A DNA stretch of 64,000 nt from Sandarakinorhabdus sp. AAP62 (lineage in GTDB: Bacteria > Pseudomonadota > Alphaproteobacteria > Sphingomonadales > Sphingomonadaceae), in assembly GCF_000331225.1 (NCBI RefSeq), contig NZ_ANFY01000005.1:186001-250000 (forward strand). The letters run 5' to 3'. The position numbers and the translations under genes are program-made. Below, piece by piece: positions 1-64,000 of this stretch; the first letter of the stretch is position 1; each line of letters opens with the position of its first letter. A model generated the notes under the pieces. That model had not been told where the DNA came from and searched no databases. It worked only from the letters and a program-made list of their open reading frames with translations.

Positions 1-1643
1 TGGTAGGGCCCGGCCACATCCCCGCAGGCGTAGATATTGGGATAGAGCGTCGCCAGATAATCGTCGGTCACCACGGTGCGGTCGGTCTCGATGCCGAGTT
101 CTTCGAGCCCATAGCCGGTCAGCCGCGCCTTGCGGCCAACAGCGACGATCAGCGCGTCATAGGGCAGGGCGCGTTCCTGGCCGTCGTGGGCAACGATCAA
201 TGTCTGCTCGCCCTCCACCCGCAGCGCGGCATGGCCGGTGAGTAGCTCGACGCCCGAACCGACCAGCGATGCGTGGGCGATGGCGGCGACATCGTCATCC
301 TCTCGCGGCAACACACGCGGGCCCATTTCGACCTGTTGCACCTGTGCGCCCAGCCGCGCCAGCGCCTGCGCCAGTTCGCAGCCGATCGGGCCGCCGCCCA
401 GCACGATGATGCGGCGCGGAATGGTTTCGAGCGCCGAAAAGGCGTCCCACAGCGTGTCGCTGGTCAGGTGATTGTGGTCGGTGAGGCCGGGCAGCGGCGG
501 CACCAGCGGCGCGGCGCCGGCGGCGATGACGATGCTGCGCGTGGTGAGGCGCTGCGTCGTGCCGTCGTGGCGGGTGATCTCCACCGTCCACGGATCAAGG
601 ATGCGGGCATGGCCAAGTTCCATGTCCACCCCCAGCCCGGTGTAGCGCTCCACGCTGTCGTTGGGTTCGATGGCGGCGATGACGCCCTTGATGCGCGCCA
701 TCACGGCGCGGAAATCAAATTCGGGGGTCTTCGGCGTCAGGCCATAGGTTTCGGCATGGCGCATCTGGTGGGCGATGCGGGCCGATTTGATCAGCGCCTT
801 TGATGGCACGCAGCCATAATTCAGGCAGTCGCCGCCCAGCTTGTGGGATTCCACCAGCGTCACCTTCGCCTTTACCGTGGCAGCGATATAGGCCGAAACC
901 AGCCCGGCCGCGCCGCCGCCGATCACCACCATGTTGCGGTCGAAGCGCTTGGGTCGCGGCCAGCGCGCATAGACGCGGCGGCGCTTGAGTGCGCCCATCA
1001 CCGCCTTGCCAATCCACGGCAGCAGGCCAAGCGCGGCGAATGACCCCAGCAGGCCCGGCGAGGCGACATCGCGCAGGCTCGAGATGCTGGCCAGCTGGGT
1101 GCCGGCGTTCACATAGACGATGGTGCCGAGGAACATGCCGATCTGGCTGACCCAGAAATAGGTGAAGGTGCGAATGGGCGTGAGGCCCATGAGCAGATTG
1201 ACGACGAAGAAGGGGAAGACCGGCACCAGCCGCAGCGAAAAGAGATAGAAGGCGCCGTCCTTCTCGATGCCGGTGTTGATGGCGGCCAGTCGCTCGCCAA
1301 ACTTGCCCTGCACCCAATCGCGCAACAGATAGCGCGAGGCGGTGAACGCCAGGGTCGCGCCGATGGTGGAGGCGAAGGAGACGATGAGCGTGCCAAGCCC
1401 GACGCCGAAAACCGCCCCGCCGGCCAGCGTCATGATCGCAGCGCCCGGGAAGGACAGCGCGGTGAGCGCCACATAGGCGAGGAAATAGACGCCGATCACC
1501 TGCAGCGGGTTGGCGGCATAAAGCGCTGCGATATCGGCCTGCCGCGCCTTCAGCGCATCGAGCGTCAGATACTGGCCCAGGTCGAACTGGAACCAGGCGA
1601 TGACCGCGGCCACGAACAGCAGGATGATGGGCAGGCGTTTCAT
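1..1643 (-). CDS. VTT/DedA-like membrane domain fused to FAD/NAD(P)-disulfide oxidoreductase (3' end outside window)
   Basis: The visible 547 residues start with a hydrophobic TVP38/TMEM64 (VTT, DedA-superfamily) membrane domain over about residues 1-215. It includes the family-like stretch FPGAAIMTLAGGAVFG. A class I pyridine nucleotide-disulfide oxidoreductase follows, with an FAD-binding GGGAAG at about 242-247 and a redox-active pair Cys273/Cys278 in GGDCLNYGCVPSK. A second dinucleotide motif (VLGGGPIG) and the late CGDVAGP motif of the FAD fold lie close to the window edge. The catalytic part resembles mercuric reductase and dihydrolipoamide dehydrogenase. No N-terminal HMA metal-binding domain is present, so mercury reduction is not supported. 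Membrane tethering suggests electron transfer at the inner membrane to an unknown acceptor. The C-terminal dimerisation domain lies off the window. Confidence 0.85.
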   Translation of the reverse strand, partial: MKRLPIILLFVAAVIAWFQFDLGQYLTLDALKARQADIAALYAANPLQVIGVYFLAYVALTALSFPGAAIMTLAGGAVFGVGLGTLIVSFASTIGATLAFTASRYLLRDWVQGKFGERLAAINTGIEKDGAFYLFSLRLVPVFPFFVVNLLMGLTPIRTFTYFWVSQIGMFLGTIVYVNAGTQLASISSLRDVASPGLLGSFAALGLLPWIGKAVMGALKRRRVYARWPRPKRFDRNMVVIGGGAAGLVSAYIAATVKAKVTLVESHKLGGDCLNYGCVPSKALIKSARIAHQMRHAETYGLTPKTPEFDFRAVMARIKGVIAAIEPNDSVERYTGLGVDMELGHARILDPWTVEITRHDGTTQRLTTRSIVIAAGAAPLVPPLPGLTDHNHLTSDTLWDAFSALETIPRRIIVLGGGPIGCELAQALARLGAQVQQVEMGPRVLPREDDDVAAIAHASLVGSGVELLTGHAALRVEGEQTLIVAHDGQERALPYDALIVAVGRKARLTGYGLEELGIETDRTVVTDDYLATLYPNIYACGDVAGPY

Positions 1644-1763
1644 CGGGCGGGCTTTCGTTTCATGGTGGCAGGTTGGACGCAAACCGTCGCCAGCGCCAAG
1701 CGATTATTCGCACCATGGGCGCCAAAGGATGCAGTTGCCTCCCCCTTTCATGCCGGCTGCCAA

Positions 1764-1793
1764 TCTGAACGAGCGATAACAAGTCCGTTCAGA
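1764..1793. promoter_or_regulatory. inverted repeat upstream of glycine-zipper gene pair
   Basis: An 8-bp perfect inverted repeat (TCTGAACG / CGTTCAGA, 14-bp spacer) lies 57 bp upstream of the first glycine-zipper gene. It could be an operator or part of a promoter. TGAAC-N15-CGTT loosely resembles the EcfG general-stress promoter (GGAAC-N16/17-CGTT), but both the -35 box and the spacing are off consensus. The rest of this intergenic stretch shows nothing recognisable. Confidence 0.25.
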
Positions 1794-1850
1794 CAGTTCA
1801 CATGTGCGTTGTGCGAATCAGTTGCCATCAACACCAGCCGGAGACGGGCA

Positions 1851-2234
1851 ATGCAGACGAAGCTGACCATCGCAATTCTCGCCACCCTGGGCCTGGGGCT
1901 GGCTGCCCCGGCCGCGGCGCAGTGGCATGATCCCGTGCAGCCGATCGGCTGGGGTGGCGGTTATCAGGGCGGCGGCTATGATGATGGCTATTATGGCAAC
2001 GCCGGCTGGAACGGCAATCGTGCCAATGGTCGCTATGGCCAGTGGAACGGCGACGACGGCTATTGCCGGCGCAGCAGCGGCAGCACCGGCACCATCGTTG
2101 GTGCCGTGGCGGGCGGCGTGATCGGCAACCAGGTTGCCAAGCGCCGCGACAAGACGGTGGCCACGGTGGCCGGCGCGGTGGTGGGTGGCCTGCTAGGCCG
2201 CAGCATTGATCGCGGCCGCACCGTGTGCCGCTGA
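1851..2234 (+). CDS. small secreted glycine-zipper 2TM protein
   Basis: A 127-aa protein with a cleavable signal peptide (MQTKLTIAILATLGLGLA, AAAQ cleavage region). A mature Gly/Asn/Tyr-rich segment follows, then a C-terminal glycine-zipper hairpin (GAVAGGVIGNQ ... GAVVGGLLGRS) and a terminal basic RGRTVCR. Glycine-zipper 2TM (Rick_17kDa/SlyB-like) domains occur in envelope-associated proteins. No lipobox is present, so this is not a classical 17-kDa lipoprotein. The start was placed at the ATG that begins the signal peptide, although the frame stays open further upstream. It ends 23 bp before a paralogue with the same YCRR-(S/D)G-(S/T)TG linker and the same ending, so the two are probably co-transcribed and arose by duplication. 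Function unknown. Confidence 0.8.
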   Translation: MQTKLTIAILATLGLGLAAPAAAQWHDPVQPIGWGGGYQGGGYDDGYYGNAGWNGNRANGRYGQWNGDDGYCRRSSGSTGTIVGAVAGGVIGNQVAKRRDKTVATVAGAVVGGLLGRSIDRGRTVCR

Positions 2235-2257
2235 AATTTGAACCAAGGAGAGCGACG

Positions 2258-2935
2258 ATGATCAATAGGAAAATCAGCCTGAGCCTGGCGCTGCTCACCC
2301 TGGGTGTCGCAACCCCGGCCCTGGCCGGCGACGATGATTGGCGCGACCGCCGCAGCGCGTCCCCGCGCGAAGTGGCCCGCAGTTGGGACCGGGTGCAGGA
2401 AGAGCGTCGCGATCTGGCCCGTGCCCAGTGGCGTGGCGACCGCGACGACATCCGCGAGGAAGCCCGCGAACTGCGCCGCGCCGAACGGGAATTCCGCCAG
2501 GACCGTGCCGATCTCTATCGGGCCGGCTGGGATGATGATCGCCGCCGTGGGCGCTGGGATGATGATGATCGTCGGCGCGGTAATGGCCGTGGCAATGGTT
2601 GGGGTCCCGGTGGTCGCCCGGCCAACGATCCGACCTGGCACCGCGATGGCTGGAACCGGCCGGGCTGGCACGCGGAGAGTTTCTACGTGAACGACAGCCG
2701 CTATCGCCCGCGCTATCTGGGCGTCAACGATCCGATCTGGCGGGGCTATGACAATCGCTATTATTGCCGCCGCAGCGACGGCACCACGGGCCTGATCATT
2801 GGTGGCCTTGCCGGCGGCACGCTCGGCAATGTGCTGGCGCCGGGTGGCTCCAAGGTGCTGGGCAGCATCATCGGCGGCACGCTGGGAGCCGTGGTGGGCA
2901 ACAGCATCGATCGGGGTCGCGTGGTTTGCCGTTAA
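2258..2935 (+). CDS. secreted charged protein with C-terminal glycine zipper
   Basis: A 225-aa protein with a signal peptide (about residues 1-23, ending TPALAG) and a very Arg/Asp-rich central region of roughly residues 25-120. A Trp/Arg-rich segment follows, then a glycine-zipper hairpin (GLIIGGLAGGTLG ... IIGGTLGAVVG) ending IDRGRVVCR. AAGGAG lies 7 bp before the ATG. The charged middle resembles RcnB-like periplasmic proteins; the C-terminal 45 residues match the neighbour upstream. It is probably an envelope protein whose zipper associates with membrane or oligomerises. No enzymatic motif is visible. Confidence 0.78.
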   Translation: MINRKISLSLALLTLGVATPALAGDDDWRDRRSASPREVARSWDRVQEERRDLARAQWRGDRDDIREEARELRRAEREFRQDRADLYRAGWDDDRRRGRWDDDDRRRGNGRGNGWGPGGRPANDPTWHRDGWNRPGWHAESFYVNDSRYRPRYLGVNDPIWRGYDNRYYCRRSDGTTGLIIGGLAGGTLGNVLAPGGSKVLGSIIGGTLGAVVGNSIDRGRVVCR

Positions 2936-2954
2936 GCCACAATTGACGGAAGCG

Positions 2955-2988
2955 ATGGCGTTCATCGGAAATCCCCGATGGACGCCAT
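2955..2988 (+). terminator. hairpin after glycine-zipper pair
   Basis: A 14-bp stem with one mismatch (ATGGCGTTCATCGG / CCGATGGACGCCAT) and 6-nt loop sits 19 bp after the stop codon and is followed by a short TTT. It probably ends the glycine-zipper transcript just before dps. Confidence 0.5.
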
Positions 2989-3027
2989 TTGCCTGACCGG
3001 CCTATCATCGCGCCACCAAGGAGACAG

Positions 3028-3522
3028 ATGATGGCCAAGAAAAAAGCCAGGGATGATGCGATCAACCTGGGCATGCCCGATGCTCAACGCCGGGCGATTG
3101 CGGATGGCTTGTCGCGCCTGCTGGCCGATACCTACACGCTCTATTTGAAAACCCACAATTTCCACTGGAACGTGACGGGCCCGCAGTTCAATTCGCTGCA
3201 CCTGATGTTCGAAGGCCAATATACCGAACTGGCGCTGGCCGTGGACCTGATTGCCGAGCGCATCCGCGCGCTGGGCGAACCGGCACCTGGCAGCTATTCC
3301 GCCTATGCGAAACTGGCGTCGATCAAGGAAGCCGACGGGGTGCCCAGCGCCACCGACATGGTGCGCATCCTTGCCGATGATCAGCTGGCCGTTGCCCGCA
3401 CGGCACGCTCGATCTTTCCGCTGGCCGATGCCGCCCATGATGAACCGACCGCAGATCTGCTTACCCAGCGCATGCAGGTGCACGAAAAGACGGCGTGGAT
3501 GCTGCGCGCCAACCTGGGCTAG
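3028..3522 (+). CDS. dps: Dps-family DNA-protecting ferritin-like protein
   Basis: A 164-aa Dps/ferritin-like four-helix protein, the normal size for the family. It has the ferroxidase-region signatures LKTHNFHWNVTG (His and Trp) and FEGQYTELALAVDLIAERI (Glu/Asp of the inter-subunit iron site). Dps dodecamers oxidise Fe(II) with H2O2, store iron and shield DNA in starved or stressed cells. Two in-frame ATGs lie behind AAGGAG. The first is used here; the second, 3 bp later, has the better 7-bp spacing. The basic N-terminus (KKKAR) could contact DNA. The TAG stop overlaps the stop codon of the convergent nhaA gene. Confidence 0.95.
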   Translation: MMAKKKARDDAINLGMPDAQRRAIADGLSRLLADTYTLYLKTHNFHWNVTGPQFNSLHLMFEGQYTELALAVDLIAERIRALGEPAPGSYSAYAKLASIKEADGVPSATDMVRILADDQLAVARTARSIFPLADAAHDEPTADLLTQRMQVHEKTAWMLRANLG

Positions 3523-4679
3523 CGGCGCAGGACAAGCAGCCCGATCAGGGCCGAAGCCAGGCTGCCGGCGATGATGCCCAGCTTGGCCGTGGCCTCCTGA
3601 TCGCTGCCGGTGCCATAGGCCAATGCGGCGATGAACAGGCTCATGGTGAAGCCGATGCCGCACAGTAGCGTCATGCCCCACAATTGCCGCGGCGAGGCGT
3701 TGGCCGGCATGTCGACGATGTTCAGCCTTACCAGCGCCATGATCGAACCGAAGATGCCCGCCTGCTTGCCGATCAGCAGCCCGAACCCGATCCCCAGCAC
3801 CAGTGGATCGAACGCGATATTCAACGACAGGTCGCGCAGATCGACCCCGGCATTGGCAAAGCCGAAGATCGGCACGATGGCGAAACCAACGATCGGCGCC
3901 AGCGCATGTTCGACGCGCAGCAGTGGGCTGTCGCGGATTTCCGGTACACCGGGGCTGGGCTGGATCGGCAGCGCCAGCGCCGTGATCACCCCGGCCAGCG
4001 TGGCGTGGATGCCGCTGGCATGCACCGCCACCCACAAGGCGATGCCCACCAGCAGATAGGGCCACACCAGCTGCACGCGCCGCCAATTCAGCAGCGCCAA
4101 CAGCCCGCACAGCCCAGCCGCTGCCGCCAGTGCCGCCAGATCAACCCCTTCGGTATAGACGGCGGCAATCACCACGATGGCACCGAGATCGTCGATCACC
4201 GCGATGGCGGTGAGCAGCAGTTTCAGGCTGGCCGGCACCCGGTTGCCGAGCAGGGCCATCACGCCAAGGGCAAAGGCGATATCGGTGGCGGTGGGGATGG
4301 CCCAGCCATTGATATTGCCCGGCGCCGCCCGGTTGAACGCCAGAAAGACCAGCGCCGGTACTGCCATGCCGGCCGCAGCCGCCACGCCGGGCAGGATGCG
4401 GCGCGGCCAGGTCGCCATTTCGCCATCGACGAACTCCCGCTTGATCTCGCAGCCGACGAGCAGGAAAAACACCGCCATCAGGCCATCATTGATCCAGTGC
4501 AGCAGGCTCATCGGGCCCAGCGGAAGGTGGAGCAGGTGAAAATATTGCTCCGACAGCACGGAGTTGGCGGCAAACATGGCCGCGGCCGCCGCCATCATCA
4601 GCACCTGGCCGCCACTGGCCTGGCTGGCCAGCAGTTCGCGGATCACCGTAAAGCGGATGCGGGGCAGGGGCGGGCGCAT
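3519..4679 (-). CDS. nhaA: Na+/H+ antiporter NhaA
   Basis: A 386-aa polytopic inner-membrane protein of typical NhaA length. The ion-binding aspartates fall at the same numbers as in E. coli NhaA: Asp133 in TATDIAFALG and the Asp163-Asp164 pair in AVIDDLGAIV. Upstream is the family stretch NDGLMAVFFLLVGCEIKRE. NhaA uses the proton gradient to expel Na+ (or Li+), giving salt and alkaline tolerance. It is a monocistronic convergent neighbour of dps with overlapping stop codons. No sodium-responsive regulator gene lies nearby. Confidence 0.96.
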   Translation of the reverse strand: MRPPLPRIRFTVIRELLASQASGGQVLMMAAAAAMFAANSVLSEQYFHLLHLPLGPMSLLHWINDGLMAVFFLLVGCEIKREFVDGEMATWPRRILPGVAAAAGMAVPALVFLAFNRAAPGNINGWAIPTATDIAFALGVMALLGNRVPASLKLLLTAIAVIDDLGAIVVIAAVYTEGVDLAALAAAAGLCGLLALLNWRRVQLVWPYLLVGIALWVAVHASGIHATLAGVITALALPIQPSPGVPEIRDSPLLRVEHALAPIVGFAIVPIFGFANAGVDLRDLSLNIAFDPLVLGIGFGLLIGKQAGIFGSIMALVRLNIVDMPANASPRQLWGMTLLCGIGFTMSLFIAALAYGTGSDQEATAKLGIIAGSLASALIGLLVLRR

Positions 4680-4765
4680 GGCCTTGGATTAACAGGCCCG
4701 GGCATGGCCGGAAAGCGAAACCGGCACAGCGGCACGTGGGCTTGAGCGATGTCTGTTTCCGACCT

Positions 4766-4795
4766 CCAGCCCCTCCCGCAGCCAAGCGGGGCTGG
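4766..4795 (-). terminator. GC-rich hairpin after rmlACDB
   Basis: An 8-bp perfect stem (CCAGCCCC / GGGGCTGG, 14-nt loop) lies between the rmlB stop and the nhaA start. There is no clear T-tract on the leftward strand, so termination is inferred from position. The sequence style resembles the CCCTCCC/GGGAGGG repeats near 48.4 kb. Confidence 0.35.
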
Positions 4796-4807
4796 GGAGG
4801 GCCTGTT

Positions 4808-5902
4808 TTACCCCCGCGCCGCGTAATTGACGTCGACCCAGTCGCGATAGCTGCCGTCCAGCACTGCCCGCCACCAGCCTTCATTGGCCAGATACCAGTG
4901 CAGCGTTTCGGCAAAACCCTGTTCGAAGGTGCGGGCCGGGGCATAGCCCAGCGCGGCGCGCGCCTTGGTTTCGTCGATGGCATAGCGGCGATCATGGCCG
5001 GGGCGATCGGTGACGAAGCGCTTCAGGCTGGCCGTGGGCAGGCCCTTTGCGGCCGGCGAGTCCGGGAAACGCGCCGCCAGCGCCGGATCGGCCGCAAACG
5101 CTGTATCCACGGCAGCACACAGAGTCTCGATCACGGTCAGGTTCGGCAGTTCGGCGCCGCCGCCGATATTGTAGGTCTCGCCCACCCGGCCCTTCATCAG
5201 GCAGGCCTCGATGCCGCGGCAATGATCTTCCACATGCAGCCAGTCGCGGATCTGCATGCCGTCGCCATAGATGGGCAGCGGCCGGCCGTGCAGGGCGTTG
5301 ATCAGGAACAGCGGGATCAGCTTCTCCGGGAACTGGTAGGGCCCGTAATTGTTGGAGCAATTGCTGGTGGTGACCTGCAGGCCATAGGTGTGGTGCCAGG
5401 CTCGCACCAGGTGATCGCTGGCTGCCTTGCTCGCCGAATAGGGGCTGTTGGGGGCATAGGCGGTCGTCTCGCTGAACGCCGGATCATTTGGCCCCAGCGA
5501 GCCATAGACTTCGTCGGTGGAAACATGATGGAAGCGATGCGGCTTGCCCGAACCCGCCAGCCACATGGCCCGCGCCGCCGTCAGCAGCGAAAGCGTGCCG
5601 ATCACGTTGGTGTCCACAAACGCCGCCGGGCCGTGGATGGAGCGATCGACATGGCTTTCGGCGGCGAAGTGCACGATGGTATCGATGGCGTGATCGCTCA
5701 GCAATGTTTCGACCAGCGCGGTGTCGCGGATATCGCCGTGCACGAATTCCACGCTGTTCAGGCCGGCCAGATTGGCGCGGTTGCCGGCATAGGTAAGGGC
5801 ATCGAGCACCACCACCTTGTCAGCGGCATGCTGCTGCAGCCAGTAATGGACGAAATTGGCGCCGATAAAGCCGGCACCACCGGTCACGAGCAGGTTGGTC
5901 AT
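4808..5902 (-). CDS. rfbB: dTDP-glucose 4,6-dehydratase (RmlB)
   Basis: A 364-aa extended SDR. It has the NAD-binding TGGAGFIG at residues 7-14, the catalytic Thr-Asp-Glu triplet at 129-131 (STDEVYGS) and the Tyr155/Lys159 pair (PYSASKAA). This is the second step of dTDP-L-rhamnose synthesis, turning dTDP-glucose into dTDP-4-keto-6-deoxyglucose. The ATG chosen overlaps the rmlD stop by 4 bp; an upstream in-frame extension lacks the Rossmann start and is discarded. It is the last gene of the leftward rmlACDB operon that feeds the EPS glycosyltransferases. Confidence 0.96.
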   Translation of the reverse strand: MTNLLVTGGAGFIGANFVHYWLQQHAADKVVVLDALTYAGNRANLAGLNSVEFVHGDIRDTALVETLLSDHAIDTIVHFAAESHVDRSIHGPAAFVDTNVIGTLSLLTAARAMWLAGSGKPHRFHHVSTDEVYGSLGPNDPAFSETTAYAPNSPYSASKAASDHLVRAWHHTYGLQVTTSNCSNNYGPYQFPEKLIPLFLINALHGRPLPIYGDGMQIRDWLHVEDHCRGIEACLMKGRVGETYNIGGGAELPNLTVIETLCAAVDTAFAADPALAARFPDSPAAKGLPTASLKRFVTDRPGHDRRYAIDETKARAALGYAPARTFEQGFAETLHWYLANEGWWRAVLDGSYRDWVDVNYAARG

Positions 5903-6750
5903 GCGGGAATCGCTTTCAGGCAATCGATCAGTTCGTGGCGCCAATGCCGGGCCGGACCGGTGATGGCCCAGCTCGTCGACTTGTCGAGGACGCTCCACGC
6001 CGGACGGCGCGCCGGGGTGGGATAATCGGCCGTGGCGATGGGGATAATCGGCTTGGCCTGGCTGAGCAGGCCCAGGCGCAGCGCCTCGTCCTGGATGGCG
6101 ACGGCGAAATCATACCAGCTGGTGATGCCGGCGTCGGTCCAGTGAAAGATGCCGCTGTGGCCGTGCAGGGCCCAGATGGCGCGGGCCAGGCTGAGCGCGT
6201 GGGTTGGCGTGCCGACCTGATCGGCGACCACCCGCACTTCGTCGCGTTCGGCCATCAGGCGCAGCATGGTCTTGACGAAATTGTTGCCCTGCGCAGCATA
6301 TACCCAGGCGGTGCGCACGATCAGCGGCGCCGGGTGATGGGTGGCGGCCGCCTGCTCGCCGGCCAGCTTGGTGCGGCCATAGGCGCTGGCCGGGGCGGGC
6401 GGCGTGTCGGGGCGATAGGGCGCGCAGGCCTGGCCGTCGAACACATAATCGGTCGAAACCTGCACGAAGCGGGCGCCAACGCTGGCCGCGGCTGCCGCGA
6501 GATGGCCAACGGCGGTGGCGTTGACCAACAGCGCAGCGGCTTCCTCGGCCTCGGCCTTGTCGACGGCGGTCCAGGCGGCGGCGTTGATCAGCAGGTCGGG
6601 CCGTGCAGCGTCGACCACGGCGGCGACCTGTGCCGCATTGCCGATATCAAACGCCGCCTCTGGCGGCGCGATCAGGGTGATGCCGTTCGGCGCACTGGCG
6701 GCGAGCGCCCGGCCCAACTGGCCACCACTTCCGGCGACCAGCACCTTCAC
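5899..6750 (-). CDS. rfbD: dTDP-4-dehydrorhamnose reductase (RmlD)
   Basis: A 283-aa SDR reductase with N-terminal dinucleotide motif GSGGQLG, a STDYVFDG segment and the catalytic Tyr124/Lys128 pair (YGRTK). It performs the last, NAD(P)H-dependent step to dTDP-L-rhamnose. It overlaps rmlC and rmlB by 4 bp on either side, indicating translational coupling within the rhamnose operon. Confidence 0.95.
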   Translation of the reverse strand: MKVLVAGSGGQLGRALAASAPNGITLIAPPEAAFDIGNAAQVAAVVDAARPDLLINAAAWTAVDKAEAEEAAALLVNATAVGHLAAAAASVGARFVQVSTDYVFDGQACAPYRPDTPPAPASAYGRTKLAGEQAAATHHPAPLIVRTAWVYAAQGNNFVKTMLRLMAERDEVRVVADQVGTPTHALSLARAIWALHGHSGIFHWTDAGITSWYDFAVAIQDEALRLGLLSQAKPIIPIATADYPTPARRPAWSVLDKSTSWAITGPARHWRHELIDCLKAIPA

Positions 6751-7292
6751 GCGAAAACCTCCGCATGGGCGAGGTGTGGCGCGGCGGCATCCTTGCCGGA
6801 AAGCTGCGGCGCCATGCCGGCATCCGGCCAGGCGATGCCGATCTGCGGATCATCCCAGCGGATGCCGCGATCGCTGGGCGAATGATAGAGAGAGGTGCAT
6901 TTGTAGAGGAAGTCCGCTGTCTCGCTGATCACCAGAAAGCCGTGGGCAAAGCCGGGCGGGATCCACAGCATGCGGTGGTTTTCCGCGCTGAGTTCCACGC
7001 CCACCCATTGGCCGAAATGCGGCGAGGAGCGGCGGATATCCACCGCCACGTCAAACACCGCCCCCTGCGTGACCCGCACCAGCTTGCCTTGCGGATTTTC
7101 CAGTTGGTAATGCAGCCCGCGCAGCACGCCGCGCGTAGAGCGGCTGTGATTGTCCTGCACGAAATCCATGGTCAGCCCGGCCTGCGCGAACGTCGCCTTG
7201 TTCCAGCTTTCGAGGAAGAAGCCGCGCGCATCCCCAAACACCTTCGGTTCGATGATCAGCACGCCGGGCAGGGCGGTTTCGACGATGTTCAT
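6747..7292 (-). CDS. rfbC: dTDP-4-dehydrorhamnose 3,5-epimerase (RmlC)
   Basis: A 181-aa cupin-fold epimerase. The catalytic base is His61 in VLRGLHYQ, the proton donor Tyr130 in ADFLYKCT, and the family signature IPPGFAHGF is present. It epimerises C3 and C5 of dTDP-4-keto-6-deoxyglucose, step three of the dTDP-rhamnose route. It overlaps rmlA and rmlD by 4 bp each. Confidence 0.96.
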
Positions 7293-8164
7293 CGGCCGTC
7301 CTTCAATTGGCCAAGCAGATATTCGCCATAGCCTGATTTGCGCAGCGGCGCAGCGATGGCCTCCAGTTGGGCATCATCGATATGGCCGAGACGCCAGGCG
7401 ATCTCTTCGGGGCAGCAGATCTTCAGACCCTGGCGTTCCTCGACGATGCGCACATAATTGGCGGCATCGAGCAGCGACCCATGGGTGCCGGTATCGAGCC
7501 AGGCAAAGCCGCGGCCCATCATCTCGACATGCAGTTTGCCTGCGTCGAGATAGAGCCGGTTGAGATCGGTGATTTCCAACTCGCCGCGTGGGGACGGCTT
7601 CAGGTCTCGGGCGAGCGCCACAGCGTCTGCATCGTAGAAATACAGGCCGGTGACGGCATAGTGGCTCTTGGGGTGCTGCGGCTTTTCCTCGATGGTCTGG
7701 GCGCGGCCGTTCGCGTCGAACGACACCACGCCATAGGCCTGCGGATCCTTGACATAATAGCCGAAAACGGTGGCGCCATCGGTGCGTGCGTTCGCACTGG
7801 CCAGCAGTTCGGGCAGGCCGTGGCCGTGATAGATATTGTCACCCAAAATCAGCACGCTGGGGTTGTCGCCCACAAAGTCCGCGCCGATGTGATAGGCCTG
7901 TGCCAGCCCTTCCGGGCGCGGCTGCTGGGCATAATGGATGCTGATGCCCCACTGGCTGCCATCGCCCAGCAGACCTGCGAACGCCGGCGCATCAGCCGGG
8001 GTGGTGATGATCAGGATTTCCGTCACGCCGGCAAGCAACAGCACCGACAACGGGTAATAGATCATCGGCTTGTCATACACCGGCATCAGCTGCTTCGATA
8101 CCGGTTTGGTCAGCGGATACAGGCGCGTGCCTGAACCGCCGGCCAGGATGATCCCACGCCGCAT
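7289..8164 (-). CDS. rfbA: glucose-1-phosphate thymidylyltransferase (RmlA)
   Basis: A 291-aa nucleotidyltransferase with the signature [11 protein letters not shown], then [17 protein letters not shown] and the metal-site stretch [10 protein letters not shown]. It makes dTDP-glucose from glucose-1-phosphate and dTTP and is normally feedback-inhibited by dTDP-rhamnose. The ATG lies behind AAGGAGA; an upstream in-frame extension is low-complexity and rejected. It is the first gene of the rml set, 51 bp downstream of the EpsD-like gene. Confidence 0.96.
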
Positions 8165-8215
8165 CGCCTGTCTTCTCCTTGTCGGGCGGGATGGGGGTCC
8201 CGCCCGCTTCACCGC

Positions 8216-9160
8216 TTACTTGGCTGCCGGTGCCGCCGGCTTGGCGGCGCCGCCTGCCGGTGCAGCCGCGCCAGCCTTCTCGAGCGATGCCGCCACCTTG
8301 TCAGGCGTGTCATAGCCGTTGGCATATTTGATCTTCGCCTTGTTGGCTTCGCGCAGGCGGGTCAGTTCGGCCTGCAGGCGCTTGCCCACTTCCTGGCGCT
8401 GGATGACCTGCTGGGCGTAGGTGATGGCCTTTTCGTCCAGGAACGGATCGATCCGCATTTCAGAAACGACGTTGACATAGACCACCGGCGCCGGCGCGCC
8501 CTGCGGCTGGTCGGTGTACATGAAGGGCTCGCCATTCGGGCCCTTTGCCAGCTTGACGAATTCCTGGCTCAGGCGCGGATCGATCACCAGCGTGTCGATC
8601 TGCTGCGGGGCGCGGCGATACTCGATATTCTCCTGGATCAGCACCCGTTCCACTTCCGCCATGGTCTTGGCGTCCTTCAGCGGCAGCGAGGCCGACTTGG
8701 GCGTGCGCAGGAACTGGATCTGGTCCAGCGTCATGATGCGGCGATCGGCAAACATGATCTTGTTGTCGCTGATGAATTTCTGGGCGGCTTCACGCGGGGT
8801 CTGCTGCACCTTGCCGGCCACATCGGCCTGCAGCGCCTGCACCAGCAGATTTTCATCGGCGCGGGCCTTGGCCAGCACGAATTGCGGAGATTGGTCGAGC
8901 TTCTTGGTGCGCGCCTCGGCCGCCAGCATCTTGCGCTCGATCACCCGCGACAGGGCCACGGATTCGACCAGCTTGCGCGGTGCCGATTGTGCCTGGGCGC
9001 CCATGCCGCCGATTTCGGCGTTGACCTCGTGAATGGTGACATCCGTGCCATCAACCGTGGCCACAACCTGGCCTTCCGGGGCCTTGGCGTCCTTGCTGCA
9101 TGCGGTCAGCGCCAGCGCCGCCGCGGCGGCCAGCAACATCGGAACATGTGTCGTTTTCAT
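8216..9160 (-). CDS. EpsD-family lipoprotein, peptidyl-prolyl isomerase-like
   Basis: A 314-aa protein with a lipoprotein signal (LALTACSK, acylated Cys) and a long helical SurA/parvulin-type chaperone region. The tail is Ala/Pro-rich and low complexity, roughly the last 25 residues. It matches the EpsD family, which is associated with exosortase-linked EPS loci. Those proteins resemble SurA N-terminal domains, and their actual isomerase activity is often uncertain. It probably helps assembly or folding of the EPS export apparatus in the periplasm. GGGAG lies 7 bp before the ATG. It sits between the glycosyltransferases and rmlA. Confidence 0.75.
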   Translation of the reverse strand: MKTTHVPMLLAAAAALALTACSKDAKAPEGQVVATVDGTDVTIHEVNAEIGGMGAQAQSAPRKLVESVALSRVIERKMLAAEARTKKLDQSPQFVLAKARADENLLVQALQADVAGKVQQTPREAAQKFISDNKIMFADRRIMTLDQIQFLRTPKSASLPLKDAKTMAEVERVLIQENIEYRRAPQQIDTLVIDPRLSQEFVKLAKGPNGEPFMYTDQPQGAPAPVVYVNVVSEMRIDPFLDEKAITYAQQVIQRQEVGKRLQAELTRLREANKAKIKYANGYDTPDKVAASLEKAGAAAPAGGAAKPAAPAAK

Positions 9161-9263
9161 GACTTCACTCCCACCATTTTCACATTTGGTGCCCCGCCTG
9201 CGGAGCGCCGGATGATGTGCATCTCTTGCCGCCCTGTGCTGCAATGGTCAATGGCGCGGCGCG

Positions 9264-10352
9264 TCAGTAGGGTCGGCCAAAGGCAGCGCGCAGTATCGCA
9301 AAGGCGTTGCGGCCCTGCCGTCGCAGCAGCCGCTGCAGGAACTGGCCCCAGCAGATCAGCCAATGCAGCGGCCACAGCCAGCGATGATGGCGCCAGGTGA
9401 AGCGCAGCCGCGAGCGCGCCAGGGCGTGATCGGTCTCGGCGCTGCGCTTGGCCAGCGTCCGGCCATAGCCCGTGGTGCGGCCCGCCTTGTGAAACACGGT
9501 GGCACCATGAGCAAAGGCGGTTTCAAGGGCCTGCGAACCCAGCTTCTGGTTGCGCGCCGCCCATTCGATTTCCTCGAAATGGGTGAGATCATCCTCCACC
9601 ATCAGGCCCACATCCGAAAGGAACGCGCGGCTGACGGCAAGGCTGGCGCCTGACACGAAATCGGTGGCGTCGGCGACATCCTGCGGACTATATCTGATGG
9701 TGGCCGGCTGATCACCGCCCAGCGCACGGCGCAGGCCGGTCACCTTGTTGTAGGCATAGCCGCCCAGCGCCTCGATGCGGGCCGGCGCCCAATATTGGCG
9801 CACCACCGTGCCGCACAGGCCGACGCGCGGCGTGGCCATCATGCGTGACAACAGGCCCATCGCCGCATCGGGTGCCACCACCGTTTCGTTGCTGAGCAGC
9901 CAGAAATGCTTGAGCTGGCCATCGCGCAGCAGGTGGCGCAGGCCCAGATTGTGGCTGCGGCCCATGCCCAGCCGGGTCTCGGACAGGATCAGCGTCAACG
10001 GTGCCACCGTGGCGGCATCTCTTGGCGCGGCCGCACGCAGTTCGGCCATCGGCACCGGCTTGGCCACCGGTGGCGTTGAAAAGGCGGCCATTTCGGTCGA
10101 TTCCGGCACCGCTTCCAGCGTTCCGGCCGCCCAGGCGCGCAGGCGGCTGATGGAATCGTCGTCCGATCCGTTTTCGACAATCACGATCTTCATCGGCAAG
10201 GCCGACCGCAGCAGGCTTTCCAGACACTCGATCGTATCGGAAACGCTGCGATCATTGACGATCACCACCCCCAGCAGCGGCGGCAGGGCCGAAGGGGCAA
10301 GCGCGCCGGGCGCGCGGGGGGCAGAACTGGTGCCGGGATTGCTGCTGGTCAT
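9264..10352 (-). CDS. family 2 glycosyltransferase, rhamnosyltransferase-like
   Basis: A 362-aa GT-A fold protein. It shows the N-terminal VVIVND...IECLESLL, VIVENGSDD and a metal-site position reading LLSNET in place of a classical DxD. That variation is common in the rhamnosyltransferase-like branch of GT2. A basic, Trp-rich amphipathic C-terminus (RFTWRHHRWLWPLHWL) suggests inner-membrane association. It probably adds a sugar, plausibly rhamnose given the adjacent rml genes, to the lipid-linked EPS repeat unit. Its ATG overlaps the stop of the upstream GT by 4 bp. The substrate is not readable from sequence. Confidence 0.82.
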   Translation of the reverse strand: MTSSNPGTSSAPRAPGALAPSALPPLLGVVIVNDRSVSDTIECLESLLRSALPMKIVIVENGSDDDSISRLRAWAAGTLEAVPESTEMAAFSTPPVAKPVPMAELRAAAPRDAATVAPLTLILSETRLGMGRSHNLGLRHLLRDGQLKHFWLLSNETVVAPDAAMGLLSRMMATPRVGLCGTVVRQYWAPARIEALGGYAYNKVTGLRRALGGDQPATIRYSPQDVADATDFVSGASLAVSRAFLSDVGLMVEDDLTHFEEIEWAARNQKLGSQALETAFAHGATVFHKAGRTTGYGRTLAKRSAETDHALARSRLRFTWRHHRWLWPLHWLICWGQFLQRLLRRQGRNAFAILRAAFGRPY

Positions 10353-11296
10353 GCCGCGCCGCCGTGCCAATGGGTGCCGGCATCCTCGCCGGTGGCGCCG
10401 ATCACGCGCAGCATCTCGGCGCCGCGCAGCAGCCTGACCCGGGCGAGCACCGCCATGCCGCGCAGCTTGTTGGAAAAACCGGGAAGCCGCTGCGAAAACA
10501 ACATCCTGCCGCCATCCACCAGCACCGAAGCCGGCATCAGCGCCGCCTTCAGCAGCCAGCGCCACAACGGCCGGCCCTGGCTGCGGTGTTCGGCCCAATC
10601 ATGAGCGACGTGGCGCTGCCATTTCAGCGCCAGGCTGGCCACATCGGTACGGGCCGGGTGATAGATGCGCATGGCTGGCACATAGACCGGGCGGTAACCG
10701 GCCGCGCTGGCTCTGCAGCCCCAATCGCGATCCTCGGCCACGCCGATCCCGGCAAAGGGGCCAACTGCGGCATGCACGTCGCGGTGCATCGCCAGATTGC
10801 CGGTGCCGGAAAAACCCTGTTGTTCGATATACATGCGCTGACGGTAGGCAAATACCGCCTCATAGGCCTCGACGGGTGTGAGGCGAACCGGGTCGACAAA
10901 ATCGATCCGCACATCGCCGCCGACCACGGCGCGATTGCCGCCGGCTTCCACCGCCGCAACGGCGGCCTGCAGCCAGCCTTCACCGGCCCGGCAATCGGCA
11001 TCAATGAAAGCCAGCACCGGCGCCTGCGCCGCCGCCACGCCGGTGTTGCGGGCGGGGCCGGGGCCGGGCGTGGGATCCGACAGCAGTCGCACACCCGGAA
11101 ATTGTGCAACAACCTCCGTCGGCAACTGGCGGGAGCCATTGTCGACCACGATGATTTCCACCGCGCCGTCCAGTTGCTGCCCCGTTACCGAGGCAAGGCA
11201 ACGCGCCAGCGCGTCGGGCATGTTGAAATGCGGAATGATCACCGACACCCGAAACTGATCCGGGCTGCTGGCCGGCAGGCTGGCCATGGCAGGCAC
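10349..11296 (-). CDS. family 2 glycosyltransferase
   Basis: A 315-aa GT2 enzyme with VSVIIPHFNMPDALARCL at the N-terminus, IIVVDNGS, GPGPARNTG and a clear metal-binding DAD in LAFIDADCR. The acceptor-side ED is probably in AEDRDWGCR. It is predicted to transfer a sugar from a nucleotide donor during EPS repeat-unit assembly on the cytoplasmic face. A second in-frame ATG 9 bp downstream is an equally possible start. It lies 7 bp after the AAA ATPase stop codon and overlaps the next GT. Confidence 0.85.
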   Translation of the reverse strand: MPAMASLPASSPDQFRVSVIIPHFNMPDALARCLASVTGQQLDGAVEIIVVDNGSRQLPTEVVAQFPGVRLLSDPTPGPGPARNTGVAAAQAPVLAFIDADCRAGEGWLQAAVAAVEAGGNRAVVGGDVRIDFVDPVRLTPVEAYEAVFAYRQRMYIEQQGFSGTGNLAMHRDVHAAVGPFAGIGVAEDRDWGCRASAAGYRPVYVPAMRIYHPARTDVASLALKWQRHVAHDWAEHRSQGRPLWRWLLKAALMPASVLVDGGRMLFSQRLPGFSNKLRGMAVLARVRLLRGAEMLRVIGATGEDAGTHWHGGAA

Positions 11297-11303
11297 CTGT
11301 CTG

Positions 11304-12695
11304 TCAGGCGGCCAGCCGGGCCATTGCCGCCGACATCATCAACAGCGAGGCGACGCCGGGATAACCGAAGCGGAAATGCGGATCACCAGGGCCTTCGCGC
11401 CGTTCGAGCAGATCGACGGTGTTGACGAACAGCTTGAGGTCACGCTCGATGGCCAGCGGTGAATGGGCGCCGCCCATTTCGGCATAGACATCATCCACGG
11501 TGAACCAGCCATCGGCCGAACTGCCGGCGCGGGCGGCGGCGACCAGCAGGCCCCAGTGGACACGGGCTTCATCGCGGGCCAGATTGGCCTGGACACGGCG
11601 CGGCAGGCTCGCCTGCCAGTCCGAAATCACCCGCTCCACAGCGACGCGGGCATCGGCGTCACCCACCACGTTGCGATTGTCGTTCATGGCCATCAGGCCG
11701 GCCTGGTGGCCAAGCAGGCGCACCAGATAGGGCGACCCGCCGGCCATCTGGGTGATCATCGCCAGCGCGGCCGCATCATAGCGGATTTCGGCGGCGCGCT
11801 CGCCCAGGCGCAGCAGTTCCTTCACCTCGGCACTGTTCATCGGCCGCATCGGCAGGCCGGTGATGTTGCGGCGGATCGACGGGGCATAGCCGATCAATTC
11901 GTCGAGGTTGAGCGCGACACCGGTGATGACCAGCTGCACGCGGGCCGCACGGTCAGACAGGTTCTTGATCAGTTCGGCAACTTCGCGGCGGAAGTTCACA
12001 TCCACCACACGATCATATTCGTCGAGGATGACCAGCACGCGGGTGCCGACCACGCCGGCCATCACGTCGGCCAGTTCGCGGGCGCCAAACGGGCCATCGG
12101 GCAGCATGACTTCGAAATTCTCGCCCTTTTCCGCTTCGGCCGAATTGGGCAGAACCGATGTGTGATAGATGCGCGGAATGCGGGCGCAGACCGAACGGAA
12201 CATGTCGGAGAAATTGGCGGCGGTGCCGCAGCTGCCATAGATGACGAGATAGCGGGCTTCGCGGGCGGTTTCGGCAAACACATGGGCCAGGCTGGTCTTG
12301 CCGATGCCGCGTTCGCCGTAGATGACCACGTGAACGCGTTGTTCTTCCACGGCATTGATCAGGTCCGACATCGCATCGCGGCGGCCGGCAAAGGATTCGC
12401 GGGCGATCACCGGCTGCGACGCGCCGAGCGCATCACGCAGGGCGAGGCGGCGGCGGGCCGACTCGTTGGCCAGATCGGTTTCCACGTCGTCGGAGGCGCT
12501 GGCCATGAACCGCGGCAGCATCGGGCCCGGCTCGGCCGCAGGGCGTCGCCACACTTCGCCGCTGGCAGCAGGCGCACTTTCGACGATGGTTGGCGCCGGT
12601 TGATCGTCGGGCTGGGCGATCGGCAGACCGGCATCGACCTGCTCGCCGCCGATCAGTTCGGTGGTTTCGTCACGAAGCTTGCGTTTCCAAATCAT
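11304..12695 (-). CDS. AAA/ORC-like ATPase of the EPS cluster
   Basis: A 463-aa protein. The first 120 residues are acidic and Pro/Ala-rich. A STAND/ORC-type AAA module follows with Walker A GERGIGKTS and Walker B VLVILDEYDR, a sensor-like VQLVITGVA stretch and a helical C-terminal domain. Homologous ATPases occur in sphingomonad EPS loci next to glycosyltransferases. Their role is not established; regulation of assembly or of the Wzz/kinase pair is possible. The start (MIWKRKLRD) was chosen over an upstream Cys-rich extension. It is first in the leftward arm, transcribed from the divergent EPS promoter region. Confidence 0.7.
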   Translation of the reverse strand: MIWKRKLRDETTELIGGEQVDAGLPIAQPDDQPAPTIVESAPAASGEVWRRPAAEPGPMLPRFMASASDDVETDLANESARRRLALRDALGASQPVIARESFAGRRDAMSDLINAVEEQRVHVVIYGERGIGKTSLAHVFAETAREARYLVIYGSCGTAANFSDMFRSVCARIPRIYHTSVLPNSAEAEKGENFEVMLPDGPFGARELADVMAGVVGTRVLVILDEYDRVVDVNFRREVAELIKNLSDRAARVQLVITGVALNLDELIGYAPSIRRNITGLPMRPMNSAEVKELLRLGERAAEIRYDAAALAMITQMAGGSPYLVRLLGHQAGLMAMNDNRNVVGDADARVAVERVISDWQASLPRRVQANLARDEARVHWGLLVAAARAGSSADGWFTVDDVYAEMGGAHSPLAIERDLKLFVNTVDLLERREGPGDPHFRFGYPGVASLLMMSAAMARLAA

Positions 12696-13037
12696 ACACA
12701 CCCCGAAAATTTCTGGCCGGCACCGGCTTTCTGCAACAGCGCAAGCCGGCACCGCACCGGCCGGACCGCATTGGCAGCAGGCGGCAACCTGCAGCGCCAT
12801 AACGGCCGCGACGCGGCATCGCTTGCCGCCGATGTGCCACGAAGCGGCCTCTGAAGCGAGGGGGAATTGTGGCCCGAACGGGACAATCCGCCCGAAAACG
12901 GCTGCGAAATCGGGTGAGAAGGTTGCCGCAAGTAGCGGACACGTGTAGCAAACCGCCTGTTAGGGTTTCTGCTGTATTGCCGTAACAGGGTTGACTTGAT
13001 CTTGCGGCAAGCTGCCGTGGCGGGGGAATGGATCACG
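12696..13037. promoter_or_regulatory. divergent EPS intergenic region
   Basis: This 342-bp non-coding stretch separates the leftward and rightward EPS arms and must hold both promoters. A TTGACT hexamer at 12991-12996 could be a rightward -35 box. A 10-bp inverted repeat TTGCCGCAAG (12923-12932) / CTTGCGGCAA (13001-13010), 68 bp apart, is a candidate regulator site. No confident -10 box is visible. Confidence 0.4.
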
Positions 13038-14405
13038 ATGAACGGTGCAGGTTTGAACGGGACTGACGACGAGATGCGGCAGCGGCCACTTTGGCCCGTG
13101 CTGGCATCGCTGGCGTTGATCGCGTCGCTGGCGGCACCGGCCACCGCCCAGATCAATCCCTATGCCCAGACCGCCAGCGCCGGCGACAATGATGATGATC
13201 CGCTGCGGGCGCCTTCGGCGGTGCCGGGCCTGGCGGGCTACAACCGCGGCCTGGCGCTGACGGCTTCGATTGCAACCCGTTATGAAGACAATCTCCTGCG
13301 CCAGATGGTCAAGGACGACGGCGTGCGCGTTCGACCGCAGGTGAGCGGCAGCTATGGTCTTGGTCTCGGGCGCGGTGGCCTGTTCGTGCAGGGCAATTAT
13401 GGCCGCGACATGATCTATGGCAGTCGGCGCGTGGCAGCATCGGAACGCCTGATGATGGGTGGCGGCCTTGATTTCAGCCTGTCGCGCTGCACCGGCCAGG
13501 TCGGCGGTTCCTGGCGCCGCGGTCTCAGCTTCCTCACCGATGTGTCACAGTTCGGTGGTTTCGAAGTGGAAACGGCAACAGCCGGCTTTGCCGCGCAATG
13601 CCGGCTGGGCGGGGCGCTGAGCATCAACGGTTCGGTGCTGCGTTCGGATTCGACGGTTACGCAGAATGCCGCCGGCCCAAACTCCTCGGCCTTCAACCAG
13701 GAGCGCTGGAGCTATTCGGCAGGCATCGGCTTCGGCAATCCCACGCTGGGTCAGTTCAACCTGGGCGGTTCGATTTCGGATTCGAAGATGCCGGGGCGCC
13801 AGGTGCTGACTCCCACTGGCTTCATGGATGATGGTCTTGACCAGCGCAGCGTGCGGCTTGGCTATTCGCGGCGGTTCGGTTCCAAGATCAATATTTCCGC
13901 TGGCGTGTCCTATCTCGATACCCAGCCCAGCACGACGGTGAATGTGATCTTCGTCGATGGCGTGCCGCAGCTGGTTGATCGGCCCGGGTTCAAGGGGGCC
14001 GGCTATGATGCTGCCATTGATATCGCCTTCTCGCCGCGCCTCAACCTGGGCTTCACGGCCGGGCGCAACAGCAGCGCCAATGGCGTTGTGGGCGCCCAGT
14101 TCACGATTTCGACCTTCTGGGCGGCGCAGATCGATTATCGCCTTGGCTCGCGTTACACATTGTCGACCGGGATCAACCTGCGTGACAGCCAGTTCCGCGG
14201 TGCCTTTGTGTCGAATCTGGACCAGGTACGGCGTCAATCGGATGATTTCACGCGTATCTTCAGCCAGTTTTCAGGACGGCTGGGACGGCGCTTGCGCTTC
14301 TCGGTCGATGTCGCGCACAGCCGGCGCAAGTCGAATCCGGCCGTCCTGAATTTCAACTCGACAGGTGTTGGCCTGTCGCTGGGTTATCAGTTGGGAAGAA
14401 GTTGA
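13038..14405 (+). CDS. EPS-associated outer-membrane beta-barrel protein
   Basis: A 455-aa protein with a signal peptide (core LASLALIASLAAPATAQ, about residues 20-37). A long run of alternating amphipathic strands rich in Gly, Tyr, Phe and Arg ends in SLGYQLGRS, typical of an outer-membrane barrel. It resembles the outer-membrane proteins found beside EpsE/EpsF/exosortase genes and could be the EPS secretion pore or a barrel partner of the export protein. An internal ATG 36 bp downstream, immediately before the hydrophobic core, is an alternative start. It is first in the rightward EPS operon; its stop overlaps the next ATG by one base. Confidence 0.75.
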   Translation: MNGAGLNGTDDEMRQRPLWPVLASLALIASLAAPATAQINPYAQTASAGDNDDDPLRAPSAVPGLAGYNRGLALTASIATRYEDNLLRQMVKDDGVRVRPQVSGSYGLGLGRGGLFVQGNYGRDMIYGSRRVAASERLMMGGGLDFSLSRCTGQVGGSWRRGLSFLTDVSQFGGFEVETATAGFAAQCRLGGALSINGSVLRSDSTVTQNAAGPNSSAFNQERWSYSAGIGFGNPTLGQFNLGGSISDSKMPGRQVLTPTGFMDDGLDQRSVRLGYSRRFGSKINISAGVSYLDTQPSTTVNVIFVDGVPQLVDRPGFKGAGYDAAIDIAFSPRLNLGFTAGRNSSANGVVGAQFTISTFWAAQIDYRLGSRYTLSTGINLRDSQFRGAFVSNLDQVRRQSDDFTRIFSQFSGRLGRRLRFSVDVAHSRRKSNPAVLNFNSTGVGLSLGYQLGRS

Positions 14406-15184
14406 TGATGATGACACGTCTGATGCAGGCAGCCATGGTCTCGGTGCTGTTGTCCGGCGCCGCTGTGGCCCAGAACAATGATTACAAGGGCTATGTGCTC
14501 GGTCCCGACGACAGCGTGCAGGTGATCGTCTACGGCCAGAGCGAGTTCAATGTCACCACCCGAGTGAAGGCAGATGGCTCCATCGTCATGCCGCTGATCG
14601 GCATCGTGAAGGCCAGTGGCGAAACCAATATCACGCTGGCCAAGGTGGTTACCGACAAATTGGTGGCCAGCGGTTATCTGAAGGATCCGCTCGTCAACGT
14701 CGAAGTGGGCAGCTACATCTCCCGCTCGGTCAATATTGCGGGCGCTGTAGGCCAGCCAGGCATCGTCCCGCTGGACCGGCCCTATCACGCACTTGAAGCG
14801 CTGCTCAAGGCCGGCTGGGTGCGTAGCGATGGCGCCAACTATGTCTATCTGCGCCGAGTGGGCCAACCCGAGCGCAAGCTTGAAGTGGAACAACTGGTGC
14901 GCGGCGATGCCAACAGCGATCCGTTGCTGGTGCCCGGTGACACGCTGTTCGTGCCGCCGGCGGAAACCTTCTTCATCTATGGCCAGATCAATGCGCCGGG
15001 CATGAAGGGCATCCTGCCGGGCATGACCATCCGTCAGGCGATTGCGCTTTCGGGCGGCGTGTCGGCGTCGGGCAAGGCGGACAAGGTTGGCCTGGTGCGC
15101 GGTTCAGGCAAGGAAATCGATGCCGATCCGTCCATGAAGGTACAAAATGGCGATGTGATCATCATCAAGGAACGCCTGTTCTGA
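14405..15184 (+). CDS. epsE: polysaccharide export protein (Wza/EpsE-like)
   Basis: A 259-aa periplasmic/outer-membrane export protein. It has a signal peptide, a Poly_export domain (YVLGPDDSVQVIVYGQSEF) and two SLBB-like domains (about residues 105-160 and 180-240). The usual acylated Cys of Wza is absent from the signal region, so outer-membrane insertion may depend on the barrel encoded just upstream. It forms the periplasmic channel for EPS. The start has three consecutive ATG codons; the first is used, overlapping the upstream stop. Confidence 0.88.
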   Translation: MMMTRLMQAAMVSVLLSGAAVAQNNDYKGYVLGPDDSVQVIVYGQSEFNVTTRVKADGSIVMPLIGIVKASGETNITLAKVVTDKLVASGYLKDPLVNVEVGSYISRSVNIAGAVGQPGIVPLDRPYHALEALLKAGWVRSDGANYVYLRRVGQPERKLEVEQLVRGDANSDPLLVPGDTLFVPPAETFFIYGQINAPGMKGILPGMTIRQAIALSGGVSASGKADKVGLVRGSGKEIDADPSMKVQNGDVIIIKERLF

Positions 15185-15256
15185 TCAGGGCATAATTGAA
15201 ATGCGCGTTCTTGCGGTGGGTAATGGGAAAGGGGCCAGGCAAACTGGCATGAGAAA

Positions 15257-16651
15257 ATGAGCATCATTCAGCTTCTGCGTATATTGGTGGCCCGGCGATG
15301 GATCGTCTTTGGCAGCATGATCCTCGCCCTGATTGTGGCAGGAGCAGTGGGCAAGATCCTGCCGGCCCGCTTTCCGGCCACGGCCCGCGTGCTGATGGAC
15401 AATTTCAAGCCTGACCCGGTCACCGGCACCATGATGAATGCGCTGGGCCTGCGCAGCTTCACGCGCACCCAGATGGAGCTGATCAAGGATTATCGCATCG
15501 CGGGTGAAGCTGTGGACAAGCTGGGCCTGACAAGCAATGCCGATCTGCTGGCGCAGTGGCAATCCGCCACCGGCGGCAACGGCGATTTCCGCCGCTGGGT
15601 TGCCGATCGGATCATTGCCAGCACCCGCGTCGATCTCATCGAGAATAGCAACATTCTCGCCATCAATTACGAGGCCAGCAATCCCGAAGTGGCACGGCGC
15701 ACGGCCAACGCCCTGCGTGAGGCCTATATCGAAAACAGCCTGAAGTTCCGTACCGACAGCGCTGGCCGGACCGCCGAATGGTATCGCGAACAAGCCAATC
15801 GCGCCCTGAAGGCGCTGGAAGCCGCCGAATCGGCCAAGACCAAGTTCGAGCAGGAAAACGGCATCGTGATGACCTCGGGCGGCGAAGCCGAAACGGTGAA
15901 GCTGGCCAGTCTGCAGGCCGCGCTGACCGCGGCGCGTAGCAACGAGAGCATGCAGCAGTTCGAGGCGGTCAAGCAGTCCACCACATCGAGCGTGGTCGAT
16001 ACGCTGAAGGTGCAACTGGCCACGCTCAACGACCAGATCGAGATGGCGTCGGAACGTCTGGGCGTGCAGCACCCGACCTATATCGCCATGCTGTCGCGCC
16101 GGCAGCAGCTGGAACGTCAGCTCGGCCGCGAGCAGGCCGCTGCCCGCCAGGCCGGCGCGGCCCAGCTAGGCGCATCGCGCAGCAGCGTTGCCCAGATCGA
16201 AGCAGCCTATGAAGCGCAGCGTGCCAAGGTCTTCTCCATGAAAGAGAAGCTGGACCAGTTGAATCAGCTGGTCAGCGAAGTGGTCCTGCGGCGCGGTCAA
16301 TATGAAGCCGCTGCCAAGCGCACCGCCGATCTGCAGCTGGAATCGAATGTGGCCGACGCCGGCCTCGTCGTGCTGGGCGATGCCACGGTTTCCCAGGATC
16401 CGTCCTTCCCGAACTGGCCGTTGATCATCGGTCTGGCCGTCGGTGCCGGCCTGTCGCTGGGCATCGTTCTTGGGCTGTTCGTCGAACTGGTGAACCGCCG
16501 GGTTCGCGGCGCCGAAGACTTGAGCTATGCGGCCCGCGTTCCGGTGTTTGCCGTCATCGCCGAACGTCGCAAGCCGGAATGGCACCAGATCCTCAAGCGC
16601 ATCCTGGCGCGCGGTAACACCACCGCGTCGGGCATGCAGCCAGCCGAATGA
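15257..16651 (+). CDS. epsF: Wzz/EpsF-like chain-length determinant
   Basis: A 464-aa polysaccharide co-polymerase. It has an N-terminal TM helix (about 16-34), a long periplasmic coiled-coil region (about 50-385) with the heptad-rich segment RALKALEAAESAKTKFEQ, and a C-terminal TM helix (about 392-412) followed by a short cytoplasmic tail. The architecture matches XrtA/XrtV-associated EpsF proteins. It sets EPS chain length together with the cytoplasmic P-loop partner encoded immediately downstream, which it overlaps by 4 bp. The ribosome-binding site is weak (72-bp gap after epsE). Confidence 0.88.
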   Translation: MSIIQLLRILVARRWIVFGSMILALIVAGAVGKILPARFPATARVLMDNFKPDPVTGTMMNALGLRSFTRTQMELIKDYRIAGEAVDKLGLTSNADLLAQWQSATGGNGDFRRWVADRIIASTRVDLIENSNILAINYEASNPEVARRTANALREAYIENSLKFRTDSAGRTAEWYREQANRALKALEAAESAKTKFEQENGIVMTSGGEAETVKLASLQAALTAARSNESMQQFEAVKQSTTSSVVDTLKVQLATLNDQIEMASERLGVQHPTYIAMLSRRQQLERQLGREQAAARQAGAAQLGASRSSVAQIEAAYEAQRAKVFSMKEKLDQLNQLVSEVVLRRGQYEAAAKRTADLQLESNVADAGLVVLGDATVSQDPSFPNWPLIIGLAVGAGLSLGIVLGLFVELVNRRVRGAEDLSYAARVPVFAVIAERRKPEWHQILKRILARGNTTASGMQPAE

Positions 16652-17595
16652 GTAGTGATCCCATGGACAATATCGAAACCGACATCGGCGCCACCGAGGC
16701 CGAAACCGATGGGACCGCCGCCAGCCAGGTCACAGGCAGCACGGACAGCAACGACCGCTATGACGCGCCCATCCGGGATGTGCTCACCCGGCTCGGCTAT
16801 CTTTCGCAGGATCAGGTAGCCAAGGTGCAGGTCCATGCCGCAGAACGCGGCCTGGATTTCGATCAGGCAGCGCTGGAACTGGGCTTCATCACGACCGATG
16901 ATCTGGATCGCGCCCGAGAACAGCTGATAAACAGCCTGGCGTTGCAGAATATCGCCCGCCGTCCGGTGTCGGACGAACTGGTGGTGCTGTCTGATCCTGG
17001 TTCGGTGCGGGCGGAATCGATCCGCATGCTGCGCACATCGGTGATCGCCCAGCATATCAAGAACGGCCGGCGCGGTCTGGCTGTGGTGGCCACCGCCGAT
17101 GGCCATGGTTGTTCGTGGGTCGCCGCCAACCTCGCTGTGGCGCTCAGTCAGGTCGGTTTCAAGATCCTGCTGGTCGATGCCAACATGCGCTCGCCGCGTC
17201 AGGACCAGATCTTTGGCCTCGATCCCAATGCGCCCGGCCTGTCGAGCTTCCTGTCGCTGCAGGTTGCCCGCCCGGAACGCGTGGTGAATGCCAATGTGCT
17301 GCCTGGCCTGGCGCTGATCACGGCCGGCCCGCCGACCAGCCGCCCGCAGGAGTTGCTGTCGGGCAACCGCTTCCGCGACGGCGTCAACACGCTGCTGCGT
17401 GAATATGATCTGGTGATCTTTGACACGCCGGCCGCCAACACCAGCGCCGATGCGCTGAATGTTGGAGCAGGCGCGGCCTATGCCCTCGTGGTCGGTCGCT
17501 CAAATCACAGTTTCTACAAGGACATCAACACCCTGACCGATCAGCTGGCGGCGGCCCGCTGCGCTGTCGTGGGCGCGGTGCTGAACGAGTTCTGA
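16648..17595 (+). CDS. epsG: EpsG/CpsD-like P-loop protein with degenerate Walker A
   Basis: A 315-aa protein. The acidic N-terminus is followed by a GspE-N/MshEN-like domain (about 35-95; VLTRLGYLSQDQVAKVQVHA), then a MinD/BY-kinase-type domain. Walker A' is intact (ILLVDANMRSP), and so is the RPQELL segment. The P-loop reads DGHGCSWVAAN, so the nucleotide-binding lysine position (155) is cysteine. No C-terminal Tyr cluster is present. Family members are autokinases that drive Wzz oligomer cycling. Here ATP hydrolysis is doubtful and the protein may act as a structural partner of the chain-length determinant. Confidence 0.82.
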   Translation: MSSDPMDNIETDIGATEAETDGTAASQVTGSTDSNDRYDAPIRDVLTRLGYLSQDQVAKVQVHAAERGLDFDQAALELGFITTDDLDRAREQLINSLALQNIARRPVSDELVVLSDPGSVRAESIRMLRTSVIAQHIKNGRRGLAVVATADGHGCSWVAANLAVALSQVGFKILLVDANMRSPRQDQIFGLDPNAPGLSSFLSLQVARPERVVNANVLPGLALITAGPPTSRPQELLSGNRFRDGVNTLLREYDLVIFDTPAANTSADALNVGAGAAYALVVGRSNHSFYKDINTLTDQLAAARCAVVGAVLNEF

Positions 17596-18491
17596 TGCCG
17601 GATACGGGGGGAATAGCGCCGGCTGCGGCACCGCCCGCAACCGATTGGCGGGCGGTGCTGCTGGCGCACTGGCCGATGTGGCTAGGCTTGGCAGCGATGG
17701 GCCTGCCGACGTTACTCGCGCTGGCGCAGGGGCCATGGCAGGAAGAGTCCGGCGTGCACGGCATCATCGTGCTGGTCACCGGCCTGTGGCTGGTATGGCG
17801 CCGGCAAGATGAAATCATGGCGGCCCGTCAGGAAGGCAATCCCTTGCTCACAGCGTCCGCCTTTGCCGTCGCCATTCCGCTCTATGTGGCAGGGCGCGCG
17901 TTCGAATTCATCAGCATCGAAGCCGCAGCGCTGCTGCTGGCCATCGTGGCGGTTGCCCACCAATATTGGGGGCTGAAGGTCGCGGCCATGCTGTGGTTCC
18001 CGATCGTCTATCTCGGCTTTGTCGTGCCCATCCCGGGCTGGTTCCTTGATACCATCACCCTGCCGCTCAAGGAGTTTGTCTCCGAACTGGTCACGGGCTC
18101 GCTGGCGGCGGCCGGCTATCCGGTCGGTCGCATGGGTGTCACCCTTTACATTGGTTCCTACCAGCTGCTGGTGGAAGACGCCTGTTCCGGCCTCAATTCG
18201 CTGGTCAGCCTGACCGCGATCGGCTTGTTCTATGTCTATCTGATCCGCGGCTCCAACCCGCTCTATTCGCTCCTGCTGCTGGCCATGGTGATCCCGATCG
18301 CCATTGCCGCCAACTGCGTGCGGGTTGCGGCGTTGGTGCTGATCACCTATCACCTGGGCAACGCCATGGCGCAGGGTTATCTGCACAATTTCGCCGGCAT
18401 GGTCACCTTTGTGTCGGCGCTGCTGTTCATCTTCGCGCTGGACTGGGCGCTCAGCCCGATCCGCCGCCGCCTCGAAGGCAAGGTTGCATGA
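17595..18491 (+). CDS. exosortase, XrtV-type
   Basis: A 298-aa polytopic membrane cysteine transpeptidase-like protein. The predicted catalytic residues are Cys197 (EDACSGLNSL), Arg243 (NCVRVAAL) and His264 (GYLHNFAG), the conserved Cys-Arg-His set of exosortases. Exosortases cleave C-terminal PEP-CTERM-like sorting tags during export of proteins linked to EPS. The V-type label rests on the EpsI gene and on the small partner gene just downstream. No substrate with an obvious C-terminal sorting tag lies in this window. The start overlaps the upstream stop by one base. Confidence 0.87.
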   Translation: MPDTGGIAPAAAPPATDWRAVLLAHWPMWLGLAAMGLPTLLALAQGPWQEESGVHGIIVLVTGLWLVWRRQDEIMAARQEGNPLLTASAFAVAIPLYVAGRAFEFISIEAAALLLAIVAVAHQYWGLKVAAMLWFPIVYLGFVVPIPGWFLDTITLPLKEFVSELVTGSLAAAGYPVGRMGVTLYIGSYQLLVEDACSGLNSLVSLTAIGLFYVYLIRGSNPLYSLLLLAMVIPIAIAANCVRVAALVLITYHLGNAMAQGYLHNFAGMVTFVSALLFIFALDWALSPIRRRLEGKVA

Positions 18492-19186
18492 GCGGGATCA
18501 ATCGCCGTGATGTGCTGCTGGGCGGCGCCTTGCTGGCCGGTGCTGGCGGGGCCGCTGCGCTGGTGCCGCGCGGCCGGCTGGTGCTGATGCCGAAGGGGCA
18601 TGAACTGGAAGCCATCGTGCCCAAGAAGCTGGGCGGCTGGACCTATGTGCCCACCCCTGGCATCGTCATGCCGCGCACCGAAGGCACGCTGTCGGCCAAG
18701 CTGTATGGCGATGTGCTCAGCCGGGTCTATGTGTCGGAATCGCGGCTGCCGGTGATCCTGGTGATGGCTTATGGCCCGGTGCAGAATGATCTGCTGCAAT
18801 TGCACCGTCCAGAGGTGTGCTACACGGCGGTGGGTTTTCAGGTCTCGGGCACCACGTCGGCCCGGCTGCCGCTGGCGGCGGGGGTGGAACTGCCGATCCG
18901 CGAGCTGGTCGCCGAATCCGAACGCCGGATCGAAACCATCACCTACTGGACGCGCGTTGGCGATGATCTGCCCACCAACGGCACCGAACAACGTGTCGCC
19001 AAGCTGAAGCAGCAATGGGCGGGCTATATTGCCGATGGCATATTGGTGCGCTTGAGCTGTGCCGTGCCGCCGGAACCCGGCGTGCGTGACCAGCTGGCAG
19101 AGTTCGCGCGTGAACTGGTGAAAGCTGTGCCGGCGGTTGATCTGCCGGCGCTTGTTGGACGGCCGCTTGCGGCCCAGTTGGCATGA
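18488..19186 (+). CDS. epsI: exosortase-associated protein EpsI
   Basis: A 232-aa protein beginning with a twin-arginine-like hydrophobic leader (INRRDVLLGGALLAGAGG). The EpsI domain follows, with the conserved RPEVCYTAVGF segment and the downstream VAKLKQQWAGYIADG stretch. EpsI occurs fused or adjacent to exosortases and is thought to aid EPS/protein-sorting function in the periplasm; its biochemistry is not established. It overlaps the exosortase gene by 4 bp and closes the rightward operon. Confidence 0.88.
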   Translation: MSGINRRDVLLGGALLAGAGGAAALVPRGRLVLMPKGHELEAIVPKKLGGWTYVPTPGIVMPRTEGTLSAKLYGDVLSRVYVSESRLPVILVMAYGPVQNDLLQLHRPEVCYTAVGFQVSGTTSARLPLAAGVELPIRELVAESERRIETITYWTRVGDDLPTNGTEQRVAKLKQQWAGYIADGILVRLSCAVPPEPGVRDQLAEFARELVKAVPAVDLPALVGRPLAAQLA

Positions 19187-19194
19187 AGCAGCGA

Positions 19195-19452
19195 TCAGCC
19201 CTGGTTGAAGGGCTGCAGCACGCGCCAGATGAAACCGATGGTGGCAATGAACAGCGCCACGGCACCGGCATGCATCAGCATCTCGCCGGACTTCATGGCT
19301 TCATTGCCCAGATAGTTGGTTACGGCACAGCCTACAGCAGCAACCATATATTGCCAGAGATGGTCGCGCGGTTCGCCTTGGCTGCGCTGCAGGAACAGCA
19401 CGATCAGGCCGGCGAAGGTCATTACCGTCAACCAGTCGTATGGCGTTTCCAT
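19195..19452 (-). CDS. small membrane protein, XrtV sorting system accessory type
   Basis: An 85-aa protein starting METPYDWLTVMTFAGLIVLFLQRS, with two or three hydrophobic segments (about 5-19, 33-47, 56-75). It matches my memory of the short accessory proteins annotated beside exosortase V in sphingomonads. It is convergent with epsI (8-bp gap) and divergent from the priming transferase. The Met chosen begins the conserved motif; an upstream in-frame extension is not hydrophobic. Molecular role unknown. Confidence 0.7.
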   Translation of the reverse strand: METPYDWLTVMTFAGLIVLFLQRSQGEPRDHLWQYMVAAVGCAVTNYLGNEAMKSGEMLMHAGAVALFIATIGFIWRVLQPFNQG

Positions 19453-19559
19453 GCAATCAACTCCTTCACTTGCGCCTCTATAGCAATCTGGCAGCGGCTG
19501 GCCAGAATATTTCCGGTTCGTCATGGTTTTTGCCCACCGCTGGGCGGAGGCGCCGTGTC

Positions 19560-21029
19560 GTGAACAGTCACCATCAGATCACCACGGCGACGCCTGCACC
19601 AACCGCTGCCGCTGCTGGTGGGCCGGGTATGCCGCTTGGCCTGGCGATCCTCATTGTGCGCTTGCTGGAATTCATGGCAGTGGGCCTGGCTGGCCTGATG
19701 CTGGTCGAGATCGGACCCACAGATCTGGGCAGCAATGTTGCCATCTATACGCGCGTCACCCTGATCGCCAGCCTGGCCTTTGCCGTTCTGGCCGAAAGCC
19801 TGGGCAGTTACGACATCGAAGCGCAATTCAGCCTGCGGCTGGGCTGGCGCCGGGTTCTGCTGGCGTGGACAATGGCGGCCCTCTTCCTCATCACCATCGG
19901 CTTTCTGCTGAAATCCTCCGAGCAAGTGTCGCGGGCCTGGGCGATCAGCTGGTTCGTTGCCGGCGGCGGTGCCTTGCTGTTCACCCGCATTGCTACCACC
20001 ATGTGGGTGCGTCGCCTCAAGAAGCGTGGCACCTTCAACGAACGCGTCGCCATCTTCGGGGCCGGGCCGCAGGGCGTGCGCTTTGCCGAATATGTGCAGG
20101 CGCATGATCGCCTGACAATCACGCTGGTTGGCATCTTCGATGATCGTCGCCCCGATCGACTGCCCACGGAAGCGGCTGGCGTGCCGGTGCTGGGCAATCT
20201 CACCACGCTGATTGGCATGATCCGCGAAGGCATGATCGATCAGGTGGTGGTGGCGCTGCCATGGGCGGCCGAACGCCGCCTGCAGGACGTGATGGCCAGG
20301 CTGGTGCTGACCCCGGTGAAGGTGCGGCTGGCGCCCGATCTGGTCAGCTTCACCTTTGCGCGCCGACCGGTGGTCATCTTGGGCGACGTTCCGGTGATGA
20401 CCCTGTTCGAACGGCCGATTTCCGGCATGTCGGCGATCGTGAAGACCCTGGAAGACAAGCTGTTGACGGCGCTGATCCTGATCGGCGTGTCGCCCATCAT
20501 GCTGTTGGCGGCGCTGGCTGTCAGGCTGGATTCGCCCGGTCCGATCCTGTTCCGGCAGCCGCGCGAAGGTTTCAACAACCAGAATTTCAACTGCTTCAAG
20601 TTCCGCACCATGTATCATGAGCAGTTGGAGTACAAGAATATCACCCAGGCCAGCCGCGATGATCCGCGCATTACCCGGATCGGGCGTTTCCTGCGGCGCA
20701 CCAGCATCGATGAACTGCCGCAACTGTTCAACGTGCTGCTGGGCGACATGTCGCTGGTGGGGCCGCGCCCGCACGCCGCCTCAACGCGCGCCGGTGGCCG
20801 CCTGTTCTCCGACGTCGTGCAAAGCTATGCCGCCCGCCACAAGGTGAAGCCTGGCATCACCGGCTGGGCGCAAGTGTGCGGCTGGCGTGGCGAGACCGAC
20901 ACCGAAGAGAAATTGATCAAGCGCTTCGAGCACGACCTTTACTATATCGAGAACTGGTCGATCTGGCTTGATCTCTACATTTTGGTGCGCACCGTTGGGG
21001 CCGTGCTGCTGCCCAAGAACGCCTTTTGA
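19560..21029 (+). CDS. polyprenyl-phosphate sugar phosphotransferase (WcaJ/WbaP-like)
   Basis: A 489-aa priming enzyme of EPS synthesis. About four N-terminal TM helices are followed by a CoA-binding-like Rossmann domain ([17 protein letters not shown]), a fifth hydrophobic segment and the catalytic bacterial sugar transferase domain. That domain carries [22 protein letters not shown] and [12 protein letters not shown]. It transfers hexose-1-phosphate to undecaprenyl phosphate at the inner membrane, starting each EPS repeat. The GTG start has GGAGG 9 bp upstream; the upstream in-frame ATG lies in the divergent promoter gap and is rejected. Confidence 0.93.
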
Positions 21030-21074
21030 ACGGGCGAAAGCCACCACTCACCGCCGTCACCGCACATCCTGCCG

Positions 21075-21101
21075 CTGCCCTGTGTCGCGAGAGCAGGGCA
21101 G
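21075..21101 (+). terminator. hairpin after priming glycosyltransferase
   Basis: An 8-bp perfect stem (CTGCCCTG / CAGGGCAG, 11-nt loop) sits 45 bp after the stop. No T-tract follows. It may separate the EPS transcript from the downstream two-gene operon. Confidence 0.4.
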
Positions 21102-21122
21102 AATGTCGCATGTGTTCGAATG

Positions 21123-21152
21123 TTGCCGCTTCTATCTAGGCGCGGACATAAT
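21123..21152 (+). promoter_or_regulatory. candidate promoter of the propionyl-CoA synthase operon
   Basis: TTGCCG and CATAAT, separated by 18 bp, resemble sigma-70 -35/-10 boxes. They lie about 85 bp before the chosen start codon, in the only AT-richer patch of this gap. Expected start of transcription is near 21159. Confidence 0.4.
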
Positions 21153-21237
21153 ATTACTCTAACGGCTGCCTCATCAAAGTTTCCTGTCTGTTGGCTCGGT
21201 GCAATCGGGCCTGCGGCATCAGTTGGGCAGAACGAGC

Positions 21238-24200
21238 ATGTACGATCCCGCCGCCGCCACGCGCGCTCCGGTTCCGACCCCCGGCATCAACCCGGTGCGC
21301 AACCGCGCCGATTGGGATGCGATGCGCGCCGAAGTGCTGGCCGATCCCGGCGCGTTCCACGGCAGGATCGCCGCGCGCAACCTGCACTGGCTGGTGGATG
21401 TGGGCGGACGCAAGGCCTGGGCCAGCCGGGGCGAAGATGGCCGCTGGATGGGCTGGGATGCCGAGACTGCGGCGCCGGTGAACGCCGATCTGCCGGCCGA
21501 TTTCGCGCCGTGGGCCCGTGCCTTCAACGCGGATGACGCACCGAACTTCCGCTGGTTCGAAGGCGGCCGCACCAATGCCGCCTTCAACGAGCTGGATCGC
21601 CATGTGCTGGCCGGTCACGGCGCCGAGACCGCCTTCATCTTCGAAGGCGACCGCTGGGATCTGGCCGCCAACAACGGCCGTGGTGCGCCGGTGGATTGCC
21701 TCAGCGTCTCGCGCCGCCAGCTGTTGTTGGAGGCCGCCAAGTGCGCCGTTGCGCTGACCAAGCTGGGGCTGAAGGCGGGTGACCGCATCGCGCTCAACAT
21801 GCCGAACGTGCCGGCCCAGCTGTACTGGACGGAAGGCGCCAAGCGCATCGGCGTCATCTACACGCCGGTGTTCGGCGGCTTTTCCGACAAGACCCTGTCT
21901 GATCGCATCCACGATGCCGGTGCCCGCATCGTCATCACGGCGGACGGCGGCTATCGCAACGCCCAGGTAGTGCCGTTCAAGACGGCCTACACCGATCCGG
22001 CGCTGGACAATTATGTGCCGGTCACGGTCGCGCTGCGCCTGCTGGAAGAGCGGCTGAACGGAGCCGATCTGGGCCTGTCGGCCGACACGCGCACGGCCAT
22101 GGCCGGTATCGTGGCGACGGCGCTGAAGGGCGAAGTCACCGTCGAGCGCGGCGACGTCATGCGCGGCCTTGGCCGGGCGCTGGCGGAACTGGGCAAGGAC
22201 GGCCAAGTGGATGCCGCCCAATCGGCGCGCATCCGTATCGCCATTGCCGAAGCGCTGGTCTCTACCCCGCCGCGCGTCGATGCGGTGATCGTCGCCAACC
22301 ACACGCATGTGCCCGATCTCGTCTGGCGCGACCGCGACGTGTGGAGCCATGATCTCACCAACGCCGCGCTGGCCGACATCCTGGCCGCCGCCGGCCTGCC
22401 CGATGAAGCGGCGCTGCACGCACTGGATGACGAGGCCTTTGTCGCTGCGCTGTGGAAGGCGTCGAAGCCGCTGCCGGTCGATGCCGAATATCCGCTGTTC
22501 TTCATCTACACCTCGGGCTCCACCGGCAAGCCGAAGGGCGTTGTCCATGTCCACGGCGGCTATGCCAGCGGCATCATGGAGACGATGAAGGTCGCCTTCG
22601 ATGCGCGGCCGGGCGACACCATCTTCGTCGTCGCCGATCCGGGCTGGATCACCGGCCAGAGCTACATGATCGCTGCTGCGCTGCTGTCCCGCGTCACCAC
22701 CGTGCTGGCCGAAGGCTCGCCGGTGTTCCCGCACGCCGGCCGCTTTGCCGCGATGATCGAGAACCACAATGTCACCATCTTCAAGGCCGGTGTCACCTTC
22801 CTCAAGGCGGTGATGACCGACCCGCAGAATCTGAAGGACATCCAGGCCTACGACCTGACCAAGCTGCGCGTCGCCACCTTCTGCGCCGAGCCCTGCTCGC
22901 CCCCCGTTCAGGCCTTCGGCATGGCGAATATCACGCCGCAATATATCAACAGCTATTGGGCGACCGAGCATGGCGGCATTGCCTGGACCCATTTCTATGG
23001 CAACGGCGATTTCCCGCTGGCCGCCGACGCGCGCACCTTCCCGCTGCCGTGGATCGTCGGGGACGTGTGGGTGGAAGATGAAGCCGGCGACAAGAACGCC
23101 CGCGTGCTGCTGACCCGCGACGGCACGGACGGCGTCACCTGGCGCAAGGCCGGCAGGCAAGAGAAAGGCGAGATCATCATCGCCGCGCCCTATCCCTATC
23201 TGGCGCGCACCGTGTGGGGCGACAGCGACAATTTCCGGGTCGAGGATGGCAAGGTTGCCGGCAACTGGGCTGGTGATGCCGACCGCTGGCGCGATGGATA
23301 CTGGGGCCGCTGGCAGGGCGTCTGGGCCTATACCCAGGGCGATTTCGCCGTCCAGGGCGATGATGACGGCTTCTCGCTGCATGGCCGTTCGGATGACGTC
23401 ATCAACGTCTCCGGCCACCGCATGGGCACCGAGGAAATCGAAGGCGCCATCCTGCGTGACAAGGCGCTGAACCCGGAAAGCCCTGTCGGCAACGTGCTCG
23501 TGGTCGGTGCGCCGCACCGTGAGAAGGGGCTGACCCCGCTCGCCTTCATCACCCCCGCGCCGGGCCAGGTCATCACCCGCGATGACGAGCGCCGCCTCGC
23601 CGATCTCGTCCGCACCGAAAAGGGCGCGGTGGCGGTGCCGGGTGACTTCATCACGGTCAGCCAGTTCCCGGAAACCCGCAGCGGCAAATATATGCGCCGC
23701 ATGGTGCGCGCGCTGGTGGAGGGCACGCCCATTGGCGACGTGACGACGCTGAAGAACCCCGAAAGCCTCGACGAACTCAAGCGCGTCATCACCGCCTGGG
23801 AGCGCAAGCAGCGCCTGTCCGACGATCAGGACATCTTCGACCGCTATCGCTATTTCCGCATCCAGTACAACACGGTGGCGCCCGGCAAGAAGGTGGCGAC
23901 GGTGTTCATCACCAACCCGCCGGTGAACGCGCTCAACGAACGCGCCATCGATGAACTGGTGATTGTCGTCGAACATCTGTCGCGCCGCGACGATGTCGCC
24001 GCCGTGGTATTCACTGGTGACGGCACGGCGAGCTTCGTCGCCGGCGCCGACATCCGCCAGTTTCTGGAGGAAATCCACACGCTGGAGGAGGCCCGCGTGC
24101 TGCCGGCCAACGCCCAGCTGGCGTTCGGCAAGATCGAGCAGATGGGCAAGCCCTGCGTGGCCGCCATCCAGGGCGTGGCGCTCGGCGGCGGCATGGAGTT

Positions 24201-26730
24201 CGCGCTGGCCTGCCATTATCGCGTGGCGGAATCCCACGCCCGCTTTGGCCAGCCGGAAATCCGCCTGCGCCTGCTGCCCGGCTATGGCGGCACCCAGCGC
24301 CTGCCGCGCCTGCTCACTGATCGGCGCGGGCCGGAAGGCATGCTCGACGCGCTCGACCTGATCCTGGGCGGCCGCAGTGTCGAGGCGTCGGCTGCGCTCG
24401 AAATGGGCGCCATCGATGCCATTGCCGATGGGTCGAACGACGCGCTCAGCCTCGCCCATGCGGCCGTGCGCGAGTTCGTCCGCCTCGGCGACACCAGCCA
24501 TCTCGGCCGCGCCTGGGCCGAACGCCGCAAGGCCGCCAAGAGCGCCTGGCAGCATGAAGGCCATGTCGATCTCGATCACGCGCTGAGCGACGACTTCGTG
24601 CAGCGCATCCTGAAGCAGCTCGATTGGGCCGGCCGCGGCAAGGCGGGGATGCGCGCCATCGACGCCATCCGCACCGGCTGGACCCAGGGCATGGCCGCCG
24701 GCCTCGCCCGCGAAGCCGAATTGTTCGCGCAGGCCGTGGTCGATCCCGATGGCGGCAAGACCGGCATCCGCCTGTTCATGGACAAGAAGGCGCCGCCGCT
24801 GCCCGTCCGCCGCGACGGCGTGCATATCGAGGCCGAGTTCGATGCCAAGGCCAAGCGCCTGGAAGCGGCTGGCGACCTGCTGCCGGTGGGCGCGCCCTTC
24901 TTCCCCGGCGTCACCCCGATCCCCGGCCATCAATATGGCTTCGGCATCGCCCGCAGCCCCGATACCGGTGCGCCGCAGTTCGGCCCGCCCGCCAGCCACG
25001 AGAAGCAGCTGATCGTGCCGACGCCGCAGCCGGAGCCGAACGAGGCGCTGGTGTACATGCTCAGCAGCGAAGTGAACTTCAACGATATCTGGGCCTTGAC
25101 CGGCATCCCCGTCTCCCCATTCGACAATCACGAGGAGGATGTGCAGCTCACCGGTTCCGGTGGTCTGGCGCTGGTCGCAGCCTTGGGCAGCGAAGTGCGC
25201 GGGCAGGGGCGCCTGAAGGTGGGGGACATGGTGGCGGTCTATTCCGGCACCTCGGATCTGCTGTCCCCGCAGGCCGGGCGGGACCCGATGTATGCCGATT
25301 TCGCCATCCAGGGGTACGAGACCAAATCGGGCAGCCACGCGCAGTTCCTCACGGTGCAGGCGCCGCAGCTGCACCCGGTGCCCGGTGACCTGACGCTGGA
25401 ACAGGCCGGCAGCTACATCCTCAACCTCGGCACCATCTGGCGCTGCCTCTATACCACGCTCGAGATCGTCGGCGGCAAGACCATCTTCATCGAAGGGTCC
25501 GCCACCGGCACCGGCCTCGATGCGCTGAAATCGGCCAAGGCCAGCGGCCTCGCCGTCACCGGCCTCGTCTCCAGCCCGGCCCGCGCCGACTTCGTGAAGT
25601 CGAAGGGCGCCGTCGGTGCGCTCGATCGCACCGATCCGCGCTTCAAGGCGCTGTTCACGCCCGTCCCCGATGGCACCAAGGCCGATTGGGCGGCCTGGGA
25701 GCAGGCTGGCGAAGCGCTGGTGACCGAATACAAGGCCATCAATGGCGGCAAGCTGGCGGATTATGCCGTCAGCCACGCCGGCGAAACCGCCTTCCCGCGC
25801 TCGTTCCAGTTGCTGGGCGATGGCGGCGTGCTGGCCTTTTATGGCGCGTCGTCGGGCTATCACCTCAGCTTCATGGGCAAGAAGGGCGGTTCCGATCCCG
25901 TCACCATGCTGGCCCGTGCCGGCGCGCGTGGCGGCGAGGCGGTGCTGATCTTCTACGGCCCCGGCACCACCCAGCTGGCGGACGAGACCGGCCTCGAGAT
26001 GATCGAGGCGGCGCGCGGCCTGGGCTGCCGCATCGTCGTCGTCACCAACACCGATGGCCAGCGCGAGTTCATCCTCAGCCTCGGCTTTGAAGATGCAGTG
26101 GCCGGCGTTGTCAGCCTCGAAGGCATCAAGCGGCGGGAGGGTGCCAATTTCGATTGGCCCGACACCATGCCGCGCCTGCCGGTGGCGCGCGAGGATATCG
26201 AGAATTTCCGCGAGGCCGTGCGCCATTTCCAGGACAAGGTGCTGAAGCCCTTCGGCAACGCCGTCGGCAAGCTGCTGCGTTCGCCCGACAATCCGCGCGG
26301 CAACCCGGATATCGTGCTGGAACGCAGCCAGCAGGACACGCTGGGCGTGACCACGGCGCTGGTGAAGCCGTTCACTGGCCGCGTCGTCTACTGCGAAGAC
26401 ATGGCCGGCCAGCGCTATAACTTCTACGCGCCGCAGGTGTGGACCCGCCAGCGCCGGATCATCATGCCGATGGCGGAGATCCGCGGCACCCACCTGTGCA
26501 ACGCCTATGAAGTCACCCGCATGAACGACATGATCGCGGCCGGCATCCTCGATGTGACCGAGCCGACGGTGGTGCCGTGGGAAGGCCTGCCGGAAGCGCA
26601 CCAGAGCATGTGGGACAACCGCCACACCGGCGCGACCTATATCGTCAATCACGCGCTGCCGGCGATGGGCCTGCGCGGCAAGGATGAACTGTACGAGGCC
26701 TGGGCCTCACTGAAGGGGCAGGGGGAATGA
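21238..26730 (+). CDS. pcs: propionyl-CoA synthase (trifunctional)
   Basis: An 1830-aa fusion converting 3-hydroxypropionate to propionyl-CoA with ATP, CoA and NADPH. Domain 1 (about 1-860) is an acetyl-CoA-synthetase-like ligase with P-loop YTSGSTGKPKG at 424-434, GRSDDVINVSGHRMG and the catalytic Lys817 (TRSGKYMRR). Domain 2 (about 875-1130) is a crotonase with both hydratase glutamates, Glu987 (GGGMEFAL) and Glu1007 (FGQPEIRL). Domain 3 (about 1260-1830) is an MDR enoyl-CoA reductase with VNFNDIW and GSATGTGLDALKSAK. Domain order and length match the Chloroflexus and Erythrobacter enzymes, in which acryloyl-CoA stays enclosed. The ATG at MYDPAA is used; a GTG 39 bp earlier is possible. The stop overlaps the next gene by 4 bp. 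Confidence 0.95.
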   Translation: MYDPAAATRAPVPTPGINPVRNRADWDAMRAEVLADPGAFHGRIAARNLHWLVDVGGRKAWASRGEDGRWMGWDAETAAPVNADLPADFAPWARAFNADDAPNFRWFEGGRTNAAFNELDRHVLAGHGAETAFIFEGDRWDLAANNGRGAPVDCLSVSRRQLLLEAAKCAVALTKLGLKAGDRIALNMPNVPAQLYWTEGAKRIGVIYTPVFGGFSDKTLSDRIHDAGARIVITADGGYRNAQVVPFKTAYTDPALDNYVPVTVALRLLEERLNGADLGLSADTRTAMAGIVATALKGEVTVERGDVMRGLGRALAELGKDGQVDAAQSARIRIAIAEALVSTPPRVDAVIVANHTHVPDLVWRDRDVWSHDLTNAALADILAAAGLPDEAALHALDDEAFVAALWKASKPLPVDAEYPLFFIYTSGSTGKPKGVVHVHGGYASGIMETMKVAFDARPGDTIFVVADPGWITGQSYMIAAALLSRVTTVLAEGSPVFPHAGRFAAMIENHNVTIFKAGVTFLKAVMTDPQNLKDIQAYDLTKLRVATFCAEPCSPPVQAFGMANITPQYINSYWATEHGGIAWTHFYGNGDFPLAADARTFPLPWIVGDVWVEDEAGDKNARVLLTRDGTDGVTWRKAGRQEKGEIIIAAPYPYLARTVWGDSDNFRVEDGKVAGNWAGDADRWRDGYWGRWQGVWAYTQGDFAVQGDDDGFSLHGRSDDVINVSGHRMGTEEIEGAILRDKALNPESPVGNVLVVGAPHREKGLTPLAFITPAPGQVITRDDERRLADLVRTEKGAVAVPGDFITVSQFPETRSGKYMRRMVRALVEGTPIGDVTTLKNPESLDELKRVITAWERKQRLSDDQDIFDRYRYFRIQYNTVAPGKKVATVFITNPPVNALNERAIDELVIVVEHLSRRDDVAAVVFTGDGTASFVAGADIRQFLEEIHTLEEARVLPANAQLAFGKIEQMGKPCVAAIQGVALGGGMEFALACHYRVAESHARFGQPEIRLRLLPGYGGTQRLPRLLTDRRGPEGMLDALDLILGGRSVEASAALEMGAIDAIADGSNDALSLAHAAVREFVRLGDTSHLGRAWAERRKAAKSAWQHEGHVDLDHALSDDFVQRILKQLDWAGRGKAGMRAIDAIRTGWTQGMAAGLAREAELFAQAVVDPDGGKTGIRLFMDKKAPPLPVRRDGVHIEAEFDAKAKRLEAAGDLLPVGAPFFPGVTPIPGHQYGFGIARSPDTGAPQFGPPASHEKQLIVPTPQPEPNEALVYMLSSEVNFNDIWALTGIPVSPFDNHEEDVQLTGSGGLALVAALGSEVRGQGRLKVGDMVAVYSGTSDLLSPQAGRDPMYADFAIQGYETKSGSHAQFLTVQAPQLHPVPGDLTLEQAGSYILNLGTIWRCLYTTLEIVGGKTIFIEGSATGTGLDALKSAKASGLAVTGLVSSPARADFVKSKGAVGALDRTDPRFKALFTPVPDGTKADWAAWEQAGEALVTEYKAINGGKLADYAVSHAGETAFPRSFQLLGDGGVLAFYGASSGYHLSFMGKKGGSDPVTMLARAGARGGEAVLIFYGPGTTQLADETGLEMIEAARGLGCRIVVVTNTDGQREFILSLGFEDAVAGVVSLEGIKRREGANFDWPDTMPRLPVAREDIENFREAVRHFQDKVLKPFGNAVGKLLRSPDNPRGNPDIVLERSQQDTLGVTTALVKPFTGRVVYCEDMAGQRYNFYAPQVWTRQRRIIMPMAEIRGTHLCNAYEVTRMNDMIAAGILDVTEPTVVPWEGLPEAHQSMWDNRHTGATYIVNHALPAMGLRGKDELYEAWASLKGQGE

Positions 26731-29700
26731 ACGCGATGTCGAAGACCAAGGGCGGTGAACCCATGTCCGCGCCGCAGCCCGGCGCATCCGGCCGCCTCGC
26801 CGGCAAGGTGGCCTTGATTACCGGCGCCGCCGGCAATCTGGGCGGCAGCATCGTGCGCCGTTACCTGGCCGAAGGCGCAACCGTGGTGATGAGCGGCCGT
26901 GATGCGGCCCGCACCCAGGCCGCGCTGGATGCCGCCGTGGCCGATGTGGGCGGTACGGCCAGCATCGTCACCATGGATGGTGCCAATATCGAATCCGTGC
27001 GCGCTGGCATCGCCGAAATCGTCGCTCGCCACGGCCGCATCGATATCCTGGTCAACAACGCCGGTTCGGCGGGGCCGAAGCAGGTGCTGGGCGATCTGCC
27101 GCTGCTAACCGAAGAGCTTGAGGGCACGCCCGACAGCGAAACCGTGGGCGACGCCGCCCGCAACATCATGGTGGTGGCCTGGAACCTGGTGCGCGCCGCA
27201 GCGCCGGCAATGGGCGAGGGCGGCAGCATCATCAATGTTTCCACCATCTTCAGCCGCACCGATTATTTCGGCCGCGCGGCCTACACGGTGCCGAAGGCGG
27301 CGCTCAACATCCTTTCCAAGGGGTTGGCGCGCGAGCTCGGCACGCGCGGAATCCGGGTGAACCAGCTCTATCCCGGTCCGATTGCGTCCGAACGCATTCG
27401 CACCGTGTTTGCGGCGATGGACAAGTTGAAGGGCGATGACGCGGGCAGCACCGCCAATCATTTCTTTAACCTGATGGCGTTGGAACGCAGCGTGGGCGAC
27501 GAGGCCAAGGCCAAGACCTTCCCGGTGCCCGCCGATATCGCCAACACCTGCGTGTTCCTGGGGTCCGACGAAAGCGCCGCCTTTGCCGCCCATGATTTCG
27601 AAGTCACCCACGGCATGGCCGTGCCGCTGGAATCGCGCAGCGAATTCCTGCACCGGCCCGATCTGCGCGCCATCGATGGCGATGGCCACGGCATCTTGAT
27701 CAGCGCCGGCAACCAGCTGGACGACACGCTGGCCATGGCCGGCCTGTTCGCCGGGCAGGGGGCCAAGGTGCTGCTGGGCTTCCACGCCCAGGCGGCGCTG
27801 GATGATGCCGCCGAACGGCTGCCCGCCGGCGTGAAGGCGGTGCGCTTCCCGCGCCACGATCATATGGCGATGGATGCCGAACTGGCGCGCTTTACCGCGC
27901 ATGTTGCGCCCATAGATGGTGCCATCATCCTGCCAACGCGCGGGGCCGGCTATTTCACCGGCGATCTGGCGCAGGCCAGTGATGCCGCCGTCGAACGCTT
28001 CGTGGATGACGAACTCGAAGGCGCCATTGCCGTGGCCCGCACGCTCGACCGTTATTGGCAGCAGAGCGATGATCTGCCCGCCGATCCGCGCGTGCTGTTC
28101 ATCACCAATGCTGATGACGGTGCCGGCAATGGCTGGGCCGATGTCGGCCGTGCGGCCATCGAGGAATTGCTGCGGGTGTGGCGCGATGAAGCCCGCGTCG
28201 CCGCCGCGCAGGGCAAGACGCGCCGCCCGGTGTGGGGCAATCAGATCGTGCGCTTTGGCAATGGCGAAGCGGAAAACCGCGATTTTGCCGCTGGCCATGC
28301 CGCGCGCCTGCTGCTCGGCGGTCGCCATATCGAGCCGATCAATCTCTACATCCCCGCCAGCATCAGCCGCGCCACCGGCGCGCGCCGTGCGTTGGCGGGC
28401 ACGGCGGAAAACATCACCGGCCTGCACCTGGGCAAGGTGGCGCTGATCACCGGCGGTTCAGCCGGCATCGGCGGCGCGCTCGCCCGCCTGCTGGCGCTGG
28501 CTGGGGCCAAGGTGATGATGGTCGCCCGCCGCGAATCCGAACTGGATGCCGCGCGCGAACGCATTGTGGGCGAACTGCAGGATATCGGCTTTGCCGGGGT
28601 CGAGCGCCGCGTGCGCACGCTGGCCGGTATCGATGTGGCCGACATGAAGAGCCTGAAGCACGCTGTTGACGAGACGGTGCGCGCCTTTGGCCGCATCGAC
28701 TATTTGATCAACAACGCCGGCGTGTCGGGCGCGGAAGAGATGGCCGTTGACATGGGCGTGGAGAATTTCCGCCACACCCAGTTTGCCAACCTCATCTCCA
28801 ACTATGCCCTGATGCACATGGTGGTGCCGATGATGCGCCGCCAAGGTTCGGGCTATATCCTGAATGTGTCCAGTTACTTCGGTGGTGAGAAGTTTCTCGC
28901 TGTCTCCTACCCCAACCGCACCGATTATGCCGTTTCCAAGTCGGGACAGCGCGCCATGGTCGAATCCATGGCTCGTCACCTCGGCCCGGAAATCCAGATC
29001 AACGCCATTGCGCCCGGCCCGGTGGATGGTGATCGCCTGGCCGGCCTGGGCGGCAAGCCCGGCCTGTTCGAGCGGCGCGGCCGGCTGATCCTGGAGAACA
29101 AGCGGCTCAATGCTGTCCATGCCGCCGTGATCAAGGCGGTACGCGGCGGCGCGCCGGTCGCGCAATTGCTGTCACGCCTTGCCCGCAATGACAGCGTGCA
29201 ATTGAGCCATGACCGTTCCAACCCGCAGCCGATCCGCGACCTGGCCCTGGCCTGCGCCCGCGAAGGGGACGAGGTCTGCTGCTGGGATCGCTTCATCCTC
29301 ACCCCGCCGCTGGCGGCCAAGCTGCTGAAGCGACTGCGGCTGGGCGGCTGGCTGATCGGCACCGACTGGCAGACCCGCGACGCCAATGACTGGCTGCTGC
29401 GCGTGCCACCGGACGATACGCCCTGGCTTCCGCTGGCCCAGATCGGCCGTGAAGCCGCCAAGGTGCGCGGCGGCGTGCTGAGCCAGCTTCATCTGGGCAA
29501 GATGCCCACGGAGACGGAAGTGGCGCAGGCCACGGTGTTCTTCCTGGCTGATCGCGCCGTGTCAGGCGAAACCTTCATGCCGTCGGGAGGTCTCAACGTC
29601 GAACGGTCCAACACCGAACGCGAATTGTTTGGCAGCCCCAAGGCCGAGCGCCTTGCCAAGATGGGCGGCAAGACCGTGTGGCTGGTCGGCGAGCATCTCG

Positions 29701-30371
29701 CTGACTATCTCGGCGCGGCGGCCAGGGGTTTCCTCGATTGCGACGTGGCGCGCGTGGTGCTGATCACGGCCAGCGCGGCCGGTGCCGACGCCATCAAGGG
29801 CCATATCGCCGAGGGCGGCCGTATCGAAACGCAGCTGATCGAAGGCGATATCGAAGCCGCGATGGATCAGGCGCTGGCCACCTGGGGCCACCCCACCACC
29901 ATCGTTTCGACCCCGCTGAAAGCCCTGCCGGACCAGCTGTTCGATGCGGAAAGCCCGCTGGATGGTGACGGCTTTGCCGATGTGGTGGAGCATAATCTGA
30001 CCCATCATTTCCGCATCGCCCGCAAGGTGTCGCTGTTCGACGAATGCCAGCTGGTGCTGGTATCGCCGGATGTGCCGATGGGTGAGGGCGCCAAGGGCGC
30101 CTTCGCACTGGCCAATTTCGTGAAGACGACGCTGCATGCCTTCACGGCGACCATCGCGGTGGAAAATGAGCGGCTGGTGCACGAAGTGGCGGTGAACCAG
30201 ATCAACCTCACCCGCCGCGTGCGCTCCGAGGAGCCGCGCAATGCCGCCGAGCATGAGGAAGAAGTGCGCCGCTTTGCCCGGGCCGTGCTGCTGGCCGGTG
30301 CGCCGCTGCCGGATGCGGAGGACAGCCGTTATCGCAGCCGCATCTATCGCGGAATGTCGCTGACGGTGTAG
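26727..30371 (+). CDS. mcr: bifunctional malonyl-CoA reductase
   Basis: A 1214-aa protein of two SDR-containing halves, matching the roughly 1220-aa Chloroflexus enzyme. The N-half (about 22-560) has the Rossmann motif TGAAGNLGG and catalytic Ser172, Tyr186 and Lys190 (YTVPK). In the family it reduces malonate semialdehyde to 3-hydroxypropionate. The C-half (about 575-1214) has TGGSAGIGG and Tyr734/Lys738 (YAVSK). It reduces malonyl-CoA to malonate semialdehyde. Four NADPH-equivalent electrons are spent in total. Each half also carries a second, degenerate SDR-like lobe. The start overlaps the synthase stop (ATGA), so the two enzymes of consecutive reactions are translationally coupled. A second Met at residue 4 or 13 could be the true start. 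Confidence 0.95.
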   Translation: MNAMSKTKGGEPMSAPQPGASGRLAGKVALITGAAGNLGGSIVRRYLAEGATVVMSGRDAARTQAALDAAVADVGGTASIVTMDGANIESVRAGIAEIVARHGRIDILVNNAGSAGPKQVLGDLPLLTEELEGTPDSETVGDAARNIMVVAWNLVRAAAPAMGEGGSIINVSTIFSRTDYFGRAAYTVPKAALNILSKGLARELGTRGIRVNQLYPGPIASERIRTVFAAMDKLKGDDAGSTANHFFNLMALERSVGDEAKAKTFPVPADIANTCVFLGSDESAAFAAHDFEVTHGMAVPLESRSEFLHRPDLRAIDGDGHGILISAGNQLDDTLAMAGLFAGQGAKVLLGFHAQAALDDAAERLPAGVKAVRFPRHDHMAMDAELARFTAHVAPIDGAIILPTRGAGYFTGDLAQASDAAVERFVDDELEGAIAVARTLDRYWQQSDDLPADPRVLFITNADDGAGNGWADVGRAAIEELLRVWRDEARVAAAQGKTRRPVWGNQIVRFGNGEAENRDFAAGHAARLLLGGRHIEPINLYIPASISRATGARRALAGTAENITGLHLGKVALITGGSAGIGGALARLLALAGAKVMMVARRESELDAARERIVGELQDIGFAGVERRVRTLAGIDVADMKSLKHAVDETVRAFGRIDYLINNAGVSGAEEMAVDMGVENFRHTQFANLISNYALMHMVVPMMRRQGSGYILNVSSYFGGEKFLAVSYPNRTDYAVSKSGQRAMVESMARHLGPEIQINAIAPGPVDGDRLAGLGGKPGLFERRGRLILENKRLNAVHAAVIKAVRGGAPVAQLLSRLARNDSVQLSHDRSNPQPIRDLALACAREGDEVCCWDRFILTPPLAAKLLKRLRLGGWLIGTDWQTRDANDWLLRVPPDDTPWLPLAQIGREAAKVRGGVLSQLHLGKMPTETEVAQATVFFLADRAVSGETFMPSGGLNVERSNTERELFGSPKAERLAKMGGKTVWLVGEHLADYLGAAARGFLDCDVARVVLITASAAGADAIKGHIAEGGRIETQLIEGDIEAAMDQALATWGHPTTIVSTPLKALPDQLFDAESPLDGDGFADVVEHNLTHHFRIARKVSLFDECQLVLVSPDVPMGEGAKGAFALANFVKTTLHAFTATIAVENERLVHEVAVNQINLTRRVRSEEPRNAAEHEEEVRRFARAVLLAGAPLPDAEDSRYRSRIYRGMSLTV

Positions 30372-30393
30372 GCCTGCCCGTAACAAGGCTGAA

Positions 30394-30463
30394 CCGCTCA
30401 TGCCGAGCTTGTCGAGGCACGCACCACCCTTCCTGCGTACCTCGACAAGCTCGGCATGAGCGG
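30394..30463. repeat. dispersed palindromic repeat / terminator hairpin
   Basis: Two 30-bp arms matching at 29 of 30 positions around a 10-nt loop form a very long hairpin 22 bp after the malonyl-CoA reductase stop. The core CCTCGACAAGCTCGGCATGAGCGG recurs near 49.7 kb in both orientations, so this is a repeat family and not a unique terminator. It probably also stops the convergent transcripts of mcr and parA. Confidence 0.85.
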
Positions 30464-30485
30464 GTCTGGCCTTGCGGCAGTCAGA

Positions 30486-31205
30486 TCAAGCGGTCAGCCG
30501 CCGCTCGATATCGGCCCAAAGTCCGGCGATGGCCGTGGCGGCCGGGCTGCTGCGGCCCGCCAGCAATGGCGTGCGCGTGGCGGTCATGGCTTCAACGGCA
30601 GCCGCATAGGGGATCACGGGCCAATCAGGGTGCAGCGCCAGGGCTTCGCGGTGCAGCCCCTTGCGGCGATCGGCCATGGAGAACACCGGCATGACCGATG
30701 GCGGTGATTTCATCTCGCTGCCGAGATGCTCAGTCAATCGCACCAGGGCGCGCGTCGAAAGCGGTGAGGGGATCAGAGGTACCACCACCAGATCGGCGGC
30801 GCGAAACAATTGATCGGCCAGCTCGGTCAGGCCAGGCGGGCAATCGAGAATGATTCGATCATAGCGATCTTCCAGCGATTTCAAGGCCTTTTTCAGCCTC
30901 TTTTCACCTTCCGTGGCAAGATCGGCCTCCAGCCGGCGCAGCGAGCGATCCGCGGCCAGCACGTCCAGATTGGGGAACGCGGTGGGCTGGACCAAGTCAG
31001 AAAGATCGGCCTCGGCAAGACCCTTGCGGGCCTTGGCACCGGCGCGGGGCTCCACCTTCAGCAACCAGCTGGCAGCGCCCTGGGCATCCAGATCCCAGAG
31101 CAGGGTGCGCCTGCCGGAAAGCGTTGCCGCCGCATGGGCCAGATTGACGGCCAGCGCAGTCTTGCCCACTCCGCCCTTCACGCTGAACAGGGCAATGCAG
31201 CGCAT
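30486..31205 (-). CDS. ParA/MinD-family ATPase
   Basis: A 239-aa deviant-Walker-A ATPase: FSVKGGVGKTALAVN at the N-terminus, Walker A' LLWDLDAQG and Walker B RIILDCPPG. No HTH DNA-binding extension and no parB or centromere-like repeats are adjacent, so it is an orphan ParA. Such proteins position cargo (chemosensory arrays, storage granules, plasmids) or act in cell-pole organisation. The ATG begins MRCIALF; the gene lies 7 bp downstream of merR and may be the tail of the rpmF-plsX-fabH-ihfA-merR cluster. Confidence 0.85.
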   Translation of the reverse strand: MRCIALFSVKGGVGKTALAVNLAHAAATLSGRRTLLWDLDAQGAASWLLKVEPRAGAKARKGLAEADLSDLVQPTAFPNLDVLAADRSLRRLEADLATEGEKRLKKALKSLEDRYDRIILDCPPGLTELADQLFRAADLVVVPLIPSPLSTRALVRLTEHLGSEMKSPPSVMPVFSMADRRKGLHREALALHPDWPVIPYAAAVEAMTATRTPLLAGRSSPAATAIAGLWADIERRLTA

Positions 31206-31212
31206 GGGCGGC

Positions 31213-31587
31213 TCAGGCCGCCAGGGCGGCGACAAGGGAATCGCGGATGGCGATCAGGCGCTGACGATCCGGGCTGCGGGCGGGCGCCACCGCCACAACC
31301 GGCGCTGCCATGGCCGGTGCCGGCGGCACATCCTTGGCGGCCACGCCCTTGCCGGTCAGCGCCAGCTGAGCGCCGCGGATGGTCATGCCATCATCGTGCA
31401 GCAAGGCCTTGATCTGACGCAGCAAGCTCATGTCGACCGGGCGATAATAGCGCCGGCCGCCGGCGCGCTTCAGCGGTTGTAACTGCGTGAAGCGGGTTTC
31501 CCAGAAACGCAGCACGTGCGCCGGGACGCCAATCTCGTCGGCAGCTTCGGAAATGGTGCGGAACGCTGTATCGGATTTGTCGGTCAC
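31213..31587 (-). CDS. MerR-family transcriptional regulator
   Basis: A 124-aa protein with an N-terminal MerR winged-helix domain ([20 protein letters not shown] ... GRRYYRP). The Ala/Pro-rich C-terminus lacks a recognisable metal- or drug-binding domain. This matches the small MerR proteins conserved directly after ihfA in alphaproteobacteria, whose targets are generally unknown. It is separated from ihfA by 31 bp and from parA by 7 bp. Confidence 0.88.
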
Positions 31588-31618
31588 GTTCTGCCCATTC
31601 CTCTGGCCGCCTCAGTCC

Positions 31619-31921
31619 TTACTTGTTGATGGCTTCGCGCAGCAGTTGGCTGGGCCGGAAGGTCAGCACCGTGCGCGGCTCGATCGGCACTTCCACCCCG
31701 GTCTTGGGGTTGCGGCCAACGCGCAAGCCCTTGCTGCGCAAGACGAAACTGCCAAAGCTGGAAATCTTGACGTTGCCGCCGGCAACCAGCGCCTCGCTGA
31801 TCCGGTCGAGAACCTGTTCGACCAGTTGCGCTGATTCCGTTCGTGACAGGCCGATCTCACGATGGACGGAATCAGCCAGATCAGCGCGTGTGACGCTTCC
31901 TGCAGATGCTGTGGTGGCCAT
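31619..31921 (-). CDS. ihfA: integration host factor subunit alpha
   Basis: A 100-aa HU/IHF-family DNA-bending protein with the DNA-intercalating proline arm ([15 protein letters not shown]) and the SSFGSF turn. An alphaproteobacterial context (plsX-fabH-ihfA-merR) supports alpha over HU. With IhfB it bends DNA for recombination and promoter architecture. A purine-rich ribosome-binding site (GGGGGAGAAG) immediately precedes the ATG. The 149-bp gap upstream includes an A/T-rich stretch that may carry its own promoter. Confidence 0.93.
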
Positions 31922-32070
31922 GACTTCTCCCCCATTTGCTGCCTGCCCGACAGCGGTTGACCCGATTGGTGAGACAAAGCGGCAAGCGTGCCCTGTTATC
32001 GCGTGATTTTACGCGCTTTTTTTTGATTCGCTATATTTATTGTCGCACCCTGTCGCAGGGCGTTCAAGGC

Positions 32071-33051
32071 TTACCAGCGAACGGCAGCAGCGCCCCAGGT
32101 GAAACCGCCGCCCATGGCTTCCAGCAGCAGCAGATCGCCCGGCTGAATCCGGCCATCGCGCACGGCCGTATCCAGCGCCAGCGGTACCGAGGCGGCCGAT
32201 GTGTTGGCATGTTGGTCCACCGTCACCACCACCTGATCGGGCGACAGGTTCAGTTTCCTTGCAGTGGCTTCCAGGATGCGCAGATTGGCCTGGTGCGGCA
32301 CTACCCAGGCGACATCCGACGGCTTCAAAGACGCTGCCTCAAGAACTTCGCCCATCACACTGGAAAGATTGACAACAGCGTGGCGGAAAACTTCCTTGCC
32401 CTTCATCCGCAGCTTGCCGGTGGTGCCGGTGGAACCCGGCCCGCCATCAACATAGAGCAGATCATTGTAGCGGCCATCGCTGTGCAGGCGGCAGGCGATG
32501 ACCCCCCGATCGCTGGAATTTTCGCCGGGCTGCGTTTGTGCTTCCAGCACGATGGCGCCGGCACCATCACCGAACAGCACGGCAGTGGTGCGGTCTTCCC
32601 AATCAAGGATGTGGCTGAAGGTTTCGGCACCGATCACCAGCGCGCGATTGTGGGCGCCGGTAGCCAGCAGCGAATCCACCACGGTAAGGGCATAGAGGAA
32701 ACCCGAGCAGACAGCCGCCACGTCAAAGGCCACACCATGCATCATGCCCAGCTTGTGCTGCACCACGGTGGCCACGGCCGGAAAAGTCTGGTCGGGCGTG
32801 GCGGTGGCAACGACAATCAGATCGATATCGTCGGGCGTCAGTTGTGCGGCTGCCAGCGCCCGCCGCGCGGCTTCGACGGCGAGATCAGAAGTGAATTCGC
32901 CTTCCGCCGCGATATGGCGACGGCGGATGCCAGTGCGCTCGATGATCCATTCATCCGAAGTGTCGAGCCGGGCGGCCAGATCCTCATTGGACAACACGGT
33001 CTGCGGCAGATAGCTGCCGGTGCCGATGATGACGGAACGCCGCTTGCTCAT
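32071..33051 (-). CDS. fabH: beta-ketoacyl-ACP synthase III
   Basis: A 326-aa thiolase-fold condensing enzyme with catalytic Cys115 ([11 protein letters not shown]), His in VPHQANLRI and Asn in [10 protein letters not shown], the complete Cys-His-Asn triad. It starts fatty-acid synthesis by condensing acetyl-CoA with malonyl-ACP. It overlaps plsX by 4 bp, the standard arrangement. It draws on malonyl-ACP and therefore on the same malonyl pool as the malonyl-CoA reductase encoded nearby. Confidence 0.97.
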
Positions 33052-34109
33052 GCTGCATCCGGCTCGGCTGTGGTGGCAGACGCCATGTCGATGCCGGCCA
33101 GATCGTCGCGGATGCGGCGGCTGACGTCCCCGATCACCAGATCATGCGCCACACCAATGGCATTGGCGAGGCCGCGGGCATTGGCGCTGCCGTGGCTTTT
33201 CACCACCAGACCGTTGAGACCCAGGAACACAGCACCATTGTGGGCATTGGGATCGAGATGGGCGCGCAGCGACTGCAGGGCGCCGCGTGCGATGAAATAG
33301 CCGAGCTTGCCCCAGATCGAGGCGCGGAAGGCGTTGCCGAGCAGGCCCGTGACCAGCCGGCTGGTGCCTTCGGCGGTCTTCAGCGCGATGTTGCCGGAAA
33401 AACCGTCGGTCACCACCACGTCGACATCGCCGGAACCGATCTTGTCGCCTTCGACAAAGCCCAGGAACTGCATCGGCAGGCGGGCGCCTTTCAGCACGGT
33501 GGCGGCGGCCCGGATTTCGTCCGTGCCCTTCAATTCTTCTTCACCGATGTTGAGCAGGGCGAGCTTTGGCCGTTCCAGCCCCAGCACGGTGCGCGCAAAG
33601 GCCGCGCCCATCACCGCGAACTGCACCAGGTTGCGGGCATCGCATTCGGTGTTGGCGCCCAGATCGAGCATCACCGATTCGGATTTCAGGGTTGGCAGCA
33701 CCGCGGCCAGCGCCGGCCGGTCGATGCCCGGCATGGTGCGCAGCGCAAACAGCGACATCGCCATCAGCGCGCCGGTATTGCCGGCTGACAGGGCCACATT
33801 GGCCTGGCCCTGTTTCACCGCATCAATGGCCATGCCCATCGAGGTGGTGCGGGCACGTCGCAGCACCTGGCTGGGCTTGTCGCTCATGGCGACGACATCT
33901 TCGCAATGGATGGTCTGCGACCGCGACGCCAGCCGCGGCCAGCGCGCCAGTTCGGCCGCGATCACGTCCTGCCGGCCAAACAGCAGGAACGACAGGCGCG
34001 GGTAGCGTTCTGCAGCTATGTCAGCAGCAGCGATGGCTTCGGCAGCCCCGGCATCGCCGCTCATCACGTCGAGCGCGATGACCGGATCCCGGTTTGGCAT
34101 GCCTGTCAT
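33048..34109 (-). CDS. plsX: phosphate acyltransferase PlsX
   Basis: A 353-aa enzyme with the N-terminal signature [12 protein letters not shown], then SAGNTGALM and DLGANTECD. It forms acyl-phosphate from acyl-ACP for phosphatidic acid synthesis at the membrane. The start is the first ATG; another ATG 9 bp downstream is possible. It lies between rpmF (31-bp gap) and fabH (4-bp overlap). Confidence 0.97.
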
Positions 34110-34140
34110 AGGAACCGGGCCAGCCCGCCGGGCGCCAGGA

Positions 34141-34320
34141 TCAGGCTTCGACGGAAACGACTTCGCGGCCGTTGTAGAAACCGCAGGCCCCGCACATGTT
34201 GTGCGGCAGCTTCAGTTCGCCGCAATTCGGGCATTCCTGAAACTGGGTCGCAGTCAGCGCATGGTGGCTGCGACGCATGTTGCGGCGGGAAGGCGAAGTC
34301 TTGCGCTTGGGAACGGCCAT
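34141..34320 (-). CDS. rpmF: 50S ribosomal protein L32
   Basis: A 59-aa basic protein, [20 protein letters not shown] at the start, with a C-terminal zinc-type CPNCG...CGAC cluster, an exact L32 pattern. It is the first gene of the rpmF-plsX-fabH-ihfA cluster. The upstream in-frame extension is not part of L32 and was excluded. The 244-bp gap to recN should contain the divergent promoters; none stands out. Confidence 0.97.
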
Positions 34321-34564
34321 GAGGCACCTGTATCCATCAATCTGAACGGTCGTTTGATCCATCAACCGGTGGGGTGCCCCAACCCTGGCTGTGCCGTGAC
34401 GCTGGCCATGGCAAAAGACCGGGCAAGAACCCCGGATTGACAGAGAAGCACGCGGCTATATTCGATTTTCGCGCCAGTGCAAGCGTGAATGCCAAATGGC
34501 GGGCATTCGGGTGTGTGAAAATGCCTCTCGCGTCGCAGCGTGGCAATGAGCTAACAGCATAGCC

Positions 34565-36232
34565 GTGCTCACCGCGCTTGCCATCCAGAATGTCGTGCTG
34601 ATCGAGGCGTTGGCCATCGAGTTCGCGCCAAGTTTGCATGGGCCGGGCCTGGCGGTGCTCACCGGCGAGACCGGGGCCGGCAAATCCATCCTGCTCGACG
34701 CGCTCGGCCTGGTGCTGGGCAGCCGGGCGGATGCATCGCTGGTGCGGGCCGGCACCGATACCGCCCGCGTGGTGGCAGAATTCGCCGTGGCGCCCGACCA
34801 TCCGGTGCGGGCGCTGCTGGCCGAAAATGATCTGGATTGTGATGGCGCCATCATCCTGCGCCGCCAGTTGAAGGCCGATGGCGGCAGCCGGGCCTTCGTC
34901 AACGATCAGCCGGTTTCGGCGACATTGCTGCGCGAACTGGGCGGCTGCCTGGTGGAAATTCACGGCCAGCATGATGAGCGTGGGCTGCTCAGCCCCAGGG
35001 GGCACCGCGCCTTGCTCGACCAGTTTGGTGGCCTTGCGGTGCCCCTGGCTGCCACCAATGAAGCCTGGGCCGCCTGGCGGGAGGCCAGCGCTGCCGCCGA
35101 AGCCGCGCGGGAACGCCTGGCTACCGACCAGCGCGACCGCGAGTGGCTGGACCATGCCGTCGCCGAGCTGGAAGCGCTGGAACCCCAGCCGGGCGAGGAA
35201 GCCGAACTGGCGCTGGCCCGCGCTGCCATGCAGAAGGGTGCGCGGCTGACCGACGATCTGGCGACGATTGCCGATCTGTTCGGCCAGGGCAGCGCCACCC
35301 TGGGGCAGGGGGCACGGCGGCTCGACCGGATTTCGGCGGAGCATCCCTTGCTGGCTGCCGCGCTGGAGGCGCTCGACCGGGCCCTCGTTGAAGCCGGCGA
35401 GGCGGAATCCCGCCTCGCCGAAGCTGTTGGCGCGCTGGATGCGGACCCGGCCCGGCTGGAACAGGTGGAAAGCCGCCTGTTCGAACTCCGCGGCGTGGCC
35501 CGCAAGCACAAGGTGGAGGCCGAAGCCCTGCCGGATCTGGCGGCGGCCTTGAAAGCGCGGGCCGAAGCCCTGGTGGCCGGCGAGGAAGGGTTGGTGGTCC
35601 TTGATGCGGCCGTGAAGGCTGCCGAAGCGGCCTATGGGCGCGCCGCCGCCACGCTGAGTGCGGCGCGGGCCATGGCCGCAGCCCGGTTGGACGCGGCCGT
35701 GGCGGCCGAACTGAAGCCGCTGAAGCTGGATGCGGCCCGGTTTCGCACGCGGATCACGCCGTTGCCGGCCAGCGAATGGGGAGCCGACGGGCAGGAACGG
35801 GCCGAGTTCGAGATCGCCACCAACCCTGGCGCCGATTTCGCGCCGCTGATCAAGATCGCCTCGGGCGGGGAACTTTCGCGCTTCATCCTGGCGCTGAAGG
35901 TGGCGCTGGCCAGTGCCGGCAGTGCCGGCACCATCATCTTTGACGAGATTGATCGCGGCGTTGGCGGCGCGGTGGCATCGGCCATCGGCGAGCGGTTGGC
36001 GCGCCTGGCGGGCGAAGCCCAGGTGCTGGTGGTCACCCACAGCCCGCAGGTAGCCGCGCGCGGCCACACGCAATGGCGGATCGAGAAATCGGTGGACGCC
36101 GGCATCACCCGCACCCGCCTGACCGCGCTTGACGGTGAGGCGCGCCGTGAAGAAATTGCCCGTATGTTGTCTGGGGCGGATGTCACCCCCGAAGCCCGCG
36201 CCCAGGCAGCGCGACTGCTGGAAGGAGTTTGA
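34565..36232 (+). CDS. recN: DNA repair protein RecN
   Basis: A 555-aa SMC-like ATPase with Walker A TGETGAGKSILLDA near the N-terminus, an Ala-rich coiled-coil middle, signature IASGGELSRFILALK and Walker B IIFDEIDRGVGG, plus a C-terminal QVLVVTHSPQVAA. RecN acts at double-strand breaks with RecA. It starts at GTG; no ATG precedes the conserved MLTALAIQNV-type start. The stop lies 3 bp before the serine hydrolase start, suggesting an operon. Confidence 0.95.
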   Translation: MLTALAIQNVVLIEALAIEFAPSLHGPGLAVLTGETGAGKSILLDALGLVLGSRADASLVRAGTDTARVVAEFAVAPDHPVRALLAENDLDCDGAIILRRQLKADGGSRAFVNDQPVSATLLRELGGCLVEIHGQHDERGLLSPRGHRALLDQFGGLAVPLAATNEAWAAWREASAAAEAARERLATDQRDREWLDHAVAELEALEPQPGEEAELALARAAMQKGARLTDDLATIADLFGQGSATLGQGARRLDRISAEHPLLAAALEALDRALVEAGEAESRLAEAVGALDADPARLEQVESRLFELRGVARKHKVEAEALPDLAAALKARAEALVAGEEGLVVLDAAVKAAEAAYGRAAATLSAARAMAAARLDAAVAAELKPLKLDAARFRTRITPLPASEWGADGQERAEFEIATNPGADFAPLIKIASGGELSRFILALKVALASAGSAGTIIFDEIDRGVGGAVASAIGERLARLAGEAQVLVVTHSPQVAARGHTQWRIEKSVDAGITRTRLTALDGEARREEIARMLSGADVTPEARAQAARLLEGV

Positions 36233-36235
36233 GTG

Positions 36236-37546
36236 ATGCAGGCTTTTGATCGTCGTCAGATGCTGTCGGCCATTGCCATGGCGGCGGCCGGGCCAGCGGC
36301 AGCGCAATTGCCGTCCGGACGGCTGGCGCCGCTGCGCCATGATGCGGTGCAGTCGCTCATCGATGCCTATGTTGCCAAGGGCGCGGTGCCGGGCGCAGTC
36401 GTGGCGCTGGTGGAGCCAGGCAGGCACAAGCCGGTTTTTGTCTCGGCCGGGGTGACGGCCTTTGGCGGCAGCGAAAAGGTCACGCCTGATACGTTGTGGC
36501 GCATCTATTCGATGTCGAAGCCCATTACCGCCATGGCCATCATGCAGCGCATTGCCACCGGCGAGTTGAAACTGGACCAGCCGATCGCCGACATCATGCC
36601 GGAATTTCGCGACATGAAGGTGCTGGTCGATCCCGACAAGGGCCTCGAATCGCGTCCGGCGACGCGCCAGATCACTGTGCGCCACCTGCTCACCCACACG
36701 GCGGGTTTTTCCTATTCGATCAACGGCAATGGCCCGCTGGAGAAGGAATACAAGCGCCTGGGCATCCAGCCCGGCAGCGTGCCGGCCTTCCTGCAGCCCG
36801 GCGAAGGTGCCTTGCCCGATCTGCAGGTGATGGCCACGGCGCTGGCTGGCCTGCCGCTGGCGCTCGATCCCGGCACCGCGTGGAAATATTCGGTCAGCCT
36901 CGATGTCGCCGGCGCGCTGCTGGAACGACTGACCGGCATGACGTTCGACAAGGTGCTGGAACAGCAGATCCTGGGTCCGCTGGGCATGAAGGACACCGGC
37001 TTCTGGGCAAGGGACAAGACACGTCTGGCCGCCAATTATCTGTGGACGGCGCCGGGCACCAGCAAGGTGCTGGACAAGCCGATTCCGATTTCGGTGCTGG
37101 AAAAGGATGGCTTTACCACGCGGCCGCGATTGCTCTCGGGCGGTGGCGGGCTTGTTGGTTCGGCGCGGGATTATGCCCGCTTTGCCCAGATGGTGCTGAA
37201 TGAAGGCCAGTTCGAAGGCCGCACCATCCTGCCGCGTGGCACGGCGCGGCTGGCAACCAGCAATCTGATGCCGGCCGGCGTGTTTTTCGATAATCAGCAT
37301 GGCTTTGGCGCCGGCGGACGAGTGACCCTGTTCGATACGCGCAACGGCGCTGGCCTGAGCCGGGCCGGCTGGTCGGGCAGCACGGCCGATGCCTATGGGT
37401 GGGGCGGGGCCGCCGGCACCCTGTTCATGGCCGACAGCGTCCGCCAGTTCGGCGTGGTGCTGATGCTGCAAACCATGGGCGACAGCCGCTTGCAGCGTGA
37501 TGCTGATCTCGCCTCGGCGTTGGCCCGCGATGCGGACGGTCGGTGA
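36236..37546 (+). CDS. serine hydrolase of the beta-lactamase (class C/EstB-like) family
   Basis: A 436-aa secreted enzyme with a Tat-like leader (DRRQMLSAIAMAAAG, AAAQ cleavage). It has the SxxK nucleophile Ser92-Lys95 (IYSMSKPI), a Tyr-x-Ser motif (WKYSVSLD) in the YxN position, and a late GWGGAAG in the KTG region. This fold covers class C beta-lactamases, esterases and D-peptidases. The HxG-type third motif and overall length favour an EstB-like esterase or peptidase; penicillin hydrolysis is less likely. AAGGAG lies 8 bp before the ATG. It follows recN directly. Confidence 0.82.
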   Translation: MQAFDRRQMLSAIAMAAAGPAAAQLPSGRLAPLRHDAVQSLIDAYVAKGAVPGAVVALVEPGRHKPVFVSAGVTAFGGSEKVTPDTLWRIYSMSKPITAMAIMQRIATGELKLDQPIADIMPEFRDMKVLVDPDKGLESRPATRQITVRHLLTHTAGFSYSINGNGPLEKEYKRLGIQPGSVPAFLQPGEGALPDLQVMATALAGLPLALDPGTAWKYSVSLDVAGALLERLTGMTFDKVLEQQILGPLGMKDTGFWARDKTRLAANYLWTAPGTSKVLDKPIPISVLEKDGFTTRPRLLSGGGGLVGSARDYARFAQMVLNEGQFEGRTILPRGTARLATSNLMPAGVFFDNQHGFGAGGRVTLFDTRNGAGLSRAGWSGSTADAYGWGGAAGTLFMADSVRQFGVVLMLQTMGDSRLQRDADLASALARDADGR

Positions 37547-37567
37547 ACGAGCGCCAGAGGAAATCCG

Positions 37568-37975
37568 ATGACGCCTGACACGGCGGCCCGCAGGATCGCC
37601 CGCGTCGTGCTGGCGCTGGCCTATTTCGCCGTTGGTGTTGTCCATCTGAAAAGCCCGGAAGGCTTCTTGCCGATCATGCCGGATTGGGTGCCGTTCCCCC
37701 GTGAAGTGGTGCTGGCCACGGGCGTGGCCGAAATTGCCGGCGCCATCGGGTTGATGGTGCCGCGCCTGCGCGTGGCGGCGGCGTGGGGGCTGGCAGCCTA
37801 TGCGGTGTGCGTGTTTCCGGCCAACATCAAGCATGCGGTGGAAGGCATCGCGCTGGGCGGGCAGGTGGCGGGCCTGGGCTATCATGTGCCCCGCCTGCTG
37901 GCCCAGCCTGTCATCGTGTGGTGGGCGTTGTGGGCTGGCGGCGTGACCGACTGGCCGTTCCGAAAGCGGAACTGA
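37568..37975 (+). CDS. DoxX-family membrane protein
   Basis: A 135-aa protein with four hydrophobic segments, starting RIARVVLALAYFAVGVVHL and including GVAEIAGAIGLMVPRLRVAAAWGLAAY, the conserved DoxX arrangement. Related proteins are quinone-interacting or redox-linked membrane subunits, but the function of stand-alone copies is unknown. It overlaps the next membrane gene by one base (TGATG), suggesting joint translation. Confidence 0.8.
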   Translation: MTPDTAARRIARVVLALAYFAVGVVHLKSPEGFLPIMPDWVPFPREVVLATGVAEIAGAIGLMVPRLRVAAAWGLAAYAVCVFPANIKHAVEGIALGGQVAGLGYHVPRLLAQPVIVWWALWAGGVTDWPFRKRN

Positions 37976-38625
37976 TGTTCGTTGGCCATTTCGCTGCATC
38001 GGTGGCGGCCAAGGCGGTGCGGCCGCAATTGCCGTTCTGGGCCTGTGTTGGTGCGGCGCAACTGGTTGATATCGTGTGGGGCGTGCTGGTGATCGCCGGG
38101 GTGGAGCGGCTCCAGCTTGATCCGTCACTGCCGGGTTCACCGCTGGTGCTGGAATATATGCCCTGGTCGCACAGCCTGCCGATGGCTGTGGCATGGTCTG
38201 CGCTGGCCGGGGTGGCGGCGGCGATCCTGTGGGGCCCAAGGATTCCCTGGGCCGGCTGGCTGATCGGCGCGGTGGTATTCTCGCACTGGCTGGCTGATCT
38301 GCTGGTGCACCGGCCCGATCTGCCGTTGTTGTGGCAGGGGCCCAAGCTGGGTCTTGGCCTGTGGAACCTGCCGGCGCTGGAAATGCTGGTCGAACTTGGC
38401 TTGCTGGGCCTGGCCATGTGCCTGTGGGTGGCAGCGCGCGGCCGGGCGGGGTTGGCGGCACGGCCGGCGATCGGCTGGTTTGGCGCGGCGCTGATCCTGG
38501 CCATCATCAATGTTCTGCCCGGCGAGCCGCTGCCGCCAGCAGGCATGGGCGCGCTGGCCCTGCTGGGCTTTTCCGTCGCCATGGCTGTGGCGGCCGTGGT
38601 GGACCGCGCCGACCGGTGCCGCTGA
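37975..38625 (+). CDS. polytopic membrane protein, YdjM/metal-dependent hydrolase-like
   Basis: A 216-aa protein with about six hydrophobic helices. Conserved-looking histidines and aspartates lie near the membrane face: MFVGHFAAS at the start, PWSHSLPM, and FSHWLADLLVHRPDLPL. The last resembles the HWxxDxxVHRPDxPL signature of YdjM-like membrane hydrolases, which may bind metal. The start chosen is the ATG that overlaps the DoxX stop. No substrate can be inferred. Confidence 0.65.
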   Translation: MFVGHFAASVAAKAVRPQLPFWACVGAAQLVDIVWGVLVIAGVERLQLDPSLPGSPLVLEYMPWSHSLPMAVAWSALAGVAAAILWGPRIPWAGWLIGAVVFSHWLADLLVHRPDLPLLWQGPKLGLGLWNLPALEMLVELGLLGLAMCLWVAARGRAGLAARPAIGWFGAALILAIINVLPGEPLPPAGMGALALLGFSVAMAVAAVVDRADRCR

Positions 38626-38652
38626 GGCGCTTATGGGTCGCTGGTGCCGGCT

Positions 38653-38689
38653 GTCGCGGGCGCCCCAAGGTGGGGAGGGCGCCCGCGAC
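38653..38689 (+). terminator. perfect 13-bp stem hairpin
   Basis: GTCGCGGGCGCCC pairs perfectly with GGGCGCCCGCGAC around an 11-nt loop, 27 bp after the stop of the membrane-protein pair. It lacks a T-tract but is a strong structure between convergent genes. Confidence 0.55.
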
Positions 38690-38756
38690 CCGGCCGCACC
38701 CGGGTCCATAGGGGGGGGATTAGGGGCGCAACCGGTGCCGGCTGCCTGACAAGATA

Positions 38757-38772
38757 ATTACATAGATGTAAT
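38757..38772. promoter_or_regulatory. 16-bp perfect palindrome
   Basis: ATTACATAGATGTAAT (7-2-7) is AT-rich, in sharp contrast to its surroundings. It lies between two convergent genes, 38 bp beyond the end of the TetR gene. It looks like a TetR-type operator but is at a 3' end, so what it would control is unclear. Confidence 0.4.
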
Positions 38773-38809
38773 GTTCAAGCAGAAAGTGGCATGAAGGCGC
38801 CCGATCGGC

Positions 38810-39448
38810 TCAGCGTGGCGGCGCCAGCCCATCGGCAATCAGGGCATGGGCGGCCGCAGCGATCTCGTCCACCGGTCGGCCATCATCCCACACGCCATAT
38901 TTCAGGCCCAGAAACACGTTCATGCCCATGATCGCCCAGGCCCGCACCTGCCAGTCGCCATCCGAAACCTCACCGCGCCCGAACGCCTGCTCCAGCGACG
39001 TGGCATAGCCATCAGCGACATCGACATAGTGGCGGCGATAGGCGTCTTCGGCAACAAAGGCGCTTTCATCGATGATGCGATACAGCGCCTTGTGGGTGCG
39101 CACGAAATCCAGATAGGCGGTCAGGCCAGCGCGTTCGCCGGCCAGTCGGTCCGGCGCAGCGAGGATGAACGGCACCACATGTTCGCGCACCTGTCGGCTC
39201 ATGTCGGCCACCAGTGCGCGAAACACCGCCTCCTTCGAATCGAAATAGGTGTAGAAACTGCCGATGGCGACGCCAGCGCGCTGGGCGATGCGGGCGATGC
39301 TGCCTTCGTGATAGCCGCGCGCGCCAAATTCCTCGGCAGCGGCATCGAGGATCAGGCGCAGTGTCTTGCGGCCGCGTGCCGTGCGCGGTTCCTTGCTCCG
39401 GCTTTCGGTATGCGGCGTCTCGGCCGATGTCTGTGGCGTCGCGGTCAC
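38810..39448 (-). CDS. TetR/AcrR-family transcriptional regulator
   Basis: A 212-aa protein with an N-terminal TetR helix-turn-helix (ILDAAAEEFGARGYHEGS ... GVAIGSFYTYFDSKE) and a helical ligand-binding half. The polar N-terminal 25 residues are probably flexible. It starts at GTG; no in-frame ATG precedes the HTH. It is divergent from the TonB receptor gene across a 147-bp gap containing TGAA-N6-TTCA (39509-39522), a weak candidate operator. It probably represses the receptor and itself; the ligand is unknown. Confidence 0.88.
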   Translation of the reverse strand: MTATPQTSAETPHTESRSKEPRTARGRKTLRLILDAAAEEFGARGYHEGSIARIAQRAGVAIGSFYTYFDSKEAVFRALVADMSRQVREHVVPFILAAPDRLAGERAGLTAYLDFVRTHKALYRIIDESAFVAEDAYRRHYVDVADGYATSLEQAFGRGEVSDGDWQVRAWAIMGMNVFLGLKYGVWDDGRPVDEIAAAAHALIADGLAPPR

Positions 39449-39595
39449 AGCATGGTTCCAATCTCATCCCTGTCCGCCGGTCAAGCGCACTGTTTTTCTG
39501 TCAGGAGTTGAATCCTGGTTCAGGTTTCAGTATTGCATCGCCAACAGTCACGCAAGACCGGCGCCAGCCAGGCGCCCGCCGTGGGGAGAATGCAC

Positions 39596-44082
<4,487 letters not shown>

Positions 44083-44175
44083 TCGGGAGCCGTTCGTGCT
44101 AAGATTCAGTCGCTGTCGTCGAGTCTGCTGCGTCGCAGATTGGCCTGAGACGCATGAACCACAGCTCCCGGCAGT

Positions 44176-44189
44176 CGGGGATATCCCCG
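44176..44189. promoter_or_regulatory. 14-bp perfect palindrome in small-gene leader
   Basis: CGGGGATATCCCCG lies 22 bp before the first small gene. The second small gene has a GC-rich hairpin (AGCCGGG / CCCGGCT) at the matching place, so this is more likely a leader RNA structure than a protein site. Confidence 0.45.
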
Positions 44190-44211
44190 CTGATCAGACA
44201 GGAGCGTCTCC

Positions 44212-44397
44212 ATGAAGACCATATCGAACGGAACGCCGGTGGACGGAATCAGGCCACAGGCTTTCCATGTTGAACTCACGCCGGTCTCCGCCGCGCCGCT
44301 GTTCCATGCCTTGCATGGAACCGTACCGGCGGCACCCGTGCCACATCTGCCCAGCCCGATCGAGGATGCGATCCACCAACCCTTGCCCAAGCGATAA
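44212..44397 (+). CDS. uncharacterised 61-aa protein (tandem small gene 1)
   Basis: A 61-aa protein, MKTISNGTPVDGIRPQAF at the start, Pro/His-rich, ending PLPKR, with an internal APLFHALHG. There is no signal peptide or TM helix. Coding status is supported by a good ribosome-binding site (CAGGAGCGT, 7 bp to ATG) and by the next small gene. The two share CAGGAGCGT-N4-ATGAA, a GC-rich hairpin 20-23 bp upstream and an LFHAL motif. No known family is recognised. Confidence 0.55.
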   Translation: MKTISNGTPVDGIRPQAFHVELTPVSAAPLFHALHGTVPAAPVPHLPSPIEDAIHQPLPKR

Positions 44398-44499
44398 ACT
44401 GAGTCCTGCTTCATTGTAATCCATGCGCCCAATGCATGGCTGTTGCCCGATCTGCTGCACTGCACAAAGGGGTGTGACAGTCCTAATAAAGCTCTTGTC

Positions 44500-44519
44500 A
44501 GCCGGGAATTGGCCCGGCT
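44500..44519 (+). promoter_or_regulatory. leader hairpin of tandem small gene 2
   Basis: AGCCGGG pairs with CCCGGCT around a 6-nt loop, 19 bp before the start. It is the positional counterpart of the CGGGGATATCCCCG palindrome before small gene 1, and both are followed by a similar (G/C)ATCA-(G)ACAGGAGCGT block. It probably forms in the mRNA near the ribosome-binding site. Confidence 0.4.
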
Positions 44520-44538
44520 CATCAACAGGAGCGTACCA

Positions 44539-44688
44539 ATGAAAGTCGTATCGACTGAATTTGAACCGCAGGTGCGCGCTGTTCCGGTTGCCGAAATTCT
44601 GGCCCCGGTTCGCCGTCTGCCTACCGCCAAGCGTCGCATCATGCTGACGCCCGCTGCGGTTGAAGCCCGTCTGTTCCACGCGCTCTAA
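44539..44688 (+). CDS. uncharacterised 49-aa basic protein (tandem small gene 2)
   Basis: A 49-aa basic protein beginning MKVVSTEFEPQ, with RRLPTAKRR in the middle and ending VEARLFHAL. CAGGAGCGT precedes the ATG by 4 bp, as in small gene 1. A strong rho-independent terminator follows 16 bp after the stop, which supports it as a real transcription unit. Its C-terminal LFHAL matches an internal motif of small gene 1; otherwise the two differ. No known family is recognised. Confidence 0.6.
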   Translation: MKVVSTEFEPQVRAVPVAEILAPVRRLPTAKRRIMLTPAAVEARLFHAL

Positions 44689-44704
44689 GGCGCGTTCAAC
44701 AGGC

Positions 44705-44730
44705 GCAAGCCGTTAGGCTTGCACCTTTTT
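44705..44730 (+). terminator. rho-independent terminator of small-gene pair, overlapping prmA end
   Basis: GCAAGCC-GTTA-GGCTTGC followed by ACC and five Ts. The stem loop overlaps the last codons and stop of convergent prmA. The reverse strand has no T-tract, so it serves mainly the rightward transcript. Confidence 0.85.
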
Positions 44731-45609
44731 CTTCGTCAGAACCAGGCAGGGCCATTCCGCCCTGCGGTCCATCGGCCACGCCGGCACCAACCCGTGCCGG
44801 CGATAGGCGTTGGCGACGGCGCGTTGCTGGTGGTGTAGAAGCCCCGCCATCACCAGCACGCCGCCGGGCGCAATCACAGCCGCCATGTCCCGCGCCAGCG
44901 CGATCAGCGGCGGCGCCAATATGTTGGCCAGTACCAGATCATAGGGCGCGCGGTCGCGCAGCGCCGGGGCGGCAAGCCCTGGGCAAACCGCAAGAGCCAT
45001 GCGCCCGGCACATGCACCTGCGACAAAATGGTTCAGCGCCAGATTTTCCGCCGCCACGTCGATGGCAATCGGATCGATATCGCTGGCAATGGCCCGCGCG
45101 CTGCGATTGGCCTGCAGGGCCGCCATGGCCAGCACGCCGGTGCCGGTGCCAATATCGGCGATATTGCGGAAATCGCGGAATTTTTTCAGGCGCGCAATTG
45201 CCGCCAAGCAGCCGTGCGTCGTGGCATGCTGGCCGGTGCCGAAGGCCAGGCCGGCTTCGATGCGGAATGCCCAATCGCCGATCCGCACTGCATCGGCATG
45301 ATCGGCGGTGTGGATGATGAAGCGTCCGGCTCGCACAGGGGCAAGGTCGCGCTGTGACATTGTGGTCCAGTCCGCTTCCGGCAGTTCTTCCAGCGCCGGG
45401 TTGGCGGCAGACGGGAACAGGCCGATGATCTGCGCAACGATGTCACCATCGGGTTGAGCAGCGAAGTAAGCGGTCAGCACCCAATCATCGGGTTTGGACG
45501 GGTCCGGCTCCTCGACGTTCAGCGTGGGCGGCTCGTCCATCAATTCGAACAGATCGGGCAGGGATTCGGCTTCGGCGCGGTTGACCGCAAAGCGCAGCGC
45601 CCAGCTCAT
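44713..45609 (-). CDS. prmA: ribosomal protein L11 methyltransferase
   Basis: A 298-aa class I SAM-dependent methyltransferase. It has GLAFGTGQHATTHG, SAM motif IADIGTGTGVLAMAAL, an acidic-loop SDIDPIA and the NILAPPL catalytic motif, as in PrmA. It trimethylates L11 of the large ribosomal subunit. The ATG (MSWALRF) overlaps the hisZ stop by 4 bp. Confidence 0.93.
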   Translation of the reverse strand: MSWALRFAVNRAEAESLPDLFELMDEPPTLNVEEPDPSKPDDWVLTAYFAAQPDGDIVAQIIGLFPSAANPALEELPEADWTTMSQRDLAPVRAGRFIIHTADHADAVRIGDWAFRIEAGLAFGTGQHATTHGCLAAIARLKKFRDFRNIADIGTGTGVLAMAALQANRSARAIASDIDPIAIDVAAENLALNHFVAGACAGRMALAVCPGLAAPALRDRAPYDLVLANILAPPLIALARDMAAVIAPGGVLVMAGLLHHQQRAVANAYRRHGLVPAWPMDRRAEWPCLVLTKKKVQA

Positions 45610-46703
45610 GCGGGCCGCACCACGCCATCGGCAAACACGTGGCTGCAATTCAGTGCGCTGGCATCGGCACCGGTTTCCAGCGCCGCCACCGTGATCCAGC
45701 CCTGCTTGCGGAGTTCCAGCCCGACAGCGGCTGGCGTCCCCAGCGGCAGCAGCACGCGCGTCTTGCTTTCCTGGCCCAGGCCCAGATCGACCAACCCATC
45801 GACATAGAGCGAGAAGCCGATCGCGGCTTCCTGTCCGCCATCGGCGTGCGCCACCGTATAGGCGCCGCCCCGGCCGACTTCGGCCATCAGGCCAGCGCCG
45901 AACAGCGAGAAGCCCAGCCAGGTCTGATATTCGAAACCGTGGCGTTCGGTGGGATCGAGCGTGACGGAGACGCCGTTCAGGCCATCGGCCAGCGCGGCAA
46001 TGGCATCCAGTCGCGCCAGCACGGCATCGGGCAGATCAAGCTGCTTCAAGGCCGCCAGCGCCGCGTTGACCGGGCCGGCAGCGGCGATCAACGGCACATA
46101 TTGATCGGCGCCGGCAGCGCGCAGGGCACCAACATCCTTGCCATCCAGCCAGGCCTGTACGTCGCTGAGCGACGCATGGCCCAGCGACCAGCCGGCAGCA
46201 GCGAGATCGGAAACCAATGTGGGCATGGTGAGATCGACCGAAAGCCCGGTCAGGCCGGTGGCAATGAGCGCCTCCACGGCGACGGCCAGCACTTCGGCAG
46301 CGGCGGCGGGGCTGTCGCTGCCGATCAGTTCGGCGCCGGCCTGGGTGCGTTCACGCTCTGGCGAAAGCTGATCACCGCGCACGCGCAGCACCGGGCCAGC
46401 GTACATCAGGCGCACGGGGCGGGCCTGGCCAGCAAGGCGGGTGACGGCGATGCGGCCAACCTGGCCAGTGATGTCTGACCGTAGCGCCAGAGTCATCTGG
46501 CTGACCGGATCGGTGAAGCGCAGGCGTTCGCGGCTGCTGCCGCCGGCCATGCTGGCTTCATATTCCACCAGCGGCGGCGCCACCCGCTCATATCCGTGCA
46601 TGGCGCACACATCGGTTAGGGTGCGCACCAGGCTGGCAAGGGCTTGGGCTTGCGGCGGCAGCCGATCGCGCAACCCTTCGGGGAGGAGGCCGAAACTTGT
46701 CAT
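45606..46703 (-). CDS. hisZ: ATP phosphoribosyltransferase regulatory subunit
   Basis: A 365-aa HisRS-like paralogue without the tRNA-binding domain: class II synthetase core with FTDPVSQMTLALRSDITGQ and the HisZ-type YAGPVLRVRG. HisZ partners a short-form HisG to catalyse and feedback-regulate the first step of histidine synthesis; hisG is not in this window. The ATG of MTSFGLLPEG is used. It is translationally coupled to prmA. Confidence 0.9.
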   Translation of the reverse strand: MTSFGLLPEGLRDRLPPQAQALASLVRTLTDVCAMHGYERVAPPLVEYEASMAGGSSRERLRFTDPVSQMTLALRSDITGQVGRIAVTRLAGQARPVRLMYAGPVLRVRGDQLSPERERTQAGAELIGSDSPAAAAEVLAVAVEALIATGLTGLSVDLTMPTLVSDLAAAGWSLGHASLSDVQAWLDGKDVGALRAAGADQYVPLIAAAGPVNAALAALKQLDLPDAVLARLDAIAALADGLNGVSVTLDPTERHGFEYQTWLGFSLFGAGLMAEVGRGGAYTVAHADGGQEAAIGFSLYVDGLVDLGLGQESKTRVLLPLGTPAAVGLELRKQGWITVAALETGADASALNCSHVFADGVVRPA

Positions 46704-46760
46704 GGGGAGGCGGTTAGCGGCAAGCGGGGAGGGCAGCAAGCGCTTCCTCCCCGCCAGCCA

Positions 46761-48341
46761 TCACACGAAGCGCAGCGCGCTGGCCACCTTCACGCCGGGC
46801 AGGGCGCGGATGGTGGTGAGCAGCGCGTCGGGGATGGCGGTATCGACGCTGAGCAGCAGCACGGCCTCGTCACCGGCATCGCGGCGGCCAAGGTGGAAGG
46901 TGCCGATGTTCACGTCTGACCCGCCCAGCGCGGTGCCGAGGCGGCCGATGAAGCCCGGCTTGTCCTCGTTGACGATGTAGAGCATGTCGCCGGCGAGATC
47001 GGCTTCGACGGTAATGCCGAAAATCTCGGTGAGGCGCGGCTTGGACATGCCGAACAGCGTGCCGGCCACGGTGCGCGGGCCACTGGCGGTCATCACCGTC
47101 ACGCGCAGCAGCGTGTGATAATCGGTTTCGCGGTCGTGGCGCACTTCGGCGATCTCGATCTCGCGTTCGCGGGCCAGATAGGGCGCGTTGACCATGTTGA
47201 CCGTATCGCTGTGCGTGCGCATCAGGCCAGCCAGCACCGCCGCCGTGATCGGCTTCAGGTTCAGCTGGGCCGCAGCGCCTTCGACCTCGACGCGCACCGA
47301 CTTGATGCCCTCATTGTCGAGCTGGCCCACCAAGCTGCCCAGCCGTTCGGCCAGCGCCATATAGGGCTTCAGGCGCGGCGCTTCTTCGGCCGACAGTGAC
47401 GGCATGTTGAGCGCGTTGGTGACGCCGCCGGTAAGCAGGAAGTCGCTGAGCTGTTCCGCCACCTGGATGGCAACATTGACCTGGGCTTCGTCGGTGCTGG
47501 CGCCGAGGTGCGGCGTCGAGACGAAATTGGGTGTGCCGAACAACGGCGAGGCCTTGGCCGGTTCTTCCAGGAATACATCAAGCGCGGCGCCGGCGATGTG
47601 GCCGGAATCGAGCAGTTCCTTCAGTGCCACTTCGTCGATCAGGCCGCCACGGGCGCAATTGACGATGCGGATGCCCGGCTTGCACTTCAGCAGATTTTCG
47701 CGGCTGAGGATGTTGCGGGTGCTTTCGGTCAGCGGCGTGTGCAGGCTGATGAAATCGGCGCCGGCCAGCAGTTCATCGAGCGTTACCTTGGTCACGCCCA
47801 TATGCTCGGCGCGTTCCGGGGTGAGGAAGGGATCGAACGCGATCACCTTCATCTTCAGGCCCAGCGCGCGATCGGCGACGATGCTGCCGATGTTGCCGGC
47901 GCCGATCAGGCCCAGCGTCTTGGCGGTCACTTCGACGCCCATGAAGCGGTTCTTCTCCCACTTGCCGGCCTGGGTGGAGGCGTCAGCCTCGGGCAGCTGG
48001 CGAGCGAGCGCGAACATCAGGGCGATGGCGTGTTCGGCGGTGGTGATCGAGTTGCCGAACGGGGTGTTCATGACGACGACGCCGAGCGCGGAGGCGGCCG
48101 GAATGTCGACATTGTCCACCCCGATGCCGGCGCGGCCGACGACCTTCAGGTTGGTGGCAGCGGCGAGCACCTCCTTCGTCACCTTGGTGGAGGAGCGGAT
48201 GGCGAGGCCGTCATAGTTGCCGATGATCTTGATCAGCTCGTCCTTCGACAGGCCGGTGATCTCGTCCACCTCGATACCGCGGGCGCGGAAGATTTCGGCG
48301 GCCTTGGGGGACATCTGGTCGGAAATGAGGACTTTGGGCAT
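46761..48341 (-). CDS. serA: D-3-phosphoglycerate dehydrogenase
   Basis: A 526-aa enzyme of the long SerA type. NAD-binding Rossmann motif GLIGAGNIGS, catalytic Arg in CARGGLIDE, Glu in EEP and His in PHLGAST. Then come an intervening domain and a C-terminal ACT domain (about 455-526) likely to bind serine. It makes phosphohydroxypyruvate, first step of serine synthesis. It lies just downstream of serC but the two are separated by a 121-bp inverted-repeat element. Confidence 0.97.
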   Translation of the reverse strand: MPKVLISDQMSPKAAEIFRARGIEVDEITGLSKDELIKIIGNYDGLAIRSSTKVTKEVLAAATNLKVVGRAGIGVDNVDIPAASALGVVVMNTPFGNSITTAEHAIALMFALARQLPEADASTQAGKWEKNRFMGVEVTAKTLGLIGAGNIGSIVADRALGLKMKVIAFDPFLTPERAEHMGVTKVTLDELLAGADFISLHTPLTESTRNILSRENLLKCKPGIRIVNCARGGLIDEVALKELLDSGHIAGAALDVFLEEPAKASPLFGTPNFVSTPHLGASTDEAQVNVAIQVAEQLSDFLLTGGVTNALNMPSLSAEEAPRLKPYMALAERLGSLVGQLDNEGIKSVRVEVEGAAAQLNLKPITAAVLAGLMRTHSDTVNMVNAPYLAREREIEIAEVRHDRETDYHTLLRVTVMTASGPRTVAGTLFGMSKPRLTEIFGITVEADLAGDMLYIVNEDKPGFIGRLGTALGGSDVNIGTFHLGRRDAGDEAVLLLSVDTAIPDALLTTIRALPGVKVASALRFV

Positions 48342-48357
48342 GGGGTGAACCTTTCAA

Positions 48358-48478
48358 CTCCCCTCCCTGCAAGGGAGGGGTTGGGGGAGGGTGCTCCCCG
48401 CAAGGGCTGGCTTGGCTGAAGAGGAGAAGCTCGCTGCGCTCGCACCCTTCCCCGGCCCCTCCCTTGCAGGGAGGGGAG
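48358..48478. repeat. long inverted-repeat element between serC and serA
   Basis: Two 36-bp arms match at 33 of 36 positions (CTCCCCTCCCTGCAAGGGAG start) around a 49-bp centre. Each arm is itself a hairpin (CCCTCCCTGCAAGGGAGGG). The unit fills almost the whole serC-serA gap. It looks like a non-coding mobile-type repeat (MITE/BIME-like); part may act as an attenuator for serA. Confidence 0.8.
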
Positions 48479-48479
48479 A

Positions 48480-49601
48480 TTATTGGGTGACTTCCGCGTA
48501 GGCCCAGTCGAGCCAGTGGGTCAGCGCCGCGATGTCGGCGGTGTCGACGGTGGCGCCGCACCAGATGCGCAGGCCGGCCGGGGCGTCGCGATAGGCGCCG
48601 ATGTCATAGGCGGCCTTCTCCTTTTCGAGGAGGCTGACGATCGCCTTCACCTGCTCTTCGGCGAGGCCGGGGAGAACGAGGCAGACTGACGTGTTCGACC
48701 GTGTGGCGGCATCCTTGGCCAGATGCTCCACCCACGGGCGCGATTGCACCCAGGCGTCGAGCGCGGCGGCATTGGCGTTGGCGCGGGCCTTGAGCGCATC
48801 GAGGCCACCAAGGCTGTCGGCCCATTCCAGCGCGTCGATATAGTCTTCCACTGCCAGCATCGACGGCGTGTTGATGGTCTCGCCGACGAAGATGCCCTCG
48901 GTCAGCTTGCCCTTGGAGACGAGGCGGAAGATCTTGGGCAGCGGCCAGGCCGGCGTGTAGCTTTCGAGGCGTTCGACGGCGCGGGGGCCGAGGATCAGCA
49001 TGCCGTGGCCGCCTTCGCCGCCCAGCACCTTCTGCCACGAATAGGTCAGCACATCGACCTTGTCCCAATCGACATCCTGCGCGAACACGGCGGAGGTGGC
49101 GTCGGCGAAGGTCAGGCCTTCGCGGTCGGCCGGCACCCAATCATAATTGGGGACGCGCACGCCGGACGTGGTGCCGTTGGCGGTGAACAGCACGTCGTTG
49201 GTGAAATCGACGGCGGCCAGATCGGGCAGTTCGCCATAGGGCGCGGTGATGACGGTGGGATTGAGTTTCAGCTGCTTGGCCGCATCGGTCACCCAGCCTT
49301 CACCAAAGCTTTCCCAGGCGATGGCCGTCACCGGCCGGGCACCCAGCATCGTCCACATCGCCATTTCATAGGCGCCGGTGTCGCTGGCCGGCACGATGCC
49401 GATGCGGTGCGTGTCGGGGACGCCCAGGATCTTGCGGGTCAGGTCGATGGCGTGTTTCAGGCGCGCCTTGCCGAGCTTGGAGCGGTGCGAGCGACCAAGG
49501 GAAGCGGTGTCGAGCTGTTCGGGGCTCCATCCAGAACGTTTTGCACAAGGCCCGGACGAAAAATGGGGGCGCGCCGGAAGCGCGGTCGGCTTGTCAGTCA
49601 T
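48480..49601 (-). CDS. serC: phosphoserine aminotransferase
   Basis: A 373-aa class V aminotransferase with PLP lysine in [28 protein letters not shown] and the N-terminal [13 protein letters not shown] typical of the alphaproteobacterial SerC branch. It converts phosphohydroxypyruvate plus glutamate to phosphoserine. GGAGAGAAC precedes the ATG. The gene lies directly upstream of serA. Confidence 0.96.
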
Positions 49602-49715
49602 GTTCTCTCCTCACAGAGAGCGCGCGCCGCGTTGGGACGGCGTGGCCCGTCGCCGGCCATAGTGGTTTGCAACAGGGCGTCAAGTTGTTTCGGCCAGGCG
49701 GCGCGCGTGCGTGTG

Positions 49716-49817
49716 CCTCGACAAGCTCGGCATGAGCGGGCTTTTCCATGACTGAAGAGGCATGGAGCGACCTTCGTGCCGCACCAGCCAGAACCGCTCA
49801 TGCCGAGACTGTCGAGG
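49716..49817. repeat. inverted pair of the 24-bp dispersed repeat
   Basis: CCTCGACAAGCTCGGCATGAGCGG at 49716-49739 and its reverse complement with two mismatches at 49794-49817, 54 bp apart. The same core forms the hairpin after the malonyl-CoA reductase gene. The 233-bp gap between the beta-lactamase end and the serC start holds these copies and, necessarily, the serC promoter. Confidence 0.85.
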
Positions 49818-49834
49818 CATGCACTGGCTCCGGC

Positions 49835-50701
49835 CTAGCCGACCGACTCGACGATGGCCCGGCCCAGCGGCACGAACTGGCGATTGCGTTCGCCCAGTTC
49901 GGATTTGGCGGCAAACAGATAGGCGGCGACCCAGATTGGTTTGCGTCCCGGCGGGGTGATCACCGAAACGATGTTGCGCGCGTGCCAGGAACCGGCCCCG
50001 GTCTTGTTGGCTTCCTGCCAGCCGGGCGGCAGCGCGGCGCGGATCATGGAGTCGGCGGTCTTGCTGGCCTGCATCCAGCCGAACAAGGTGCGGCGCGCCG
50101 CTGACGACAGGATACCGCCTTCCACCAGGGCGCGCGTCGTGGCCAGCATGGCGGTGGGCGTTGTGGTATCGCGCGGGTCGCCAGGCCTTTCGTTGTTCAT
50201 CTCCGGCTCGTTGCGGTCCAGCCGCGTGATCCGGTCGCCAGTGGCGCGCAGCCAGCGGGTGAGGGCAACCGGGCCGCCGATCCTGGCCAGCGCGATGTTG
50301 GCGGCGGGATTGTCGGAGAGCACCGCCATCGCTTCGGCCAGTTCCAGCAAGGACGCGCTGCCACCAACGCGCCTTTCGGTGAAGGGTGCGTTGAACAGCA
50401 AGTCGGCCTTGGTCACGGGCAGGCGGTCGTTCATCGTCCATTCGCCCTTGTCGGCCCCGTGCAGCAGCCGAGCAGCGAGCAGCAGCTTGAAGGTGGAACA
50501 CAAGGGAAAACGATCATTGGCGCGATGGCCGAAGCGTTCGCCGGTTTGGGTATCGATCAGCGATATGCCGATGGGGCCGCCGGCGCTGCGCTCGATCTGC
50601 GAGATGGCGCGGCGCAGGGCGGCGAAACGGTCCGGCTTTGCCAGCGTCGGGGCGGCGGTGAGGAGCGGCAGGCCTGCGATGAACGTGCGGCGGTCGATCA
50701 T
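49835..50701 (-). CDS. bla: class A beta-lactamase
   Basis: A 288-aa serine beta-lactamase with a Tat-type leader (DRRTFIAGLPLL). All four class A elements are present: Ser69-x-x-Lys72 (CSTFKLLL), SDN at 129-131, Glu165 in LDRNEPEMN and KTG at 233-235. Cys68 corresponds to Ambler position 69 as in CTX-M types. There is no partner cysteine at position 238, so a KPC-like disulfide is absent. It is expected to hydrolyse penicillins; spectrum unknown. It has an isolated chromosomal location with no ampR-like regulator, so it is probably an intrinsic enzyme. Confidence 0.92.
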   Translation of the reverse strand: MIDRRTFIAGLPLLTAAPTLAKPDRFAALRRAISQIERSAGGPIGISLIDTQTGERFGHRANDRFPLCSTFKLLLAARLLHGADKGEWTMNDRLPVTKADLLFNAPFTERRVGGSASLLELAEAMAVLSDNPAANIALARIGGPVALTRWLRATGDRITRLDRNEPEMNNERPGDPRDTTTPTAMLATTRALVEGGILSSAARRTLFGWMQASKTADSMIRAALPPGWQEANKTGAGSWHARNIVSVITPPGRKPIWVAAYLFAAKSELGERNRQFVPLGRAIVESVG

Positions 50702-50786
50702 GCGTGGCTCCCTCGCAAAGGCCGGGGCATTGACCTCGCACCGGTGATGGCGTCTCGTCAATCCAACCAGGAAGAGGAATTTGGGG

Positions 50787-51587
50787 ATGATCGATTGGAC
50801 GGGCCAACATGTGCTGATCACCGGTGCAGCCAGCGGCATCGGGCGGGCACTGGCGGTGCAGTTGTCCCGGCGTGGTGCGCTGGTGACGGCGGCGGACATC
50901 AATGAAGATGGCGTTGCCGAAACGGCAGCGCTGTGTGGCGGCGAAGCGCTGGTGCTCGATCTGGCCGATGCTGCGGCCGGCGGGCAAGCGGTGGCGCAAT
51001 TGGTTGCCCGCCATGGCCGGCTGGATGCGGTGTTCGCCAATGCCGGCATCGGCTATCGGCGCCGGCTGCTGAAGGCTGATCTGGATGATCCTGGCCTGGC
51101 GCGGCTGTGGGAAATCAACATGCTGGGGCCAACCCGGCTGGCGCAGGCCTTGTGCCAGGCGGCCGAAGCCGGCGGCTGGCGCGGGCGGATCGTGATCACC
51201 GGATCGGAAAACAGCCTGTCGCTGCCACCGTCGGTGCAGAACAACGGCATTGGCCTGTATGCGGCGTCCAAACATGGCGTGCTGATCCTCGCGGAATGGC
51301 TGGCTACTGAAAGCCGCAACGCCGGCAAACCGCTGGATGTGCATGTGCTGCTGCCCGGTGGTGTGTATACCGGGATGACGGCGCCAGGGCTGGGCGATGA
51401 TCCGGCGAAATGGCCGGCAGACATGGGCATCATCATGCCGGAACGGGCGGCCGCGCTGTGCCTGAAGGGCCTCGATCTCGGCCTGTTCCATATCCCGACC
51501 CACGCCCATCTTCATGCTGACATGGGCTGGCGTTATCAGAGCGTGGGCGAAGCCACCGAAGCCCTGGGCCTGACCAGCCCGCAATGA
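50787..51587 (+). CDS. short-chain dehydrogenase/reductase
   Basis: A 266-aa classical SDR. Cofactor motif TGAASGIG near residue 12, NAG in FANAGIGY, Ser in ITGSENS and Tyr-x-x-x-Lys in YAASKHG. An Asp after the second strand (AADINED) favours NAD over NADP. Start has GAGGAA 7 bp upstream. Substrate unknown. It is followed 61 bp later by the LOG gene. Confidence 0.85.
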   Translation: MIDWTGQHVLITGAASGIGRALAVQLSRRGALVTAADINEDGVAETAALCGGEALVLDLADAAAGGQAVAQLVARHGRLDAVFANAGIGYRRRLLKADLDDPGLARLWEINMLGPTRLAQALCQAAEAGGWRGRIVITGSENSLSLPPSVQNNGIGLYAASKHGVLILAEWLATESRNAGKPLDVHVLLPGGVYTGMTAPGLGDDPAKWPADMGIIMPERAAALCLKGLDLGLFHIPTHAHLHADMGWRYQSVGEATEALGLTSPQ

Positions 51588-51648
51588 CAATGGGGGCGTG
51601 ACAAGCAGGCACGCCTGCTTTAAGCCGCGCGACCGTTTTGCAAAGAGT

Positions 51649-52518
51649 ATGAAGACGATGACATCTGCCGTGCCGCCGACTGTGCCCGAACGGATCTTTC
51701 CCACCGCCGAAGCCGATGCCAGGCTGGGCAACCAGCCCACCGCCGTTCCGCAGACCGAACATTCGGCCTATCGCCTTGCCTTTCAGGACAATGATTTCCT
51801 GCTGCGCGAAGATCTGCGGCCGGTGCGTTTCCAGCTGGAATTGCTGAAGACCGAACTTCTGCTGGCCGAAGCCAATATCCACAGCACCTTCGTCTTCTAT
51901 GGCTCGGCCCGCATTCCTGCCCCGGAAGACGCGCAGGCGCTGATCGATGCCGCTGCCACACCCGAACGCCAGGCCGTCGCCAGGCGCCTGGCCGCCAACG
52001 CCCGCTATTATGCGGTGGCACGCGAATTGGCGGTGCTGGTTTCCACGCACTGCCAGGATGGCGAACGCTGCTTCACCGTCTGCTCCGGCGGCGGCCCGTC
52101 GATCATGGAAGCCGCCAACCGCGGCGCCTGGGAAAGCGGTGCGCCGTCGGTGGGCCTCAACATCGTGCTGCCACACGAACAGGTGCCCAATCCCTATGTC
52201 TCCCCCGGCCTGTCAGTGCAGTTCCACTATTTCGCGCTCAGGAAGATGCACTTCCTGATGCGCGCCAAGGCGGTCGCGGTGTTCCCCGGCGGCTTTGGCA
52301 CCTTCGATGAATTTTTCGAACTGCTCACTCTGGTACAAACCGGCAAGGTCGCGCCGCTGCCGATCCTGCTTTATGGCCGCGACTTCTGGAACCGTGTGGT
52401 GAACTTCGAAGCGCTGGCCGAAGAAGGCGTGATCGCGCCGGATGATCTGAAGCTGTTCCATTTCGTTGAAACGGCGGAAGAGGGGTGGGCGATCGTGAAG
52501 GCGCATTACGGGTTGTAA
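51649..52518 (+). CDS. LOG-family protein (TIGR00730, nucleotide phosphoribohydrolase-like)
   Basis: A 289-aa protein with the LOG signature FPGGFGTFDEFFE and upstream FYGSARIP, SGGGPSIMEAANRGA and RKMHFLMRA. LOG proteins are lysine-decarboxylase-like folds that remove ribose-5-phosphate from AMP-type or cytokinin nucleotides; lysine decarboxylase activity is not expected. It is longer than the ~190-aa minimal form by an N-terminal extension of about 70 residues. Either this ATG or one 9 bp downstream may be the start. Confidence 0.85.
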   Translation: MKTMTSAVPPTVPERIFPTAEADARLGNQPTAVPQTEHSAYRLAFQDNDFLLREDLRPVRFQLELLKTELLLAEANIHSTFVFYGSARIPAPEDAQALIDAAATPERQAVARRLAANARYYAVARELAVLVSTHCQDGERCFTVCSGGGPSIMEAANRGAWESGAPSVGLNIVLPHEQVPNPYVSPGLSVQFHYFALRKMHFLMRAKAVAVFPGGFGTFDEFFELLTLVQTGKVAPLPILLYGRDFWNRVVNFEALAEEGVIAPDDLKLFHFVETAEEGWAIVKAHYGL

Positions 52519-52532
52519 GGGAAGGGGAGGGG

Positions 52533-52567
52533 CCTCCGGCGGGCAGGGTCGCAGACCCTGCACCCGT
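52533..52567. repeat. hairpin repeat, left flank of AT-rich gene
   Basis: A 35-bp unit with an internal hairpin (CAGGGTC-GCA-GACCCTG). It is nearly identical in reverse complement to the unit at 53232-53265, with compensating changes in the stem. It also stands 14 bp after the LOG gene stop and may act as its terminator. Confidence 0.8.
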
Positions 52568-52614
52568 TTGTTGGAGGCGAGTGCTTGATCGGAGATTTGC
52601 GTCAATTCTAGCCG

Positions 52615-53142
52615 TTAGATTTCTTCAAGCCATTCGCTCGTTGTTGCTTCATGATCGAATCCATCCCAATCCAGCCGAAGCAGCTTTCCTTTCGTTTTGG
52701 GAAGCGATTTTCGGTCGATCAGTTTGCTGCTGATTTCGAAATTGGCATTGATTTTGACAATCAGAACCTTGCTGAAATTTCGTTCAAGATTGATAGTCAC
52801 GGAACTTTTATTCTTGAACGGTGTTATTGTTTTAACCTCGACAAAATCATTGCCAATTTTTCCATCAGAGCCTTCAGCGTAGTTGCGATGCAGCTTTAGG
52901 CCGTGGGCGACCTCTCCGAACAGCTCACCGATATCTCCATAGACCTGCAAATGCCTACCAGTTTGGTCATAATATGATTCCGCCAGATCGAGGAGACTCC
53001 GCAAATACGGGAGCATATTGAGATTGATGTGAGGGAATCGAGCCCGCAACTCTAAACGCTCAAGCTGGCTCAGATGGGCATTTATATCTGTCCACGTGAT
53101 CCATTCACCATCGTCGTAGAAGGCATTGTCATCATTCCACAT
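52615..53142 (-). CDS. uncharacterised protein, DUF6998/PD-(D/E)xK-like
   Basis: A 175-aa protein encoded by DNA clearly richer in A/T than its surroundings. The middle (about 67-130) has GDIGELFGEVAHGLKL, SDGKIGNDFVEVK and a following beta hairpin, the layout of DUF6998 proteins and a possible PD-(D/E)xK nuclease-like core (E77, D99, E102, K104). No start-proximal signal peptide or membrane helix is present. The start at MWNDDNAF was chosen; a Met 10 codons earlier is possible. It stands alone, flanked by inverted hairpin repeats, suggesting acquisition as a single-gene islet. A defence or toxin role is possible but unproven. Confidence 0.6.
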   Translation of the reverse strand: MWNDDNAFYDDGEWITWTDINAHLSQLERLELRARFPHINLNMLPYLRSLLDLAESYYDQTGRHLQVYGDIGELFGEVAHGLKLHRNYAEGSDGKIGNDFVEVKTITPFKNKSSVTINLERNFSKVLIVKINANFEISSKLIDRKSLPKTKGKLLRLDWDGFDHEATTSEWLEEI

Positions 53143-53231
53143 GTTCGCCCCGCATATTGCCAAAGACAGCATAGACTGAAATCGTATACGTTAACTTGAT
53201 CGATCAGCTGTTTGGAAACGCTTGTTATTCC

Positions 53232-53265
53232 ACGGGTGCAGGGACGAGTCCCTGCCCGCCAGAGG
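53232..53265. repeat. hairpin repeat, right flank of AT-rich gene
   Basis: The inverted counterpart of the left-flank unit: GCAGGGAC-GA-GTCCCTGC within a 34-bp conserved block. The stem differs from the left copy by paired changes (GGGTC/GACCC to GGGAC/GTCCC), which points to selection for the structure. Confidence 0.8.
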
Positions 53266-53285
53266 CATGTTCTTGCTTGCGCAAC

Positions 53286-53316
53286 AAAAAAGGGCGGCAG
53301 CTGCAGCCACCGCCCC
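53286..53316 (-). terminator. rho-independent terminator of cytochrome c gene
   Basis: On the leftward strand a GGGCGG ... CCGCCC stem with an inner GCTGCAGC palindrome is followed by TTTTTTG, 22 bp after the cytochrome c stop. Confidence 0.85.
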
Positions 53317-53337
53317 TGATTTCGTGATGACGTGCTC

Positions 53338-53958
53338 TTACGGGGTCGGAGTAGCTTCAGCAGCCGGCGCCGCTTCGCCTTCAGCGGCTTCCACGGCAGC
53401 CGGGGCTTCTTCGGCCGGGGCAGCGGGCAGCGGCAGCGGGCTGGCGCTCTTGCTGTTCAGATAGGCGATCACGGCGGCACGGTCTTCGGGCTTGGCGATG
53501 CCGGCGAAGCTCATCTTGTTGCCGGCCATGAAGGCCTTCGGGCTCTTGAGCCAGCCCCACAGATTGTCCCAATCCCAATTCTTGCCCTTCATGCCCGACA
53601 GGGCATCGGAATAGCTGAAGCCAGCAGCGGCAGCGATCGGTCGGCCGACAATGCCGTGCAGCGCCGGGCCGGTGCCGTTGGCGCCGCCGGGATCGACATT
53701 GTGACAAGCCGCGCACTTCTTGAACACGGCTTCGCCCTTGGCGATATCGGCCGAGGCCAGATAGAAAGCGGCGGGCTTTTCGGCTTCGGCAGCAGCAGCG
53801 CCCTCGGCCGGGGCTTCTTCAGCGCCGGCCACTTCATAGCCGGGTTTTTCCGGCAGGTGGCGGGCGAACATCATGTCGCTGATGATCGACACGCCCAGCA
53901 CGGCCAGCAGGCCGGCCAGAACGCCACCAAAAATCTTGTTCCACTCAAAGCTGTCCAC
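53338..53958 (-). CDS. membrane-anchored cytochrome c (c552/CycM-like)
   Basis: A 206-aa protein with an N-terminal uncleaved TM anchor (about 8-28) and an acidic/Ala-rich linker. The class I cytochrome c domain has CAACH heme attachment and Met ligand in NKMSFAGI; the C-terminal tail is Ala/Glu/Pro-rich and disordered. CycM-type proteins carry electrons from the bc1 complex to terminal oxidase in alphaproteobacteria. It starts at GTG with GGAG 8 bp upstream. Confidence 0.9.
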   Translation of the reverse strand: MDSFEWNKIFGGVLAGLLAVLGVSIISDMMFARHLPEKPGYEVAGAEEAPAEGAAAAEAEKPAAFYLASADIAKGEAVFKKCAACHNVDPGGANGTGPALHGIVGRPIAAAAGFSYSDALSGMKGKNWDWDNLWGWLKSPKAFMAGNKMSFAGIAKPEDRAAVIAYLNSKSASPLPLPAAPAEEAPAAVEAAEGEAAPAAEATPTP

Positions 53959-53984
53959 GTCGAAGCTCCAATGTGGGCGCGGTT

Positions 53985-54012
53985 GCCCCAGGGGACGAGC
54001 CCTGCCTGCGCC
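53985..54012. repeat. degenerate copy of the GGGACGAGTCCC hairpin repeat
   Basis: CAGGGGACGAGCCCTGCC resembles the units flanking the AT-rich gene but with a weaker stem. It lies between the cytochrome c start and the divergent pheA start. Confidence 0.5.
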
Positions 54013-54092
54013 TTCCTGACGCAGCGATTAGGCAATATCGCGCAGGCCCGCAAGCATTTGCTTGTTGCAGCGCACTATCATAACGAACGGAC

Positions 54093-54989
54093 ATGACGAG
54101 CAGCTATCCACCCCTGGCCCAAACTCTGGTTGATCGCATGGTGGCCGCTGCTGCCGCGGCGCCGGAACAGGCTGTGGCGTTCCAGGGCGCGCCCGGCGCC
54201 TACAGCCATCAGGCGGTGCGGGAGGCGTTCCCGGATCGACTGCCCTTGCCCTGTGCCAGCTTTGAAGATGCCATCGAAGCCGTGCAGTCTGGCCGCGCCG
54301 GGGTGGCGATGATTCCGATCGAGAATAGCCTGCATGGCCGGGTAGCCGATATCCATTTCCTGCTGCCTGAATCCGGCCTGAGCATCGTGGGCGAGCATTT
54401 CGTGCGGGTGCGCCATTGCCTGCTGGGGCTGGGCGACAAGGCGGCACTGCGAGAAGTGAAGAGCCACCCGCAGGCGTTGGGCCAGGTGCGCCGGCATTTG
54501 CGGGCCTGGGGCATCGCGCCGGTGCAGTTTTTCGATACAGCCGCCGGTGCGGCTGCCGTGGCTGGAGAGGGCGATGCCAGCGTGGGCGCGATTGCCAGCC
54601 GGCTGGCAGGCGAGCTTTATGGTCTGAACATCCTGGCCGAAGGGGTGGAGGATGCCGATCACAACACCACGCGTTTCGTGGTGCTGAGCCGGGAGGCGGT
54701 GGTGCCCCCCCTCGGCATTCCGGCGATGACCAGCTTCAATTTCGAGGTGCGCTCGGTGCCGGCGGCGTTGTTCAAGGCGCTGGGCGGTTTTGCCACCAAT
54801 GGCGTGAACATGACGAAGCTGGAAAGCTATCTGCGCGACGGCAAGTTCAGCCAGGCGGAGTTCTATGCCGAGATCGAGGGGTCGCCGCTGGAACCGCCGG
54901 TGGCGCGCGCGCTGGAGGAGCTGGAGTATTTCACCAACTGGGTGAAGGTGATCGGTACTTATCCCCGCGCGCGGGATCGGGCCGAGTAG
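54093..54989 (+). CDS. pheA: prephenate dehydratase
   Basis: A 298-aa single-function PheA: N-terminal FQGAPGAYSHQAV, the IPIENSLHGRV segment, catalytic Thr-Arg-Phe in DHNTTRFVVL and a C-terminal ACT domain (ALFKALGGFATNGVNMTKLE) for phenylalanine inhibition. It makes phenylpyruvate. Its stop lies 1 bp from the stop of convergent rsmD. Confidence 0.95.
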   Translation: MTSSYPPLAQTLVDRMVAAAAAAPEQAVAFQGAPGAYSHQAVREAFPDRLPLPCASFEDAIEAVQSGRAGVAMIPIENSLHGRVADIHFLLPESGLSIVGEHFVRVRHCLLGLGDKAALREVKSHPQALGQVRRHLRAWGIAPVQFFDTAAGAAAVAGEGDASVGAIASRLAGELYGLNILAEGVEDADHNTTRFVVLSREAVVPPLGIPAMTSFNFEVRSVPAALFKALGGFATNGVNMTKLESYLRDGKFSQAEFYAEIEGSPLEPPVARALEELEYFTNWVKVIGTYPRARDRAE

Positions 54990-54990
54990 C

Positions 54991-55527
54991 TCAAGCCGGA
55001 GCGCGCAGCAGGCGCACCAGCGCCTTGCCGAAGCGGCGTTCGACGACGCGTTCCCAATCACAGCTCAGGGGATCGGCCGCAGCCGTTTCGACGCTGATGA
55101 GTGCGCCCGGCGCGATCCAGCCGCGCTCGTGAAGGTGGATGAGCGCTGGATCGGCGAGGCCCAAGCCATAGGGCGGATCGAGGAACACCAAATGGAACGC
55201 GCGCGGGGCAGCGCCAAGGCTGGCAACCGGGCTTTGCCGCACGTCGCCAGCGGCGCCCAGCGCGGATAGATTGGCCTTGATCGCCTTCACGGCGGCCGCG
55301 TCATTGTCGATGAAGCAGCAACTGCCGGCGCCGCGCGACAATGCCTCGATGCCCAGCGCGCCGGTGCCGGCGAACAGGTCGAGCACGTTCAGGTCTTCAA
55401 AGGTGCCGAGCCGGCTGGTGAGCATGGAGAAGACGGCTTCGCGGGCGCGGTCGCTGGTCGGACGGGTTGATTCGCCAGCGGGCGCTTTCAGGGCGCGGCC
55501 CCGCCATTTGCCCGATATCACACGCAT
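54991..55527 (-). CDS. rsmD: 16S rRNA G966 N2-methyltransferase
   Basis: A 178-aa SAM-dependent methyltransferase with SGKWRGRALKAP at the N-terminus, LFAGTGALGIEALSRGA (motif I) and catalytic FLDPPYG. It modifies 16S rRNA in the small subunit. The ATG overlaps the rluB stop by one base. Confidence 0.93.
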   Translation of the reverse strand: MRVISGKWRGRALKAPAGESTRPTSDRAREAVFSMLTSRLGTFEDLNVLDLFAGTGALGIEALSRGAGSCCFIDNDAAAVKAIKANLSALGAAGDVRQSPVASLGAAPRAFHLVFLDPPYGLGLADPALIHLHERGWIAPGALISVETAAADPLSCDWERVVERRFGKALVRLLRAPA

Positions 55528-56786
55528 CAGCGTGGCTCTGTCCTTGCGGCCTTCAGCAACGCTTTCAGCAGGGCCACATCGGATTCGGGAATTTCGTCGG
55601 CCATGCGCGGCGGCAGATCGTCGAGGCCGATCGGGCCATAGGCAACCCGGATCAGCCGGTTCACCTGCAGTCCGACATGTTCGAGCACGCGGCGCACTTC
55701 GCGGTTCTTGCCCTCGCGGATGGTGACGATCAGCCAGAGATTATGGCCGGTCTTGCGCTCGATATCGGCGAGGATGGAGCCATAGTGGATGCCATCGATG
55801 CTGACGCCATCGGCCAGCGCCTCCAGCGCCTGCTGCGTGACCTCGCCAAAGGCGCGGACGCGATAGACGCGCGGCACCTGGCTGGACGGCAGCTCCAGCG
55901 CGCGCTTCAGCTCGCCATCGGTGGTGAGCAACAGCAGGCCTTCGGTGTTCATGTCGAGCCGGCCAACGGGGACAACGCGCGGCAAGCCGGGCGGCAATAT
56001 GTCCATGATGGTCGGGCGACCGGCGGGATCGCGCGCGGCGGTGAGGAAGCCGGCAGGCTTGTGAAAGCGATAGAGCTTGGCCGGCGCGATGCCGGCCACG
56101 GGTTCGCCATCAACGGTGACATTGGCCAGGCTGGTGATGTTGAGCGCCGGTGAGGTGAGCACTTCGCCAGCGATGGCGATGCGGCCTTCGGCAATCATCC
56201 GCTCGATATCGCGGCGCGAACCGACGCCGGCGCGGGCCAGTGCCTTGGCGATGCGTTGCGGCGCGACTTCGGTCTGGCGCACGGGCGCCGGGCTGCGCTT
56301 GAGGCGCGGTGGTTCGGCGCGCGGCGCCGGCTTGCCGGGGCCAGGGGTGGTGCGGGCAGGGCGCTCGCCGCGCTGTGGACGTTCGGCGCGGGGCGGACGA
56401 TCTTGTTGGTCTGGTCGGGCACCTCTGGCCGGGCCTCCACTGCGTTGCGGGCGTTCAGTCCGGTCCGGGCGGCCACTACGTTGTGGACGTTCGCTGCGAA
56501 TGGGGCGTTCGCTGGGAATGGGGCGCTCTGCGCGGGCGGGGCGTTCGGAACGGGCCGGGCGCTCATCGGTTTCGGCGCGCTCGCGGCGGTCGCTCCAGCC
56601 CGCAGCGCGCTGGTCACGGCGCGATGGCGGCGGGGCGCCAGGCGGGCGTTGGCCAGTCGGACGTTGGCCAGGCGGACGGGGGCCAGGCGGACGGGGGCCA
56701 GAGCGGTCGGGGGCGCGATGACCAGTCTTGGGACCAGTGGAGCCGGTAGGGCGTTTACCGCCAGTTGGTTTGCGGGGTGGTCGCAT
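55527..56786 (-). CDS. rluB: rRNA pseudouridine synthase (RluB-type) with long repetitive N-terminus
   Basis: A 419-aa protein. The first ~190 residues are Pro/Arg-rich, built on repeats of the type RPxRxERP. An S4 domain (about 195-245; RIAKALARAGVGSRRDIERM) and the RsuA/RluB catalytic domain with GRLDMNTEGLLLLT (catalytic Asp) follow. It converts uridine to pseudouridine in 23S rRNA. The start is uncertain: the ATG behind GGGAAG is used; TTG and ATG codons 36 and 12 bp upstream are possible. The basic, disordered N-terminus is probably RNA-binding. Confidence 0.88.
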   Translation of the reverse strand: MRPPRKPTGGKRPTGSTGPKTGHRAPDRSGPRPPGPRPPGQRPTGQRPPGAPPPSRRDQRAAGWSDRRERAETDERPARSERPARAERPIPSERPIRSERPQRSGRPDRTERPQRSGGPARGARPDQQDRPPRAERPQRGERPARTTPGPGKPAPRAEPPRLKRSPAPVRQTEVAPQRIAKALARAGVGSRRDIERMIAEGRIAIAGEVLTSPALNITSLANVTVDGEPVAGIAPAKLYRFHKPAGFLTAARDPAGRPTIMDILPPGLPRVVPVGRLDMNTEGLLLLTTDGELKRALELPSSQVPRVYRVRAFGEVTQQALEALADGVSIDGIHYGSILADIERKTGHNLWLIVTIREGKNREVRRVLEHVGLQVNRLIRVAYGPIGLDDLPPRMADEIPESDVALLKALLKAARTEPR

Positions 56787-56929
56787 CGGGCTTCCCATGC
56801 GGCCGGGCCGAATGATTGTCAAAAAGAGAAGGCGCCGGAAGTTGTGATGCTGGCCTGCTTGCGAAGCCTGTTTCTTTTTGCCATCGCCCGTTGCCCTGCG
56901 CCGCGCCTTGCGCTAACCGGCGCGCCTGT

Positions 56930-57014
56930 GCCCCTGTGGTGAAATTGGTAGACGCGCTCGACTCAAAATCGAGTGGAGAAATCCGTGCTGGTTCGAGTCC
57001 GGCCAGGGGCACCA
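56930..57014 (+). tRNA. tRNA-Leu (anticodon CAA)
   Basis: An 85-nt tRNA with acceptor stem GCCCCTG / CAGGGGC, a long variable arm, TTCGAGTCC T-loop region and encoded CCA. The anticodon loop is CTCAAAA, giving CAA, which reads UUG. No direct repeat of its 3' end was found elsewhere in the window, so an integration event here is unproven. Confidence 0.95.
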
Positions 57015-57376
57015 CCTCCCTGCAATGCGCAGCGGCCCGCCAGGCGGGGACTACAGGTTGAGTTTGACGCCGGTTTGTCCGGTTGCACCGCTTAGCCGGT
57101 GCTCGGGCCGGCCATGAGACCGGCAGCTCGAAAGTGCCGGCAGTTGTCAGATGATTGGCTGGTTTGCCTAAGCGAACTTGCATGCGGCGAGAGCGCGAAG
57201 ACCGCGAAGGGCTGATTTCGCGTTCCGGACGGGCATCACCTCACCTGACCGCCACGGGCGGCGCTTTTGCTGGTCTGAATCGTACTCGGCACGGCCGAAC
57301 CGATGGGCGGTTGCATCCCGGGCGCGGGACAATCGCCATCTCCGCAATCGTCGAGCATTGAGCAAAGCGGCTGGGG
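57015..57376. other. 362-bp non-coding stretch between tRNA-Leu and molybdenum hydroxylase operon
   Basis: No convincing gene is seen. A small hairpin CCGGCA / TGCCGG (57120-57140) and scattered low-quality reading frames are present. The stretch may be remnant DNA from an insertion next to the tRNA, but no recognisable integrase or transposase fragment can be identified. Confidence 0.4.
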
Positions 57377-57404
57377 TTGACTGTACGATCGTACTGTTTA
57401 TCAT
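57377..57404 (+). promoter_or_regulatory. promoter with embedded palindromic operator
   Basis: TTGACT (-35) and TATCAT (-10) are 16 bp apart. Between them lies the perfect palindrome GTACGATCGTAC (57383-57394), extended to AC-T-GTACGATCGTAC-T-GT. A regulator bound here would block RNA polymerase. The palindrome is of a kind bound by TetR-family repressors. The identical 12-mer is found upstream of the TonB receptor at the right edge. Confidence 0.7.
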
Positions 57405-57439
57405 GGCCGAGGTATCCGGTGCTTCGGTTTGGGGTAAAC

Positions 57440-59779
57440 GTGGGAGCAAAATTCGGCATTGGGCAGGCGGTGCGTCGCGCCGAGGACCGCAGGTTCGTTG
57501 CCGGATCCGGGCGGTATGTCGGCGATATCGTGCTGCCCGGGATGGCGCATGCCGTCGTTGTCTATTCGCAGCATGCGCACGGCATGATCCGTTCCATCGA
57601 CACGTCCCGCGCCAGCGCCATGCCGGGTGTGATCGCAGTGCTGACGGGGGCCGATGCGGTTGCCGACGGAATCGGCGGACTGCCGCCCTATTTCATGCCC
57701 GCCGACAGCGGCGGGCCGCCGGGTTACCGGACCATCCGCCCGATCCTGGTTGCAGACCGGGTTCGCTGCATCGGCGACCGCATTGCCGTCGTGATCGCCG
57801 AGAGCGAACGCCAGGCTCGTGACGCTGCCGCCGCGATCGATGTCGACATCGCGCCGCTGCCGGCAGTCGTGTCGCCGGATGCTGCGGCGGCTCCCGGGGC
57901 GCCGCTCGTCTGGGATGACTGCCCCGGAAACGCCTGTTTCACCTTGGCGTTCGGCGATGTCGCCGCAACCGAGGCGGCGTTTGCGCGTGCCGCCCACGTG
58001 GTGGCACTGACCATCCACAACAATCGCATCAGCGCCAACTCGATCGAGCCGCGCTGTGCTGTGGGGTGCTTTGATCCGGCGACCGCTGGGTTCGTGCTGC
58101 ACACGAGTTCGCAAAATCCGCATGGCGTCCGCAAAGTGCTGGCGCAATCGGTGCTGCATGTGCCCGAGAATGACATCCGGGTGATCTCGCCGGATGTTGG
58201 TGGCGGCTTCGGGATGAAGGCCGATGCCTACCCCGAGGATGCGATCGTGCTTTGGGCAGCGCGGCGGCTCGGCCGCCCGGTCAAATGGGTCGGCACGCGG
58301 TCAGAGGCCCTGATGGGTGACAATCATGGCCGCGATCAGACAGCTGATGCGGCGCTGGCCCTTGATGAACATGGCCGGGCGCTCGGTTTGCGGCTCACCG
58401 CGCGTCATGCCCTCGGCGCCTATGTTGCGTCGGCCACCGTGGCGCCGATTACCTTTGCAATGCGGATGCTGCCGGGCGTGTACGATATTCCGGCTGTTGC
58501 GGTGCGAACCACGGCAACCTTTACCAACTGTTCGCCGACAGGCCCCTATCGCGGTGCTGGCCGGCCCGAGGCATGTTTTGCGCTTGAACGCCTTATGGAC
58601 ATGGCGGCGCGCGCCATCGGGATCGATCGCGTCGATATCCGCCGGCGCAACCTCATTAGTGCCGACCAGATGCCGTACACCACCGCTGTTGGCGTGACGT
58701 ACGACTCGGGCGATTTTGGCGCGATGATGGACCGCTGCCTCAGCCTTGCGGACTGGTCGGGCTTTCCCGAGCGGCAGCGGCAGACCGAGGCGAAGGGTTG
58801 GCTGCGGGGCCGCGCCGTGACCAGCTACCTCGAAAGCGCCGGGGTGTTCAACGATCGCATGGAACTCCGCTTCGACCCCGAAGGCAATGTCACGATCCTG
58901 GCCGGAACCCATTCGCACGGCCAGGGCCATGCCACCGTCTTTCCGCAGCTCATCCACGAATGGCTCGGTCTTCCCTACGACAAGATCAAGTATATCCAGG
59001 GTGATACCGACAAGGTGGCCTTTGGGCGCGGCACCTATGCGGCGCGCAGCTCGATGCTGGCCGGGACCGCGCTTCATGCGGCAGCGCAAGATGCCATCGC
59101 CAAGGGCCGAACGATGGCCGCGCAGCTGCTCGATGCCGATATCGACGACATCATGTTTGCCGATGGGCAATACAGCGTTGGCCAAGGCAACCGCACCATC
59201 GGCTTTGCTGATGTCGTCAAGGCCTTCTATCGACCGATCGGGGTGCCCGGCGGCCTGTCGCTTGGCCTCACCACCATCGGAACGGCGGGCGGCCAAAGCC
59301 CCAACTTCCCCAACGGCGCCCATGTTTGCGAAGTCGAGGTCGATCCTGCCACCGGCGCGATCCATATCGACCGCTATGTGGTGGTTGATGACGTCGGGCG
59401 CATTCTCAACCCGATGATCTGCGAAGGCCAGATTGTTGGAGGCATCGCCCAGGGACTTGGGCAGGCGCTGTTGGAAGCGATCGTCTATGATCCCGACAGC
59501 GGCCAATTGTTGAGCGGCAGTTTCAGTGACTATGGCATGCCCCGTCCCGATACCATGCCCTTGCATATCGAGTCGGAACTGGCCGAAATTCCTTGCAAGA
59601 CCAATGTTCTGGGCGTGAAGGGGGTGGGCGAGTCCGGAACAATCGCCGCCCCGCCAACCCTGGTTAACGCGGTCCTTGATGCGCTCTGGCCGCTTGGCGT
59701 GACCGATATCGCCATGCCGCTGACGCCAGCCCGAGTCTGGACCGCGATTGATCAAGCCAGCAAGCGAGGCGCAGCATGA
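57440..59779 (+). CDS. molybdenum hydroxylase large subunit (xanthine dehydrogenase/CoxL-II family)
   Basis: A 779-aa molybdopterin subunit. It has N-terminal GIGQAVRRAEDRRFVAGSG, central PDVGGGFGMK, the form-II active-site loop PYRGAGRPEA (370-377) where CO dehydrogenase would have AYxCSFR, and catalytic Glu731 in VKGVGESGT. It hydroxylates a C-H bond of an unidentified substrate using water, passing electrons to the iron-sulfur and FAD subunits encoded downstream. It starts at GTG with GGGG 6 bp upstream, after a promoter with operator. CO oxidation is not supported. Confidence 0.9.
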   Translation: MGAKFGIGQAVRRAEDRRFVAGSGRYVGDIVLPGMAHAVVVYSQHAHGMIRSIDTSRASAMPGVIAVLTGADAVADGIGGLPPYFMPADSGGPPGYRTIRPILVADRVRCIGDRIAVVIAESERQARDAAAAIDVDIAPLPAVVSPDAAAAPGAPLVWDDCPGNACFTLAFGDVAATEAAFARAAHVVALTIHNNRISANSIEPRCAVGCFDPATAGFVLHTSSQNPHGVRKVLAQSVLHVPENDIRVISPDVGGGFGMKADAYPEDAIVLWAARRLGRPVKWVGTRSEALMGDNHGRDQTADAALALDEHGRALGLRLTARHALGAYVASATVAPITFAMRMLPGVYDIPAVAVRTTATFTNCSPTGPYRGAGRPEACFALERLMDMAARAIGIDRVDIRRRNLISADQMPYTTAVGVTYDSGDFGAMMDRCLSLADWSGFPERQRQTEAKGWLRGRAVTSYLESAGVFNDRMELRFDPEGNVTILAGTHSHGQGHATVFPQLIHEWLGLPYDKIKYIQGDTDKVAFGRGTYAARSSMLAGTALHAAAQDAIAKGRTMAAQLLDADIDDIMFADGQYSVGQGNRTIGFADVVKAFYRPIGVPGGLSLGLTTIGTAGGQSPNFPNGAHVCEVEVDPATGAIHIDRYVVVDDVGRILNPMICEGQIVGGIAQGLGQALLEAIVYDPDSGQLLSGSFSDYGMPRPDTMPLHIESELAEIPCKTNVLGVKGVGESGTIAAPPTLVNAVLDALWPLGVTDIAMPLTPARVWTAIDQASKRGAA

Positions 59780-60440
59780 AGATGACCGGCGAGTATCGGA
59801 TCGCCGCCCCACGCAACCGCGTGTGGGATGCGATCAACGATCCCGAAATCCTGCAGCACTGCATTCCCGGATGCGAGGCCATCACCCGCAACACGCCGAC
59901 CAACTGGACCGCGCGTGTCACGGCGAAGGTGGGGCCGGTGAAGGCGCGGTTCCAGGGCAATATCCGGCTGGAGGATCTCGATCCGCCCAGCAGCTGCCGC
60001 ATCGTCGGGGAGGGCAGCGGCGGTGCGGCCGGTTTCGCGCGCGGTGAAGCGACCGTGCAGCTTGATGCCGATGGCACCGATGCCACCGTGCTGCGTTACA
60101 CCGCACAGGCGCAGGTCGGTGGCAAGTTGGCTCAGATTGGATCGCGGCTGATCGATAGTTTTGCGCAGCGCTATGCCGATGATTTCTTCGCACAGCTTGC
60201 GGCAATCCTTGGCGGCGAGAGGGATCTGGCTGTCGCCGCTGCTGTGCAACCGGAGGCGCCGGCTCCATCCGCGCCGCACGTGCCTGCCGATGCTGAACCA
60301 GGCGCCGCGGTCACTCGGGATGATCGGCCCGATGCCAGTTTCCCCGCGTCTGCCGCAAAGCGCTTCGACAGCCAGAGCTTCACCATCGTCGTGCTGTCAC
60401 TGCTGCTGGTGTTCATGACCGTCATGTACGCGTTGAAGCC

Positions 60441-60444
<4 letters not shown>
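59776..60444 (+). CDS. CoxG-like SRPBCC protein with C-terminal membrane anchor
   Basis: A 222-aa protein. The first ~145 residues form a CoxG-type SRPBCC domain ([24 protein letters not shown]). A Pro/Ala linker and a C-terminal TM helix (about 200-218) follow. In CO dehydrogenase CoxG recruits the enzyme to the membrane, so this may anchor the hydroxylase near the respiratory chain. It overlaps its neighbours by 4 bp on both sides. Confidence 0.87.
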
Positions 60445-60913
<469 letters not shown>

Positions 60914-60917
<4 letters not shown>

Positions 60918-61705
60918 CTCCCTTCGTCTATCATCGGCCGACGCAGCTTGCCGACGCGCTGGCGCTGCTGCGCGATGAGCAGGCGCGTCCGATTGCGGGC
61001 GGCATGACGCTGATCCCCACGCTCAAGCAGGGCCTTGCCCAGCCGGCGGCGCTGGTCGACCTCGCGGGCATCGATGTGCTCTACGGCATCAGGCTGGCAG
61101 ACGGCGTGATCGAGATCGGCGCGATGACACGCCATTATGATGTTGCCACGTCACCGCTCGTCATCGCGCACCTGCCCGGACTTGCCGACCTGGCGGGGCA
61201 GATCGGCGACCTCCAGGTGCGCAATCGCGGCACCATCGGGGGATCGGTAGCCAATAATGATCCCGCCGCCGACTATCCGGCTGCCGTGCTGGCGCTTTGT
61301 GCCGAAGTCGTGACCGACCGGCGTTCGATATCCGCCGACGCGTTTTTCACCGGAATGTTCGAGACAGCGTTGGAACCGGGCGAAATCGTGACAGCCGTGC
61401 GGTTCCCGGCGCCGCGCCGCTGTGCCTATGCCAAATTCGCCAATCCGGTTTCCGGCTATGCGCTGGCGGGGGTGTTCGTGGGCGTGCACGCCGAGGGCAC
61501 GCGCGTGGCCGTGACCGGTGCCGGACCTTGCGTGTTTCGCGCCAGCGCCATCGAAGCCGTGCTGGCCCGCGATCCTGCCGCCGCCAGCTTTGATGCCGCG
61601 CTGCTGGGGCCCGACGGCCTCGCCAGCGACCTGCATGCCTCCGCCGCGTATCGCGCCCAATTGGCGCGGGTGCTGGCCGCCCGCGCAGTCGCCCGCCTGA
61701 CATGA
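60914..61705 (+). CDS. FAD subunit of the molybdenum hydroxylase (CoxM-like)
   Basis: A 263-aa subunit with FAD-binding IAGGMTLIP and [20 protein letters not shown], and a C-terminal CO_deh_flav_C domain. The TTG start has AAGGAG 8 bp upstream and overlaps the upstream stop (TTGA); there is no better ATG. It passes electrons to the quinone pool or another acceptor. A 4-bp overlap leads into the monooxygenase gene. Confidence 0.92.
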
Positions 61706-62829
61706 CGCCGCCTCTGCAATCGGTGCTGATCGTTGGGGGCGGCATTGCCGGAATGGCAACGGCGATCGAGCTGCGTCGGCGCGGTATCGCCGTCGATCTG
61801 ATCGATCTCGATCCGCAATGGCGGGTCTATGGCGCCGGAATCACGATCACCGCGCCAACGCTTCGCGCCTTCGGCCAACTCGGCATCCTCGATGCGGTGC
61901 TGGAACGGGGCTATTCCGGCCGCGGCATCCGCATCTGCACGACCGACGGCACCCCGGTGGACGAGGTTTCCGATCCGGCAGAATTGGGGGTCGATGCGCC
62001 GGGCAGCGGCGGCATCATGCGTCCCGTGCTGCATCAGATCCTGTCGGAGCGGACCCGCGCCTCTGGCACGGCGGTGCAGCTGGGGGTGACGGTGGATGCG
62101 CTCGCCAGCGATGAACTTGGGGTCGATGTGCGCTTCAGTGATGGTGGTCACGGGCGCTACGATCTCGTGATCGGTGCAGACGGGCTGAATTCCAAGGTGC
62201 GCCGGCTGATTTTCCCGGAGGCACCGGTGCCCGAATACACGGGGCAGACGATCTGGCGGCTGTTTGCCGACCGCCCGCCCGAAATTGACCGGCGGCATTT
62301 CTTCCTCGGCGGGCCGGTGAAGATCGGCGTGGCGCCGGTGTCACAGCAGAGCCTCTATCTGTTCCTTCTGGAAAACACGCCGCGGCGGCCGATCATGCCT
62401 GACGCGGAGCTTGCCGCTGAAATGGCGCGGCTGATGGCGGGATATGGCGGCATTGTCGGTCGGTTGCGGGACGGGCTGGGGCCCCAGTCTCCGATCATCA
62501 TGCGGCCGCTCGAAGCGTTTCTGCTGCCGGCCCCCTGGTATCGGGGCCGCGTGCTGCTGATCGGTGATGCAGCCCACCCCACCACGCCGCAGCTCGCTTC
62601 GGGGGCGGGTATGGCGGTTGAGGATGCCATCGTGCTGGGGCAACAGATCGATACCGCCGACAATGTTGCGGCCGCATTGGCGGGCTTCATGGCGCGGCGT
62701 GCAGCGCGCTGCCAGCTCGTGGTCGAAAACTCGCTGGCCATCGGTAGGCTCGAGCAGGCTGGTGCCCCGCCAACCGAGCAGACCCGCCTGGTCGCTCAAT
62801 CCCTGGCGGTGCTGGCGCAACCGATCTGA
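61702..62829 (+). CDS. FAD-dependent monooxygenase (PHBH-like, group A)
   Basis: A 375-aa flavoprotein monooxygenase: N-terminal VGGGIAGMATAIELRRRG, the DG motif in VIGADGLNSKVRR and the GD motif in VLLIGDAAHPTTPQLASGAG. Group A enzymes hydroxylate activated aromatic rings with NAD(P)H and O2. Its place in an operon with a molybdenum hydroxylase suggests a two-step ring activation, as in N-heteroaromatic degradation; the actual substrate is unknown. Confidence 0.9.
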   Translation: MTPPLQSVLIVGGGIAGMATAIELRRRGIAVDLIDLDPQWRVYGAGITITAPTLRAFGQLGILDAVLERGYSGRGIRICTTDGTPVDEVSDPAELGVDAPGSGGIMRPVLHQILSERTRASGTAVQLGVTVDALASDELGVDVRFSDGGHGRYDLVIGADGLNSKVRRLIFPEAPVPEYTGQTIWRLFADRPPEIDRRHFFLGGPVKIGVAPVSQQSLYLFLLENTPRRPIMPDAELAAEMARLMAGYGGIVGRLRDGLGPQSPIIMRPLEAFLLPAPWYRGRVLLIGDAAHPTTPQLASGAGMAVEDAIVLGQQIDTADNVAAALAGFMARRAARCQLVVENSLAIGRLEQAGAPPTEQTRLVAQSLAVLAQPI

Positions 62830-62846
62830 CAGTCAGGCTGAACGCC

Positions 62847-63030
62847 TGGGCCGTGAACTCATAAATGGTTGGGGTCGGGATCGTCCGGAGAAGCGCTTTT
62901 GCCCACTGGCCGCGTCGTGTCGTCGGTTGCGATGCCCAGAGTCCTTTTGGGCATCGCGCCCTCCTAACTCCTTTCCAGTGAACAAAATCACCATCGTCAC
63001 GACCCCAACCACTTATGAGTTCACGGCCCA
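62847..63030. mobile_element. MITE-like non-coding element
   Basis: A 184-bp element with terminal inverted repeats: TGGGCCGTGAACTCATAA at each end, continuing inward to a total of about 31 bp with one mismatch. An internal 10-bp perfect hairpin (GCGATGCCCA / TGGGCATCGC, 62929-62957) is present. No transposase frame fits inside and no clear target duplication flanks it. It occupies most of the gap between the catabolic operon and the TonB receptor. Confidence 0.75.
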
Positions 63031-63148
63031 ATTTGGCGGTGTCTTGAGCAGGCATCTTCGGAGATATGCGCTTTAAGCGTTATGATTCAGATAGTTACAG
63101 TTCCTTGAAAACAGCCCCTTGACATACCGGATAGATGTGCAAATTCCT

Positions 63149-63160
63149 GTACGATCGTAC
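63149..63160. promoter_or_regulatory. second copy of the GTACGATCGTAC operator
   Basis: A perfect 12-bp palindrome, 82 bp upstream of the TonB receptor start, identical to the site in the hydroxylase promoter (shared 17-mer pattern CTGTACGATCGTACNGT). A TTGACA lies at 63119-63124, and an inverted pair GACATACCG / CGGTATGTC (63121-63129, 63160-63168) overlaps the site. The exact -10 box is unclear. Confidence 0.7.
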
Positions 63161-63241
63161 GGTATGTCTAATCATCGCAACAGGCAGTCCGGGTTTGGGT
63201 GATCGCCACATAAGCGCACCGGCATTTGGGAGGGGAACGTT

Positions 63242-64000
63242 ATGAAGAAGCTCTGCTTTTATTGCACAACCGCGATTGCCGTTTGCAGCGCGTCCACTGC
63301 GCTGGCCCAAACCGCGGCGGCAGCACCGGCCGAAGACTCCGGCATCGAGGAAATCATCGTCACCGCCCAACGGCGATCGGAAAACCTCCAGCGTGTCGCG
63401 GTGGCGGTGTCAGCCGTTTCGTCAAAGGAATTGATCGCGTCCGGCGTGTCGGATGTGCAGAATCTCGGACGGCTGGTGCCGTCGCTGGTCGTCCAGCCGA
63501 ATGGTGGTTCGAGCACGAACTTCTATCTGCGCGGGGTCGGCTCCTATGCCACCAACGCCTTTGCTGAAAACGCGATCGCGTTCAACTTCGCCGAGGTCTA
63601 TGTCGCGCGGCCGACGTCGCCGCTGGGCACATTCTTCGACCTTGAACGCATCGAGGTGGTGAAGGGCCCGCAGGGCACGCTCTATGGTCGCAACGCCACC
63701 GGCGGGGCGATCAACGTCATTCCCAAGGCTCCCGAACTCGGCGATTTTGGTGTTGATGCAACTGCAGAGCTTGGCAATTACGCCTCAAAGCGCGGCTCTG
63801 TTGCGGTCAATATCCCGATCGGTGATATCGCTGCCGTGCGTGTTGCCGGCCAGGTTTCTGACCGCAACGGTTACTTGTCGGATGGCTATGACGACGAAGT
63901 CGGTCAGGCGGCGCGCATTTCGTTGCTGGTCAAGCCCAATGACCGTTTGTCGTTTCAGCTGACCGGTGATTATTTCCACCAGGGTGGACGGGGCGTCGGA
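63242..64000 (+). CDS. TonB-dependent receptor (5' part; continues beyond window)
   Basis: The first 253 residues: signal peptide (FYCTTAIAVCSASTALAQ), TonB-box-like EEIIVTAQRRSE, plug domain with FYLRGVGS and VVKGPQGTLYGRNATGG, and the start of the barrel. GGGAGGGG precedes the ATG. It is an outer-membrane importer, presumably for the substrate of the upstream operon with which it shares an operator palindrome. Its C-terminal half is outside the window. Confidence 0.92.
   Translation, partial: MKKLCFYCTTAIAVCSASTALAQTAAAAPAEDSGIEEIIVTAQRRSENLQRVAVAVSAVSSKELIASGVSDVQNLGRLVPSLVVQPNGGSSTNFYLRGVGSYATNAFAENAIAFNFAEVYVARPTSPLGTFFDLERIEVVKGPQGTLYGRNATGGAINVIPKAPELGDFGVDATAELGNYASKRGSVAVNIPIGDIAAVRVAGQVSDRNGYLSDGYDDEVGQAARISLLVKPNDRLSFQLTGDYFHQGGRGVG

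Follow-up and report, generated by a model that had tools for sequence, protein, structure and literature searches.

Propionyl-CoA synthase (PCS) and bifunctional malonyl-CoA reductase (MCR) encoded side by side are a known kind of gene pair, already described from Erythrobacter sp. NAP1 and from Porphyrobacter; for structural comparison, we used 6eqo, the PCS of Erythrobacter sp. NAP1, and 6k8s and 6k8v, both Porphyrobacter MCR. The locus described here, from Sandarakinorhabdus sp. AAP62, adds one member to this kind; it lies in a 64,000-nucleotide stretch of DNA (hereafter, the window). PMC9802188 already describes the complete 3-hydroxypropionate bicycle for groups of Betaproteobacteria and Gemmatimonadota. 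PMC10674011 reports key enzymes of the bicycle in the phototroph Porphyrobacter sp. ULC335, as well as bicycle genes that are up by day and down by night, and proposes CO2 co-assimilation for this organism.

The PCS gene occupies positions 21238 to 26730 of the window and the MCR gene positions 26727 to 30371, both on the forward strand. The first-pass annotation had placed two large genes with a 4-bp overlap here and named them as PCS and MCR; both open reading frames were recovered at these positions, and the names hold by Pfam domains, structure matches and constant residues. Counted from the ATG at 21238, PCS consists of 1830 amino acids, although the open frame itself starts upstream, at a GTG (21199). 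The Pfam domains follow each other in the order AMP-binding, AMP-binding_C, ECH_1 and ADH_zinc_N, so that a ligase, a hydratase and an MDR reductase are fused in the PCS order; in one chain, these are named as 3-hydroxypropionate:CoA ligase, 3-hydroxypropionyl-CoA dehydratase and acrylyl-CoA reductase. The 6eqo structure matches PCS residues 21-1826 with 2827 bits. The residues K817, assigned to the ligase as in the first-pass annotation, and E987 and E1007, assigned likewise to the hydratase, are invariant in all 80 rows of an alignment of the window with 79 of the 80 PCS loci (a script filter removed locus L093, the PCS frame of which is intact). The PCS is full-length and intact and is predicted to convert 3-hydroxypropionate to propionyl-CoA. 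Opposite PCS, an antisense open reading frame of 1832 amino acids (21154-26652) is read as a putative shadow of codon composition.

The MCR protein (1214 amino acids) starts from an ATG (26727) located within the PCS stop and contains two adh_short stretches; 8hi4 matches its residues 23-1214 and 8hjw its residues 20-1214, and its halves are matched by 6k8s (1049 bits) and 6k8v (613 bits), with the same architecture as the Porphyrobacter enzyme. Each of the two SDR halves carries a Tyr/Lys pair: in a 69-row alignment, Y186/K190 is invariant in 68/68 and Y734/K738 in 67/67 of the rows with letters at these positions. MCR is accordingly predicted, from its sequence, to reduce malonyl-CoA to 3-hydroxypropionate with NADPH. 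All these catalytic residues of PCS and MCR had been cited in the first-pass annotation, which had named their loss on alignment as grounds for abandoning the assignment; no such loss was seen.

The stop codon of PCS and the start codon of MCR overlap in the sequence ATGA (26727 to 26730, forward strand), which suggests that PCS and MCR are translationally coupled; three loci of the same genus (L009-L011) have the identical 4-bp overlap and, again, an ATG. The surrounding genes do not form a pathway-related neighborhood: an exopolysaccharide/exosortase-type cluster lies upstream, and genes for a ParA-like protein, IHF-alpha, FabH and PlsX lie downstream, with FabH and PlsX encoded within 4 kb of the pair on the opposite strand. 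Part of this context is common to 12 of the 80 loci, all in Sandarakinorhabdus- and Polymorphobacter-like relatives; besides these 12, the NAP1 locus shows one weak FabH match. The pair lies outside the photosynthesis gene cluster, on a different contig (C5 vs C7). The PpsR-type consensus TGTN12ACA does not occur upstream of PCS in the window, and among relatives it is not enriched there (3/76 loci vs about 2.7 expected), so that PpsR-type regulation was dismissed. A plasmid origin of MCR was dismissed as well, none of the 3681 matching plasmid records reaching 80% query coverage.

One of the closest described systems is the pair of Erythrobacter sp. NAP1 (locus L063), which has the same domain order and residues, with PCS 68% identical to that of the window and MCR, directly downstream, 59% identical. 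The longest frame of the NAP1 MCR starts from a TTG and shares 4 bp with the end of PCS. In the PCS tree, the two loci fall on different sphingomonad branches, and the betaproteobacterial group adjoins the sphingomonads. The trees are quick LG+G4 reconstructions with several long branches, built from 77 PCS and 63 MCR rows after exclusion of incomplete ones. Four betaproteobacterial loci (L060, L068, L081 and L103) and one from Gemmatimonadota (L102) encode PCS followed by MCR, as in the window, but there the pair ends an operon in which it is preceded by smt1-smt2-Mct-Mcl-Mch, genes that are missing beside the pair in the window. Chloroflexus shares with the window's genome PCS (about 59% identity) and methylmalonyl-CoA mutase (MCM), whereas its Mcl-Mch-Mct-Smt cluster (L137) was not found here. 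Across all PCS loci, MCR is directly downstream in 68 of 80; among the other 12, eight are on contigs that end within 1.1 kb, and the rest are three Chloroflexota loci (L107, L110 and L111, with no MCR within 6 kb of PCS) and that of Aneurinibacillus. On the PCS tree, the label for the second half of the bicycle changes four times, with labels set by hand, untested loci counted as lacking and L110 assumed positive, and we draw no inference from this number.

The genome of the window encodes PufL, PufM, BchX, BchY, BchZ, BchC and CrtD, all above the respective cut-offs; the organism thus has genes for a type II reaction centre, and its kinship makes it a probable aerobic anoxygenic phototroph. 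Among 187 near-complete genomes of the family, 15 encode PCS and 34 have a Photo_RC match, and all 15 PCS-positive genomes are among the latter (hypergeometric p 3.6e-13); because only 15 of these 34 encode PCS, phototrophy does not require it. When incomplete genomes are added, 15 of the 17 PCS-positive genomes have Photo_RC (n=199, p 1.5e-11), and the two exceptions are 67% and 88% complete. At the genus level, in a test that treats genera as independent, all 7 PCS-positive genera are among the 20 Photo_RC-positive ones of 96 (p 6.5e-6); if a further genus, represented by a single 67%-complete genome, is included, the count is 7 of 8 (p 4.5e-5). Photo_RC, RuBisCO, Mct and MCM were also searched for in the genomes of 50 of the 80 PCS loci, spanning Alpha-, Beta- and Gammaproteobacteria, Gemmatimonadota, Chloroflexota and Bacillota: 47 have Photo_RC, the exceptions being a Sphingomonas MAG, a 2.0-Mb Steroidobacteraceae MAG and Aneurinibacillus danicus (Bacillota), and RuBisCO is found with a strong match (E<1e-100) in 4 and with any family match in 8. 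PCS thus goes together with type II reaction centres, a correlation that is inflated by shared descent.

The first-pass annotation had called for a genome-wide search for the other enzymes of the bicycle. Two enzymes leading from propionyl-CoA onwards were found, namely MCM, above the cut-off, and the beta subunit of propionyl-CoA carboxylase (PccB; 855 bits to 3n6r); a convincing malyl-CoA lyase was not. An MCM family match (E<=1e-100) is present in 49 of 51 genomes, that is, the window's genome and the 50 PCS-positive ones, all except G240 and G241; methylmalonyl-CoA epimerase was not found in the vicinity of MCM, where two small open reading frames match no family. With respect to the second half, the genome, rated 100% complete, yielded no convincing malyl-CoA/beta-methylmalyl-CoA/citramalyl-CoA lyase (Mcl), only a CitE-like protein and an HpaI-like aldolase. 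In the three stretches of this genome that were compared, mesaconyl-C1-CoA hydratase (Mch) has no match, and succinyl-CoA:malate CoA-transferase (Smt) is represented only by distant Smt-like CoA-transferases (<=34%).

A complete bicycle, with autotrophic growth possible, would be in line with the CitE-like protein, encoded elsewhere in the genome, which could conceivably possess promiscuous Mcl activity, and with adjacent Mct-like (47% identical to the Chloroflexus protein) and Meh-like (44%) proteins on the same contig. The genes around this Mct-like/Meh-like pair, however, encode thiolases and acyl-CoA dehydrogenases, and the 18 kb read contain no match to Mcl or Mch; of the two HpcH/HpaI proteins, one is 31% identical to part of Chloroflexus Mcl, below all NCBIfam cut-offs shown, and the other is HpaI-like. 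Because there is no convincing Mcl and the Mct-like protein scores 390 bits against the cut-off of 725 for mesaconyl-CoA C1:C4 transferase (TIGR04253), we rejected the autotrophic bicycle as the leading reading and regard it as highly improbable, so that the earlier caution that a full cycle is unproven stands after this partial genome search. If PCS-MCR replaced the glyoxylate shunt as the main route by which acetate is assimilated, this would fit the finding of no crotonyl-CoA carboxylase/reductase (CCR, TIGR01751) in any of the 199 family genomes, the window's own included, with 8 candidates scored per listed genome, given which the ethylmalonyl-CoA pathway seems to be unavailable and was discarded. 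Nevertheless, the window's genome encodes both enzymes of the shunt with scores above cut-off, isocitrate lyase with 1062 bits (NF005074) and malate synthase A with 745 bits, and an isocitrate lyase family match is present in 17/17 PCS-positive family genomes; because the shunt appears by sequence to be kept beside PCS-MCR, its replacement was rejected and is distinctly unlikely.

Somewhat less unlikely, but still improbable, is a main role of PCS in assimilating exogenous or internal 3-hydroxypropionate or acrylate, with MCR only adding to the supply of 3-hydroxypropionate. That PCS can function independently is indicated by Aneurinibacillus danicus, where no MCR follows within 3.2 kb and the genome has no Photo_RC match; against this reading are the overlap of the two genes in the window, the directly downstream MCR in most PCS loci and the contig ends that account for eight of the 12 MCR-less loci. 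PCS-MCR might instead provide propionyl-CoA or methylmalonyl-CoA to biosynthetic pathways (odd-chain lipids, polyhydroxyalkanoate) and not to the TCA cycle, which is chemically possible, and FabH and PlsX are encoded nearby, though on the opposite strand; the exit enzymes to succinyl-CoA and the MCM match in 49 of 51 genomes speak against this, even if both are compatible with biosynthetic use, and we consider this alternative very unlikely.

We favor, with reasonable confidence, a role of PCS-MCR as half of the bicycle, converting acetyl-CoA and two bicarbonates to succinyl-CoA, rather than as part of full-bicycle autotrophy. Given the known stoichiometries, MCR would reduce malonyl-CoA to 3-hydroxypropionate with 2 NADPH, and PCS would convert the latter to propionyl-CoA with 1 ATP (to AMP) and 1 NADPH; with acetyl-CoA carboxylase acting before, and propionyl-CoA carboxylase and MCM after, the result would be a linear route from acetyl-CoA to succinyl-CoA. 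Because a type II reaction centre is encoded and the organism is probably an aerobic anoxygenic phototroph, this route would most likely serve CO2 co-assimilation, anaplerosis and the disposal of reducing power, and would be favored when light supplies ATP. The genes, the residues, the two exit enzymes (PccB and MCM) and the co-occurrence with reaction centres are observed; catalysis, the direction of flux and light dependence are predicted.

It is a standing question to what extent aerobic anoxygenic phototrophs make use of CO2. More tentatively, and with slightly more doubt than conviction, we propose that PCS-MCR could be a portable half-bicycle that spreads among, and is kept by, almost exclusively bacteria with reaction centres of type II. 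In at least two groups, sphingomonads and Gammaproteobacteria, it occurs without the second half, which assimilates glyoxylate; there it would act as a redox valve that is powered by light and fixes CO2 on the way from acetyl-CoA to succinyl-CoA, in non-autotrophs mostly lacking RuBisCO. The co-occurrence with reaction centres across phyla, the defined chemistry and the overlapping operon make this role directly testable, and the findings suggest that the two halves of the bicycle can move independently of each other.

The genes for propionyl-CoA synthase (PCS; window positions 21238, ATG, to 26730, stop; 1830 amino acids) and bifunctional malonyl-CoA reductase (MCR; 26727, ATG, to 30371, stop; 1214 amino acids) are arranged head-to-tail on the + strand. 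PCS consists of an AMP-binding domain followed by enoyl-CoA hydratase and zinc-type alcohol dehydrogenase domains, and its residues 21-1826 align with the solved protein 6eqo (2827 bits), an entry deposited under the name acetyl-coenzyme A synthetase that we take to be the propionyl-CoA synthase of Erythrobacter sp. NAP1. In a domain search, MCR comprises two short-chain dehydrogenase halves; the solved proteins 8hi4 and 8hjw align to it from residue 20-23 through the C-terminal end, and 6k8s and 6k8v align to the halves. The first-pass annotation had proposed this two-gene operon and named its catalytic residues. Frames, domain order, solved-protein alignments and unvarying residues, far above chance, bear out the proposal, and the residues lie where they had been placed, none being lost or changed among relatives: among alignment rows with letters at these positions, those of PCS are invariant in 80 of 80 and the two MCR pairs in 68 of 68 and 67 of 67. 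An open frame of 1832 amino acids opposite PCS (21154-26652, - strand) probably arises from GC-rich codon usage. Just upstream of PCS (12996-21029) lies an exopolysaccharide export-type cluster encoding EpsE/F/G-like proteins, a V-type EpsI exosortase-associated protein and a WcaJ-type glucose phosphotransferase.

The window occupies G000:C5:186001-250000 of a host genome of 3.13 Mb (22 contigs, completeness rating 100%). A check of this genome for methylmalonyl-CoA mutase (MCM) and propionyl-CoA carboxylase recovered MCM and a carboxyltransferase closest to 3n6r, a propionyl-CoA carboxylase beta subunit (855 bits); two open reading frames checked for methylmalonyl-CoA epimerase gave no match. 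Isocitrate lyase and malate synthase A both score above cut-off, and crotonyl-CoA carboxylase/reductase was found in none of 199 Sphingomonadaceae genomes searched, this one included. Two HpcH/HpaI family proteins were found, an HpaI-like aldolase and a CitE-like protein that falls under every cut-off shown (citE, 168 of 443; RipC, 139 of 375) and is closest to the solved protein 1sgj, followed by the malyl-CoA lyases 5ugr and 4l9y. Among the enzymes of the second, glyoxylate-assimilating half of the 3-hydroxypropionate bicycle (Mcl, Mch, Mct, Meh, Smt), Mct-like and Meh-like genes lie side by side (G000:C5:38373-40384; L125:8374-10385), surrounded by acyl-CoA dehydrogenases, thiolases and a CaiB-type transferase. 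The Mct-like protein scores 390 bits against a TIGR04253 (Mct family) cut-off of 725 and matches Chloroflexus at 47%, the Meh-like protein at 44%; Chloroflexus-type Mcl and Mch were not found around the pair, and Smt-like matches do not exceed 34%. NAP1 (L126) and three more sphingomonad genomes (L127, L138, L139) encode Mct-like (39-44%) and Meh-like (36-44%) proteins within a few kilobases of each other; as a guess, the divergent Mct-like and Meh-like genes perhaps serve catabolism of a branched dicarboxylic acid. Taken together, this gene content supports a linear route from acetyl-CoA to succinyl-CoA and does not show the second cycle. The earlier caution that a full cycle was not shown holds, the only HpcH/HpaI proteins found being CitE-like and HpaI-like.

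Using the PCS alignment, we scanned a single genome of each species and kept the best 80 of 400 loci, which belong to Sphingomonadales, other Alphaproteobacteria, Betaproteobacteria, Gammaproteobacteria, Gemmatimonadota, Chloroflexota and a single member of Bacillota, Aneurinibacillus danicus. MCR follows immediately downstream in 68 of these 80; among the other 12, eight contigs stop within 1.1 kb, and the four with room are three Chloroflexota loci and that of Aneurinibacillus. Of 50 PCS genomes examined from this set, 47 match the type II reaction-centre family (Photo_RC), the exceptions being a Sphingomonas MAG, a 2.0-Mb Steroidobacteraceae MAG and Aneurinibacillus; the RuBisCO large-chain domain was detected in eight, strongly (E<1e-100) in four. 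With the window's genome added, MCM matches 49 of 51 (none in G240 and G241), and TIGR04253 is above cut-off in four, all Chloroflexota, at 528-710 bits in nine further genomes (Betaproteobacteria, Gemmatimonadota, Rhodopila) and at 291-390 bits in 15 sphingomonads; the remaining 23, including the tested Gammaproteobacteria, gave no match reaching E 1e-60. The full-length PCS frame of A. danicus (L094:2225-7669), with no MCR in the 3.2 kb downstream, is an example outside phototrophy.

Nearly the whole specific bicycle set forms one cluster, smt1-smt2-Mct-Mcl-Mch-PCS-MCR (Meh divergent where read), in four betaproteobacterial loci (L060, L068, L081, L103) and one of Gemmatimonadota (L102), where two Smt-type transferases, Mct, Mcl and Mch directly precede PCS-MCR and the second-half proteins show 67-81% identity to the best-matching Chloroflexus protein. 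L058 preserves the end of the same order where its contig stops. In Chloroflexus islandicus, by contrast, PCS (L111) and the second-half cluster (L137) are on different contigs; two further Gemmatimonadota genomes (L131, L132) also have them on separate contigs. No other of the 80 loci has second-half genes within the flanks compared; about 6 kb upstream is covered in 59, five of which have them. Garritano et al. 2022 (PMC9802188) already report the bicycle in Burkholderiales and Gemmatimonadota, and we therefore claim no novelty for these clusters. In a quick PCS tree, sphingomonads form one group adjoining the betaproteobacterial group, and the nearest named relatives of the window's PCS among the best 80 of 400 loci, as in the tree, are Sandarakinorhabdus oryzae (95%) and S. 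rubra (94%). The sphingomonad group also takes in Aerophototrophica and a MAG labelled Phyllobacteriaceae, and Gemmatimonadota rows appear in more than one place, some on long branches; these placements suggest that PCS has passed from one phototroph to another. The betaproteobacterial, Gammaproteobacteria/Gemmatimonas/Rhodopila and sphingomonad rows of the MCR tree likewise each occupy one side of a branch.

PufL, PufM, BchX, BchY, BchZ, BchC and CrtD all exceed curated cut-offs in the window's genome, which therefore carries genes for a type II reaction centre and for bacteriochlorophyll; from kinship, we infer an aerobic phototroph. Across the 199 family genomes, PCS (E<=1e-150) is present in 17, always followed by an MCR frame, and Photo_RC is above cut-off in 34, with one more weak match. 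All 15 near-complete (>=90% complete, <=5% contaminated) PCS genomes have Photo_RC, and the two PCS genomes lacking a match have a completeness of 67% and 88%; the chance of 15 of 15 by genome is 3.6e-13 (1.5e-11 for 15 of 17 across all 199), and by genus, with 7 PCS-positive genera of 96 all inside the 20 Photo_RC-positive ones, 6.5e-6 (4.5e-5 counting an eighth seen only as the 67%-complete genome), figures that ignore deeper ancestry. Phototrophy does not require PCS, since 19 of the 34 near-complete Photo_RC-positive genomes lack it at E<=1e-150. All 17 PCS genomes have an isocitrate lyase-family match; as far as a Pfam match can tell, PCS thus does not replace an absent glyoxylate shunt. 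No excess of PpsR-type boxes was found upstream of PCS.

Earlier publications already cover the enzymes and their presence in aerobic phototrophic sphingomonads, as well as daytime expression in a relative: for Porphyrobacter sp. ULC335, PMC10674011 describes 3-hydroxypropionate-bicycle genes raised by day and proposes CO2 co-assimilation. In the open-licence literature, which omits most subscription papers, we found no paper stating that PCS-MCR itself follows type II reaction centres from phylum to phylum; parts of the link have been voiced, as PMC11089705 states that in blooms, aerobic phototrophs seem to make incomplete use of the bicycle, and PMC9802188 mentions predicted photosynthesis in its Burkholderiales genomes.

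Two biotin carboxylations together with MCR and PCS would, in sum, convert acetyl-CoA and two bicarbonate to succinyl-CoA. By the established biochemistry of these two families, MCR uses two NADPH, and PCS uses one ATP and one NADPH; the enzyme steps of both are also listed in PMC8307300. The output of the predicted route would refill the TCA cycle and use up reducing power, and in a respiring phototroph, ATP made by light could pay for it.
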